Positions 1-64,000 of a stretch of DNA of 64,000 bases are shown piece by piece. Location of the stretch: contig NC_057379.1 of the NCBI RefSeq assembly GCF_016906535.1, positions 1,426,001-1,490,000 of the forward strand. Reading direction: 5' to 3'. Under the pieces are notes generated by a model. That model searched no databases. It had not been told where the DNA came from and worked only from the letters and a program-made list of their open reading frames with translations. The translations under genes and the position numbers were made by a program. This DNA comes from Rhizoctonia solani (lineage: Eukaryota; Basidiomycota; Agaricomycetes; Cantharellales; Ceratobasidiaceae). The first letter of the stretch is position 1. Each line of letters starts with the position of its first letter.

Positions 1-887
1 CCGAACGAGGTCGTGAAGAATGGCCCGAGCATGGGGATGTTTTGAGGGAAAAGCTCCCATTCATGGTGAACAAAAACACCCGGAATGCAAACTAATCGAT
101 CAGAAATTGCCTGCAGAGAAAGGCTATGATTAAGAAAACCCCAGGTTATGCAAAGTAGGATTCACCTGTAGGAACATCTCGCTAGCTTCCTCGAGCGAAA
201 AGTCAGGATGATGGGATATGTATTCGAAAATTCTACCACTGTGCCCGTTGTCCTTATTCCCCACATGACTTGGATCTAGTTAGCCTCATTACCAGACACG
301 GAACAAGACGGACCTACCCCATTAGCGACGCAGCTGTGGATACCCACCACGCTGCAATAGGCAGCCCATGAACGTGTTTGCAAGGTACCGATACACCTCC
401 GTTAAGAAGGTCTTCAATTATCCAACTTGGCTTTCTAATAGCTCGACCTTCAGCATGAGTTACGCTGGGTTCCTGAAGTTCTCTAGCTATCCATATCCCG
501 AAGCAATCTTCCAGGTATTTGATTATGTCGGTTGGGTTGATCGTCGGTAGCCTGGGCTCGTCATCTTCAGGAGTACTCACAATCCTGATTCGGCTCGCGT
601 GTTCGGAAGACTGAGCGCTCAGATATCTCCTTGCTTTAGGCATTTCCGGGGCATAAGCATATAGAGCTACAGGAAATGTAAGTAGAGAACTGTGGTGGCC
701 CGAAGAACTCACGTACAAACGAATAAATCTGGGAACTTTTCGACCATCCTGAGAGCTGTTTTTATAGCTGGCCGCAGATGGCCTAGGTTTCCTGATCAGT
801 AAATATGGTTAACTGAGATGTACCAGACAACATACCCCAGGCGGGCCCAGAGATAAATATAATGTGCTTCAACGTTGAATCGGACAT
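1..887 (-). CDS. UDP-glycosyltransferase UGT1, 5' part (runs off window start)
   Basis: N-terminal half of a GT1-family UDP-glycosyltransferase, an enzyme that moves a sugar from a UDP-sugar onto a small acceptor. The start at 887 opens MSDSTLKHIIFI, followed by the SGPAWG turn that precedes the first intron, as in the other UGT genes here. The large exon at about 314-680 carries the VYQ/APEMPKARRYL, IRELQEPSVT-like and DLLNGGVSVPCKHVHGLP segments found in the paralogues. Homology continues below it to position 1 (the segment matching EWELV in UGT2), so the C-terminal sugar-donor domain lies outside. It is closer to UGT2 than to UGT4-6 (AKELQE versus VKETQQ). Acceptor unknown. A TATA box lies 61 bp upstream. 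Confidence 0.8.
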
Positions 888-947
888 GTTCAGAGGTGGC
901 TTAGTATTGGATAGTTGATGATGGGCTGTAGTGACACCAGCCCTCAC

Positions 948-955
948 TATTTATA
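948..955 (-). promoter_or_regulatory. TATA box of UGT1
   Basis: TATAAATA on the minus strand, 61 bp before the ATG at 887. The spacing matches the TATA-like boxes of UGT2, 4, 5, 6 and 7. Confidence 0.6.
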
Positions 956-2126
956 CAGTCTCCTCTTGCCGTATCCACTCATATAGTTATTTTTGCGTAT
1001 TCCGCACGCATGGTTCTCATATGTAGAGAATCGGGTATATCAGTGATAGATGTCACAAATAGTCAAATTGGCCTGTGAGATAGTGAGATTCATTGCCATT
1101 GGCCTGTGAAGAGGCAGGGCGTAGGCAAATGGATGTTGTGATTGGGTTGGGGGGCTAAGTTCATAACTGCCGATCACGGCCCAGGCTATGCCCAAATATT
1201 ACGTCATTGTCATCGGGTCCATCTTTCTCACTTCCATTGCTACTATGGCCGATCGTGAATGGGCTACTGGGGACAAGCACGGGGCACGAGGGGCGATAGA
1301 GTCCATCGGCGGTCATAGGTTGTTTCTGACTAGTTGCATTAAAATTTCACGGATGTTTTATTAGCCATTATATCTGTTAGGTTAGGAAAATCATGGAACT
1401 GGTTCGATGCGGTATGAATATGCTATTGTTATAACCCCAGAAGGTAGTTTCCCCATTGCAATGCACATGATTCTTCTTCGAGTTGATTTACGTTAAATCT
1501 GATGTAACCTATAGGCTTGCCGTACAGTCCGTTGGCTGTGCAACGCAATGTCCTTTTGTAAGCGTCACTAAACCACACTTAGGTATGTATTATTTGTGTC
1601 GTCTGCTCGATAGGAAGTTAAGATCGTTTGCCTATGCAGGGCTCAATAGACCCATTGCAGTAGTACTCCTTTCTACGCATTTTCCGTCTTGTCTGTCTGC
1701 ACTGTTTGTAGTTCGGCCATGGACGCGCGGACCGAGCCAGAGCTTGGAGCCCCATTGCACTGGGCGTCTGTCGATTTCGATGCTATCTCCTTCTGTAGGG
1801 ATACCTTCGGATCCCCTACCACGAATAGCGATTTTACTTCGATTAACCGTACCGCCAATTCCAACGTGCGTTCCGCATGTTCTCGTAGCGCCGATTCGCT
1901 GCAGTGGAGCCATCAAGATAAAGCCAACAACGGGGATTCTGCCTAAGATGGGATACACATCACAGTGAGGCTGCGTGGAATTCTTCGTGATGGTGCTCAT
2001 ATACAGCAATTGGTACTCTTCCCTCTCGGGCATGGATGGGTTCTACACAGTGAATGCAGTGCCGAATTTTGTAACGTCGAGTCAAAGATAAAGATGCGAT
2101 GGAGTGAACGACGTACGCTTAACGAT
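956..2126. other. Intergenic region, no gene recognised
   Basis: Separates the divergent UGT1 and hydrolase genes. Overlapping open frames between about 1483 and 2033 on both strands have no recognisable domain and no consistent exon pattern. They are treated as chance frames or hydrolase 5' leader. Confidence 0.5.
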
Positions 2127-4733
2127 ATGGCTCCTCGAGGACCTATTCTATTTGGCGTCGCTGCGCTTGCCTCGGTTGTCAGCGCAAGCTCTTGGTCGCT
2201 CCCCGAGGGCTACCATCGATTTGCACCTCGTACAGAGGGATTCAACTGGAGCCCTTGTGATGAGGATGCCTCTGGTTCCCGTGAATGCTCCCGTTTTGAG
2301 GTTCCTCTCGATTGGGCAAATAGTACTGCTGGAAAGGCAACGCTTGCCGTCGCGCGATACAAGGCCACAGCAACTCCTAGACTTGGGACTCTGTTTATCA
2401 ATCCTGGTGGCCCAGGTGCGTCACACTCCTCCGCTCAATACCAAACAAAATGAAACAAATCCCTCATTCTGTATAGGTGGCAGTGGAGTAGGAACAATAA
2501 TATCATCCAACGCCGAAGAACTTTCTTCAATGTCGGGTGGCCAGTACGACATCGTTAGTAAGTACACTTTTATTGTACTAAAAGGTCGTCTTGAGCTCAT
2601 CCATTGCAAACAGGTTGGGATCCTCGTGGTGTCGGTTCTTCTGTCCCGCGCGCAGAATGCTTCAAGACCGCAGCTGAAGAAGCCGCGTTCTGGGAGGGCA
2701 CCATTCCACACGCCGGGTTAGAGGCTCGAGGAAATTTCACCGATCAGCATGATCTTGATGTCTTTTACGAACAAGTCGACGAAGTGGACGTCTTGCTTGA
2801 GGAACTCGGCGAAAGATGCATAAATTTTAGTCCTGAGACTTTCCAGTATATCGGAACCGCTGCTGCTGTACGTGATATGGTTGCGATGCATGATATTCTA
2901 GAGGGACCGGATAAGCCCATCGATTTTTGGGGATTATCTTACGGCACAGTCATTGGCATCTATTTGGTCAACAGTACGTTTCAGTCATGGTTGGCACCAG
3001 TTAATTAGTTTAACAGTTGGTTCTAGTGTTCCCGGATCGCGTTGGGCGCGTAGTACTTGACGGTGTTGTGGATCCTGTGTACTGGGCGAACCACCCCGCG
3101 CACGAGGTTAGTTAGTAAAAACCAGACTATGTTCAAACTAAATTCTAAAAAACCGGTTATACAGATGTGGGGAGTCAAGACAGAGTCGACCGATGAAGCA
3201 TTGACAGGATTCGTTACTGCGTGTGCTGCTGCTGGCCCATCGGGATGCGCCCTCGCTACCAATGATTCTACTCCTGAAAGTCTCCGGGCACTGATGTACG
3301 GTCTAATCGATGTAAGTAAAATGCACACTGGTTCATTGAGGAGAACTTATGACTGGTTGTTTAGGCTGCCTATGATTACAAGCGCCAAGTAGGCCCAAAT
3401 GCCACGATTGGGTCTGCAAACATTCGGTGTGAGTCTAAAATACCGTTGCTTCTGATGTTAAGACTCACAGTTGGAAAAAGCTATACTGTACCAGGGAATG
3501 TACTCGCCAACGGGATGGCCCAGATTGGCAAATCAATTAGCTAGATGCGTTGATGAATTCCGCAACGCCTCATTGTTATCAAACTCGACCCACAAGCGAT
3601 CAATTCGTGCACCCTTAGTCGACCTTGTTCGTCGTCAAAATACCAACAACGGAACCTCTGAAGATGAAAGGGCTGTCGACTACTCGTTCCAAGGCGTAAC
3701 GTGCGCAGATGCAGCTGACCCAGGCAACGTCACCACCAAGGATGTCTTCGATTTCATGGTAAAGGTTTCTCGTGAAGTTAGTCCAATATGTGAGTTCTCA
3801 GATTTTTGTACCAAAGCGGTACGCCTAATTATAATCTCGCCAGTCGGTCCGTCGTGGGGTGACGCCGGCTTGTATTGCCATCGTTGGCCAGTCCGGGCTG
3901 TTGAGAGATATACAGGACCCTGGAACAAGAAGCTCGCTAACCCTATTCTTGTGATCGGCATGTGACTCTCCTCCCGAGTTTTTTCGTTGGCTTACCTAGT
4001 GGTTAATCAGGCAATGAAGCCGATCCCGTGACACCTTATATCTCTGCAAAAAGGGTTGCAGACGCATTGGGCGATTCTGCTATTTTGATTGAACAAGACG
4101 ACTATGGTGTAAGCTCTAGCAAGGCGAGGCTATTATATGCGTGTCTAATATGCTTTTTTTAGCACTCGTCGCTCGCTATGCACTCGACCTGGTGTGTAGA
4201 TCGTCTCTCTCTTTGGATTATCGGCTGACTCCAAATGATAGCACGATAACTGCACTTCAGGATTATTTTATGAGTAATAAGCTTCCTAGCCAAGATAAAC
4301 TTTGCGGAGTGCGCCGGATCTTCATTCCTTATCGGTCTTTGGGGCTAATTTCTTCGCATGATAGACAAATCAAGAGCTTTTCCCCGGACCTGGCGTCACA
4401 AAAGCTACGGTATCTAAACTCAGTGCCCACAGCCTGTCGACCAATTCTATCTCGCTCGAGGAAGAACTGAAAGATGAGCTGGAAAAGGCTCGTGAACATG
4501 GGGACAAATTGTTCATCGCCGTCATTGCACTTGCCACCGCCGCCGGCCTTTTGCTCCTGGGCGTCCTGTTCTCGTGCATTCGTAGTCGTCAGAAATCGAA
4601 ACGTGCACTCGCCACATATATACCCCGCAGAGCATTTGAAAAAGGAGGTGAGGACGAAGGACACACGTATGACGATCCTTACCACGAGGGAGCGGGCGCC
4701 AAGCCAGGTGGATACTCGCGCGTCGAGACATGA
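2127..4733 (+). CDS. TAP-type alpha/beta hydrolase (tripeptidyl-aminopeptidase-like), membrane anchored
   Basis: Serine hydrolase expected to cleave peptides or esters outside the cell or in the secretory lumen. The start at 2127 begins MAPRGPILFGVAALASVVSA, a signal peptide; an in-frame ATG at 2094 would add 11 polar residues and is less likely. Domains in order: oxyanion NPGGPGGSG (junction 2415/2477), SWDPRGVG, nucleophile elbow GLSYGT (about 2930), TAP C-terminal domain with acid residue in NEADPVTP (about 4013) and GHSSL histidine (junction about 4110/4162). Next comes an acidic helix EEELKDELEKA, one transmembrane helix (about 4509-4580) and a basic cytosolic tail ending YSRVET. Exons include 2127-2415, 2477-2557, 2614-2973, 3027-3106 and 3165-3311. 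One intron (3958-4010) appears to use a GC donor. The intron near 3429-3470 is ambiguous. All three catalytic residues are present. Confidence 0.85.
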
Positions 4734-6112
4734 GTGGGTGGTAGTCTATATGTACGCATATTCTGGAATGGCTCGGACATAATCAAAATGATCACCATCA
4801 CTCAGTATTGAACATTTTTGTACTATTGGAAGTATTTAAACCTCGTGCACCCCTCCCAAACCGCATAAATGTAACATTTTGATATCAGCGTTACGTTACA
4901 CTCCTAAACTCTTGAGGTCAGCAAAGTTCAATTTTAACTGATCTAGCCTTCGGTTCCTCACCTCCATCCGCGAAGCCATGTGCAACACCATGTTTTATTC
5001 TAGGAGCTTCCGCCAAGATCGGGGCCTATAGTGTGTTTTCTACTGTGTCAACATTCTTGCTCTGGAAATTGGGGTCTAGCGGGGACGAATATGTGCTATA
5101 TTCAGACCAACGAAATAGTCCATGGTTCCTAACAATCTAATTTCTGTCTACCACAATCGAGTTGTTATTTGGAACACTCCTATCAGAGTACTGCTTGCTA
5201 AGACTGAAAGTGCAACACAAGCAGCCTTGTCGCCACCGTGCATCTGTTGATTTAACCTGGTCTTTGCCTCTGCTTCAGATTCTCAAGGCCTTGTACACTG
5301 ATACACTCATGCCCCTTGAGATCACAAGCCCTATCAAATCTCTTGAAACTATTTAAACAGTAACCAGTAGTTACCTAACTCTGTCGTATCGCCTTGCGTC
5401 ATCCCGGGTGGACCTCGCCCTATTGAGCCGTGGTAAGAACCCACCCACGCATGCTCACATATGCTCGTACCATCCCGATTTCTTACGCGTCCCCTTATAT
5501 TCTTTACCGTATCTCGCCTACAAAACCTCGTGTCTCTTATCCACATGTACTCCAAGTATTCTACGCTCTGAAATTAGATAACAAACCAATATGTATAGGA
5601 TGAGCTGTACAATACAGCCCTTACCGCCATCTCACTTTACTTTAACCGGTTCGACTTAAGGACTCAGGCATTCCCTCCCCAAATAGCGCATATATATACA
5701 TATCCTTGAGTTATTTCTCTTTTATTTACGATGTTGATCATGGTGTATTATTATTAACTCAAAATAAAGATAGTTCCTGGATAGGGGGATCTTTAACGCA
5801 AATGTGGAAAGTCGTTGGGCAATCAAGTGAGAATAGATCTTTGGAACCAGGGACGTTCTGGTAGAACGCTTATAACCAGCTAGGGTTGTACGTTCCTCGC
5901 GCATATACTCGTGTTCATCTCGATTTTTTATCCAGGTCCTGAAAGGGGTAGGGCCTGCCAGATACAAGCCTGGTCTTCTCTCGAAAGGAAAAACAATCGC
6001 ACATTTCAGCCGACTTTGGCTGATTCGTGGATCAGATCAAAGTCGCCTGGTTGATTCCTTGCGCACAATTCAAAATGATAAGTACTGTATTGTCGAATTC
6101 TCCTTGATAACG
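4734..6112. other. Intergenic region, nothing recognised
   Basis: AT-rich spacer between the convergent hydrolase and UGT2 genes. Only short unrelated frames; no RNA gene or transposon ends seen. Confidence 0.5.
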
Positions 6113-8019
6113 CTACAAAAGACCCATCATTTTACCAAATTTCTCCAATTCGATGTCTGCACTCCCACCAGGAGCGAGTGAGTTTGCAATAGCCTTCCCC
6201 AGTAACCTGGTGTTCGCCCGCTGATGCTCTCCTCTCGGACCTTTAGTCAGCTCAAGTATGCCCCTCATCTCTTCGCGGACGGCATCATCAGATCCCACAA
6301 TCTTGACCTCGGCGCCGTTTCGATAAGCTGCAGACTTGGCGGGGCCGGTGCGAACTTGCAGCAGTTCGAATCCGCAGTTGTGCACGCTAGCAATTTGGGA
6401 AGCATTGGCAGGTTGATCGGACTACAATTATAGATCAATAAAGTCGTTCGTGTACAGAATCAGCGACTCACGACAAACGGCCAAAATATCATCGGAACAC
6501 CTCGTACAAGAGCCTCGGTAGACGAACTCCATCCTCCGTGGGATATAAAGTAGTGAATCGCCTAGTTCTGCCATTAGAGTCTAGTTCAAGCCAGCTGGAT
6601 CAAGTAAACCTACAGGATGTTCGAGCACTTGAGTTTGATTCGTCCATTCTGGAAAGATCGCGTTTCCGGCCCGAATATGCGCATCAATCCACGATTGGTC
6701 GACTTGCGCACCCCGAGACGAAAGCGCAAAAATGAACCTCAGCCCGGCCTTGGGTATTTCGTCCAGAGCAGCCATGAGGTGAGAGGTTGAGCTTGGAGGA
6801 GGGAAGAAAACAGTTCCGAATGCAACATAAACAACTGAATGAGATCCCTTTTCGGCGTATGTGCGGTCTAAGAACTGAGTTACAGGCGAATCAGGATCGG
6901 GCTGCTGTGGCGAAGGAAGATCGACGGCGGGCCCGATGAAAAATGGTGACAGGGGCTGGCTGAGCGCGTTCGAAAGAGCACCGGCAGATATAGGCTCCTA
7001 TTGACACGAATATACCCATTATATGACATGTACATGGAAGATTCGAGGAATATAACTCACCATCTCGAGTGTAGTACAGCAAATCATCGCATCAATGTAC
7101 TTGAGCATATTCTCTCGCCTTGCGGCCAAACTTGACACAAGCGGAGGAGCGAACGGAAGGTATTGAGTAACGAGTTCCCACTCATGGTGGACCGGAAGCC
7201 CTGGTATACAGACCAGTCGATCTGAGAAGCTCTATAAATCGAAGTCAAACATCATAAAACAAATAAAATATAAAGTCAGACTTACCTCAAGGTAGATTTT
7301 GCTCAGTTCGGCCGGTGGGGTGCCTTTTTGCTGGACCAGATGTTCATAGATCCTGCCTCCGTGACCATTCTCCTTGTTTCCTTGTTGGCTAGAAGCTGGA
7401 TTGAGAAGATGATAAATAAATTGGGAACAGGAGCCTACCTGATCAAGGATGCCGCCGTGGTCGACCACCATGTCACAACCGGAAGGTTATGTACGTCTTT
7501 GCATGCCAAAGACACGCCTCCATTAAACAGGTCCTCGATAATCCAACTCGGCTTCGCGACAGTTCGACCTTCGATTTGGGTTGTACCGGTTTCTTGAAGC
7601 TCTTTGGCGATCCATGAGCTGAATGCTTGTTCCAAGTACTCGATGATTGCGACAGGATTGGCAGGGGATAGCGCGGGCTGAACTTCATCTCCGGAAGCAT
7701 TGATGATCCCGATTCGGCTCGAGTACTTCGAAGGTTGAGCGGCGAGGTACTTCCTAGCTTTGGGTACTTCGAGGTCGTACACAAAGAAAGCTTCGAGAGG
7801 GATCAACAACTAAAACTAATAGGGACTTTCCAAGGTACTTACATATGAAAATGCTGTCAAATTTCTCAACCATCCGAAGTGAAGTCTTCAGAGATGGACG
7901 CAGGTGACCTAGACCGTCAGACACAATTCAGTAAGACGCTTTTTGTGATACACCTGGAATAGCTCACCCCATGAAGGTGCAGAAACAAATACCACATGGC
8001 TCAAGGGTGTGTCAGACAT
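6113..8019 (-). CDS. UDP-glycosyltransferase UGT2
   Basis: GT1-family UDP-glycosyltransferase, probably cytosolic, acceptor unknown. The start at 8019 reads MSDTPLSHVVFV. Exon 1 (7968-8019) is 52 nt, as in UGT4, 5 and 7. Readable segments: SAPSWG/HLRP (intron 1), FFVYDLEVPKARKYL, AKELQETGT, DRLVCIPGLPVHHEWE (about 7200), [19 protein letters not shown] and YVAFGTVFFPP (about 6800-6870). The donor-binding signature is EWTNQTQVLEHP plus AIHYFISHGGWSSSTEA and GVPMIFWP (6500-6650). The C-terminal exon (HNCGFELLQVRTGP) ends at a TAG at 6113. No break seen across the eight exons. The HGGWSS variant replaces the HGGWNS of the paralogues. Confidence 0.85.
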
Positions 8020-8082
8020 ATCACAAGTTACCGCTTGGTGTCAGTCAATTGGACGATGGAACAGAACGATGGGCTTGGCCAG

Positions 8083-8088
8083 TTTATA
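8083..8088 (-). promoter_or_regulatory. Probable TATA box of UGT2
   Basis: TATAAA on the minus strand, 64 bp before the ATG at 8019, the spacing of the other UGT promoters. A second TATAAAAA lies at 8101-8108. Confidence 0.5.
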
Positions 8089-8108
8089 CTCACAAAGCTC
8101 TTTTTATA

Positions 8109-9213
8109 GCTGCCGGATCCTGATATCTCATCTCCATCAAAACCAGGAGTGTTACTAAGAGCTCTGGATCTGGACTGCCATATGGCTGTGGCTATTCACA
8201 GGCTCAGCAACGTCCGGGCTCCACGCAACTCTTGATCATCAACGTTCATACTATCTTAGGAATCTACTGGGTAACTGAGCTCACAGAATAAGTAAAGTAT
8301 GGGTCAGCTACTTACAGCAGCCTCGTGGAGATCACCGAGCACCCCGAGCACTCAGTCACCCTAGGCATTACTGGTTTATAATCATAGTCAGCAACTAGAG
8401 TACCTGACCAATCACCCATCAAATGATACGAGGGCTCGTGAGAACTGATGATCACATGAGCCTTCCAACTGCGTCCCGCTACGGTATATAGCGTCCGCAA
8501 GGAGCAGCGTCTTCTCCAGACATCGAGTCGAGGCTTCACTACTCACCCGGATTATATTTATGTAATTATTGGGTATTAATGAATGTTGGTATCGATGAAC
8601 ATATGAATGAGTCGTCTGTGATATGTGATATATGCGAGTGGAGTCAAATCGGCGGTTTGGATATGGCCGGGATCCCCGAGACAGGAGTACGAGTCGCTGG
8701 GGTGGCCAAGAAATTTCACCCGCCACCAGAGAGAGATGGATTGTTGGACACAAAAAGGGGCCAAGTGTGCTACCCCAACCTTGGGAGCGATGTGGTCGCA
8801 GGCAAGGGAGCTGCACTCGATCTTTTTCGTAAGCGCCGACTAAAGCCTCAAGTATTGGTCATGCGTCTATGGGGGCTGCGAAATACCACCTCATAAATCA
8901 TGCATATCTGGGAGATTTAGCGATACTCGAAAATAATCTGAAGAAGGGCCACTAGCGCAAATGTGTCTCCTTCTCCATTATACTTCTCTGCATGCGCTAC
9001 GTACTTTTGAAATAACACATATATATTGCATGGCAACCACCAACAACCATATGTGTACATATAATGCTCAAACAAGTGCGTAGAACACCAAAAATGATCT
9101 GAAAGTTCTTTTCTATAATAAAATACCCCCTCGATACTATTACGAGAGCGCTCTTCGACTGAGCCGACAAAAAATCTTAAATAAGCAACTTATAATACTC
9201 TCTCATTTTGTTG
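8109..9213. other. Intergenic region, nothing recognised
   Basis: Between the UGT2 promoter and the 3' end of the UGT3 relic. Overlapping open frames at 8412-8896 on both strands show no domain and are treated as chance. Confidence 0.4.
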
Positions 9214-10047
9214 CTAGTTAGCATCTTTATACCAAGCTTGTTCCCTCAATGTGTGAACGGGTCGGCAGTAGTCTTTTCCAGAGCTCGAGTGTTCGTACGC
9301 TGATGTACGCCTCTCGGCGCTTTGCTCAACTACAGTACATGCTTCATCTCTCCGTACCGCTTCGTCGGTGCCTATCACGTGGACGTCGCCACCTTTTTGA
9401 TAAGCCATAGACTTGGCCGGTCGAGTACAGACTTGCAAGAACTCAAATCCACAGTCGTGTACATTAGTGATTTGCATGGTATTTATCATTTGGTCGCCCT
9501 GAGAGGTTGTTTGGACGCAGTGTGTGTACGTGTATTGAAAGAAGATAACTCACAGCAAAGGGCCAAAAAATCATCGGGGCCCTGTTCATAAGCGTCTCGG
9601 TAGACAAGTTCCATCCTCCATAAGATAAGAAATAACGGACTACCTGTGACCCAACTATCCATAAGTTATGAAACTCGAGCGACCATCAGTTCCCGTCTCA
9701 GCACTAGTACTCCCAGGACTCTCGAAAACTGCGGCTTGATTCGTCTGTTCAGGAAATATTGTGTTCCCTGCTTGAATGTGCTCATCCATCCATGAATTAT
9801 CTACTACAGTACCCGCTGGCGAGATTGCAGAGATAAATCTCAAACCGGTCTTGGGAATCTTATTGACAACCACCACGAGGTAAGACGTCGAGCTTGGAGG
9901 AGGGAAAAAGATTGACCCAAAAGCAACGTAAATCATGGAACACGCTCCTGTCTTGACATGTGTGTGGGCCAGAAACTGACACTGTACAAGCTCAAAGTAC
10001 TGAAAATGAGTAAGTGTGTTTACGTAGAAATTGAAGTGAAATCAAGA
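9214..10047 (-). pseudogene. UGT3, truncated and decayed UDP-glycosyltransferase
   Basis: Only the 3' half of a UGT gene is left. Recognisable are YVAFGSIFFPPPSS and KIPKTGLRFISA (9730-9930), an altered signature with YGGWN in place of HGGWN (about 9615-9640), and the last exon [10 protein letters not shown] (9400-9450). The last exon loses its frame after the DEAVR segment, so the conserved C-terminus is missing. The 5' half is absent. It does not reappear beyond the retroelement that begins at 10053, so it was probably lost before that insertion. Closest in wording to UGT2. Confidence 0.8.
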
Positions 10048-10052
10048 TCAAT
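10048..10052. repeat. Target-site duplication TCAAT, left copy (outer element)
   Basis: TCAAT directly before the left LTR. The identical pentamer follows the right LTR at 25249-25253, giving a 5-bp duplication as gypsy integrases make. Confidence 0.9.
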
Positions 10053-10389
10053 TGTAAGGAATGCCTGATATTCGTATATTTACTCTACTATATGCGAACC
10101 CCTTACATAATCGAGTCGGCTATGCTCACCCGACTTACCACCTCGGCCCACCTGTCACTCTTCTCTATTGTTTGTATCTGATTTCTAACTATATACTCTC
10201 GTTTGGTTTATTCCGCTTACTCATGTACGAACCCCGTTGACCTTATAAGGTCCCGGGGGGGGATCTTCTGATAACTGTCTTTACTTTCAACCACAACAAT
10301 CGAGTGTTTTACGGATTGTCATTACCTCGGCGACACGGTCGCCATCGACGTTCGTATTTACAGTAGTGGACGATAAGTGAAACCTTACA
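10053..10389 (+). repeat. Left LTR of outer element
   Basis: 337 bp, begins TGTAAGG and ends CCTTACA. A TATA-like CTTATAAGG lies at about 10242. By eye it has no difference from the right LTR. Confidence 0.95.
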
Positions 10390-10545
10390 TTTTTTGACAT
10401 ACTAATTGCAACACTCGTATCGAGTTTATACTCGACGAACTTCGAACGACAGAGTAACGGGTTGGCCTCCGTTACACTGTCCCATTTTACTTTATTTTAA
10501 TTTCTTCAATTGCTGATCGATCACAGAGAATAGTACGTACTGAAC
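10390..10545 (+). other. Leader of outer element
   Basis: 156 bp between the LTR and the gag ATG, starting TTTTTTGACATAC. No clear tRNA-complementary primer site was recognised. An 8-nt stretch (CGAGTGTT in the LTR, its complement in the leader) is too short to call self-priming. Confidence 0.5.
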
Positions 10546-13500
10546 ATGAGCAGGAGGTTGCGCAGCGGACGCAACTACGACGCATCCAAGGTTCCTACCG
10601 CCCCCAAGAGGCGGGCCGATAAGCGCATGGCTCCGAAAACAGCCAACCGCGTGGAACCCGAGACGTCGAACAAGACCACTGATGAGCAAGCGATTGTACC
10701 AGCGAGAAGAGTACAGCTCACCTTTGGCACCATGCCCCAAGGCGCAAGAGAGCCTGGCGAGCGCATGGTAGTGCTGGGTGTCGGGAAGCGCCAGGGAATA
10801 GCCTTCGCCGACACCGAGGGAGTCAAGTTATCTCCCTCGGCCTATGTGGCCCTCACGCAACGAGCCCCACCTATCCGGAAGGTGTTGAGCTGGCCGTTGC
10901 CGATTAAAGAGACCCGCCGAGAAGCGGATGCCCCCATGAACAGGGAAGCGACCTCAGAACAGAGCGTCGAACTCGTCGAGCGAGCGTCGGTCGAGCAGAC
11001 AAGCGCTCCCGCATATGCTGACGACCAGCGAGCAACTTCGGAAGTCCCTACGACCCCCAACATAGGCGCGGAAAGTAGGAGGGAATCGGACGACGAGATA
11101 TTCGTAACGGCTAGGACGAGCCGTGTACTAAATGAGAGCATCGTCCTGGATGATGACGGCAAGCCCGTGTTAGCGCAATATATAGTTATTGATGAGAAGG
11201 AAAGCGAGACACCTTCCAAGAATAGTAAGCGCAAGCGTACCCGCCGTAAGTCCAAGGGTAAAGGCAAGGAAAAAGAGCTGGACATCAGTGTCAGCACCGA
11301 ATCCAAGTCTACGGCTAATCATGAGGGCCTCACCTGGGACGAAGAGGTACGCCGAGCCAATGGCGACGACGGGGGCCCAGGCGATGTTGAGGAACTACCA
11401 GACGTTAGCGACTGGGTTAATCCTAACTGGTCACGATCGGATTACATACCCACGAGTGAAGGAGATTGTACCGAAGCTGAAAGCGGAAACGGAAGCGTCG
11501 AAGTAAACGCGCTGATATACGAGCTGGCGGATGAGTACGCATTTGATGATGAGGAGTATGCATCAGTACTCCGGAACCTGAGGAGCTCCGAAAGGTCAGA
11601 AAGCACTCACAGTCAGACGAGGGGGGCTGGACCATCGAGACAACCGCGCGTTACAATCGAGGAAGTCAATAGCGGGTCAGAGGACACGACAACAAGTCGC
11701 ACCAGGTCACACAAGAGTAAGGGAAAGGCAAAGGCTAAGGCTAAAGGCAAGAAGAGGAAACGTCCTAGCCTGGGAGCCGCATTGGATGACCTAGAAGGGA
11801 CGCGAGAGCGTCACGTACAACGAACAGACCCCCAAAGCACGCCAAACGCATACAGGGGCGGGGGATACCTGGAGGGTATCATAGAATCAACCCCGGCTAG
11901 GAAGTCTAGTAAGACGACCCAAACGGATATGGGGAAGGCCAGTGAACCCAGACGCAAGGAACAACGACGGGAGCGGTCGACTGAGAGAAGGCCCCCGTCA
12001 CCATCTGAATCATCCAAGTTGTCAGAGACGGATAGCGATGAAACTGAATCCACGCATACAAGCAGGTATGGAGGTGGGGGACCTCCAGATCCATCAGATA
12101 GTGGATCCGAAACAGCCGACTTGTCCAACTCAAGCTGGACCAAATTGTTGGCACGATTGCGCGATGATAACCGTTGGAGGAATAGACGGCTGGAGGAATT
12201 AGTCGCGAAGCTCAAGAAGCAAAACAAGAAACTTGAGCAAAAGGTGGTCACGCAAGCGCAATCAGGATACAAGGCACAGTCACCCAAGACGTATAAGGGC
12301 GAAGCGGACATTGACAAGCTGGATATGTTCATATTCAGTTACAACCTATACGTCAGTGATACTAGATTGAGCGACAGCAAGGCAGTGCTCACTGTCAGCC
12401 GATTCCTGGACGACAAGGCCGCGTCTTGGTACATGTTGAACGTTGCACCGGACCCCGGAAGCTACTCAATGGAATCAATATATGTCGGACTATATGACTA
12501 CTGCTTCCCACCAGATTTCAAGGACGACATGAGGAAGTTGTATAATGAAAAGAAGCAGGGAGATTCGGGCGTGCAAGATTATTTTGCCGAATTGGCTTGC
12601 TTACAAAGATGCTTACGGGAAGTCACAGACCACCAACATGTGCTGAGAGTTTGGGACGGTGCAGCCCAATATATTAAAGTGGGATGGGCACTCAAAGGCA
12701 TGAGACCGGAAGCGACTACATGCGAAACATTGCGAGAAACAGCGCTGGACATAGAGCGCGCGCACAAGTACAAACAGTCAATTGAGAAATTGGGAAATGA
12801 CAAATCGGGATCAAGAAGGAACCAATTGCGTAGTCCTTCGCAAAAGCATGACCGTGCTTCTAATTACAAGAACCCGGGGGACAATCAAAGCGGCGGAAAC
12901 CGCGGCAATAACAAAGGGACTGGATACAACAGTAACAGTAATGGTAACTGGCAGAACAAACGCCCAAACGAATACATGCGCGGCGGACAGGCAAAAGGCC
13001 ACAACGGACAGGAGAACCAGCAAAGAAAGCTTACCAACAAGAAGAAAGCCGAATTGAGGGCGGCTGGGCTCTGTTTTGAATGCAAACAATTGGGTCACCT
13101 GTCCAAGGATTGCCCAAAGTTCCACAAGGCCAAACCGTCGCATGTCAACGCAAACGCGGTTAAAGTACGCCCCAAGAGCAAGGTCAGGGTGTCGTCGGTC
13201 ATGCTCAAAGAGCTAGACAAACTCACCAGGCTGAAGGAAAAAATTGAGATCAACGCAGTAGGCGTTGGGCGGAAGAACAAAGAGCCGGGACCGAAACATG
13301 TCAAGCGAAACGCTATCAAGGTTAAGGACCACACGAGGAAGGTCCCGAACACGCTGATAGTTGAAGCCAAGCTCGAAGGCAAGTCTGTTTGCGTACTGTT
13401 AGATTCGGGATGTCAGACTGACATGGTATCCACAACCATTGTTGACCAACTCAGATTACCAAAAGTGAAACTCACGAAACCGCTGCAAGTACAGTTGGCA

Positions 13501-13848
13501 ATGGCAGGGTCGCAAGGGACGCTACATTATGGTGTGAAAGCTAGAATAGAATACCAAGGAATTGATGAGTATCAAGATTTTGATGTGGGGAATTTAGACA
13601 ACTACGACTTGATATTGGGAACACCATTCCTATTCCAACATAGCGTACAACTAAGTTTCAACCCATACGGGGTATACATTGGCTCTACAAAATCCCTACC
13701 ACTTGATGGGGAGCAGGTTATACAGATTAACTCGTTGTCCGCAGACATTGTGGGACTGCGAATGGCGGAACTACGTGACATGCTCAGAAGTGAGGCGATG
13801 AGCGTGTGCAAACCTCAGGACAGAAACACGCCCCTGCCGCCGTTCTGA
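10546..13848 (+). CDS. Outer element Gag-protease (1100 residues before a TGA)
   Basis: Residues 1-520 are low-complexity, with basic runs such as KSKGKGKEKE and KAKAKAKGKK alternating with acidic Ser-rich stretches. A coiled-coil-like segment (RRLEELVAKLKKQNKKLEQK) is followed by a capsid-type Gag domain (about residues 580-750: YKGEADIDKLDMF, FLDDKAASWY). A CCHC zinc knuckle, CFECKQLGHLSKDC, lies at about 843-856. The aspartic protease has LLDSGCQTD at about 951-959 and LILGTPFL downstream. The frame stops at TGA 13846-13848 but continues directly with INHQIPLVDE, the usual start of gypsy reverse transcriptase, so the TGA probably replaced a CGA arginine codon. Confidence 0.9.
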   Translation: MSRRLRSGRNYDASKVPTAPKRRADKRMAPKTANRVEPETSNKTTDEQAIVPARRVQLTFGTMPQGAREPGERMVVLGVGKRQGIAFADTEGVKLSPSAYVALTQRAPPIRKVLSWPLPIKETRREADAPMNREATSEQSVELVERASVEQTSAPAYADDQRATSEVPTTPNIGAESRRESDDEIFVTARTSRVLNESIVLDDDGKPVLAQYIVIDEKESETPSKNSKRKRTRRKSKGKGKEKELDISVSTESKSTANHEGLTWDEEVRRANGDDGGPGDVEELPDVSDWVNPNWSRSDYIPTSEGDCTEAESGNGSVEVNALIYELADEYAFDDEEYASVLRNLRSSERSESTHSQTRGAGPSRQPRVTIEEVNSGSEDTTTSRTRSHKSKGKAKAKAKGKKRKRPSLGAALDDLEGTRERHVQRTDPQSTPNAYRGGGYLEGIIESTPARKSSKTTQTDMGKASEPRRKEQRRERSTERRPPSPSESSKLSETDSDETESTHTSRYGGGGPPDPSDSGSETADLSNSSWTKLLARLRDDNRWRNRRLEELVAKLKKQNKKLEQKVVTQAQSGYKAQSPKTYKGEADIDKLDMFIFSYNLYVSDTRLSDSKAVLTVSRFLDDKAASWYMLNVAPDPGSYSMESIYVGLYDYCFPPDFKDDMRKLYNEKKQGDSGVQDYFAELACLQRCLREVTDHQHVLRVWDGAAQYIKVGWALKGMRPEATTCETLRETALDIERAHKYKQSIEKLGNDKSGSRRNQLRSPSQKHDRASNYKNPGDNQSGGNRGNNKGTGYNSNSNGNWQNKRPNEYMRGGQAKGHNGQENQQRKLTNKKKAELRAAGLCFECKQLGHLSKDCPKFHKAKPSHVNANAVKVRPKSKVRVSSVMLKELDKLTRLKEKIEINAVGVGRKNKEPGPKHVKRNAIKVKDHTRKVPNTLIVEAKLEGKSVCVLLDSGCQTDMVSTTIVDQLRLPKVKLTKPLQVQLAMAGSQGTLHYGVKARIEYQGIDEYQDFDVGNLDNYDLILGTPFLFQHSVQLSFNPYGVYIGSTKSLPLDGEQVIQINSLSADIVGLRMAELRDMLRSEAMSVCKPQDRNTPLPPF

Positions 13849-15891
13849 GCGATAAACCACCAAATACCTCTGGTGGATGAGCAGAGAACGTACCGCTTTA
13901 GACCCTCGAGATGTCCCAAAGCGCTTAAAGGACAATTTGAGTCAAAGGCGAGGGAATACTTGGGATCGGGACGCTGGAAGCATAGTACTGGCTCAAACGC
14001 AATACCGATGTTATTCATACCCAAGAAGAAAGACGGAAGTATCGAGCTACGCACCGTGTTAGACAAGCGCAAACAAAACGCGAATACGGTGAAAATGGCA
14101 TCACCATTGCCGTTACCCAAAGATATCCTCGCCAAAGTCAGTAGGCATAAGTATTGAACGCTACTGGACGGGAAGGACGCTTACGAGCAAATTCGGGTGG
14201 TACCCAAAGACGTGCATAAGACGTTGTTCCACACGCCTATGGGGACTATGGTTAGTCACGTAATGCAGCAGGGGGACTGTAACGCGGGCGCAACATACCA
14301 AGCGCTGATGAACCACATTTTCGCGCCGTATATAGGAGTATTTATGTTCGTGTACCTAGACGACATAGTGATATTCTCAGATACGATAGAAGAACACGTT
14401 AAACATATTTGTACCATATTGGGGGTGCTCAAGCGCAAGAGACTCTTCCTGAGTCCGAGTAAGATGCAGTTCTTTGCGGAAGAATTGCGTATACTGGGGC
14501 ATATAGTCGACGAGAAGGGGATCAGAATGGACCCGCATAAAGTTGACTCGGTGTCCAAGTGGAAGACGCCTGAATCAAAAGAACAATTAGCTAGCTTTCT
14601 AGGTGCGGTTGGATACCTAGCACCGAACTGTCCAGGTATTTGCATACCGATGGCGCCGTTGGCTAAGAGAGCGAGTGGCAACACACCATTCAGATGGGGA
14701 GGCACCAAGGAACGTGCCTTCCGTGACACGATTAAACTGGTGGAAGAATTCCGTGATAGACATCGCGTGGCGCTCAAATACGGCAAGAACGAGTCACCCA
14801 TATACCTAATTACAGACGCTAGCTTGACAGGGGCGAGTGGACTAGTAAGCCAAGGCAAAGAGTGGCAAACGGCGCAAGTAGCCGCGTTCTGGTCCGCCAA
14901 GTTCACCACGGCTCAACAGAACTACTCAGTCACGGACCGGGAAGCGTTAGCTGTGGTGTGTTCATTGGATAAATTCGGACCGTTACTACATGGGGTAGAG
15001 TTTACAATACTCAGCGATCACAAGGCACTGGAGTACCTACAGACTCAGAAGGATCTTAACCCGCAACAAATACGAATGTCAGAGAAACTGAGTCAGTTCA
15101 ATTGCACAATTAAATACATTGAGGGATCAAAAAACGTCCTTGCGGACGCCCTATCGCAAATGTATAGTGAGGATAGGAAAGGCACAGAGCGTGCGGAGAG
15201 CAAGTTTGTACCAGACTACGAGGAGGGAGACAACATACGGGACGCACGCGCGCGTAACCAATCAGTGACCCGACCAGTAGTAACTGGAATGGCGGCCAAG
15301 GTGGCAAGTGAGAGCCAGACCACGTCGGCAGGCGTCCAACAGAACCCGGAGCGCAAAAGAGTGGCCCCGGTTCGCTACGACCCGGAAATACCGGGAAGAG
15401 CGGGGCAAAGGATCAGGGCACCACGTAACCAAGGAAATGAGCGCGTGAAAGAAAATTGGAACCCCAACATACGTGATGAATTTGTTGGGGAACAAATTGC
15501 GGAAGAGGACTCAAGAGAAACTGAGCCCAACAAAAGAGAAGAGACCTCACCAACAAGCGCTGAGCTGGAGGGCGGGAGTCGGGCGGACAACGAACAAGAC
15601 AAGTGGGACCCGTTAGACCGCTCAGATCACCGACAGATCATGACGCTGGTGAAAGAGTTAGACGTGAATGAGGCGATAGCGAACGGCTACCAGAGTGACA
15701 AGGATTACGCAAGAATAGTGAATGAACCATCGCGTTTCGCTCAATTCAAGCTACGCGACAATTTACTATATTTCACAGAACACGGTAGGACGTACCTATG
15801 CGTCCCAGACACCACGGTCGGGGAATGGCACATAAGGACATTACTGATATCACACGCGCACTTGATAGTGTCACACCTAGGATACAAGAAG
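13849..15891 (+). pseudogene. Outer element reverse transcriptase/RNase H/integrase N-terminus, broken
   Basis: Same frame as gag. The RT begins YRFRPSRCPKALK and contains FIPKKKDGS. It is stopped by TGA at 14155-14157, just before LLDGKDAYEQIRV. It continues with GTMVSHVMQQGDCNAGATYQ and the catalytic YLDDIVIFS (about 14355-14385). RNase H follows (LITDASLTGASGL at about 14810, YSVTDREALAV, LSDHKALEYL), then an acidic linker. The integrase zinc-binding region starts with HAHLIVSHLGYKK and is cut there by the nested element at 15892. The missing part resumes at 22179 in register once one AGAAG copy is discounted. Confidence 0.9.
15887..15891. repeat. Target-site duplication AGAAG, left copy (inner element)
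   Basis: AGAAG before the inner left LTR, repeated at 22179-22183. It falls inside integrase codons of the outer element. Confidence 0.95.
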
Positions 15892-16464
15892 TGTCATAAC
15901 CTCCTAACATATACCATTGGACTCGCACGATTTTTCTGATATTTGTAGTATTTTTTACGGACTGGATATCTTTTGTTTTTCGATCACGTGATCTCGGCGC
16001 TTATTATGCCGAGATGCCGCGCCGAGATGCCGTGCCAAGGGCGCTCAGGAGAAATCCACGCTTCTGCGCAGCCCGCAGCACGCTTCTCATTTGTCTTAGA
16101 TACTTCTTTCTCTCACAAGCACAGACCATGTAGATAGTGTGCTTTGTCTATATATACAGCAGGGAAATTGCTTGGAGACACCAAGTCAATTTTACCTCGT
16201 CTCTTACACATTAGAGAAGGTAGTCAGCCAGCTAAGTAGCCGGCCCCCAAGTAGTACCAGTAGCACTCACCCCCTTATTTTGACCTATCACACCTCCAGG
16301 CCTCAGGCCCCTCCGCATCATCAGTAGATAGTTAGTTGTCGCCTTAAGCGACTTAGTAGTTAGTAGATAGCCTTAGTCAGTTAGATTACATAAGCTAGTG
16401 TAGTAGTACGGCCACAAGCGCCCGCCTCCACCAGCGCGTACCCACCTTACAGTGGTGTACGACA
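15892..16464 (+). repeat. Left LTR of inner element
   Basis: 573 bp. Differs from the right LTR at four positions: 15982 (G here, A there), 15995 (C, T), 16187 (C, T) and 16188 (A, G). All lie in three ancestral CpG dinucleotides. Contains two copies of a GCCGAGATGCCG motif at about 16008-16030. Confidence 0.95.
16149..16156 (+). promoter_or_regulatory. TATA box of inner LTR
   Basis: TATATATA, about 32 bp before the segment at 16182 that is complementary to the primer site. This fits a transcript 5' end at about 16181-16183. Confidence 0.65.
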
Positions 16465-16982
16465 TTGTAAAATCGACTTGTAGTAGGCTTGATCGACAAG
16501 GAGAGGACCCCCTGTACTAGCACGAGGGAAATAACCAGATTGGACTCGCCTTTCGTCTTCAATAATCAAACAGACGTCGGTCCCTGGTAGTACCAAATTG
16601 CTATAAGGCAGACGGGCTCTAATCCCCCGCATACCCCAAGTTTTGCCGGAACTCAGTAGTCAGCAACCCTAGACCGCTGAAATACCCGCTTGCTGAAAAC
16701 CCGCCCATATCACGACCGCCAGGTCTGTTGATTTGTCGTAGGGACAGTCCAACGCTAGGTACTAGACGCAAGGGTTTAGCGCCAGTATACTACAGAAAAA
16801 CTGCTCATAAGTCCTGATAAAGGCACTACTCCCCCCACGCCGTTTTCACCATTCCCTCTACCCGCTCTGGAGTCCCACACCCATACTCCCGTCCCTCTAG
16901 CCGATCCTCCCGTCGTTCCATTCCATCCCATTCCCAACCACCCTCTTGCAGCGCATCTCCCACTCCGCGAGACTTGCCAAGG
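16465..16982 (+). other. Leader of inner element
   Basis: 518 bp between LTR and gag ATG. Its first bases hold the primer-binding segment; the rest shows no recognised structure. Confidence 0.6.
16467..16480 (+). promoter_or_regulatory. Self-complementary primer-binding site
   Basis: GTAAAATCGACTTG, two bases inside the left LTR. Its reverse complement CAAGTCGATTTTAC matches LTR positions 16182-16195 except for the mutated CpG at 16187-16188. In Tf1-type elements the transcript's own 5' end folds back onto such a site and is cut to prime minus-strand synthesis. The intact CG here shows what the LTR sequence was before mutation. Confidence 0.7.
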
Positions 16983-18182
16983 ATGGAACCGGAACCGTCC
17001 CTTACCGCTCTCCTCGAGGCTGTCACAGCCCTCACAGCCACTGTCGGGTCCCTGCAGGCCCAAATCCAATCTCAAGGCCAGCAGCTCATTGAGCTTAAAG
17101 CCATATGCAAGGAGACCGCCGACTTACTTGGCGACAAGGATCAAGGAGGACCCCAAGTCCAAGCCCAGCCTGGCCCATCGACTGGGCCTGTCACTCCCCC
17201 TACACATACAGGGGGAGAAGCGCACACTCCAGGAACGGTTAGGCCTGGACTCAAGGCCCCCTTCCGCCCATCAAGAGGAACGGGCTTTGACTCAGAAGAA
17301 GAGGAAGAACCCAGGCGGGCCCCTAAGAGAGAGCCTGGCGACACGCCTAAGCGGAGCCTCAGCTCCCTTACCCCCTTCGACTCAGGGTCTAGCGTGAAGC
17401 AACCCAAGATGGAGCTCCCCGATCCATACAAAGGGGACTCCAGGGGAAGAAAGGCAACCCAGTGGCTGGATTGCATGCTGCTGTGGGTCGCACTTCATTG
17501 AGATCAATTCGATGAAGAAGAACAAATGGTCGTGTGGATCCTTTATCACATGACTGATAAGGCCGCCGACTGGGCTCTCCCTATCATAGGGACCATCATC
17601 AAGGGCGAGGGAAACCCCCCTACCACTATCCTGGCCTTAACGGCCAAATTCAAAGAGGCATTCGCCAATCCCAACGCCAAACGGGCAGCCGCCAGGAAGA
17701 TTGCCGCGCTTACTCAGACAACCACTACGTCTGAGTACGTTACCGAGTTCCGCAATCTTATGGCAGAACTTGATTGGAACACCGAGGCGTACATTGCCCA
17801 GTTTGTGCGCGGTCTTCACTGGAAGGTGAAGGAACTCCTGTCCACCAAGGACAATATCCCGGACGATGACCTTGAGGCTATATTTGCTGCCTCCATCAAA
17901 ATAGACAACATTTGTTGGGAAAACGAGGAGAACCGACCCAAGAAGGCCCCTGCCAAGTCCCCGGTCACCGCGACCACTTCCACCACTACCACCACCCAAC
18001 GGGTCCGCCTATCAGAGGATCCCAATTACGTTACCCTGGAGGAAAGGGATCGCCGCCGAGCATCAGGGCTGTGCGTCAAATGCGGTCAAAAGGGACACGG
18101 CATCAAACAATGCCCCAATGGCTGGAAAGCTACCATCAAAGAGGTAGCCAAGGTAGCTGATGACGAGTTGGGAAAAGACTGA
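16983..18182 (+). CDS. Inner element Gag, with one internal TGA
   Basis: The first ATG at 16983 gives MEPEPSLTALLEAVTAL, followed by a predicted coiled coil (TVGSLQAQIQSQGQQL). A Pro/Glu-rich linker leads to MELPDPYKGDSRGRKATQWL, the start of the Gag capsid fold. TGA at 17499-17501 interrupts it in frame; the fold continues with DQFDEEEQMVVWILYHMTDKAADWA. A CCHC knuckle, CVKCGQKGHGIKQC, lies at about 18072-18113. Gag ends at TGA 18180-18182, three bases after the slippery heptamer. The internal TGA most simply derives from CGA. Confidence 0.9.
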
Positions 18183-18211
18183 AACCAAGGATTACCGTCA
18201 AACCCTTGGTT
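18170..18211 (+). promoter_or_regulatory. -1 ribosomal frameshift signal between gag and pol
   Basis: G GGA AAA in the gag frame (18170-18176) is an X XXY YYZ slippery heptamer. A 6-nt spacer containing the gag TGA follows. Then comes a perfect 8-bp stem, AACCAAGG (18183-18190) with CCTTGGTT (18204-18211), closing a 13-nt loop. Slipping back one base puts the ribosome on AGA CTG AAA CCA, the open pol frame. Confidence 0.75.
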
Positions 18212-21200
18212 ACAAAAAATGCGCCTATAGAATCTATTGTTTCCGAATTTGTATCTATTGCTCTTGATTCAAATAAACGCCCCCTTTTATACATTGATTT
18301 AATAGCGCAAAACTTCCCGACGGCCCCCATCAAAACTCTAATAGATTCTGGAGCAACATCCAATTTCATTTCCCCCTCCATCGTTGAAAAGTACAAAATC
18401 CCAAAAACCCAACTCGAAAATCCACAAGTTGTGAGAATGTTAGATGGTACAATTTCACAGACTGGTCGCATATGGCACCAGGTTCATCTCGCGGTCTCGG
18501 CCAATGGCCATACACATTCCATTCCCTTCCTTGTTTGCCCAATTGGCAACACTCCGGCTATCTTAGGCATGACTTGGCTCACATCAGAATCCCCTCTTAT
18601 AGATTGGCAACAGGGATCAGTCACATTCCCTGAACAGGTTCAAATTGCCTCAGAAGAAGAAGCGGACTCAGATCCTTTAGCAGACCTTCCCCCGCAGTAC
18701 CACGAGTTTGCTAAAGTCTTTGGCGAAGAAGAATTCAATGTCCTCCCCCCACATAGGGAGTATGACATCTCTATAGACCTTGTCCCAGACGCCAAATTGA
18801 CCCCTGGCCCCATATACGGCATGACGGATGCGGAATCTAAGGCGTTGAAACAACACATTGACAAGGAACTAGCAACGGGCAAGATTTGCCCCAGTACCTT
18901 GTCCGCCGGCGCTCCAGTCATGTTTGTAAAGAAGGCAGATGGCTCACTAAGACTGGTAGTGGACTATAGGAAGCTAAATGACGTCACGCACAAGAACGTC
19001 TACCCACTCCCTAGGCAAGACGACTTGATGGCCAAACTTAGGCACGCAAAGATGTTCACAAAGCTAGATCTACGCTGGGGTTACAACAACGTCAGGATCA
19101 AAGAAGGGGATGAATGGAAAACGGCATTCAGAACTAAATATGGGCTGTTTGAATATCTGGTAATGCCTTTTGGCCTCACCAACGCCCCAGCCGCCTTCCA
19201 ACATTTCATGAACGACCTGTTCAGAGACCTCATTGACGTCACAGTGGTGATCTATTTGGACGACATACTAATCTTCTCGGAGAAACCGGAGGACCACCCT
19301 AACCACGTAAGGGAAGTCCTCTCCCGATTGATGAAGAATCAGCTGTTCTGCAAGCTCTCCAAGTGCCACTTCCACGTCACTACGGTTGATTATCTTGGCA
19401 TTGTCATATCCCCCACCGGCTTTTCCATGGACCAAAAGAAGGTCGAGGCGGTGACATCATGGCCTCAACCCAAGACAGTAAAACAGGTCCAGGCCTTTTT
19501 AGGGTTTGTCAACTACCTCAGACGTTTCATTCCCAACTTCAGCACGGTTGCGCGGCCCCTACACAACCTCACCAAAAAGGAAACCCCCTGGTCATGGGGT
19601 AAAACAGAGGAAGACGCATTCCAGGAGTTGAAGGCCCTTGTCACCAAATCCCCGGTTCTTATCCACTCCAATCCAGAACTACCCTACTACCTAGAAACAG
19701 ACGCATCAGGGGTAGCCATGGGAGCTATATTGAGCCAAAGGGGAGAAGATAACCGGCTCCACCCGATTGCGTATATGTCAAAATCCTTCTCTGGTGCTGA
19801 AGCCAACTATGACACCCACGACAAGGAACTACTGGCAATCATTAAAGCCCTGGAGGAATGGAGGATCTTCTTGGAAGCCACGGACAAACCAGTACAGGTG
19901 TTCACAGACCATCGCAACCTTGAATATTGGATGCAGGCAAGAACCTTCAACCGACGACATGCTAGATGGCGCGTATTCCTGAGTGATTTCAATTTTGAGA
20001 TACATTATCGCCCAGGGAAACAATCGGGAAAGCCTGACGCCTTATCCAGGAGATCAGATTACACGGACGCACCCCAGGAGCCAGAGGTTATGCTACCAGC
20101 CAAGGTATTTGCCAACACATCAGAAGAGGAACTTGAAATTGTCACCAAAGTCCGGAACAAACTAAGGGAGGACCCATCCCTAGAACCCATCATCCAGTTT
20201 CTGACAGAAGACGCTGATAACGCACCCCCCTCTATCCAAAAGGCCTACCGAGACTATGACTGGGAGGAAGACCTTCTATGGTACCGAGGGAAACTAGTAG
20301 TCCCAGACTCAGAGCCCCTGAAAGAACGACTGCTTAAGGAATTCCACGATTCCCCGCTGGCAGGCCACCCAGGACAACAAAGGACACTGGAATTAATCAG
20401 CAGGTCTTACTGGTGGCCCGGTATGAAGTCTTCAGCTAAGGAATGGGTCGAATGCTGCCCAGTATGCCAAACCAATCAACGTGCTCACGCACCAACCATT
20501 GCCCTCAAACCTTTAGAAGTACCCCCATTCCCTTTTCATACCATCTCTTACGATTTCATTACGGGCTTCCCTAAGTCAAACGGGCACGATGCAATACTAG
20601 TAGTCATTGACTCCTTCTCGAAGTTTGGACACTTCATCCCAACCACAAAGAAGGTCACAGCCAAGGGCCTTGCCAACTTGTTCATTAGTCATGTCTGGAA
20701 ACTACACGGATTACCGGTCAAAACCATCTCGGACCGGGGAACAACGTTCACAGGGAAATTCCTAAGGGCTCTGTACCAGCGTCTTGGAGTCAAACCAGCC
20801 TTCTCCTCAGCCTACCACCCAGAATTGGACGGCCAAACAGAAAGGGTGAATCAGTTCATAGAATTCTACCTCAGATCATATGTTGCTGCCGACCACTTGG
20901 ACTGGGCTACCTGGTTACCGCTAGCGGAATACGCCTACAATAACGCAAAGCACTCCGCCACCGGGAGAACCCCTTTTGAATTGGTTTATGGTAGAAATCC
21001 CGTCATGAATCCATCTAACGTTCCTGCCAACGTCCCAGAAGCTGATCAAGTGGCTAATACACTAGCCCGAGAATGGCAAGAGGCGGAATCAGCACTCAGA
21101 ATGACCAAGGAGCGCATGACAGGCACAAGAGGAGTGGTACCAAGATATTCTGTGGGCGAAAAAGTCTGGCTGGACGGAAAAAACGTGGAACTTAGGACAA

Positions 21201-21595
21201 ACTCCAACAAGCTGGATCCAAAACGGCTAGGACCGTTCGAAGTCACCGAAAAAGTCTCCAGTCATGCTTACCGCCTCAAGCTACCGGAAACTCTGAAAAT
21301 TCATGACGTGTTCTACGTAGGATTGCTATCTAAAGTACACGAATCCCCAAGCCAACCATTCCTGGAACGACCTCCCCCTGAAACAATAGAGGGAGAAGAG
21401 GAATACGAGGTAGAACAGATCATTGACTCAAAGAGGCAACAGGGAAAATGGTTTTACTTAATCAAATGGAAAGGATATGGACCTGAGGAAAACTCATGGG
21501 AACCAGAGGAGCTACTTGAGCATAGTCAAGAGGAGATCGAACGCTTCAACAAGTCACGACTGAAAAAGGCTCGTGACTCCGCCAAGAGCCTTTAA
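18176..21595 (+). CDS. Inner element Pol (protease, RT, RNase H, integrase, chromodomain)
   Basis: Expressed by -1 frameshift from gag. The pol frame has no ATG at its start and reads RLKPRITVKPLV through the junction. Protease LIDSGATSNF lies at about 18340; its LGMTWL strand at about 18565. RT has KLDLRWGYNNVRI (about 19060; the usual Lys is Arg-Trp here), MPFGLTNAPAAFQ and catalytic YLDDILIFS (19253-19280). RNase H is LETDASGVAMGAIL (about 19690) through KPDALSRR. The integrase HHCC finger runs HDSPLAGHPGQ to CCPVCQTNQR (about 20345-20480). Core D-D-E residues are SYDFITGF, ISDRGTTF and GQTERVNQFIE. The chromodomain EYEVEQIIDSK to NSWEPEELL sits at about 21400-21520. No stop or frameshift, so potentially active in trans. 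Confidence 0.97.
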   Translation, partial: RLKPRITVKPLVTKNAPIESIVSEFVSIALDSNKRPLLYIDLIAQNFPTAPIKTLIDSGATSNFISPSIVEKYKIPKTQLENPQVVRMLDGTISQTGRIWHQVHLAVSANGHTHSIPFLVCPIGNTPAILGMTWLTSESPLIDWQQGSVTFPEQVQIASEEEADSDPLADLPPQYHEFAKVFGEEEFNVLPPHREYDISIDLVPDAKLTPGPIYGMTDAESKALKQHIDKELATGKICPSTLSAGAPVMFVKKADGSLRLVVDYRKLNDVTHKNVYPLPRQDDLMAKLRHAKMFTKLDLRWGYNNVRIKEGDEWKTAFRTKYGLFEYLVMPFGLTNAPAAFQHFMNDLFRDLIDVTVVIYLDDILIFSEKPEDHPNHVREVLSRLMKNQLFCKLSKCHFHVTTVDYLGIVISPTGFSMDQKKVEAVTSWPQPKTVKQVQAFLGFVNYLRRFIPNFSTVARPLHNLTKKETPWSWGKTEEDAFQELKALVTKSPVLIHSNPELPYYLETDASGVAMGAILSQRGEDNRLHPIAYMSKSFSGAEANYDTHDKELLAIIKALEEWRIFLEATDKPVQVFTDHRNLEYWMQARTFNRRHARWRVFLSDFNFEIHYRPGKQSGKPDALSRRSDYTDAPQEPEVMLPAKVFANTSEEELEIVTKVRNKLREDPSLEPIIQFLTEDADNAPPSIQKAYRDYDWEEDLLWYRGKLVVPDSEPLKERLLKEFHDSPLAGHPGQQRTLELISRSYWWPGMKSSAKEWVECCPVCQTNQRAHAPTIALKPLEVPPFPFHTISYDFITGFPKSNGHDAILVVIDSFSKFGHFIPTTKKVTAKGLANLFISHVWKLHGLPVKTISDRGTTFTGKFLRALYQRLGVKPAFSSAYHPELDGQTERVNQFIEFYLRSYVAADHLDWATWLPLAEYAYNNAKHSATGRTPFELVYGRNPVMNPSNVPANVPEADQVANTLAREWQEAESALRMTKERMTGTRGVVPRYSVGEKVWLDGKNVELRTNSNKLDPKRLGPFEVTEKVSSHAYRLKLPETLKIHDVFYVGLLSKVHESPSQPFLERPPPETIEGEEEYEVEQIIDSKRQQGKWFYLIKWKGYGPEENSWEPEELLEHSQEEIERFNKSRLKKARDSAKSL

Positions 21596-21602
21596 GGGGG
21601 GG
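21594..21602 (+). promoter_or_regulatory. Polypurine tract of inner element
   Basis: AAGGGGGGG overlapping the pol stop codon, three bases (CAA) before the right LTR. It is the expected plus-strand primer. Confidence 0.75.
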
Positions 21603-21605
21603 CAA

Positions 21606-22178
21606 TGTCATAACCTCCTAACATATACCATTGGACTCGCACGATTTTTCTGATATTTGTAGTATTTTTTACGGACTGGATATCTTTTGTTTTTCAATCA
21701 CGTGATCTTGGCGCTTATTATGCCGAGATGCCGCGCCGAGATGCCGTGCCAAGGGCGCTCAGGAGAAATCCACGCTTCTGCGCAGCCCGCAGCACGCTTC
21801 TCATTTGTCTTAGATACTTCTTTCTCTCACAAGCACAGACCATGTAGATAGTGTGCTTTGTCTATATATACAGCAGGGAAATTGCTTGGAGACACCAAGT
21901 TGATTTTACCTCGTCTCTTACACATTAGAGAAGGTAGTCAGCCAGCTAAGTAGCCGGCCCCCAAGTAGTACCAGTAGCACTCACCCCCTTATTTTGACCT
22001 ATCACACCTCCAGGCCTCAGGCCCCTCCGCATCATCAGTAGATAGTTAGTTGTCGCCTTAAGCGACTTAGTAGTTAGTAGATAGCCTTAGTCAGTTAGAT
22101 TACATAAGCTAGTGTAGTAGTACGGCCACAAGCGCCCGCCTCCACCAGCGCGTACCCACCTTACAGTGGTGTACGACA
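21606..22178 (+). repeat. Right LTR of inner element
   Basis: 573 bp, same ends as the left LTR. Carries CA at 21695, TG at 21709 and TTGA around 21901 where CpG is inferred to be ancestral. Confidence 0.95.
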
Positions 22179-22183
22179 AGAAG
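22179..22183. repeat. Target-site duplication AGAAG, right copy
   Basis: Matches 15887-15891. Outer integrase coding resumes here. Confidence 0.95.
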
Positions 22184-23515
22184 ACATACGCATATATGAG
22201 GGAAAGTCTATATTGGAAAAATATGGCTAAAGACGTGGAGAAATTCTGTGCAGCATGCGTGTCTTGCGCATCATCCAAGAAGTCGACTCAGAAACCGTAC
22301 GGGCTGCTGAAACCATTACCGGTACCCAAATACCCGTGGGCACAGATTGGCGTCGATTTCCTGGGACCATTAACGGAATCCGCGACCCTACTGGGTAAAT
22401 TTGACATGGTATGCGTGGTAATCGACCACTTTACGTGCATGGCGCACTTGATACCAACAAGGTCGGACTACACGGCCCGCGACATGGCCGAGGTATTTCA
22501 CGCGAACGTCTTTAGGCTGCACGGGGTACCCGAGATCATCATTAGCGATAGAGACAAGTTATTTACATCGATCTTCTGGAAGACGCTCTATGAACTATTA
22601 GGTACCGAACTGAGACTGTCGTCGGCGTTCCACCCACAGACGGACGGGCAGACCGAAAGACTCATACGCACGATACTGGCACTGATACGCGTGTGCATAA
22701 ACCCAGCGTTGAGAGACTGGGCAACCAAATTACCTAGTATCGAGTTCGCAGTAAACTCGGCTAGATCGGAGACCACCGGGTTCAGTCCATTTGCACTGAA
22801 TTACGGACGAACCCCACGTCCGATATTAGTGCGAACCAATACTGACATGTACGGGGTACGCGACGCGGCCCGCAACATCAAATACGCACTAATGATAGCA
22901 CACGATGCCATCATTGGTTCGCGAATAAGTCAGATGGTCGAAGCTAACAGGCATAGAAGACCTTCACCGTTTAAGACCGACGACTTAGTATATGTTAGTA
23001 CCAAGAACATGAGAGTGCCGCTGGGGAAACCACACAAGTTATTGGCGCAATGGATCGGGCCAGTAAGAATAGACGGTGTGGTCAAGGAAGGGGCCACTTA
23101 CCACGTAGAGTTGCCCGACGACTTGAAGCGAAGAGGAATAAAGCCAATATTCCACGCGTCGCTACTGAAACCACATGTACCATATGAGGATCGTCGCTTC
23201 CCGGGAAGGAACTACAAGCAGATAGCCTCCTTAGAAGCCGATGATGATGAATGGGCGGTTGAGCGGATAGGCGGACATCGCGGCAAGGGGAATAACGCGA
23301 TGTTTGAGATAGTATGGCAATCGGGAGACCGTACCTGGGAATCATACCGCGTGGTACGGCACCTTGAGGCCCTAAGACAATATTTCGAAGCCTTAGGGAT
23401 CAGCCGCACTAAAGAGCTACCGTGGAAAGAAGACGGGGAAGTACCGTACGATGAACTTAGTGATAGTGGGTCTGAAACCCTCGAATGCGCAAGCGTAAGG
23501 GTACTTAAGGAAGCG
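22179..23515 (+). pseudogene. Outer element integrase C-terminal part with chromodomain-like end
   Basis: Continuation of the outer pol. TYAYMRESLYWKNMAKD and CAACVSC complete the zinc finger. The integrase core D-D-E residues appear in IGVDFLGPL (about 22345), ISDRDKLF (about 22545) and GQTERLIRTI (about 22645). The GPVRIDGVVKEGATYHVELP beta-barrel region lies at about 23060-23120. A chromodomain-like stretch, EWAVERIGGHRGKGN with FEIVWQSGDRTWESY, lies at about 23250-23350. This half has no stop, but is separated from the RT half by 6.3 kb of inserted DNA. After ELPWKEDGEVPYDELSD the frame probably shifts near 23515 into the tail frame. Confidence 0.88.
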
Positions 23516-24879
23516 ATATGGGAACCTCAACCGGTCATCAGCACCATATCTCACTGCCTAAGACTAGATCCTTTATTATCACACTTGACTCTATCTACAA
23601 AATGTACCACGGCCGGCGAAGACGCCGCAGTCGCGACCGAGAACGACGGCGGGATGCACCACCAGCGTACGACCCAGGACCCGACGAACGAGTCGATGCA
23701 GGCTTACTACGGCTGCTCAACACGGTGGCCCAGACCAGCCTCGAAACCGTTAGGGCAAGAAACGCCCCACTCCCACAAAGGGGAAGGCGAGGACGGTTCG
23801 GGAGGCCGAACATGGCCAGGTCCCCGCATGTCGGGAGAGGTCAGATGGACCTGTACGAAGGTATTATTGGCGTCAGTACCAATGGGCCATTGCGTGCACG
23901 ACCGAGAGAGCGGACTTACCAAGGGTCATCTACAGGAAGACGCCTTAAACGGCGACGCACTCGACTTAATGCTAGGAATCGCGGCCGATCACCTACCAGA
24001 AGCACGTCGGCCTCCCGGTCTAGCGAGGGATCCACCGTACGAGGAAGAAGTACCTCGACCGAGCACGGACGAAGAACGCGAACGGGAAGAAAACGAGCGC
24101 GTACCCGATCCAGTCCCTACGACCCTACCGGATCCGGTCGAGAGGGGACCGGCGAATCATCCGAGGAGACCAGCGACGGAACCGACCCAGGCGGGGACGA
24201 TTGGACGGCAAGTCAACGAACTGGCAAGGAAGGTATCGCTGGCGATTCTCTCGGTCGAGAACGTCATATCAGTAACCACGACTCTAAGCGAACGCGTGAA
24301 GAGGACTCACCAGCGGGTCATAGACAGGGAGTGGGACATCATGGAAGACATGTCCCGTATCGCGCTTCGAGCACTAAGGATAGAAGACGAACCCAGGATC
24401 GGGGACGCAAACTACCCCCAGGAGCTGATCAGGAGGGCGTATCCCATGCCCCAGATGCCAGAGTCGACGGAGAGGGCGATCGACGACCTCATACTGGGGA
24501 TCGAGGAGCACTGGGCGACGGTCAGGGGGAACAAGGCGACTTTGAGACACTACGTACTGTCGAGGCTCCCGAATCCAGCATCGGAGAGGACGAGGACGAG
24601 CCCTCACCTGGTAGCGACGCAGGAGCCGAGCCGGCCATCGTCGGCGACCGAGACGACCTAGATGTCCGCGATGCCACTGACCACGTTGCCAAGTGGACCA
24701 ACCTCGGGCCAGACATCGAGATGCGGGACGCCGACAAGGGACTCAAGACCATCGAGCCTGAACAACCTTGCATCTCCCCAAGGAAGCTCGAACTCAAGCG
24801 ATCTTCTACGCGTCGAGGATCTGATCGAAACGACGGAAAAGGAGGAGAGCGAACCGACGGAGGAAAGGGAAGGAAGTGA
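23516..24879 (+). CDS. Arg/Ser-rich tail frame of outer element, two overlapping frames open
   Basis: From 23518 to 24661 two plus-strand frames are open at once. Frame 1 begins ITLDSIYKMYHGRRRRRSR (about 23555-23620), a basic Arg/Ser-rich protein, and ends with GEDEDEPSPGSDAG and a Lys/Arg-rich tail at TGA 24877. Frame 2 is the integrase frame. It is poor-looking early but protein-like late: IGRQVNELARKVSLAILSVE and EWDIMEDMSRIALRALRIED, ending at 24661. The better-looking parts alternate, which suggests one original tail protein broken by small indels. No known domain recognised. Confidence 0.5.
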
Positions 24880-24883
24880 ATAA

Positions 24884-24900
24884 GGTGGCTATATGCCACC
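24884..24900 (+). repeat. Short hairpin before right LTR
   Basis: GGTGGC-TATAT-GCCACC, a perfect 6-bp stem with 5-nt loop, 11 bases before the LTR, beside the purine-rich GGAGGGCGAG that may act as polypurine tract. Confidence 0.6.
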
Positions 24901-24911
24901 TGGAGGGCGAG

Positions 24912-25248
24912 TGTAAGGAATGCCTGATATTCGTATATTTACTCTACTATATGCGAACCCCTTACATAATCGAGTCGGCTATGCTCACCCGACTTACCAC
25001 CTCGGCCCACCTGTCACTCTTCTCTATTGTTTGTATCTGATTTCTAACTATATACTCTCGTTTGGTTTATTCCGCTTACTCATGTACGAACCCCGTTGAC
25101 CTTATAAGGTCCCGGGGGGGGATCTTCTGATAACTGTCTTTACTTTCAACCACAACAATCGAGTGTTTTACGGATTGTCATTACCTCGGCGACACGGTCG
25201 CCATCGACGTTCGTATTTACAGTAGTGGACGATAAGTGAAACCTTACA
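24912..25248 (+). repeat. Right LTR of outer element
   Basis: 337 bp, no difference found from 10053-10389. Confidence 0.95.
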
Positions 25249-25253
25249 TCAAT
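25249..25253. repeat. Target-site duplication TCAAT, right copy (outer element)
   Basis: Matches 10048-10052. Confidence 0.9.
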
Positions 25254-25568
25254 ATATACTAACTTTAGGTGCCAATTCTCCCTTAGTCTAATCCATACTG
25301 TAGAAGGGATACACTGGCGCTGTAGTTTTCAAGCCATATTATACCGAAAAAGATATTTTTTACTGACGTATGAATTTTCAAGATCTTGTCACACAGTGAC
25401 GCGCGCAGTTAGTTAATGTCATGGTATTGCTGCATTCGAATAAGCTACATATCCTTCAGCACCACTTGAGTCGTTCCTTTCACACACATTAACAGTGTAG
25501 TTTTTATTTTAATATAGTATCATCCGTTTATACAAAAGCATGCATGTGTTGCAAACACTCGAGATTTC
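25254..25568. other. Spacer between retroelement and UGT4
   Basis: AT-rich, no coding similarity to the missing 5' half of UGT3. Contains the presumed UGT4 3' UTR. Confidence 0.5.
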
Positions 25569-27468
25569 TCACGCAAGTCCCACTGCCTGACCAAACTTCC
25601 ACAACGCTATATCCCCACTTCCACCAGGTCCGAGCGAGTCAGTAACAACCTTCCCCAGCATGCGCACATTCATCCGTTGGTGTTTACCCCGCACACCTTT
25701 GCTCATCTTCAGTATCTGCTTCATCTCATCGCGTACTGCGTCCTCCGTTCCCAAAATCTCCACCTCGAAGCCGTTCCGGTAGGCCACCGATCTAGCGTCT
25801 CCTGTCCGAACTTGCAGGAACTCAAAGCCGCAGTCATGCACAGAGGCAACTTGTATAGCGTTCATAGGTTGGTCACCCTAGTATGACATTAGAAATAACA
25901 TAGGAGAGTTGTAGAGAGCAGGTGCTTACTGCCATCGGCCAGAAAATCATCGGAACCCCACGTACAATCGCCTCGGTCGACGAGTTCCACCCACCATGAG
26001 ACAAAAAGTAGTGGATTGCCTACGAAAAATGTCAGTCGCATCTTGAGCAATTAGCTATAGAGGCGCCAAGACGCACAGGGTGCTCTAGAACCGCAGTTTG
26101 GTTCGCCCACTCGGGGAATATCGCATTTCCTGCGTCAATATGCGCATCCATCCATGACTTGTCAAGCGTTGCACACTCTGATGAGAGCGCAAACACGATC
26201 TTGAACCCGGCCTTGGGAATCTCGTCCAGAGCAGCCATCAGATGAGGCACCGTGCTTGGAAGGGGGAAGAATAAGGTTCCAAAAGAAATGTAGATGACCG
26301 AGTGTGCGCCGTTTTCGGCATATGCGCGGTCGAGGAACTGGGTGACGGGCGACTTGGGGTCGGGTTTGTGAGGTGGCACAAGGTCTACAGATGGGCCGAC
26401 GCAATAGGCTCTGAGGGGCTTTCCGAAGATATCTGGAAGAGTAGCGGCGACCAGAGGTTCCTAGATGTGCACATACATCAGGTTTATACCCCGGTAGCCG
26501 AATCAATGAAACGTACCATCTCGAAAGCTGTACAACAAAAAAAAGTATCTATGTTCTTAATCATGTTGTGGCATCGTGAAATTATATATGCCGTCAGTGG
26601 ATTAGCATCCTGGAGATCTTGAGTAGTGGATTCCCACGCATAATGCGACGGGATTCCTGGGAGACTGACCAACCGGTCATGGGTGTCCTAAGCTTTTGGT
26701 AAACCCACATCTAACCGTCGACTTGACAAGCACAAAGAGCACTTACCTTGGACTCGGCCTGGCCCTCCTTGAGTAATACATTATACAGGGATGAATACTG
26801 CAACGCTGCCATCTCTTCCCTGAATTTTGCAGCTTGGAGGATCCTGTATTTGAACTTAGGCATTGAATAAACAAAAAGATTGGATAGCAAAATACGTACG
26901 TTATGAGCGATCCTGCAGTCATCAGCCACCATCCGACAACCGGCAGATTATGTGCTTCCTTGCGAGCCAATCCCACGCCGCCTGTATATAAATCCTCTAT
27001 GATCATACTGGGTGGGTTTACCGGCCGGCCATCGATTTGTAGAATAGTTGCTTGCTGGGTCTCTTTCACTATCCAGGACCCAAACGATACCTCTAGGGAT
27101 AAGAGTATGTCTGTCAACTGGCCAGCAGTCACTGAAGGGCCATTGGTAGGCTCAGTCACAAGCCTGATCCGCCTTGTGTATGCCGGAGGCTGAGTGTCCA
27201 GGTACTTGACCGCCTTATGCAGCTCTGTCTGGTACACAAACAGCGCTAGTGCATGGGAAGTAAGCTAGCAGAACGACTGAGTTTGACACATGTACGAACA
27301 GATGAACAGGTCCTGGAACTTCTCGACCAGACGAAGTGCAGTCTTCATGCCCGGACGCAGGTGACCTATGACGTTGTACTCAGTGACCAGAACGACAGTA
27401 TAGCTGAAGGACATACCCCATGCAGGACAAGGAACAAATACAATGTGCTTCAAAGGAGCATTGACCAT
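25569..27468 (-). CDS. UDP-glycosyltransferase UGT4
   Basis: Intact GT1-family enzyme of 504 residues. Eight exons read from the sequence (descending): 27417-27468, 27300-27365, 26900-27245, 26747-26843, 26517-26687, 26077-26460, 25930-26019, 25569-25877. They sum to 1515 nt, with GT-AG introns and consistent phases. It starts [12 protein letters not shown]. Donor site: [25 protein letters not shown] and GVPMIFWP, then DQP at the start of exon 8. The N-terminal acceptor half ([16 protein letters not shown]) differs from UGT2. The C-terminus [20 protein letters not shown] has a Trp for Glu change. Exon 5 has SRCHNM where the paralogues have ARWKNM. Acceptor unknown. Confidence 0.9.
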
Positions 27469-27529
27469 GCTTCAAAATTGTTTGGGATATCCGAAATCTG
27501 TGAATGAGGGTGGAGTTGTGCTAATATTG

Positions 27530-27537
27530 TTTATATA
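27530..27537 (-). promoter_or_regulatory. TATA box of UGT4
   Basis: TATATAAA on the minus strand, 62 bp before the ATG. Confidence 0.6.
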
Positions 27538-27548
27538 CCGCAAATGTC

Positions 27549-27780
27549 GCGCACCCCTGCCCCACCTCTGCTCCACATATGCCCACAGCATTCAAATGCT
27601 GGTATCATTAGAGAAGTATAATTTGTGCATGGTAAGGTTCATGATAGGTGGCATAAGTCAAATGCGCTACCCCTGCCCCACCCCTGCCCCACCTGTGTCC
27701 GCAGGATTCGTGTTCCGGTAGCATTCAAGAAAAAGAATCTGTGCGTGGTAAGGTTCAGGATGGATGACATAAGTCAAATA
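27549..27780. repeat. Two tandem copies of a ~116-bp unit in the UGT4 promoter
   Basis: Unit 1 (27549-27663) and unit 2 (27664-27780) both begin GCGC-ACCCCTGCCCCACC, carry GTGCATGGTAAGGTTCA or a near match, and end CATAAGTCAAAT. The same landmarks (GTAGCAT-CAAGAAAAAGAAT) occur once upstream of UGT5. This is a local duplication directly upstream of the TATA box. Confidence 0.7.
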
Positions 27781-27825
27781 TGCTACCCCTTAGACCAAAC
27801 TTCCAACATATGAACGTATACTTGT

Positions 27826-28385
27826 AGCTTACCATCAAATTGGCCACCGTGTTGGGTAGGATCAAGGTGGATATTGGGATAATCAATAACGTCTCCCAAT
27901 TCTAATGCAAATAATAAACAATCATCACTATCGGAAATAATATTGTTCTCAGTGAGCTGTTACCATCTTTCTAAGTGCTTACGTCCATAGACCTTCCCCT
28001 TGCGATGTTAAGAAGCGCATAACTACGGCAGACCAAGATAAAATGTGAAGATACATCCGACATATGTCCAAGTGTGCCGAGGTGGGAGATAACGAAATTT
28101 TTGCCGAGAAGATATCTGTTGAGATGTCTTTGATAGCCAATTCAGGCTTGCTAAGTAAAGACTTGGGGAATGTACGGCACACGTTGCCGCCACAGAAGTT
28201 GGCTCATGCATCATAGTCAGATAGTGATCATTGCAGTCCTAAGAGAATACAATTCGGGTCTCGTGAGATACCAGACGAGTAAAATCGACCTATTCGGCAA
28301 CCTTAATTACAGTCAGATTAACTGGAGTCATGAGAGCTGCTAAACAAGGCTCACAAGAAGCGTAGAGGTCACGTGATTCACTTAG
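27826..28385 (-). repeat. Upstream block of UGT4, copy 1 of a triplicated segment
   Basis: Homologous to 32425-33025 and 36080-36690. Shared landmarks include a GTAAG donor-like site after a hydrophobic frame (PISTLILPN, about 27850-27890) and AVVMRFLTSQGEGL (about 27985-28030) on the minus strand. It looks like remnants of one or two exons of another gene, duplicated with the UGT. Frames are broken in the other copies. Confidence 0.5.
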
Positions 28386-29068
28386 GAGGGTCCAGAACCG
28401 GGGTTTGAGGTGGATACTTGGGGCCTTCTGAACAATTCATAGAGCATCTCGCTCCAATCTGTCCCTCTTATATCACGTGCCTTAAGGACATTGAGAACTT
28501 TGCTAGCAAACTGAGAACCGTCCCAGTCAAATCTGAACCCGTGCGCCGCCCCTCCCCCCAATTCGTGGGCACTTCATCATTCTCGCATACAGCCGCGAAA
28601 TTGCCCGTTGGAATCACCATCTAGTCCCTTCCCTGGCCAACTCGTTATCGAGGAGCGAAGGCCAGGAGCTTCCAAAGACAAAGCCGCCGAAGCCGCCTTC
28701 GTTGACGTTAGATAGATATACTCCGGCCTGAACTCTGTTCATGGCTACTATGACGGGCACTCCAGAATCCGCCACGGTATCCCTGGGGTCAAAATTGGTT
28801 ACCTGGTAAAATATGGTCAAAAGACGCTCTTATCAAACTCCACTAACATCGACCCACGCGCCAATATCTATGACGCCTAAGTGCTAACCATCACCATATG
28901 CCTTAGCAGGTCTAGTCGCCAAAAACGTTGGCGCAAGCATCACCCACCTGTTTCATGATAACCAATCAGCCGTCCAAATTGTCGTAGATCTTCGTAGACA
29001 CGCCGCGCGCTTACCCTCCGCCCGCTCGTCCACGTCGGCCAGGAGACCCGTACCGGCAAAGCCCAGGG
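28386..29068. other. Intergenic region upstream of UGT4, unexplained
   Basis: Absent from the corresponding place upstream of UGT5 and UGT6. Short frames on both strands without domains. Confidence 0.4.
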
Positions 29069-29270
29069 AACCCCCGCGGCTGCGAAGCAGCGAGGGTAGA
29101 ATGGGGGCGCCCGAGCTAGTTGTTGTGACCTTACGGGACGGTGAGTGTGATAATGAAAAAAAAAAAAATACGCAAAGGCGTGCCGCGGCACTGGGTGTGT
29201 ACGAGGCCAGACGGTAGAGGAGGTCGGATGCCAGTCACCACGTCATGAAGCGGACAGTCACGCGACCTGC
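29069..29270 (+). repeat. Dispersed GC-rich repeat, copy A
   Basis: Three blocks match, in inverted orientation, 40240-40447: CCCCCGCGGCTGCGAAG (29070s), GCAAAGGCGT-CC-CGGCACT-GGTGTGTACGAGG (29172-29206) and CATGAAGCGG-AGTCACG (about 29244). Block order is the same in both copies. Non-coding, class unknown; a poly-A run (29156-29168) lies inside this copy only. Confidence 0.65.
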
Positions 29271-29807
29271 TGCATGCTCAAGCTAAGTCGCAAAACGTCC
29301 AAATATTATTATAAGTGCCGAAGAGGCCGAAGTGATTGAAGCCAACAATGACTCGGAGAGTAAGGGTGAGGAAGGGGTGGTGAACGCTGTTGATGAAGAC
29401 AGAGGTTAGTAACGCAAGACAATTGCGAAAGCTAGTATTGATTCAGCATTCATCTCAACAAAACCGTCTATTTCTCCAAAAGGACCACTTAACTCCAGAA
29501 CTCTCCAGAGTGCTCCCGAGATCTCTAGAGATCTCTGTAACAGAATTCTCCAAACATCTCCAGCGTCCTCCGGAGCGCCCAGAGCTAAGTCGCCTGAGTC
29601 GAGAACCCTGGAGAAGTTCAGAGAAAATGAAGATTTAATTGAGATGGAGATCGACTGAAACTGTACTTTGCACCTTTGGCCGCAATATTTGATGCATGTG
29701 GGCAAGAACGGAAGACAAAATCGTTCAAGGGGATAGTATTACCCTTGTACATAGATATATATGCTACCAACATAGAGTTTGGTCTAATGTTTTACGTCTA
29801 TTGTAAG
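29271..29807. other. Intergenic region with an 18-bp palindrome
   Basis: CTC/CCAG-rich stretch at 29490-29625. Includes the perfect palindrome GAGATCTCTAGAGATCTC at 29518-29535. From about 29770 the sequence is homologous to the 3' flank of UGT6 (GAGTTTGGTCTAAT). Confidence 0.5.
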
Positions 29808-30253
29808 ATAGGGGCTGTGGGTCGGGGCCCTCGGAGACGCACGAGCCCAGACTTAGGTGTAGGGTCGCCCAGGGACTTGAGTAGTTAGTCACATGGTCAT
29901 CGGTCGCACCTGCCAGACCAGACTTCCATAGCGTATTCGATTCCTCATCGCGCCTTTATTTTCATCTTTCCTACCCACCGGCTCATTCGCTTGCACTAGT
30001 ACCTTTCCTCACGAATCGTTGCTCCATGGGTGCTCCCACATATTCCACTTATCTTTAGGTTTGGCCATCCACCCGCGAGTTCTGCTCGCGTCTCGATGCT
30101 TCGGCTTTCATTCGCGCACTTCGTGCCGGATCCCCCGCCCCCTACTGGTACCTAACGATCATCATGTATGCACACATTTATACATTTACATATTCAGACT
30201 CCCTCCTATGCATATGACATAATGACGGATACACGGAGCCACCAAAGCCTAAG
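29808..30253. mobile_element. ~446-bp insertion in the UGT5 3' flank
   Basis: The UGT6 flank reads TCTATTCTAAGAGTCTATTT at about 33885. The UGT5 flank has the same sequence but is split: TCTATTGTAAG, about 446 bp, then CTAAGTGTCTATTT. TAAG at both edges may be a target duplication. The insert has no open frame of note. It could be a solo LTR or small non-autonomous element; the family is not recognised. Confidence 0.5.
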
Positions 30254-30298
30254 TGTCTATTTATTCCCTCGGGTCTTTCAGCCATGGCTTAAGGTTTA

Positions 30299-32202
30299 TC
30301 ACGCAAGGCCTATCTCCCGACCGAACTTCTCCAACGCTATGTCCCCACTTCCGCCAGGTCCGAGCGAGTCAGTAACAACCTTCCCCAGCATGCGCACATT
30401 CATCCGTTGATGCTTGCCTCGCGTCCCTTTGCTCATCTTCAGTATCTGCTTCATCTCATCCCGTACTGCGTCCTCTGTCCCTACAATCTCGACCTCGGAA
30501 CCATTGCGGTAGGCTGTAGATCTGGCAGCTCCTGTCCGCACTTGCAGAAGCTCGAAGCCGCAGTCATGCACAGAGGCAATTTGTATAGCATTCATAGGTT
30601 GATCGCCCTAGTATGTCATCGGAGATAAGATGCAAGAATAGTGGAGAGCATGTGCTTACCATCATTGGCCAGAAAATCATCGGGACGCCACGTACAATCG
30701 CTTCGGTGCACGAGTTCCACCCGCCATGAGATAAGAAGTAGTGGATCGCCTAAGAATAATGTCAGTCAAAAGTCAAACAGTATGCCATGAATGCGTTATA
30801 ACGTACAGGATGCTCTAGAACTGCAGTTTGGTTCGCCCACTCGGGGAACACCGCATTGCCCGCCTCGACATGTGCATCCATCCATGACTTGTCAAGCGTT
30901 GCGCTCTTAGACGACAGTGCAAACACGAACTTGAACCCGGCCTTGGGGATCTCGCCCAAAACAGACATAAGATGAGGCATCGAGCTCGGAGGGGGGAAGA
31001 ATAAGGTTCCAAACGAAATGTAGATGACTGAATGCGCGCCATTTTCTGCATATGCACGGTCAAGGAACTGGGTGACAGGCGACTTGGGATCGGGTTCGTG
31101 AGGCGGTACAAGGTCAACAGAAGGACCGACGCAATAGGCTCTGAGGGGCTTTCCGAAGGCATGTGGAAGAGCAGCGGCAACCAGAGGTTCCTAGATGAGT
31201 GCATAGATAAGGTGGATATCTAGACGGCCTAATTGAAGGAACATACCATCTCAAAAGTTGTACAACAGAGAATAGTATCTATGTTCTTGAACATATTCTT
31301 CCATCGTGCAATTATATATGCTGTCCACGAATCAAGATATGGGAGATCTTGAGTGTTGGACTCCCATTCATGATATGGCGGGATTCCTGGGATACTGACC
31401 AATTGGTCATGGGTATCCTACGTTTTTGGCAAACCAACGTGTAAGCATGAACTAGACCAGCGCAAAGAGGACTTACCTCAGGATCAACCTGACTTTCTTC
31501 AACTAATGCATTATGTCTAGATGAACCCTGCAAAGCTGCTACTTCTTTGGCGAAATTCATAGCTTTTAGAATCCTGTAATTCACGTTAGATGTCAACTAA
31601 ATAAATAAATAAATATAACAGTGAAATACCGACTTTACAAGTGTGCCAGTCGGCATGAGCCACCATCCCACCACCGGCAGATTATGTGCCTCCCTGCGCG
31701 CCAATCCCACACCGCCTCCAAATAGGTCCTCTATGATCACGCTAGGTGGGTTTATTGGTCGTCCATCGACTTGTACAACAGTCGCTTGCTGCGTCTCTTT
31801 GACTATCCACGACCCGAACGACACCTCCAGGAATGCAGCTATATCCTCCAAATGACCAGTGGCCACTGAAGGGCCATCGGTAGGCTCAGTCACAAGCCTG
31901 ATCCGTCTCGTGTATGCGGGAGGTTGAGCGTCAAGGTACTTGACGGCTTTGTGTAGCTCTGTCTGGTACACAAACAGCGCTAGTACAAGGTAAGTAAGCT
32001 GGCAGAACGACCGAGGTTGACATATGTACGAACAGATGAACAGGTCCTGGAACTTCTCGACCAGACGAAGTGCAGTCTTCATGCCCGGACGCAGGTGACC
32101 TATGACATTGTACTCAGTGACCAGAAGGATAGCATAGCGGAAGGACATACCCCATGGAGGACCAGGAACGAATATAACATGCTTCAAAGGAGCATTGACC
32201 AT
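30299..32202 (-). CDS. UDP-glycosyltransferase UGT5
   Basis: Intact GT1-family enzyme of 504 residues. Exons (descending): 32151-32202, 32034-32099, 31634-31979, 31477-31573, 31247-31417, 30807-31190, 30660-30749, 30299-30607. Lengths 52/66/346/97/171/384/90/309 are identical to UGT4. It starts [12 protein letters not shown]. Acceptor half: [20 protein letters not shown]. Donor half: [29 protein letters not shown], and HGGWNSCTEA with a Cys where UGT4 has Ser and UGT7 Thr. Very close to UGT6, so the pair is the youngest duplication. Acceptor unknown. Confidence 0.92.
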
Positions 32203-32261
32203 GACTTAGACTGGGAGGGGCGGAAGCTGCGAATAAGAATGCTGGAGCTGTGTTGATACCG

Positions 32262-32269
32262 CTTATATA
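32262..32269 (-). promoter_or_regulatory. TATA box of UGT5
   Basis: TATATAAG on the minus strand, 60 bp before the ATG at 32202. Confidence 0.6.
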
Positions 32270-32424
32270 TTGCAAATTTTGCATGCATTCCCGCTCCACC
32301 TATGACCATACGACTCATGTTCTGGTAGCATACAAGAAAAAGAATGTACCCCCGGTGAGGTTCATGTCAAGGGATGTCAGCCAGATTGCACCATCAGCTT
32401 AACCAAAACTTCAATACAAGGACA

Positions 32425-33025
32425 TATACCTGTAGCCTTCTATCAAATCAGCTACTACGTTGAATAAGATTAGGGTGGACAACGGGACAATTGATAACGT
32501 CCCTCGATTCAACCACAAATAAGAAGTAGTCGCCACCGTGAAAATTTTTTTTGCCCTTGATGGGTTGTAACCATCTTCCTAAGCCCTTACGTTCATAGAC
32601 CTTTCCCGCGTGATGTCAAGAAGCGCATAACCACAGCACCCCGAGATAAAATGTGGACGTACATCTGATATGCGCGTAAGTATGACAAAGTGGGAGGTGA
32701 AAGAATTTTCTTTGGGAAGATGTTTGTTAGGATACCTTCGAGAGACAATTATGGCTCACCGAGGAAGATACGGCGCCGCAAAGGTTGGCGTCAGAGAAGC
32801 CCATGAAGCGTGGTCAGATAATGATCAATATAGTCCAACTAGGATGCAATCGAGTCGGGCCTAACAACAAACGAGTGAAATTTTCATATTTAGTTATCAT
32901 AACTACATCCAGATGAACTATGTATAGAGCCATGAGAGGTGCTAAACAAGACGATTAGACTCAAGGAGTAGACAGGTCACGTGGTATTTAAGAAAACGGG
33001 TCACGTGTTGTCAGAGGCAATGGTT
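32425..33025 (-). repeat. Upstream block of UGT5, copy 2 of the triplicated segment
   Basis: Matches 27826-28385 and 36080-36690, with landmarks PLSTLILFN and AVVMRFLTSRGKGL on the minus strand. The second frame meets a TGA straight after, so it is not a working gene. Ends at repeated GGTCACGTG motifs. Confidence 0.5.
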
Positions 33026-33943
33026 CTCATCCAAGGATAAATTAGGGTCTAGCATGGACAGAGGTCCTGGTTGAGCGCTACCCATGTGGGTACTGAATGG
33101 CAGCTGCTGGATAAACTCAGTCGTGACTCTACTATGTGTGGGTGGTGCGTAGTACTCGGCTAATATTGGTATTACCCAGAGGTACCTGGGGCTTGAGGTA
33201 GCCCGTGTAAATCCCCCAGAAGGCGATGAGGAAATTCATCAGAAAGCGGCGGGATGTGGAAGGGTGAATGATAGTCATATGGAACTATACCAGGCAGAAT
33301 AAACAATAGTACTAAACGTACAACTATGTGTACCATACGTCAAGCTTTGCGAGTATCATTTAAATAGTAACCCCTCCCCAGTATGTTTGGCATTTTCGAT
33401 GCCCCCACCTCATCTTCGTCGATTACAAAGCAGCAGGTGAAGAAGTTCAACAAACTAGCTAGTAAGCATATGCGACCTATGTCCGGCAAGATTATTATAG
33501 GTAAGTGTGACTAATCTTATGATGAATGCATGCGCTAATTTAATCGTACGTGCAGCACCGTAGGTGCGGCGTTGAGCTCTCGGACGTCATACATTTACAG
33601 CTATACTGATTTATTTCTTGAGGGCCGAGCCAATGAGCACGATAAGCGATCTCTGTAGTCGAGATTTGAATGCAAGAACGGCCCGAGTTTATACAGCATA
33701 TAGGGTGCGGAAGGATATAAGTTTCGGTACTGGTGGGGGTAAACTCAAAGTTTATTTTGCTCCCGTGGGCATATAATTCCGGACTTACGGCCAATAACGG
33801 AAGATGAGCTTGTTTGAGATGATATCGCATTATCTGTATACGCAAAGGGATGGGTTACAAACAGGGAGTTTGGTCTAATATTTTACATCTATTCTAAGAG
33901 TCTATTTATCTTCTCGGCTCTTCTAGCCATGGCTCAAGGTCTA
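33026..33943. other. Spacer between UGT5 promoter block and UGT6
   Basis: Holds one exon-like frame on the plus strand, 33383-33500: ATG then FGIFDAPTSSSSITKQQVKK, closing with a GTAAGT donor. No continuing exon was found, so it may be a gene fragment. The rest is unremarkable; the last 80 bp match the UGT5 3' flank. Confidence 0.35.
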
Positions 33944-35846
33944 TCACGCAAGGCCTATCTCCCGACCGAACTTCTCCAACGCTATGTCCCCACTTCCACC
34001 AGGTCCGAGCGAGTCAGTAACAACCTTCCCCAGCATGCGCACATTCATCCGTTGATGCTTGCCTCGCGTCCCTTTGCTCATCTTCAGTATCTGCTTCATC
34101 TCATCGCGTACCGCATCCTCCGTCCCCACAATCTCGACCTCGGAGCCGCTCCGGTAGGCTGTAGATCTGGCAGCTCCTGTCCGCACTTGCAGAAGCTCGA
34201 AGCCGCAGTCATGTACAGAGGCAATTTGTATAGCGTTCATAGGTTGATCAGCCTAGTATGACATTAGAAATAACATAAGAGAGTCGTAGAGAGCAGATGC
34301 TTACCGTCATCGGCCAGAAAATCATCGGGACGCCACGTACAATCGCCTCGGTCGACGAGTTCCACCCACCATGAGACAAAAAGTAGTGAATTGCCTACGA
34401 AAAATGTCAGTCAGATCTTGAGCAATCAGCTACAAAGGCGCCAAGACGTACAGGGTGCTCTAGAACCGCAGTTTGGTTCGCCCACTCGGGGAACACCGCA
34501 TTGCCCGCCTCGACATGTGCATCCATCCACGACTTGTCAAGCGTTGCGCTCTTCGACGACAGTGCAAACACGAACTTGAACCCGGCCTTGGGGATCTCGT
34601 CCAGAGCAGCCATCAGATGGGGCATCGAACTCGGAAGGGGGAAGAATAAGGTTCCAAACGAAATGTATATGACCGAGTGTGCGCCGTTTTCTGCATATGC
34701 GCGGTCAAGGAACTGGGTGACAGGCGACTTGGGATCGGGTTCGTGAGGCGGTACAAGGTCAACAGAAGGACCGACGCAATAGGCTCTGAGGGGCTTTCCG
34801 AAGGCATGTGGGAGAGCAGTGGCGACCAGAGGTTCCTAGATGAGTGCATAGATAAGGTGGATATCTAGACGGCCTAATTGAAGGGACCATACCGTCTCGA
34901 AAGTTGTACAGAAGAAAACAGTGTCTATGTATTTGATCATGTTCTTCCATCGCGCAATTAGATATACTGCAAGTGAATCAATGCCCGGAACATCTTGAGT
35001 GTAGGATTCCCATGAGTAGTAAGGTGGGAGTCCTGGGACGCTGACTAGTTGGTCACGGGCATCCTAAATTTAGGGTGGGCCAAAGTTCAAATGTGGGGTA
35101 GACGTGGGCAATCGCAAAGGATACTTACCTCAGGAGCTTGATTTTCTCCAGGCAACGTCTCGTGTTGAGATGAATCCTGCAAGGCTCCTACCTCTCCGGC
35201 AAAATTCGTAGTTGTGAGGATCCTATAATCCACGTTAGACGTCGACTGAACAAAGAGATAGAATACAGTAACACGTACGCTACGAGCGATCCAGCCGGCA
35301 TGAGCCACCATCCCACAACCGGTAGATTATGCGCCTCCCTGCGCGCCAGTCCCAGCCGCCTGTAAACAGGTCCTCTATGATGACGCTGGGTGGGTTTATT
35401 GGTCGTCCATCGACTTGTACAACAGTCGCTTGCTGCGTCTCTTTGACTATCCACGACCCGAACGACACCTCCAGGGACGCGATCATTTCCACCATTTGGC
35501 CAGAGGCCGCTGAAGGGCCATCGGTAGGCTCAGTCACAAGCCTGATCCGTCTCGTGTATACCGGAGGTTGAGCGTCAAGGTACTTGACGGCTTTGTGTAG
35601 CTCTGTCTGGTACACAAACAGCGCTAGTACAAGGTAAGTAAGCTAGCAGAACGACCAAGATTGATAAATGTACGAACAGATGAACAGGTCCTGGAACTTC
35701 TCGACCAGACGAAGTGCAGTCTTCATGCCCGGACGCAGGTGACCTATGACATTGTACTCAGTGATCAGAAGGACAGCATAGTGGAAGGACATACCCCATG
35801 GAGGACCAGGAACGAATATAACATGCTTCAAAGGAGCATTGACCAT
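33944..35846 (-). pseudogene. UDP-glycosyltransferase UGT6, frameshifted in exon 3
   Basis: Same eight-exon plan as UGT4 and UGT5, start [12 protein letters not shown]. Exon 3 (35279-35623) is 345 nt instead of 346. At about 35352-35358 GGCGG-CTGGGA replaces the GGCGGTGTGGGA of UGT5, changing LFTGGVGL to LFTGGWDW and the frame after it. Downstream the original frame resumes ([14 protein letters not shown]) in another register. Exon 4 is 3 nt shorter, in frame. All later exons, including the HGGWNS signature and C-terminus, are clean. Either a young pseudogene or an assembly error at one base. Confidence 0.8.
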
Positions 35847-35909
35847 GACTTAGGCTGGTTTGGGAGTAGTGAAAGTTGTGAATGAGGGTGGTAGAATTAT
35901 GTTGGTAGC

Positions 35910-35916
35910 ATTTATA
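35910..35916 (-). promoter_or_regulatory. TATA box of UGT6
   Basis: TATAAAT on the minus strand, about 65 bp before the ATG at 35846. Confidence 0.55.
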
Positions 35917-36079
35917 TGCCGCGACCGTCGTGTTCATCCCCGCACTACCAAAGGTGATATGAATTATCCCATAATAGCATTCGACAAAAAAGGTTTACCC
36001 GCGCTATAGTTTGCGACAAGTCACGTCAGCCAAATCACGTCATCCACTTTACCGTACCCAAGTTTTAATTTAGATGTAC

Positions 36080-36690
36080 ATCTGCTGGTAGCTTACCATC
36101 ACATTATCTAGTATTTTGGACAAGATAAAAGTGGGCGTCTGGACAGTGGGCGGCGTTCCTAAATTCAGCTCCATTAATAAGGAAAAACTCTATTGTTCGA
36201 TAAATTCTTGTCCTCGGTGAATCGTGGTGATCTTTCTATCCTCCTACGCTCATAGACTTTTGCCGCGCGATGTCGAGAAGCCTATAACCACGGCAGCCCG
36301 AGGGTGAAATTTGAAGATATGTATGATACGTGTAAGCAGCTCGAGGTGAGAGATAACAGGGTTTGTACTGAGAAGATCTTCCCATGTATATTTTGGTGGA
36401 TAGTCCTACCCTGCTGAGTAAAGGGTTGTGTAAGATGTAGTACGCGAATGGTTACTATCAGAGAAGTTATCCCATGAAATGTAGTCAGATGGTGATTAAT
36501 GCAGCCCGAATGGGACTCAATCGAAGTCTATTTGATGGAGTATAATAGACAGGTGATATGGCCCTATTTTGTAATTGTAATCACATGCAGACTAACTGGA
36601 GGGCTATGAGAGTAGGCGGGCCAAGTCAAGGGGTAGACTGGTCACGTGATGTCAGGGAAAGCATCCGTGCTGGTTCTCACTTAAGCTTAC
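36080..36690 (-). repeat. Upstream block of UGT6, copy 3, shared with the NIPA promoter
   Basis: Homologous to the blocks upstream of UGT4 and UGT5. Here it reaches to within a few bases of the NIPA start (36698), including GGTCACGTGATGTCAGG and GTGCTGGTTCTCA, so this is the only copy in what is probably the original context: a divergent UGT/NIPA promoter. Confidence 0.5.
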
Positions 36691-36697
36691 TACGGCG

Positions 36698-38187
36698 ATG
36701 GTCGAGGACAAGTGGATTGGGCTGGCACTGGCATGCTCCAGTTCATTGGCCATTGGAACTAGTTTTATTATAACAAAAAAGGTAAATTAAAGAGTGTGTA
36801 TTAAGCCCAGGCTAACGATGTTTTTTGGGGTTAGGGCTTGAACGATGCTGCGCGACGTGGCCCTACTTCACAGAGTGCTTCAGACAACCTTTCGTATCTC
36901 AAAAACCCTATATGGTGGGCAGGGATGACTACTCGTGAGTGTGCTAATACCACGTATAGGGACACGTGCTGAGGTTATACTTCATCAGTGATCGTCGGGG
37001 AAGGTTCGTTCGGTGGTGCGACAAGTGATCTGCAACTGACCCTAAAATCAAGTTGCGAATTTTGCTGCTTACACATTTGCTCCACCAATCCTTGTCACTC
37101 CCCTTGGTGCTCTTAGCGTACTCATCGGGTGAGCTTGCTTGGCTATGCTGTTGCACTTCCCTCACATTTTCCTAGTGCTGTCCTTGCTTCAATTCTGCTA
37201 CATGAGGAGCTCGGTCATATAGGGCGTGTTGGATGTGCCTTATGTCTCCTAGGCTCCATTATCATCGTTCTTCATGCCCCAGAGGACAAGGAGATTCAAA
37301 CGGTTGATGAAATATTACAGTATGCTCTTCAGCCAGGTATGTCCTCTTATGATCTTGCTGTTTTCCCCGTTCTAACTTCATCAAGGATTTTTAATGTACA
37401 TTTTACTGGTCACCGTGTGGTCTCTCTTCGCAATCTACCGCCTGGTTCCCCTCTACGGCAAAAAGACCCCCCTAGTGTATATTTCCATTTGCTCTCTCGT
37501 CGGTTCAGTGAGCGTGATGGCCATCAAAGGGTTCGGCGTTGCTGTCAAACTCACCCTTGCTGGGAACAACCAACTCACACACCCGAGCACCTGGGTGTTT
37601 GGCATCGTTGTTGGGTCGTGCATCGCTGTGCAGATGAATTACTTTAACAAGGCGTTGGATACGTTTTCCACCAACGTGTACGTTCTATTCTCTCTTCATA
37701 AATCTATATGAAGACACTCAGTGTGGTTTGTAACAGGGTAAATCCAATGTACTATGTTGGTTTTTCAACTGCCACAATCCTGGCCTCGGCACTCCTCTTC
37801 AGAGGATTCAACACAACCGATCCAACCAACACGGTCTCCCTCATCACCGGATTTATAGTCACCTTCCTGGGCGTTCATCTGCTCAACGCGTCGCGCCAAC
37901 AGCAACAACAAACTCATTCCGGTTCGCTAGACGAAGAGGACGTTGCATGGGCTAATCCACCAGCAAGTGCAGGCGGCCACACGAGACGGAGCAGCAGCCT
38001 TTACCGGTTCGATCCCGAAATTATTCGATCAGAAGCGAACGGCGTACCTCTGGAGGAAGTGAGAGAAGAGAGCGACGAGGAAGGGGACGAGAGGACCAGG
38101 TTGCATCGAGGTGGACGTGGGCACAGTGGGAGTGCTCGTGGGAGTAGGCAAGGCAGCAGAGACCGGCTAGGCAGTGTCAGGATATGA
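36698..38187 (+). CDS. NIPA-family magnesium transporter (DUF803)
   Basis: Multi-pass membrane transporter of 392 residues, expected to carry Mg2+ across plasma or endosomal membranes. Exons: 36698-36781, 36835-36934, 36989-37003, 37053-37128, 37176-37336, 37386-37677, 37737-38187; 1179 nt in frame. Motifs of the family: LAIGTSFIITKKGLNDA, LKNPIWWAGMTTLIVGE, ANFAAYTFAPPILVTPLGAL, LHEELGHIGRVGC, VLHAPEDKEIQTVDEI, YISICSLVGSVSVMAIKGFG, NYFNKALDTFSTNVVNP and GFIVTFLGVHLLN. The tail is Gln-rich, then acidic/basic and disordered. Exon 3 is a 15-nt micro-exon encoding LIVGE-type residues of a transmembrane helix. Divergent from UGT6. Confidence 0.95.
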
Positions 38188-39383
38188 GTTTGTATCATAC
38201 GTAGAATATGTGCGTTTTCCCTCCTTGTTGGTCCCTCTCGTCAACATTCATAAACCTTTCTTGATTCTCATACCACCGGGCAACGTGAACATCGGCTGTG
38301 CAAGCGCCTAATACCTAATGTAGTTCAACGAGTGGTGGGTTCTGTTTTAGAGAATTGAACCCGACAACCAACGAACTAAAAATTTATAGCTCTCAACCAG
38401 ATGCAAAACAGGCAGCAACCAAAATAATCGAGATGACTCAACAATAACTCGCGTGTCTTCTCGGGAAAGCCCAATCGACTCGGGGCCGAAACTTTCGAAT
38501 AGCGCTTCTCACTCGGAAGCCAGGCACAGAAATGACTCGCATTAGAGATGTAATTAGTCCGGCATGCTATGTGCGTAAATTCCCGGTAATTCCCAGCATA
38601 CTTGAAAGCTCATGAACTAATCTAGCCAAGGCGCCTGATAATTTCGAGCCAAATCCATAGGTAGTAACTCAGTAAAAATCGACCAAATAGCCATGGAGGT
38701 ATAAGCGTGTCTGTGTCAAGACTCGTTAGCAATTATGGGGATAGGCTCACTTTGATTCACTAGTACTATGCTCCAACGGGACACGTGAATGCATCCGTAT
38801 GGTTTACACTGGCCAACTATAGCCAGTGTAGACGGGCCGAGCGACGAATCAATCCGACTATGGTATTCTTGAGCACGCGTGAGATCATTATCGGCGACTT
38901 GAATTGTGCTACTAAATAACATTCCATACACAGACGGGTGTTTCCAATAAAACTTCCATAATAAACTTGGATTCGGCTGGATTGATAAGACCGAGCGCAA
39001 ACAATCAACAGTAACATTCTTACACACTCCTTCGAACTAGTCAACCTGTGCAGGCTCAATTCATTTTTCAATCCAATTTGTTTAGCGCATGCACAGTCCA
39101 GTACATTGCGACATTATCTACGGTTAACGTACAGAAGAGGATCTATTACACTATAACACAAACAGCAGTGAGCATTTGACCAAAGAGAGAAACCAAGGTA
39201 GGACATGACATAATACAGCATTCGAAGGTGCTTCCAACTAGAGAAATCAAGTATTAATATATATAAATCAACCGAGACGATAGCTGATAAACTCACATTC
39301 ACTTCAATCTAAAAAATCAATAATGATATGAACGAATCGTGGAGGGTGTGTATGATTTGTTTGTTTTGATTTTTTTTGCGCAT
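38188..39383. other. Intergenic region, nothing recognised
   Basis: AT-rich spacer. Short hydrophobic frames at 38817-39302 on the minus strand do not resemble STE3 receptors or any family known to me. Confidence 0.4.
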
Positions 39384-39488
39384 TCATGCAATGACGCAGT
39401 ATGAGCTGCTTCCATTTCGTGTGGAGAGTTCCTGGTCAACAGGTTGCTCAATCTCGGAGGGATATTCGTAAGAGTAGACGGCGTCCAT
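39384..39488 (-). CDS. Mating pheromone precursor 1 (CaaX: CVIA)
   Basis: Single-exon gene of 34 residues, below usual length cutoffs. It begins MDAVYSYEYPSEIEQPVDQE, continues LSTRNGSSSYCVIA and stops at TGA. The last four residues form a CaaX box, so the Cys would be farnesylated, the VIA removed and the Cys carboxymethylated, as in secreted basidiomycete lipopeptide pheromones. Arg-Asn, seven residues before the Cys, is a plausible N-terminal processing site (mature NGSSSYC). The core EQPVDQELS and end SYCV are shared with the genes at 49072 and 50767; the middle differs. No TATA box was recognised in its promoter. Confidence 0.85.
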   Translation of the reverse strand: MDAVYSYEYPSEIEQPVDQELSTRNGSSSYCVIA

Positions 39489-40239
39489 TTCGAGTAACGT
39501 GAGAATATGAGTATGCGTCGAGTAGGTAGGTCTGAAATGACCACGTTAGACGAGGGAGCAAGTGTTCGTACTGAATCTGTCTACCGAGATCCCGTAGTTT
39601 TAATGCGAGATTGCCCTTTCTTGTTCAAATAGGACAATTGAAGACTAGTGGAAGGCTCGTTGAGCCATGTGCACGTCCATGCCTTTCAGGGCTATTGTAG
39701 AGTCCGAATTCAGTAATCCCGCGGTCAATAGGGATAGTGGGAGGAAGTAATTTGCAGCGCTAAGAGCCATGTGGAGGACAATTGCACCCGGCGAAGCGAT
39801 CGTACCTTATCAAAATCCTTTTTGATTGTCATCGGGGCGATGACGAACAATAGGTATTCGGTGTCGAGATCTCATTCCGTAGGAGCACGTGGGAGATTGC
39901 CAACTCCTAGATCACGTGGCATGTGCACACATCAGACCACCCAATTGATAGAAGATATACAAATGGAGATGTTCTTTTGCGTCTATATACGAACCTCTTG
40001 GCAACTTATACAACAATTAGCTGGTGTGAAGAGTTCGGGACAAACCCTGGTTTTTACTCCGGAGCTGGATGGGCTGTCACGTGACAGCTTCTGTCTCCTA
40101 CTCGCATATGTATTGATGCGTTGATAGTCGACATTGCTAAGATGAGTGTGTGACATAGCAAATTTAGATGACTTGATACTCATAAACCTTTGCAACGAAA
40201 CCTGCGGAGACGCAAAAGAACGATTTAGCCCAGAACATC
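39489..40239. other. Promoter side of pheromone gene 1 and spacer
   Basis: No gene recognised. Several CACGTG palindromes (39886, 39915, 40079) are present, possible bHLH-type binding sites. Confidence 0.35.
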
Positions 40240-40447
40240 TAGCGAGCCACGTGACTACCGCTTCATGCTGTGTCACTTGCGTCCGACCTCGTACACACCG
40301 AGTGCCGTGGAACGCCTTTGCATGCAGCTTATATCTCGTCCGTCATCCTGCAAGGTCATGAGAGCTGGTTTGGGCCGCCCACCCACGAGCCAGACTCGCG
40401 TTCGGGCGCCCCCAGTCCACCGTCGCTACTTCGCAGCCGCGGGGGGA
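40240..40447 (-). repeat. Dispersed GC-rich repeat, copy B
   Basis: Inverted match to 29069-29270: CTCGTACACACC-AGTGCC-TGGAACGCCTTTGC and CTTCGCAGCCGCGGGGG. Diverged, with an 18-bp gap and a different middle. Confidence 0.65.
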
Positions 40448-42044
40448 CGAGCAGAGGATAAGTTATGAATATGAAACTATTGATGGCTTCGGGCTCTCTA
40501 GAGTTTGCGAAGGGACCAGACTCAGTGAAGCACGAATGTCTAGGTTCTTTCAAGTAATCAAGTGAGTATGGACCAGTTCCTTAATTGAACTTCCCCTCGA
40601 TCGGGCTGGGTCTATTTCTCAGGACGCGAATAAATTCAGTCTCATTTCTTAAATACGAGCGCGGGTTTACCAGAGCGCGACGTACGTGCGTTGGACATGT
40701 ATGTATGGGACGAAGCACTGCATAGTTTATTGGGCCACTGGTATCCATCCTGCCATTACGCTGGTGGGTATTACAGAGTGAAGAAGCTCAATGTATGTAC
40801 TAGAAGAATTTAGTATGCTCCATGTAATCCATTCAGTGAGAACAAGAGCACAAACCAATGGTATACATGCGCAGCAATGTGCACTTGTACGCATTACCCT
40901 CATAAAGTGACCCGACTGGTTCGACCAAGATCATAAGACGGCTTGAAAGCTTCCCACCAATCATGGTTTTCTCTCTTAGTCTCAGTCTCATCGATCTACT
41001 TGTATTTAACTAGTTAATTTTATATATATCGTTTCTTATCTACCTATTTCTACACATAGAGTTGAAGGAACGCAGCGTGTCACCATTCAACTAGACACCA
41101 TAACTTCATTACACATGCTTGAAGCCTGGTGTAATGTATCTCTTTTGATGTTGGATATGCGAGCATAGTCATCTCGCTCAACATTACGCTAAGCACCGAT
41201 CATCGCCCTAAAGAATATAAGACCATCCTCATCCACCGCTCGACATGTTAGGTAAGATGTGATAATGTATTTTCTAAAGCCATTATCTGCCGATGTTTCA
41301 CCCGCCCACCTATTTTTGTAATCCAGTCGTATGATTACTGACCGGTGATCCTGAGGGCGTAACCGCAATTATCACCGCGGCTCGCGCCATCAACTTCGTC
41401 CCTTTTCTTAGCCGAGTACATTCGGGCTGTCCGAAAGTGCCTTTTGATGTTTTATACTTTATGTGCTAGTAGTAGCCCTGATAGAGACAAACGACAGGAT
41501 CAAAATTCAAACTCCGAAAAACTTTTGTCAGTACACTGAGTTGACAGGTCTGAAAAGAAATCCTGACATGTCAACTTAGGAATGCTGCCATCCTATCACG
41601 CGCTTTGCGCGATTGCCTGATACGACCCGGTCTACTGCGAATGCTTCAGGCCATGGTACACCGGAGTGAGCATAAACATAGGATATATTAATCTACTGAT
41701 TTATAGTCGAAAGCAGCTTTCTTCGCTTACATGTCAAGGTTGCGGACCATTACCATTCTATTTCAGAAGTGCTGACAAACAAACCGTAGAAGCAAGATGT
41801 CCATAACAAAGATCTCAGCGTAAGATCTAGGTTTTATTGAGCGTAGCTGACGTGATTCCATTAACGCGGTGGCTTATAAACTGCTTGTTTGTAACCCGCT
41901 ATGACAAATAACATAATCACTCCCAATAATGCAGGAGACATGAACAACAATTGTGACAAATAGCGGGTATATATAGACTGTCAGTAGAGCTACAGAGAGC
42001 ATCATCCAACTTTCAAACTGCTGGCGCGAAATTCAACCCGTAAC
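40448..42044. other. Intergenic region upstream of UGT7
   Basis: 1.6 kb, AT-rich, no gene recognised. The UGT7 TATA box is at its end. Confidence 0.4.
41968..41975 (+). promoter_or_regulatory. TATA box of UGT7
   Basis: TATATATA, 77 bp before the ATG at 42045. Confidence 0.6.
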
Positions 42045-43955
42045 ATGACTAACTCACCACTCAACCACATGATATTTATCCCTGGACCACCATGGGGTGA
42101 GATGCTACGCCGTTCTCCAACCGCACCGCCTCTGACTGAGCAGATGCTTCAGGACATCTGCGCCCTGGCATGAAGACAGCTCTTCGACTAGTAGAAAAGT
42201 TCCATGGCATATTTATTTGTTTGTATCTATTCGACTTCCCGTTATCCAGTGACTCATTTCTTGCAGCTCTATTCGTGTATCAGACAGAAGTACACAAGGC
42301 GGTCAAATACCTCGACGCACAGCGGTCTACATATACAAGACGGATCAGAATCGTCACATCATCAAATAATGGGGGACCATCAGTATCATTAGGTAACCCA
42401 ATTGGAATGATTGAGTCTTTAGAGGGAGCGTTCAGTAGATGGATTGCCGCTGAGCTTTGTCAGGCAACAATCATACAGGTTGATGGGCGACCTGTAAATG
42501 CTCCTACACTAATTATACAAGACATCTTTACTGGGGGCATATCTTTGACTTGCAAAGACGTGCATAGTCTACCAGTAGTGGGATGGTGGCTAATGCCAGC
42601 CGCATCGCTTATATGGTATGATCTTCATTATTTACTCACCTTTGTGATACAGCTCAAACGTACAATAGTCATTTAGAAATGATAGAAATGAGCATTAGTC
42701 GAGGAACACAAGACGCGCAGAACTTGATCCAATACAAACTTCAAAGCGAAGATGTGTTGACCAAGTCCAAGGACCTATCTCCACAGGTAAGCCAAGTTTG
42801 CATCTGGGGGGATGTAGCTAAATTTGATTTTGTCAATATTCAAGGATATCTCCAACTTATTGGTTTGCGTGCCAGGAATTCCTCCTCATTATCAATGGGA
42901 GATGGCAACGCAAGAACTCCCATTTGCAGGTCCAGTCATGTCGTTTTTACTTGGAAGATGGAAAGCAATGGTAGAACGTATTGATACTGTCATATCGTGT
43001 ACAACGTTCGAGATGGTACGTCTACTTGATTGAAATGCGTTCACACGTTCCTCTCTTACCTGCGTATTCAGGAGCCTATATCTGCCACTGCCCTACCGAA
43101 ATTCATAGGGAAAGGCCTTGAACAGTTCTGTATTGGTCCTTCCGTAGACCTTACCCCACCTCATCAGCCAGATCCCGATTCGCCTGTCACACAATTTCTC
43201 GACCGTGCGTATGCTGAAAATGGCGCTCATTCAATTATCTACATTTCTTTTGGGACACTCTTTTTCCCTCTTATGGACTCGATACCTCATTTGATGGCTG
43301 TTCTCGATGAAATCTCGAAGTTTGGATATAGATTTATATTTGCTTTATCATCAGCAAGCGCGACCCTTGACAAGTCGTGGATGGATGGACATATTGACGC
43401 AGGAAATGCGATATTTCCTCAATGGACCAACCAAACTGCGGTTCTTGAACACCCTGTATGTCTCACTATTTTTGAAGCTAAAGTCAAAAACTCACTAATG
43501 TTACTGTAGGCCATTCACTACTTCTTGTCTCATGGCGGGTGGAACTCGACCACCGAAGCGCTTGTTCGTGGTGTCCCAATGATCTTCTGGCCGATGGGGG
43601 TAAGCTATACTCCTGTGAGGCTCGCCTAGTTTTAACGATGTTCCAGGCCGACCAACCTACAAATGCTATACAAATCGCCGCTGTTCATGATTGCGGTTTT
43701 GAGCTCCTACAGGTTCGCACTGGGCCCGCCAAGTTTGTAGCCTACCAAAACGGCAGGGAGGTCGAGATAGTTGGTACCGATGACGCTGTGCGCGACGAGA
43801 TGGGGCGAATACTCAAGATGAGCAAAGGGACACGAGGCAGACACCAGCGAATGAATGTTCGAATGCTGGGTAGGGTTATTACTGAGTCTTTAGGACCGGG
43901 GGGTAGTGGGGATATTGCGCTTGAAAGACTGGGCGTGAAGTTGGGTCTTGTGTAA
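42045..43955 (+). CDS. UDP-glycosyltransferase UGT7
   Basis: Intact GT1-family enzyme of 512 residues, the only UGT here on the plus strand. Exons: 42045-42096, 42153-42218, 42267-42615, 42669-42786, 42845-43015, 43072-43455, 43510-43599, 43647-43955; 1539 nt in frame, GT-AG introns throughout. Exons 1, 2, 5, 6, 7 and 8 have exactly the lengths of UGT4 and UGT5. It starts MTNSPLNHMIFI. Acceptor half: AAELCQATIIQVDGRPVNAP and GGISLTCKDVHSLPVVGWW. Donor half: [52 protein letters not shown] and [14 protein letters not shown]. It lies between pheromone genes 1 and 2. Sequence features are intermediate between UGT2 and UGT4-6. Acceptor unknown. Confidence 0.93.
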
Positions 43956-46082
43956 TGAAACCGACACAGTATTAAATCGACATATAGAACATCTGGATTT
44001 ATAGACTTAGTGCCTTGTATACAGAAGCGCCCTGCTTATTATGTTTAATCGAGCATGTCTTAGAAAGTGGTCCCAATACAATTATTGAACAACTGAGTTA
44101 TTGAGATCCTTTAAATTGTAAGATAAGACTTAGGCTCCGGGGCTCTGACTTTCGAGACCCATGTATATGATGTTGCCAGGTTCCAGATGGCCCGGAGGAT
44201 CCGGTGCGGAGCACGTGCTGGATGTGTCTAGGGTACTCACGGGCGGGAGGTGGGAGAAAATGTCGATAACTTAAACTTACATAAACCAACTTGGGCTGAC
44301 TTAAATTGTCGAGGAGGCCGGTAATTGACACACAGGCACAGAGTAGTGCATTGGAATGACGAGCCGGACTTAAGAAAATAGAGGCGCGTGGGAAGGGCGA
44401 GCGCGCCGTACGAACGTGGTCGACCACGAACACCGAGCAGTCGCGTGGCTGGGTTTACACATATTCGGTAAGTGTAAATTATCTTCTGTGTCATCAGAGA
44501 AGTCTCGACCCCGTTTTTGATAGATCTACGTATTATTATAAACTCAGAAACAGCTACTTAGTAAGCCCGTATCCGCGCACTGCAGTACATACATTTCTAA
44601 GCCCGTATAATATCCTGCGGAAATTTTCTCCTTTAGTAGTTGAGAGGTCGCCTAATTTTGTACATCAGTCGCTCGCTTGATCTTTCTCTCGTCCTCCTCC
44701 GGCCCTCAACCCATGTTTTCGAGCCCATTTCTTGCACTTGTTTCCATGATTACTTCTCTATCGCCTGTTCCGTCCACCAATGTCCTACTTCCATCTGTCA
44801 AGTCCGATCGATAATCGCCTCCGGGATTTCCAGAATACATTTCCATCGCCAATTTCCAATGTTTCAACTTCTTTGCAAATCGGCATGGTCAATGTAACTC
44901 AATTTTCGATAGAACGATCAATGAATGCTTCCATCGAGATGAGCAAATGGGAGCAAAGTTTGAGACCAATAAAAGAAGCCAAGATTCTGTATTTGCGAAA
45001 GGAGTAGGCAGCCGCGGCCTGCGCAAACCATCCATTGAGTCCTTTGCGGCATATTATTCACTCCCAACCGTGACCGTAACAGTACCCATGATTTAGGACC
45101 CCCTCTGGGTACCTGGGTGCTATTAAAATAACGAGTACAAAAGATCCTATCATAAAAATCTATAATCTACAGCCCCTCGAACCCAAGAGGATATTCTGGG
45201 ACGCTCCGACTTTTGGGATTGCCCTTTCTGTCCGAGCGAATCCGGAGCGCTCCGCGAGCACTTTGGGGCGTAGCGAAGGCGCTTGATCCGATCTCCTAGC
45301 CTTCGGCTATCTTTATGAGTCTCCAAGCGACCCGGAGATTTTTGGGTCACCGTAGGGTAGTTTAATTGGTTCGGCCCATCAAATGTTTTAGGTTTACGCC
45401 AAAGACTATCTCATCTGAGTAATAAAGAGGGTGCTTTTTCATATTCAACTGAGATAGAGAGAGTTGATATACCGCAATAAACTATAAAACGATAAGTATC
45501 ATAAACAAAATAGGGTGTTCAACGCGCACTATCCCGGAGAACCATGAACTACGTATGATCCATTTAACATTCAGGAAGCCCGTTGCGCCAATATGATATC
45601 GAGTATACACCACGTTGTAAATGTAACTGAGCATAATTCATAGACCCATACTCTATCAACGGCAGCTTACCATTGTGATCACCTATTTAATTTGCCCTCC
45701 ACTACGTATGACTTACTAGACCACCAAGGTGACCCCATAGTTGATTAAACTTTTGACCGAAAGTACCATGCGGATAGGGACTTAATTAGAATGCATCCGC
45801 TCACGGGAAGTAATTATAGTTGTGTCGTAGCGGTCTACGAGCTGGGCTGGGCTGGGCTGGCACAAAAACCTTAAACTGTGATCGACTCACTGGATATATG
45901 TATGCTTTGCTCTGAAGAACTCCCCAGCTGTCGATTCTATCTCCTGCGCTCTATCAACAGTTTTACCGGGTAAGTATTATAGATATCTGATTCACAAGGC
46001 TAATATACCTTGTAGATAACCCTATACTAGGATATATTAACATAGACTGGTCTATCTCCGTCGTCTTTCCATAGAGATTGGA
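43956..46082. other. Intergenic region with a 4x GCTGG run
   Basis: No gene recognised. GCTGG is repeated four times at 45841-45860. A GC-rich patch at 45175-45360 (CGGAGCGCTCCGCGAGC) stands out from its AT-rich surroundings and may be a repeat remnant. Confidence 0.4.
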
Positions 46083-47724
46083 ATGTCGCTCTCCGGGTTT
46101 TCATTCAACGATATCATCGGCACGATCATCTACTTTCATGGTCAACAGCAACTGGCAAAGTACTTAGCAAGTCAGCTACTATCTCGTTCAATATACATAT
46201 CTTATGATCTAAACTCAACTTGCCAAAGTTGTCTCGCTAACTTTACTTGCGTATGACTGGATTCTCAATATTGACATGGAGGTCGAATTTGTCTGGGGGC
46301 GTTCATGGACTTGGGGTCGTTTTATTTATCATGTGAACCGGATATGGTCCATAATTTTACTAGGGTATGTTTTCATTCAGTTGAGGTTCAGCGTTCATGT
46401 GATAATCAGTTCGAGATATCTTACAGGTCATCTTTGACGAGTGAGTAGCTAGTCGCTTAAACCACAAGCTTATTGACAAGATTTTAGTAATACTCTTCCT
46501 TCCTTTACCTAGCCCTTCTGTAAGTACCATATTCTTAACACACATCAACGCATGATCAAGGCAGATTCCTTAATCAATAATTTGAACAGATGTGATAAAT
46601 CTATCATTTCCTTTAAGTAGCGATTAACGTTAACATTATGTTGGGTTTAGCTGTAAAAAAGCTAGTTTCCTTTACTCATATGGTGCAATATTTCAATGTA
46701 CAATCATATCAGGTAAGCTGATGCACCGTTTAGATGTCATTTATTCTAAAACTCTGCTCCTCAGTAATGTTGATTTTACGGTGCTGGGTACTTTATGACA
46801 AAAAGTGAGACGCTTTGTACCGTAGGCTATCTCCGCCCTGATATATTTGACATAGGCTAGTAGTTTGGTAGGTTGGGCCAATTTAGCTAGAGAAGCTGTT
46901 GCTATATCCTCTACCTGAAGGACGCTTTGCGTACTCCAAGTTGGGGCCGCTACTTATGGTGTTGTTGTTGTCAAGTTTTTACTGGATGTAAGCATATTCA
47001 TTATTCACCGGCTCGAGAGAATTTTAAACCTCGATGGACCAAAGAGGTCTACGTTTCTAGATAATCCTCGTAAGTCCGGACCCTTCCTATCCCCATATAC
47101 CACCCACGAGGTTGATTATCTCCAAAGTCCCCAGCGTATTTTCTGGGTGCATCGTAATGGTAGCAGGCAATGTATGGATACTATACATAGTCCCGGTGAT
47201 GTTTGAATCGGTCTTGTTCCTCTTAACAGTGGCCAGGATTTATGTGCTAAGCAAGGAATTTGGATCGACGCCCCTGATGCAGACACTGGCTCAGAAGTGA
47301 GTGCTTACTATAGTGACATCACGTAATACAAAATGCTCTTTCCTCTCCACAGCGGAATATCGTACTTTGCGGCTCTTGTTGGAATCATGATTCTTGCATG
47401 TGTTGCGGGGGTAATCCCCCCTTTGAAGATCGCTGCCAATGGTTCTGGGTAAGCATTTCAGAAGTAGAGCACCCAGACAGATCCTAACAAATAACTACAC
47501 GACCCAGAGTACTTAGTGCTGTCGCAAGCGTAGTGTGTAGCCGTATGGTCTTTTCACTCTATCAAACTACCAGCAATCACACGAACCAAGGACAAGAAAC
47601 CACGTGCACAAGCGGGCGTAGTGGAAATAAGGAGGATATAACGACTCGGTTTGCAATCCCATTAAAGTCGGTTGCTAGTTCTAGTATACCCAGCAGTGGC
47701 GGCAGTGGGCTTGAGCAGGTTTAA
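46083..47724 (+). CDS. DUF6533 multi-pass membrane protein
   Basis: Integral membrane protein of a family abundant in Agaricomycetes, function unknown. It starts MSLSGFSFNDIIGTIIYFHG. The DUF6533 motif follows in exon 2 (about 46229-46364): SLTLLAYDWILNIDMEVEFV, WGRSWTWGRFIYHVNR. Further exons give CKKASFLYSYGAIFQCTIIS (about 46659-46710), VMLILRCWVLYDKK (about 46764-46806) and WILYIVPVMFESVLFLLTVA (about 47175-47240). GISYFAALVGIMILACVAGV (about 47352-47410) precedes a Ser/Thr-rich tail ending GLEQV. About ten very short introns; internal boundaries between 46440 and 47100 are uncertain. It sits between pheromone genes 1 and 2, but the family is not known to include pheromone receptors. Confidence 0.75.
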
Positions 47725-49071
47725 TTGTTAGATATCTGATCTATATGCGTACGAGTAGCGAACACATTTTTAAAACCCAGGCGACCAACGATTTAGCGTT
47801 GAAAATTCATCGGGGATAAGAGAGCGGGTGACCTGGAGGCCTAGACAGAAGAATCTTAATCTTTTGGATTCAGCCCAGTATCCTACAGGAAGTAATGGGA
47901 GAGAGTATAAATATCCTTAATGAGGAAATCCCTTACGCACCTTTAACTCTAAGCTCCAGTGAGCCGTGGACTGCGGAAAATGTTATGAAATACTTATCTT
48001 CTGGATTCGACAATGGAGCGCCTCCATAGCTTAGAACAAATGGCTCTAGCGGACATGGAATTGCGCAATCAAGTGCGCGGAGAATGTAACAAATAGGTTT
48101 CTAATTTTAGAAGCTATTTGACAACGCCTCTTTGGCACGCTAGTATTTGTCGCTTTGAGTATTGGTACAAAAACGAAGTATAGAGCATTGTTATCTCAAT
48201 CACCATACGGTTATAATGAGAATTCAGCCTAAATTTCAATGGTCCTTGCTCTGTATGCATGGTCTAACCGGACCACCAAGTATTGTCGAAGTCTTGCGGG
48301 GTAATTATTCAATGATTCATTATTTTAGCGTTAGGTTCAGTGAACTAATTTGATACAGCCAATTTGACACAACTGAGTGTCAAGTGAGGTACGTAATTAC
48401 GATTGGGTATCTCCCCCACGGTGCTGCACTTCACTGATCCCTCTTGATCGGAAATAATAAAGTAGTATGAGAAACTCTGGGTTGGAGTATAAATGTTACC
48501 CGTCTTGTGGCATGAATTCAGCGTCGGGATCTCGGCGCCAGCATTGCATCACACCCGCAAAATGACAGAGATCATCAGCGTGCCAATATTAAGGCTTTGG
48601 GCAGGTTATTGCTGATTCGCTTAGGTCGGGTGGAAGTCGAGACATGGCACCAGAGAAATTTGAGAATGCCTTAAATCTTATCTGATAGGTTTTATATTTC
48701 ATAATTGAATATGCACTACAGCTATGTGTATACGACAAAGCAAAGCAAAAAAGCAATGATTATGAGCAAGAAAAGAGAATTTACGCACGCGTACGTACGG
48801 ACTAATAGGGGTTCATAACGCTGCCCTGTAGGCTCAGCATTGCCTTCAATACGGAGGATATATGAAAATCTGGGCCTGGTGATTCAGAATCTGTGCTACA
48901 TAATTGACTTTAAATCCAATGGCATATATATTTGAATAGCTGCGTACGGTTACAGTCTACAAGAGACGATTCCACATAGCATTACTGGTACACGCAATGT
49001 AGATCAACACAACACGCCAATCAAATTAATGATAAAATGAGAACAAAAGTATATGAACAAATACTTGTAGC
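47725..49071. other. Intergenic region, nothing recognised
   Basis: AT-rich spacer between the DUF6533 gene and the 3' end of pheromone gene 2. No domain-bearing frame. Confidence 0.4.
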
Positions 49072-49185
49072 CTATACGAAGACACAGTATGAACCAGAGC
49101 CAAACCTCCCAGAGAGGTCCTGGCCAACAGGTTGGTCAACCTTGGGGACGGAGGCAGGAGAGTAGGTGTATATTGAGGAATGCAT
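49072..49185 (-). CDS. Mating pheromone precursor 2 (CaaX: CVFV)
   Basis: Single-exon gene of 37 residues: MHSSIYTYSPASVPKVDQPV, then GQDLSGRFGSGSYCVFV and a TAG stop. DQPVGQDLS matches the core of the other two genes, and GSGSYCV matches the end of the 50767 gene. CVFV is a CaaX box with Val last. Arg-Phe, seven residues before the Cys, is in the same place as the Arg of the other precursors. A TATA box lies 94 bp upstream. Confidence 0.85.
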   Translation of the reverse strand: MHSSIYTYSPASVPKVDQPVGQDLSGRFGSGSYCVFV

Positions 49186-49279
49186 TTAGTTAAGGCTGTA
49201 CGAGAGGCTCAAATTCGGAGTGCTGGTAAAAGTAGGAACGCAGCAGCTACCGAGCACCGAAATATGCATCTGAGGCATG

Positions 49280-49286
49280 TTATATA
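49280..49286 (-). promoter_or_regulatory. TATA box of pheromone gene 2
   Basis: TATATAA on the minus strand, 94 bp before the ATG at 49185. Confidence 0.5.
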
Positions 49287-50766
49287 CTCCTTGAGCGTTT
49301 TTGTTCATGAATGTGGCATGCAAATGAAGAGCATTTAACTATACGCAGTTATTCCCCGTGGCAAATGGATAGCAAATATGTGTCCCAAAATGAGGATATA
49401 ATTGGTAGGGAGTAATGTTAGGTCCCAGTGGACAAGTATGGTTACTTGGAAATCACGTCCACGAGGGAGACTAACCGGCCAAATAACAAGTGCGTACCGA
49501 ACGCTTCGCACGGGATGGGACTGATAGCGGGCGCGCTCTCAACAGTGTAATTAATAGCGGTAAATGTATTGATAGCGGAATAACTAAAGATAAAAGAAAG
49601 ACAGACGGAAAACTAAACTAAATGAGTGGGTGAAAACAGAGACGACGGCAACGGTACTCCTCACCTCAGTCGCGCTTAGCTAATGGTTGCGACGACTGAG
49701 GGTTGGCTACAAAAAGAAACGCTTTCATACTAAGGAGAGGAAAGGCGAGGCACGAACAGGGAAAAATCCAATTATAAAGGACATATATGCGCTATAAGCG
49801 CCGGCTCCGACGATTAAGCGTCCATCCTTCGCAGTACACCCGTCCTTCGGCCGGGTGTTACATTATAAGCGCTTTGATAAGTTCACATGTGATATAGCCA
49901 TCTGTCAAAAAACCTTCTCTGAAAAAACATCAGGACAGGGTTGTGAAGCGAGGCCCCAATCGTTTTGCCATACTTCGTGTCAACCCGTTGGTGGTGGTGG
50001 TGGTGGAAATACAATTCGCTGTCGCAGGTCTAGGCTTCTTCCTTGGTTTTCGCTCTAGTGCACTATCGATCCTGGAGTTCGGTAGGCACCAAGCGGCCCA
50101 AACTGTGCCTATCAATATTCATGTTCTAGAACCAATATATTACAAACCAGCTGGCCAAGGCTCTATCACGCTTGTTTAACAAGTCCATATAAGCGATCGC
50201 TTCGCCACTTTTAAAGAATTAAGTCGAATTGACGTTCCAAGCAATCTATTACTGACAAGCGGGAAAGTGAAAACCGTCTGTACAGCCCGCCCTGCGTTCG
50301 ACGGAACGCATGAAGAACAGGCTTCGTTTAATCAATAACGATCATTCGCAGTCCACGACACCCCTTTCTGAGACTGAACAATGCATTTATGGAGTGTGAG
50401 TTCCTTTCGTTTCAGAAATAAATTGCTTTTTTTGGCAGCTAACAACGGAAGACACTCAAGATGCAGACGTGCCAGATAAAGTATATGGCGGGAGCTTTAC
50501 ATTAAAATTCTAATCCTAACCAAATTATACAAGGTCATCTTTTGGGAGCCTGGTAGAGTCATATACACTCTCAAAGTCATAAAATTCTATAGTGAAGAAA
50601 ACAACTCTTAAAAGTACTCCGAAAAGTATCACTAAAGCAGAAAGTTTTATATTTTGCCCAAGAGAATGATACTACAAATGCTAGTACATACAACCACAAG
50701 CTGCCAACCCATATGAGAAAAACGGGAGAAAATAGAACGAATAAGTTTGAACGAAGATGCTATGTT
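49287..50766. other. Spacer between pheromone genes 2 and 3
   Basis: No gene recognised. A GGT trinucleotide run lies at about 49988-50006. The patch 49490-49870 repeats short motifs such as ATAGCGG and TAAGCGC; no transposon ends were identified. Confidence 0.4.
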
Positions 50767-50886
50767 TTATAAGATGACACAATATGAGCCACTGCCTGCT
50801 CTATTAGACAGTTCCTGGTCGACTGGCTGCTCCTCCGCCGAGGGGGCTGAAGCAAAAGAGTAGATGTAGATGGGTGTGGAATCCAT
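50767..50886 (-). CDS. Mating pheromone precursor 3 (CaaX: CVIL)
   Basis: Single-exon gene of 39 residues: MDSTPIYIYSFASAPSAEEQ, then PVDQELSNRAGSGSYCVIL and a TAA stop. It shares EQPVDQELS with gene 1 and GSGSYCV with gene 2, so the three are paralogues. The terminal Leu of CVIL is the residue that usually directs geranylgeranyl rather than farnesyl transfer, unlike the Ala of gene 1. Asn-Arg, eight and seven residues before the Cys, fits the processing site. A TATA box lies 72 bp upstream. Confidence 0.85.
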   Translation of the reverse strand: MDSTPIYIYSFASAPSAEEQPVDQELSNRAGSGSYCVIL

Positions 50887-50957
50887 TTGTTCAAGTTTAT
50901 ACAAGATTCAAATTAATGGTACGAGTCGAGGAGATGGGAGAGTGTCTATCAGTGTTG

Positions 50958-50965
50958 TATTTATA
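50958..50965 (-). promoter_or_regulatory. TATA box of pheromone gene 3
   Basis: TATAAATA on the minus strand, 72 bp before the ATG at 50886. Confidence 0.55.
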
Positions 50966-51589
50966 CGTGCCCTGCTTGGGCCACTATTATCCTAGGTCAA
51001 TGAGAATTCATAGGTAAATAGACCTCTCAAATAAGCACGATCAATAAGGAACCGTAATAGTAACCCCACGAAGGTTACAACGGACAATAGCGGTGAACCC
51101 GACATTCGTCATATCCGATTAAGAGCTCTGTCTCGAGCCTCATATCCAACCAGACATGGTCATGGTTTCCCAACTTGTGACTTCACTCTCTCATTGCCCT
51201 AGACCGCTCAATGCACGCACAATAGCCAGGTAAGAGCGACTCATCAGGTCAATAATATCTGATATGGGACAAATCCCATGGACAATTGGAACGCTGAAGA
51301 AAGGGAGCGGCCTATACTCGGCCCCTGATTCCAGTATAGGAGATTTTCCGGATAACAGCAGACACAAACAAAAGATGAGTTCAATTCTGGGATCAAACCT
51401 GTGTCAACGTGGTCGTCTCCTTTGTCCTGTCTGGTCAAGCAAGCAGGTGCAGAATAAGCGACGCCGAGATTTTCGTCACGTGACTCGCGATTTCCATAAT
51501 GTTTACCGTTTTTGCTCGCCATATGCATAAAAATCAATTCATACAGAGGTAAAGGAAATGAGGGCATGCACGAAAGCGAAAGAATATAT
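50966..51589. other. Spacer between pheromone gene 3 and eL14
   Basis: Open frames on both strands at 51244-51560 have no domain. The end nearest 51589 should hold the eL14 3' UTR. Confidence 0.4.
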
Positions 51590-52469
51590 CTACGCCGATT
51601 TTTTAGCCTTGGCCAAGGATTTCCTGGCTGCATCACGGCGCTGCTTCTTGTAGACAAGGACAGAGAAGCTGAAGCCAAGTTAGGTAGTGGGGCAGGGCAA
51701 GTCTGAGAAAACGTACCGCTCAAAATCGTTGAGTGACCTCCTCTTAGAGACCGATGCGCGCTTCTTGGCCCATGAAGATGCGTCCCACTTAGCAACAATG
51801 TCGGCTTTTTCAACGTACTTCTTTACAGCACCAGAGCCTATTATTATTATAAGGAATGGTTTGATTACTCGAACACAATAAATTACGCACCAGCACCACG
51901 AGGGAGGCCCTTGACGGTAAAGGGAGTGAGGACGAGGTGGCGGTATTGGAACGCCTGACGAGGAACACCGGAGGTGGGGCCGTCGATAATTGCCTATGAG
52001 AATTAGGATTAGAATCGGTTTCTTGAATGCCAAAAATCGAATTTTGTGCAGCCTAATTTCCCTCCCAATAATGCATAATTCCAACCAGTGCCCTGTCTGC
52101 TATACACAGCTCTCCACGTAATATAGTTTTAAACTCACCCGGTTGTGATCAATAATCTCGACAACAGTGGCAATCTTGCCCTCAGATGGGCCACTCGTAA
52201 CGAGCACAACACGTCCAACCTCAACAAAGCGCTTGAAAGTAGATGGGGCCTATTTTTCCGTTGCGTTAGTGTATTGATTTAAAGGCTGAATCAGCTGGCG
52301 AGGAAAGTCGGGTAGTATTTGGGTAGCGCAAGGATAATCCAAATTTTGTCCATCCACCCAAAGTTCTCTCATCCTTTCCTAGCCACTAAACCCATTCGTT
52401 TTTCTCGCCTCTCCAGCATTTTCTAACATCCTCAGCAAATAATTCACCATGCATTCAACTCACCGGCAT
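51590..52469 (-). CDS. RPL14: 60S ribosomal protein eL14
   Basis: Cytosolic large-subunit ribosomal protein, 139 residues, about the family's usual length in fungi. Exons (descending): 52464-52469 (only ATG CCG), 52139-52249, 51891-51993, 51717-51837, 51590-51668; 420 nt in frame. Sequence landmarks: [17 protein letters not shown] (KOW-type start), [76 protein letters not shown] and a basic C-terminus [10 protein letters not shown]. The first intron follows codon two and, at 214 nt, is about four times the local norm. This is common for ribosomal protein genes, where first introns can carry regulatory sequence. Confidence 0.97.
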
Positions 52470-55400
52470 ATTTCCCTTGAGTCGAGTGAGTCTTGAGGAG
52501 CGTTGATGACAGTGGCGGATAGTAAACGGAAAGGGTTTGTTCCGGCTGTTTGATTCCGGTAACTCATTACACATGTTGCCTTATTTGTCTTTTTAAACCT
52601 GCTCAGTGTATTTCACGAACGCTTTTGGTCAGCATGCCACTATAAATGTATCTTTGAGCAGACATGCCCAATCAACTAGCCTATAAGTATGGAAAACTTG
52701 AACTCCTATCTTACTCTCAACGTTGTATTTATCTCAGAGAGTGGACTTATGGGACGCCAATGTAGTGTCCCTTGCAAGTAAGATCGACAAATTCCACTCA
52801 GTACTGTCTTACATGCAGATTGAATGGCACTTAGAAGTCAATGTTAGTGACGTCTACTATTATGGCCTTAGCTACGAAGCTCCGGTACCAAGGTACCAGC
52901 AGAAATCATTGCTCGGGTGGACCGTACTTGACGACAGCTATAGTAAACTAAGAGCTTCCCGACGGTTTGTCGAAGTAGAAAGCAGAAACGAAAGTACCGC
53001 CTGAACGGGCCGCGCAGCTTTGGCTGCAACTGACGTACGTTATTAATCGGAGCTCACAAACCCATAAATTTATCCACAGTATATCCTCTATAATCTATAG
53101 GTCACTTAGAAGCACGAAGGAGGTGGGGTGACAGACGAATTGTACGTGGCTTATAGTGAGTTCACGGCAGGCAGGACGGAAAATGAAAGCTAATAAGCCA
53201 GACACACGATACGACCATAGTCGATGGTCAACAAACGACCATCACACGATCGTGCCACCAACTCCGTCTCCCCGGACCTCCATCTTGAGTCACGTTCCTC
53301 TACAGACTCAACGTCGTTCCTTCAGTCATTCTGTTCGGTAGTTATACTCCGTTATTCCACAAAACAGTGTTCACAAGACAAGAAGTACTCTTACTTTTCT
53401 CATCGCTCAGCCGCGTATAGAGCCCTTCCTAATTTCTATGCTTCATGGATTCACTAAACCATAATGTTGGCTATCAAAATCTCATCAATTGACATACTTG
53501 GATCCCCTAATACTTACTCATGATAGTGAGCCGGGTTTCATGCTTTTCGTACGAAGTTCGACTAAACTTGCCCTTCATTGTAAGGCCGAACTAGTAATCG
53601 AGTCTGAATCTTCGCGGCCTAGGTGTTCCGAATTGAAGCTGTATACCCGGCCTTGCCACGTTGACTCACGTGAAGGCTGTTTACGGTCTCGGTCTGGCTC
53701 ATACTCTCAAAGCAGCAGGAGGTCGGCCCCAGTCAGTGTACCTAAGAAGAGTACCTCGGGTACTCGGCGACCTAACTTTAGTGAGTCGTCCCCAGGTGGT
53801 GTGGGTTCGAACTTGTGTTACACAAACACAACCCCCAAATATTAGAAGCAGTCCTATGATGAATCGAACAGATCAAGTAACGGGACATCCGGTCTGTATT
53901 AACAGTCGTCCCATTAAGTCGCACAGCAACCAAAGCGAGGCCTCCTTCTATTCACACTTTGCCTGGTGTATGCCGTCGACTCCTAGATCTCTTTTGACTT
54001 AGTTCCTGTGGTGCCTCTGTAGGTAGGGTCCATTGGTTAACTCATACGCTTCTGAAAGGAAGAGTATGTGTACATAACGGTTATGTATGTTCCAGCGAAG
54101 ACTTATATACACATATAGCGCGGAATTCGCCGTAGTTCTGGGATCTGCAAAAAAGAGGTATGTATGTGGGCCGCACTGAATCTAAAGTTTGTCATAGAAG
54201 CTTTGGAGTTTAATGGGCCTTGGTCGGAACACGTCGTTGGTTGGTCGAAGCTCCTGATTAATTGGTGCATGGCTTACAGGGTCTATGAAAGTTTTACCCG
54301 GAGGACTCCCTAAGCAGAATTTACCCTGACAAGTAGAACCGTCCATGTGTTTGTCCCCTGGCTGCCAAATTCTGGGTGGCTCACCCGTCACGGACACGAG
54401 AACGGCCATAGGTATGTTATGTAGTCATGTTTATACTTATTTTGACCGAGCCTTTTCTACATTTATCTGGAGAGTTTGTTCACAAAAGTGCAGTTGAACT
54501 GGAAATGGGAACTGGAGCAGCTAGAACTCAGAATGCGTCATTAATTCAGATATATAAAGCTCAGTGATTTGAGATCGAGTCGAAGCGGAATTACCTTACC
54601 CGCCAATCAAATCAGGCCATTGTGCATATAGAACCGGAAGAAGCCGTGTCGATCAGCTCAAGTTAATAACCGGGCCGTAGCCGCCAATCGGGTATTCCCC
54701 CTGAAAGTTTCGCGCCCCATAACGTGCGCGTGTCCTCATTACAGGCACCAAGAAAGGATAGTGTACATCGAGGGCGGTTTAAGTCCACTACAAAACGCGC
54801 ATCGGCGGACTTAACGTGATACTCTGGCCATATATTATGCAATCTGTATTCGGTAAGAATTAGTTAATGTGAGAAGGGGCATGTAGATTGATAAGTTATC
54901 ATTCTAAGGATACATCTCAACTAACAGGGAATATTAGATCTTAGATCTTGTATAAACGAGTCATGGCAAGCCTCCCTCATGGATTCGATAAACGCCGCGT
55001 GAGATCAGCGAATCGTGATCCCGAATCCCAGTTAAAGATTGAATCGTTGATTCACGCAGGAGGAATCCTCGGTCATGTCGGCGACATGATTTGTGGGAAC
55101 CAAGTATTGCCAGAGAGATATCGTTTGACCATATGCTCCCCAACGAAGAGCAAGTCCATACCTGTCTCGGAAGAACCACAAATCAGCACGTCGTGTACAT
55201 CCCGGGCTACTTACCCGATACGGTAGCCCCCTATTACATGCCTATTCTATTAGTGGTTGAGCATGAGGTAAGGCTGCCCGGGATCCCATGCCATCGGCTG
55301 TGGTTTGGAGGAATGTAAAGCTTAGATCACTTCTGTTTTCCTTGAGGACGATTGGCAAGAGGCGGGGAACATCAGTAATGGTAGGTTATGGAAGCGGCTA

Positions 55401-56012
55401 TCTTGCTGTATTGCTGTGCACGTAGAGGTAAATCTCGTTAAATTACCAAAACACGGCTAGGATTTTCCTGTGGAGATTCAAACCAAAATGTAAAAGTGGT
55501 GTTTAGTGCCGCAACTCAATTTTGAGATTTAGATGGTCGGATAATTGAAGTCTGAGGGATTTGGAGAGGGATCGATCGGTGGACAAAGTGGAGACAAGTG
55601 GCGCAATGATTGGGAAAAATGGGGCGAGGGTGTTGTTACAGCGAAACCCGGATTTGTTTAATAGGTCGCACGTGGACTTTGAAGCGAGGGTCATTGTTGT
55701 CCAGCTAACATTACAAGTGGAGGCAAGCCTTGTATTCTCGGGCCTTCAAAGCATGGGATTGAACTTGTTTCGCCCAGCGGGTCCAAGCAATAGTCGAAAA
55801 CGGCTTGATTTGGGGAGACATGAGATATGAACATTTAAGGCGCATTAGGTATCACCCCAGTCAACGATTCTGGGGAAGAGACAAAATAAGACAGGAGTGG
55901 TGGTCCTCGAGCCTGCCCGTAACGTAGGACCTGTCCATCCATTCGATGGTTCTTTTCATCGCCTAGAAGATATAAAAAAAGGAGAAAAAAACAAGCGCAG
56001 CCCACGAATAAG
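52470..56012. other. 3.5-kb intergenic region, no gene recognised
   Basis: Small frames (52723-53004, 53489-53845, 54948-55318, 55561-55830) carry no domain. A tRNA-like B-box word GGGTTCGAAC at about 53806 has no matching tRNA fold around it. Repeat remnants are possible. Confidence 0.4.
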
Positions 56013-59000
56013 CTATTTCAGGAGGGTGTTATCTGCGGGGGCCTGACCGATTTGACCTCTGCGCCTGAATTGTTGTTGGTAACCGTTGCTGTTATTGCCC
56101 CGATCTTTCGCGGGGACAGTGAGCGGAGCTCCACTGGTGGGGTCGGTCATCCGATCAAGCAAAGAGAACTTGCGAGGTGTACCCGCCGAGGCCGTAAGGA
56201 ACGAAAATCCAGTTGTCGGGGTTTGCTCGACATCATCCTGCAAAATCCAACCAGTTGTTTCCGATCGTCATGTCAGGTTATCCAAATCGAGGGATTAAAA
56301 AAATGAAACAATAATTAGTCTAGGTAAGCAGCCACAATCAAACCACGTACGTCTGTAGTGGCGTCGGCAACCTCAGTATTGATATTCACAGAAGGGCGAC
56401 TCCCTTGGCCTGTAGGCGAATGGGCCTGCCCGGCCGTTTGTCCGCGATTTCCGGCGCCCCGCGGGAACTCTGTTGGAGACAGAGGGCGTGGAGGAAGGCC
56501 TTCAGGAGTAGGGAGCAACACACGAGGCGGTCGAGCAAAAGGCCGATCTCCTGCGTTTCGATAGGTTCGGTTCGTCAATTGAGAGGAAGTGTGGGGGAAG
56601 GTCGCGCTGAGACTCTTGCTCGGGTTTGTCCCATGCGCGCATGCCACCACCGCCTCGACCAGGGTTTTCATCCCCGGGCCTGTAGGAATCAACAAACTAC
56701 GCCAAGGGGTGAGCATTCTTAGATTCATTTATGAATAGAAGACTGACTCTTGGGGACTTTTCGGAATTGTTACGGCCGCCGTTCCTGTAATTGTCAGACC
56801 TATTCCGATCTCTCTTGAAAGAGTTAGCATCTGGTCGCGAATCCCGTGCCGTCCGGCATGTCTCTGCACGCTCCAGTTAGAAAAATCGGCATGTATCTCA
56901 ATGATGGCGTACACACCTGGGGATGGGTGTTATCGCGCAAAGAAGCTTCATCCATCCGTGAGACGATGTGGGAGCTTTGGGAGCCTTCCGAGCCCTGACG
57001 GCCATCATTAACGTCTTCTGGCGAGGATCGCTCGTTGGTCTCGGGTAATACAGTGTTGTCTGGAACATTGGCTGGTCCGAACACACCGGGCGGGCCGCTG
57101 GGAATCAGAAATCCTGAACTTGTCTCACTTTCTCTTGCATTATTCGAGTCTGACGCCTGGCCGAACCGAGACTTTGGACGGGACTTGAGCTGTGGATTGG
57201 CCTGGTTGATCTGACTAGCAATATCTCGTACGCGGTTCATAGCAGCTTCAATGTTCACAGACTGGCTAACAACCGCTGGTGTAGGAAGTTTAGAAAAGCT
57301 GCTGACCGGAGAGTGCACTTTAGGTCGGTGTTCTGGGGAATGGTGGGGTACCTTGCGAGCTACAGTTTGCTGATCAGAAGCATTCAACTTTGTCTCCTTT
57401 GCTAAACTCACGCAAATCTTCTTCCCGACGGTTGAACAATTGAGTCGTCCTCGTCCCACCCTCAACACGTTGGCGCTTGCCCCCTTCAACGGCCTCCACC
57501 TCCATGTTATCCGCATCAGTTGAGGGGTGCCACGAATCCCTAGTGTTGATACGAGGACGGTAGGAATGAGAGGATTCCCTGCGCTCCTGAGATCGTTCAC
57601 GACGGCGGTGGAAGCCAGCCCAACCAGACAACTGCTCTTCAGGTGCTGAGCCTGGGGGCGCCGAATCAAGCTCCATCTGGGCAGGAGGGGATCGGACCGA
57701 GCTCGGGGCAGAGGTGGAGGGGCTTCACGAGGCGTCCATTGGCGGTCATCCGGTTCATACGGTCGCGTCATCACGCATCGGACGGCGTTTGTTGTAGTTT
57801 GACCGCGGCTCTGTCTCAGGTTTATCGAATCGGGACGACCCGGTTGCCCGTCTACGCGAACGACCATCATCACGAGACTCAGTACTCGGTATCGGACACA
57901 ACCTCTCTCTGGCCTCGACGGGTATCCTGTTCTATATTTCGGCCGTCTCGTAATTCTTCATGTGGGTTCGGTGCTTCAATCTCATGATCCCAGGCACGCG
58001 AGGGACGATCAACAAATTGGCCATCTCTAGTATAATGGCGGGGGTAGGCCTCACGGGCAGGGGAAAGTGGTTCATGTCGCTGTATTCTGTCGAGGAATAA
58101 ATTCGGGTCGGGGCAAGCGCCTCGGCATCGTGAGCTGCAATGCGACGGGTGTGAGGGCTGGGTGGACTTCATAGGCATGGGACACTGGCTCCTCCAGACG
58201 CAAGCCGCGAGAGTAAGGCTCGCGTTGCTCGCGTTGCTCGCGTTGCTCTCGATGCTCTTTTGGTGGGTATCGATCGAGATCCCGCGGGCGGAAATTGGGG
58301 TCCCGAGGCTCGGGGACGTCCTGCTGTGGAAACTCGTGTGGCCTGCCAGAGTATCCAGGAGGGTTAACATTGGACAGGGGCCTCTCGCGAATAAGTCGGG
58401 GTGAAATAGGGCGCGGGGCCATGAAGTCTTCCTGGGTATAGAGGGTCTACGCCCATGTCGTCGACTGTGGTTCGCTTGGTGCATATTGGTGCGTATGTTT
58501 CGCTCTGGAAGGGGCGAAATTGAGCTGTGCTCCACGGGCCCAGCTTCAGGGGCTAAAGCCATCGAATCGCGATCTCCTCCATCATTCGCTCCCTGGTATC
58601 TCCATTACGAGGTCGGTGATGCGCAGAAGTTACATCGCGAGGGTGAATAAAGTCACGGCGTGGTGATAGTGCGACGTCGTTACGAAGAGGAGGGGATAAC
58701 CCAGTTCGTTCTCCTGGAGTTCAACCCGAGAGACCTGAAGGTTAGTCGAACGGGAAGAATGAGACCGACGATTGTCAGGCCTCCGCTATACCGTGCTCCC
58801 ATAAAACCAGTGGGTGCAGGGAACCCTTCATCCTCAGCGCGTGGCGGAAAATTAGCATCACGAGGAACAACTCCGGAGCTGGACAAAATGTGATCCTGGG
58901 TTTGGAACTCTTGCATCTCTTGCACGGAAGTCCTCGCGAAGGTCAGAGTAATCCCCGCCTACCTGGCGCAGGTCGGCTCTGGGTATCTTTTTCTCCTCAT

Positions 59001-60363
59001 CGGCAGGCCTCATCGAGTGGGTGTCTCTAGAAAATCGATTGTCACTCGCACGTTCAAACGGAGGTCGATCATGACCCCGGGCATCCTCGCGTTCCCGAGG
59101 TGATAATGATCGACGGACATCTGTGATCATCCGGCACGGTGAAAAAGTGAGTGAATGTCAGAAGAAGGTCGACAACCAAAAAAAGTAAAAGGGACCCACG
59201 TTGGTTGATAATCATTGCGTCAGAACGCATGGCAGTCATTTTGCGAGGAGGAGAAATACTTCTGTTCCCTATTCAGAAAGTTTAGGCCGGACAAAACTTA
59301 ACTAGTTGACAATCACGCACTTGACCCACGTTGAGGAGGGCTGTCATGATTGTCAGGAGGGGGCGAATAATGATCCATTCTTCCACTGTTACGGGCCATG
59401 TCACGTTCTCGAGCGTTGTTTCTACCGCGTGGCTCCCATCCTGAATCACGCGATCGACCAAGGCGGCTATCTTGCGGGTCGCTTGAAACGCCGAGGTCCG
59501 AGTCGGTACGTTGTTGTTTGCTAGACTTTGCGAGCCCACGAGCAGGGCTTTGACCACGACGCGGAATGAGCATTGACGAAGGACTCAAAGCACGTGCAGG
59601 TGGAGGTTGTTGGATAGAACCGGACCTCTGACGGGAGGGTTTCGGCGACCGCTGCCGGGGAGCTGGAGAAGAACGTCTTGGAGGAGGCGACCTATCGCGT
59701 GTAGACGATCTGTGGTGATCAGATACCGAACGTTCCGGCCATTCAGCGGGACCCTAAGTGACAAGGAGGTCCAAAGTGATGTGAGAAACAGTGAGGCCGT
59801 GGGGTCGCGTAAATCCGTATGCGAACCGTTCTCACCGGCGGGGGGTTGCGAGCTGACTGCGAGCGATCAGATGCGCTTGGTGGCGCATCACCTGGCCAAT
59901 TAAATTTGTCCAATCCAGCATCATCTCGAGTCGGGCGCTTGAGTTGCGAGCACCGGAACTCGGTATTGTAATAGTACACAATCGTTTCAGTTCGACGTAC
60001 TTCCCATGGTCTAGGCAAGTCGTCGAGAGCTCCAGATGGTGAGTGAGTTCGCACATAGGGACGGGACATTGAGGACGCCTTGATCGTTTCTCGGGACCGC
60101 CTATGAGAAGACACCGACTGGGGCTTAGGGGGAAGGTGAGAAAGACCAAGAGGATGTGAATGAGCCATCGGCGCTTGGCTTTTGATAGATATTGCAGCGT
60201 ATTCAAAGTCATCTTCATGTGCTAAAGGAATAGGCGCCGTTTCTTCACCTATATTTTCGTCTACTGCCGCAAGGCATGGGATTTCATCTTCATCACCTAG
60301 AGAAACAACGTCAACCGCATCACCCCAGTCGAGTTCTTCTTCTTCTTGTCCGAAAGACGTCAT
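56013..60363 (-). CDS. Long disordered protein with a WW-like domain
   Basis: Large multi-exon gene, product uncharacterised, probably a nuclear or RNA-processing scaffold. The start at 60363 reads MTSFGQEEEELDWGDAVDVV; an upstream in-frame ATG at 60432 is possible. A WW-like module follows: LPRPWEVRRTETIVYYYNTE then SQLKRPT (about 59935-60025); its second Trp is replaced by Leu. The rest is Arg/Ser/Pro/Asp-rich and low-complexity: RSSPAPRQRSPKPSRQRS (about 59620-59690), REREDARGHDRPPFERAS, a three-fold EQR repeat (58215-58250), KSRPKSRFGQASDSNNARES. The last exon is KFSLLDRMTDPTSGAPLTVP ending DNTLLK at 56013. Several frame changes between 57,300 and 58,900 reflect short introns that I could not place with certainty, or small sequence errors. 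Confidence 0.65.
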
Positions 60364-63067
60364 TCGTTCTTCACAGTATCCTTCAAGACGTACGGTCCAG
60401 TCGATGAGTCTCGAGGCCGAGGTAAGGAACAAACGCAGCCACGAAACCGGCGCTAGACCAAATAAACGTAAGCCGTGGAATTGTCATCACGTGACACTCG
60501 ATATGCACGTCCTCGAGCCAGATACAATGAGGCGTGGGTTCTGGGCCAAGTGCAAACTATGGTGCGGGTAGCACAAAAACTGGACTAATTTCTCATATGA
60601 AAACATTTCCCGTTCATTGGCTTCATATAAAAGTTATATATTTGTTAACCACTCGAGGTCTGTTTCAACCTTGACCAGCTATCGTCAGACTCACAAACAC
60701 ATGTGTGCATATAATTTGCAGCCAAGTATATCCGGCCGATCATAATGTTTGATTTCATTATCAATTACTACTAGCCCACTGGATACATCGCCAGCGCCCG
60801 ATCACGAGTTTATTGATCCTCGGGGGAATAGCATGGCCGTGTAATGTAATTACTAGGAGAAATTCGCAAAAGCTTTTCGAGGCTCACCCTACAATCTAGT
60901 ACTATACTCAACTTGAACGCCATCTGAACGGGAAAATGCGGGAGATCACCTGGGTACATCCGGAGCAAGGACCGTCCGGGGAGGGAGATCTAATACAGCC
61001 CCGTTTTATGGAATTGTTTCTCCGAGACATTCTATTTGTGTTGCTAGATTGGCCGTCTATACATGCTTCTCGTACCTGGATATGTTTTATTCTACTCTCC
61101 AGCAAGAGTATGGTAGCATACCAATTTCAGCTGATGTTAGTCCACTCCAAACACTCCTTCATCACTTGAGTTGACTGGGGTGCGTACTCCTTTATACAGA
61201 TCCAGAGTATAGCACGATCGTGGCATGTGTGATACATGAATGTGCTCAACCTCGTGGGTATTTACACACAATCTATGGTAACTTCAGTACCTGAACATCA
61301 TAATATGCAAAGTATTCATTCCCACGAAGAATTACGAGATCATAGGCACAAGCGGCGATATATCGTAATGCAAACTAGTGCATTTAAACTTCCGAAGACC
61401 AAGACTTGGCAAGCGTAACGTTCCACAAACACATTTCTAGGGAACGGTATTTTTGGATAAGGACTAGCATCTCATCTCAATGAGGATTCTTTGTTCCATT
61501 CGCACCCCAGACGATTTGGTGGCTTCCATTAGTATCAGCAGTGAGACTCTGAGGGACTATAAGATTCCACAGGTCCCCTCTTTCGGGCGCTTCGGATTGA
61601 ACCGCGAACGCAGCAATACGGTATGCTGATCGATTGTGTAAAAGCGAAAGATCTTATTCATCCTCTGATCTGTGGTAGCCCGAGGTCGAACCCCGGGCGT
61701 ATATACCCTATCAGTGGCAACCACACCGATTCTAGCCCGATATACCCAACCCAGGTCGTCTCTCATTTGTATGTGACAAGGTTAATTCCGGCTCCGTGAC
61801 TCGCTTCAGGTTGATATAAATACCCATTGTCAATTGAAATCACTTCCAGGCGTACAGCCACACTAGCTATGGTGTTCGATTTGGTTGATTCTGTTGCTTG
61901 CTAGATGCAGCACAATCTGTGGTGGCCACCCACCATATGCATCGTACAACACTTTTCCACTCAGTGGCGCCAAATGAAGTCTGGAAGAAGCGTTTCGGCA
62001 ATCGAGAAGACAATCCCTGGGCGATCTCTACCGAAGATTAAGTTGTTCTACCCTTTTTGCTCTTATTCTCCCACAAGCTGCTATGTTCTCTGCGCCAAGG
62101 GTGAATGTCCTTTTTCAAGTCCGTTACCACCGGCGAACTCAACCATTTATGATCCCGCAGCACGAAGGTTCTTCTTACACTTCCATGTTCTCACATATCT
62201 TTGACCTATCCACCTGGTAGCATCCCATCGACGCCTGGTTTCTCGGGCATCCAGTCATACATATTAAACTGGTGGTGTTTATACCCACTAACTCATCCAT
62301 CAAAAGACTGTCTTGACTGAAACAATGGTACGTTGGAACATGCATGGTATAGGCGCTCAAATCGCGCATGCAATCCGTGTATGTATTATCGACGTACCCA
62401 GAAACCGGTTAACGGAACCGAGCATAGGCGACGTAATAAAGAGGCCTTGAGCTGCTCCTCCGCCAAATCCTCTATTAGCTAGATCGTATCGCACTATTTC
62501 CTACCAATTCTCGTAGAGCGTAACTTTGTATTATGCGATCAGCAACCATTTCCCAGAACTTTGGTCATTTCGCTTACCAAATTTCTTTGCCAAACCTTTG
62601 GTTCCGCCGGCAACGCTTGGTGAGTAGTCATTGAACAGGTGTCATTGTAATAAGCTTTCTACGGTATGAAAATACAAAACGTATGACATTATAATCAATA
62701 AAAGCAGATAAATGCGGAGTAAATGCTAGAATACAGCATGTGACACACATTAACAAACACCGTCCGTCCAATCCACCCCTGTCCATCCTTGGACATCGTT
62801 CCACGTGGACCATTCGTCGCTCACTGTCAGGCTTGTCCAGAACTCAGCAGCACAGCCTTATGTTCGGAAGGCAGAGTAGGCCGTGTGGTCGCGATTTGGT
62901 CATTTCTGGTTGCATCAGAAGATAAAGAAGATTGTGATCAGCTTTCCACCATGGATTACAATGGCCGACCCCGCATTTCCCCAAGAATGAATATGAGTGC
63001 ACTTATTCCATCCAACAAGCGTCATATGCCCAAACAGGCATTTTCAGGCCCCACGAACGATCAAGGC
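60364..63067. other. 2.7-kb intergenic region, no gene recognised
   Basis: Only short frames. GGGGTTCGACC on the minus strand near 61692 resembles a tRNA B box, but no cloverleaf could be drawn. A tRNA-derived repeat is possible. Confidence 0.4.
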
Positions 63068-64000
63068 TCATTGGGTTGACCCTTGACACGTTCTCTAAAG
63101 TTGATTACCCATTCGCTTCGGGGTGGGAACAGTCGAACAGTAGATGACGCACCTGGTGTTGCACCTTGACGTGCCTGTCCCGTGCATCTTCTCGCGTAAA
63201 ACGAACGGCGCAATGAGGGCAGTCGAAATCCAATCGGTCCCCCATCACCCAATCCGGCGGCAAGAGTTCGGCTTTGTCCCGCGGTATTAGTCCGTCTGAA
63301 ACAGCACGCGCCTACTCGTAAAATTTGTCATAAAAACATTCCGGTTTCGTCAAATGAGACGAGGTAGCAATCGGGAATAGTTAGCTGGTTGCAAAGTACT
63401 ACCATTATCTGAAATACGTTACCTCTTCTCTTAAATGAACGGTTCGACTGGACGTGGCTGTCAGTTAATATCCAACCTCTTAACGGAATCTACCCACAGG
63501 TGCCTCTCCAAGTCTGGACCCCTTCCCGCACTAGTTCGACACTGCAATCCAGTAACGGGTTGATGTAAGAGCACCTGCAATTGGTATGGCGCCATGAGTC
63601 AGCATGCATAAATTTTGATATCGTGCGTGTCCCATTTTCTTCACATGGTTGTCCACGCGGGTAACAAGGAAACGGCAACGGAGTACTTACCGCGTGCGTT
63701 GGTTCCACTTGATACCGGCAGGCCGATGAACGCGGATTGTCCCTACGGCGTTCTTACCCCGCTCGCTTGTACTGTTCCCGCGCCGGACGGGACCCATGCC
63801 CGGTTGCCCGATAGAGGCGCCCTCGAGCGACCGAGAGCGTGTTATCATCGGCGAGTGATGAGTGGAGCCTGCCTTGATCGTGGATTTCGATGCAGACTGA
63901 TCCTCGCTGACCGTATGTGTCGCGGGTGCCGAACAGGCCGGCGATGTTGACCTTGTATCGCGAATATCACTGAGGGGAGAATCTGCTCCCTCGCTGTCCA
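63068..64000 (-). CDS. C2H2 zinc-finger protein, 3' part (runs off window end)
   Basis: Probable nucleic-acid-binding protein. Exons (descending): 63691-64000 (open from the window edge), 63498-63574, 63153-63295, 63068-63094, phases consistent. The first visible exon is a Ser/Thr-rich disordered stretch (DSEGADSPLSDIRDTRSTSP, MITRSRSLEGAS). The next two carry RCSYINPLLDCSVELVREGV, then GLIPRDKAELLPPDWVMGDR, then the finger CPHCAVRFTREDARDRHVKVQH, which has C-x2-C-x12-H-x4-H spacing. The protein ends a few residues later (QRTCQGSTQ, TGA at 63068). The Cys-containing middle exon may be a second, divergent finger. The 5' end is outside the window. Confidence 0.6.

Follow-up and report, generated by a model that had tools for sequence, protein, structure and literature searches.

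Do short CaaX pheromone precursor genes lying close together mark a pheromone/receptor (P/R) mating-type locus? The question was raised by three minus-strand open reading frames in a stretch of 64,000 nucleotides on contig 10 of Rhizoctonia solani (NC_057379.1, positions 1,426,001 to 1,490,000; here called the window), each of which was studied by ORF analysis, alignment, genome search and shuffle test:

39384..39488, minus strand: gene 10a, 34-aa precursor MDAVYSYEYPSEIEQPVDQELSTRNGSSSYCVIA
49072..49185, minus strand: gene 10b, 37-aa precursor MHSSIYTYSPASVPKVDQPVGQDLSGRFGSGSYCVFV
50767..50886, minus strand: gene 10c, 39-aa precursor MDSTPIYIYSFASAPSAEEQPVDQELSNRAGSGSYCVIL

All three were found where a preliminary description had placed them and with the lengths it gave. 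In the alignment all three genes also show the described core, [DE]QPV-x-Q[DE]LS, and an Arg placed seven residues ahead of the Cys, while the ending, described as SYCV directly followed by a stop codon, had to be corrected to SYCV-[IF]-[ALV]-stop. Given a cut after DQ, the predicted mature peptide of gene 10a is ELSTRNGSSSYC (prenylated), that of gene 10b, given a cut after GQ, is DLSGRFGSGSYC, and for gene 10c the prediction is ELSNRAGSGSYC. CaaX boxes with a final Leu can direct geranylgeranylation in place of farnesylation, and as gene 10c ends in Leu its product may be modified in this way. The CaaX end alone is weak evidence, since a loose CaaX motif ends 10 ATG-initiated ORFs of 20–120 aa in the window, the three genes included, as compared to a mean of 4.4 (range 0–9) in 100 dinucleotide shuffles. 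On the other hand, three matches to the family pattern lie in the window, and the 100 shuffles gave not one.

When the whole genome was searched the three genes stood, but not as a complete set: the family numbers ten, with five members on contig 10, four on contig 13 and one on contig 4, the remaining two on contig 10 being located 23–25 kb beyond the right end of the window and on the opposite strand. Three different queries returned the identical ten places each time; a reversed query gave zero candidates in the genome against 10 places for the forward query, an empty answer which by itself shows nothing. The precursors are 33–39 aa long, all ten with an intact frame and a terminal CaaX box, and most keep YxYS in the N-terminal half. 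The dipeptide aligned at the processing site is DQ in nine members and GQ in one, and assuming a cut after it the predicted mature length is 11–12 residues in all ten. Gly and Ser together make up 0.45–0.55 of the predicted peptides in the five contig 10 members and 0.70–0.73 in four of the five from contigs 13 and 4, the fifth (13g) having 0.55.

The Pfam Pheromone model PF08015, which points to a pheromone precursor but does not define one biochemically, gave 13.6 bits for gene 10a (cut-off 22) and no match for 10b and 10c, and none of its five matches in the genome exceeded the cut-off. The genome matches below the cut-off led to the contig 13 and contig 4 members. In a set of 5.8 billion proteins, which may or may not include the XN proteome, two single-sequence searches had no match and relatives were found only with a profile of the ten sequences, neither kind of search returning any of the ten genes. 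That the genes are missing from automatic annotation, as the preliminary description expected, is therefore plausible. With E<=10 the profile revealed 14 proteins, of which 11 remain at E<=0.003, with relatives in Coprinopsis marcescibilis (E 2.4e-10) and Ceratobasidium sp. AG-I. All 14 end in C-aliphatic-aliphatic-A and two carry a precomputed PF08015 domain; at the site of the family's DQ, relative P0007 has the canonical DR and P0005 has DE. That the family encodes precursors is well supported, and the proposal of small pheromone-type CaaX genes is upheld by the alignment, the profile relatives and the omega values of paralogues given below.

The further claim, that the three genes mark the pheromone/receptor mating-type locus, fails because the window contains no STE3 match, the nearest one on contig 10 being 1.27 Mb off, and because the published P/R locus of strain XN is on chromosome 15 (PMC7884421, in the excerpts available). 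STE3 matches are located at three places in the genome, C10:194 kb, C15:700 kb and C15:1.55 Mb. The published XN_Mfa ORF was found at its published coordinates in R. solani AG1-IA XN, ~0.5 kb from the C15:700 kb match. Clustered CaaX genes by themselves thus do not mark a mating-type locus. When comparing the receptors by exon stretch, those at C10:194 kb and C15:1.55 Mb had each other as best bit score in three of the four stretches, but the fourth goes the opposite way, so that the evidence for this pairing is weak. Of 20 long flanking ORFs tested, eight have a Pfam match, among them a NIPA transporter, ATG5, an ACT/amino-acid-kinase and a P-type ATPase, and no mating-locus neighbour was found in this set. 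For Agaricus a centromere or transposon-island setting has been reported; nothing supports one here, as reverse-transcriptase matches, scored for 150 of 788 candidates, are scattered among the chromosomes.

Non-mating STE3-type receptors are found across mushrooms, and those of Schizophyllum, Brl3 and Brl4, are described in the excerpted text as receptor-like orphans whose overexpression leads to self-avoidance, with self-pheromones proposed as ligands (PMC8161036). In Agaricus, four precursor genes are located on chromosomes other than those of the receptors and three of the peptides resemble non-mating-type ones (PMC8305134, excerpts), while four mutually similar precursors in Pycnoporus are presumed to be non-mating-type (PMC4101180, excerpts). 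Compared with the non-mating-type peptides of PMC8305134 (excerpts), the R. solani family shares with them the short CaaX precursors in several similar copies unlinked to receptors, the predicted mature form of 11–13 residues ending in YC and, in most members, the start MDS. The peptides of contigs 13 and 4, e.g. ETSGGSGSGSYC, are near the published consensus (GGGSGNGAYC in cinerea, GGGSGNNAYC in L. bicolor). Differences from the same excerpts are an N-terminus of MDSxxxYxYS instead of MDSF-like, DQ/GQ with no charged dipeptide in place of ER/DR/EH/NH/EE/DE, precursors of 33–39 aa against 44–54 aa in Agaricus and, in the contig 10 class, an Arg (ELSxRxGSGSYC) and fewer glycines. With the mating pheromone RhiMfa / XN_Mfa (PMC7884421, excerpts) the family has in common the CaaX end YCVIA, and its conserved core P[VI]-[DG]Q-[ED] aligns with the ER processing site of XN_Mfa (EDPIEREG with EQPVDQEL). 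XN_Mfa, however, has 43 aa, a predicted mature peptide of 15 residues and an adjoining receptor on chromosome 15. It also falls in a group separate from the family, in a tree of 21 short proteins where the split from the mating-type precursors is weakly supported (74/82) and 0 of 18 forks are starred.

We consider it fairly probable that the ten genes are a lipopeptide-pheromone-like family outside the P/R locus, whose prenylated products signal to the fungus itself through the two STE3 receptors that are not part of that locus; the contig 10 genes would then probably serve a self-signal rather than a mating-type decision. Receptor and function are here inferred from the likenesses above. The Cys would be prenylated, the -aaX removed and the new end carboxymethylated, and a cut after the dipeptide would leave Ser/Gly-rich peptides of 11–12 residues ending in YC. 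These may be exported and bind the receptors at C10:194 kb and/or C15:1.55 Mb, and would serve self-signalling during hyphal growth or fusion instead of the choice of a mate. Counting against this reading are the PF08015 scores below the cut-off, the lack of the charged dipeptide at the aligned site, the lower Gly and Ser content of the contig 10 peptides, the weak tree and the mixed receptor comparison. Ten ligand candidates beside two such receptors in one genome give a small, concrete set of peptides for testing, and the class is extended to Ceratobasidiaceae (Cantharellales), in a crop pathogen causing rice sheath blight. In the excerpted genome paper one pheromone gene is named per (sub)genome of R. 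solani.

A more elaborate form of the self-signal reading appears doubtful: a second, private lipopeptide signalling beside mating, where an Arg class (ELSxRxGSGSYC, contig 10) and a Gly class (ETSGGSGSGSYC, contigs 13 and 4) of self-peptides would be matched to the two receptors and placed under common control elements, namely GAACAA ~30 bases ahead of a TATA-like box and TTCGTTC just past the stop codon. In the window the following elements were identified, and a TATA-like hexamer was looked for upstream of gene 10a and not found:

39330..39337, minus strand: ATTCGTTC element in the 3' flank of gene 10a
39621..39626, minus strand: GAACAA (-138) upstream of gene 10a
49281..49306, minus strand: GAACAA (-121) and TATA-like hexamer (-101) upstream of gene 10b
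50736..50755, minus strand: two TTCGTT elements in the 3' flank of gene 10c
50960..50965, minus strand: TATA-like hexamer (-79) upstream of gene 10c

Upstream GAACAA is present in eight of the ten members, which is borderline against a maximum of 7 over 200 shuffles, and as the paralogues also share ancestry no regulatory claim is made from it. The 3' element ATTCGTT, common to nine of the ten members with a null maximum of 5, is the stronger of the two, under the same caveat of ancestry. The layout of GAACAA, TATA-like box and TTCGTTC is absent from the three mating-type-like genes examined, two of which have TTCGTT farther downstream (145–188 bases).

Among the alternatives, it is improbable, although less so than the others, that the unlinked peptides activate the fungus' own mating receptor at C15:700 kb and so give signalling without a partner in a self-fertile fungus. 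R. solani AG1 to AG4 are stated to be homothallic (PMC7926851, excerpts), and the same idea, unlinked peptides activating a mating-receptor ortholog independently of mating, has been put forward for Agaricus (PMC8305134, excerpts). The excerpts of PMC7884421, however, call the R. solani mating system unclear and mention reports that contradict each other. The family peptides are also strongly unlike XN_Mfa with its longer mature form, and the relatives in Coprinopsis and Ceratobasidium argue against a family confined to one homothallic lineage of R. solani.

Very unlikely is a second mating-type locus on contig 10 with true mating-type pheromones: precursor structure and clustering would fit, but the distance to STE3, the published P/R locus on chromosome 15 and ten similar copies on three contigs speak against it, mating-type precursors of one strain being described as very different from one another (PMC4101180, excerpts).

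An intracellular or membrane role of prenylated small peptides that are not secreted ligands is given equally little credence. It draws on the C-terminal CaaX as the sole diagnostic feature and on the N-terminal half (YxYS in most) being constrained too, though less (pooled pN/pS 0.56 vs 0.30 in the core). Six of the 14 relatives, however, are two-unit precursors, each unit with a CaaX-like end, which are easier to explain by release of units. They are reminiscent of the tandem pheromone genes (Rha2) of red yeast (PMC3236058, excerpts), a likeness of layout, the R. solani genes having one unit each.

That the genes are non-functional relics is most improbable, for although none was returned from the protein set, all ten frames and CaaX boxes are intact and omega is 0.25 (10d/10e), 0.19 (13f/13h) and 0.18 (13g/13i) in three independent pairs of recent paralogues, the frames therefore being under protein-level constraint. 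When pooled, these pairs differ at 25 of 84 synonymous and 18 of 243 nonsynonymous sites (p=1.1e-6).

When analysing the window, the three small minus-strand ORFs of the preliminary description were all found:

39384-39488, minus strand, 10a, ORF of 34 aa
49072-49185, minus strand, 10b, ORF of 37 aa
50767-50886, minus strand, 10c, ORF of 39 aa

Their alignment contains 17 invariant columns. A CaaX ending by itself is not rare; the window holds 10 loose CaaX ORFs, 10a-10c included, against a shuffle mean of 4.4 (range 0–9, n = 100). The sequence pattern shared by the three ORFs matches three times in the window and never in 100 shuffles.

A search of the genome (40,703,773 bases, 16 contigs) with 10c, 13g and 4j, the latter two from contigs 13 and 4, revealed an identical set of at least ten places with each query, while a reversed query gave none:

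Contig 10 (10a-10e): 1465384 (-), 1475072 (-), 1476767 (-), 1512855 (+), 1514952 (+)
Contig 13 (13f-13i): 1477072, 1478011, 1522123, 1523356, all minus strand
Contig 4 (4j): 436013 (+)

Reading frame and CaaX box are intact in all ten genes. Those on contig 13 form two pairs ~45 kb apart (7072–8121 of the excerpted stretch L037 and 2123–3463 of L041), and the likeness between 13f and 13h and between 13g and 13i continues in the flanks, where identity is 82% across 325 bases for 13f/13h and 78% across 541 bases for 13g/13i. This argues for duplication of a gene pair, the two genes probably having been copied together.

The preliminary description had named a dN/dS near 1 as evidence against functional genes, and in a comparison of paralogues, not of isolates, the values were far lower, omega (Nei-Gojobori) being 0.25 for 10d/10e, 0.19 for 13f/13h and 0.18 for 13g/13i. 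The test was limited to these three recent pairs, because synonymous sites are near saturation in many older ones, and showed differences at 25 of 84 synonymous versus 18 of 243 nonsynonymous sites (p = 1.1e-6). For all 45 pairs pooled pS was 0.64 and pN 0.25, with the core and CaaX part under tighter constraint (pN/pS 0.30) than the N-terminus (0.56).

With a profile of the ten sequences, 14 proteins among 3427 candidates matched at E ≤ 10, and for 11 the E value was 0.003 or less. Each of the 14 has C-aliphatic-aliphatic-A as its C-terminus, and EQP[VI] is retained in seven. P0003 originates from Coprinopsis marcescibilis and P0010 from Ceratobasidium sp. AG-I; the latter is annotated with 72 aa and a family-type start sits within it, making it an example of annotation misplacing such genes. 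Six relatives (P0002, P0003, P0006, P0008, P0011 and P0013) are two-unit precursors with a CaaX-like stretch at the end of both units, and prenylation of the inner unit would require a cut behind the inner stretch. In five of the six the next residue there is K or Q.

The aligned site reads EQPV-DQ-E in the family but EDPI-ER-EG in the published mating pheromone precursor XN_Mfa, and in the relatives the dipeptide is DR (P0007), DE (P0005), DK, DM, DQ, DY or NQ. We infer a cut after the DQ-type dipeptide, which would leave nine genes with a 12-residue peptide and the tenth with one of 11, within the 11–13 residues given for Agaricus in the consulted text of PMC8305134. The ten genes look like lipopeptide pheromone precursors.

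The proposal that they mark the pheromone/receptor (P/R) mating-type locus was not supported, since the family genes failed the linkage test and the published locus is on chromosome 15. In the consulted text of the genome paper (PMC7884421), strain XN is assigned to AG1-IA, XN_Mfa is placed at chr15:699219-350 and one Mfa is named per (sub)genome, with a single one for XN. A CaaX ORF of 43 aa was found at exactly 699219–699350 of contig 15, ~0.5 kb from a match to the STE3 receptor type. The genome is accordingly that of R. solani AG1-IA XN (Cantharellales, Ceratobasidiaceae), with the window at 1,426,001–1,490,000 of chromosome 10, and the published P/R locus is fixed on chromosome 15. Mating-type-like precursors are a separate set in four places, XN_Mfa and:

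Contig 8, 305902 (L045 1501–1632)
Contig 15, 650264 (L046 1501–1632)
Contig 15, 399058–399177

One of these three lies 49 kb from the mating receptor. Among the matches listed from open-access main texts, Rhizoctonia pheromone genes were recognised in PMC7884421 alone.

STE3 matches are located at 700 kb (adjoining XN_Mfa) and 1.55 Mb on contig 15 and at 194 kb on contig 10. When the surrounding 30 kb of each match were scanned for CaaX ORFs as separate 10-kb pieces, nothing belonging to the ten-gene family was detected, and no ORF other than XN_Mfa was judged pheromone-like. Non-mating receptors additional to the mating one are mentioned, with no coordinates, in the consulted text of PMC7884421. 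The contig 10 and 1.55 Mb matches are mutually best in three of four exon stretches (bit scores 103 vs 92 and 75; 62 vs 54 and 53; 45 vs 35 and 30), whereas in the fourth the 1.55 Mb match scores better with that at 700 kb (37 vs 34), a likeness hinting that the two might constitute a non-mating receptor group. By analogy with Schizophyllum Brl3 and Brl4, for which self-signalling is proposed in the consulted part of PMC8161036, the family likely serves self-signalling via non-mating STE3 receptors.

ATTCGTT is present within 120 bases (in fact within about 50) 3' of the stop in nine of the ten genes, e.g. at window 39330–39337, against 0.012 expected per 120 bases from local background and a maximum of five genes for any 7-mer in 200 shuffles; it is possibly a 3' UTR element. 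Often CTTATTATT follows it. Upstream, GAACAA occurs at -121 to -153 in seven genes, and nine have a TATA-like hexamer between -79 and -123; in five the two are exactly 30 bases apart. XN_Mfa and the precursors at contig 15, 650264 and contig 8, 305902 lack this layout and instead contain ACAAAG-type sites, and TTCGTT is found farther 3' in two of the three mating-type-like genes compared. Common descent of the paralogues may account for the shared elements.

Elsewhere in the window, NIPA-type magnesium transporter gene pieces (37117–38184, plus strand) adjoin 10a, and a row of LTR-retroelement frames occupies 10534–24876 (plus strand), based on the domains of two parts:

10534–15936, plus strand, gag/protease and reverse transcriptase/RNase H
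18164–21592, plus strand, protease, reverse transcriptase, integrase and chromodomain
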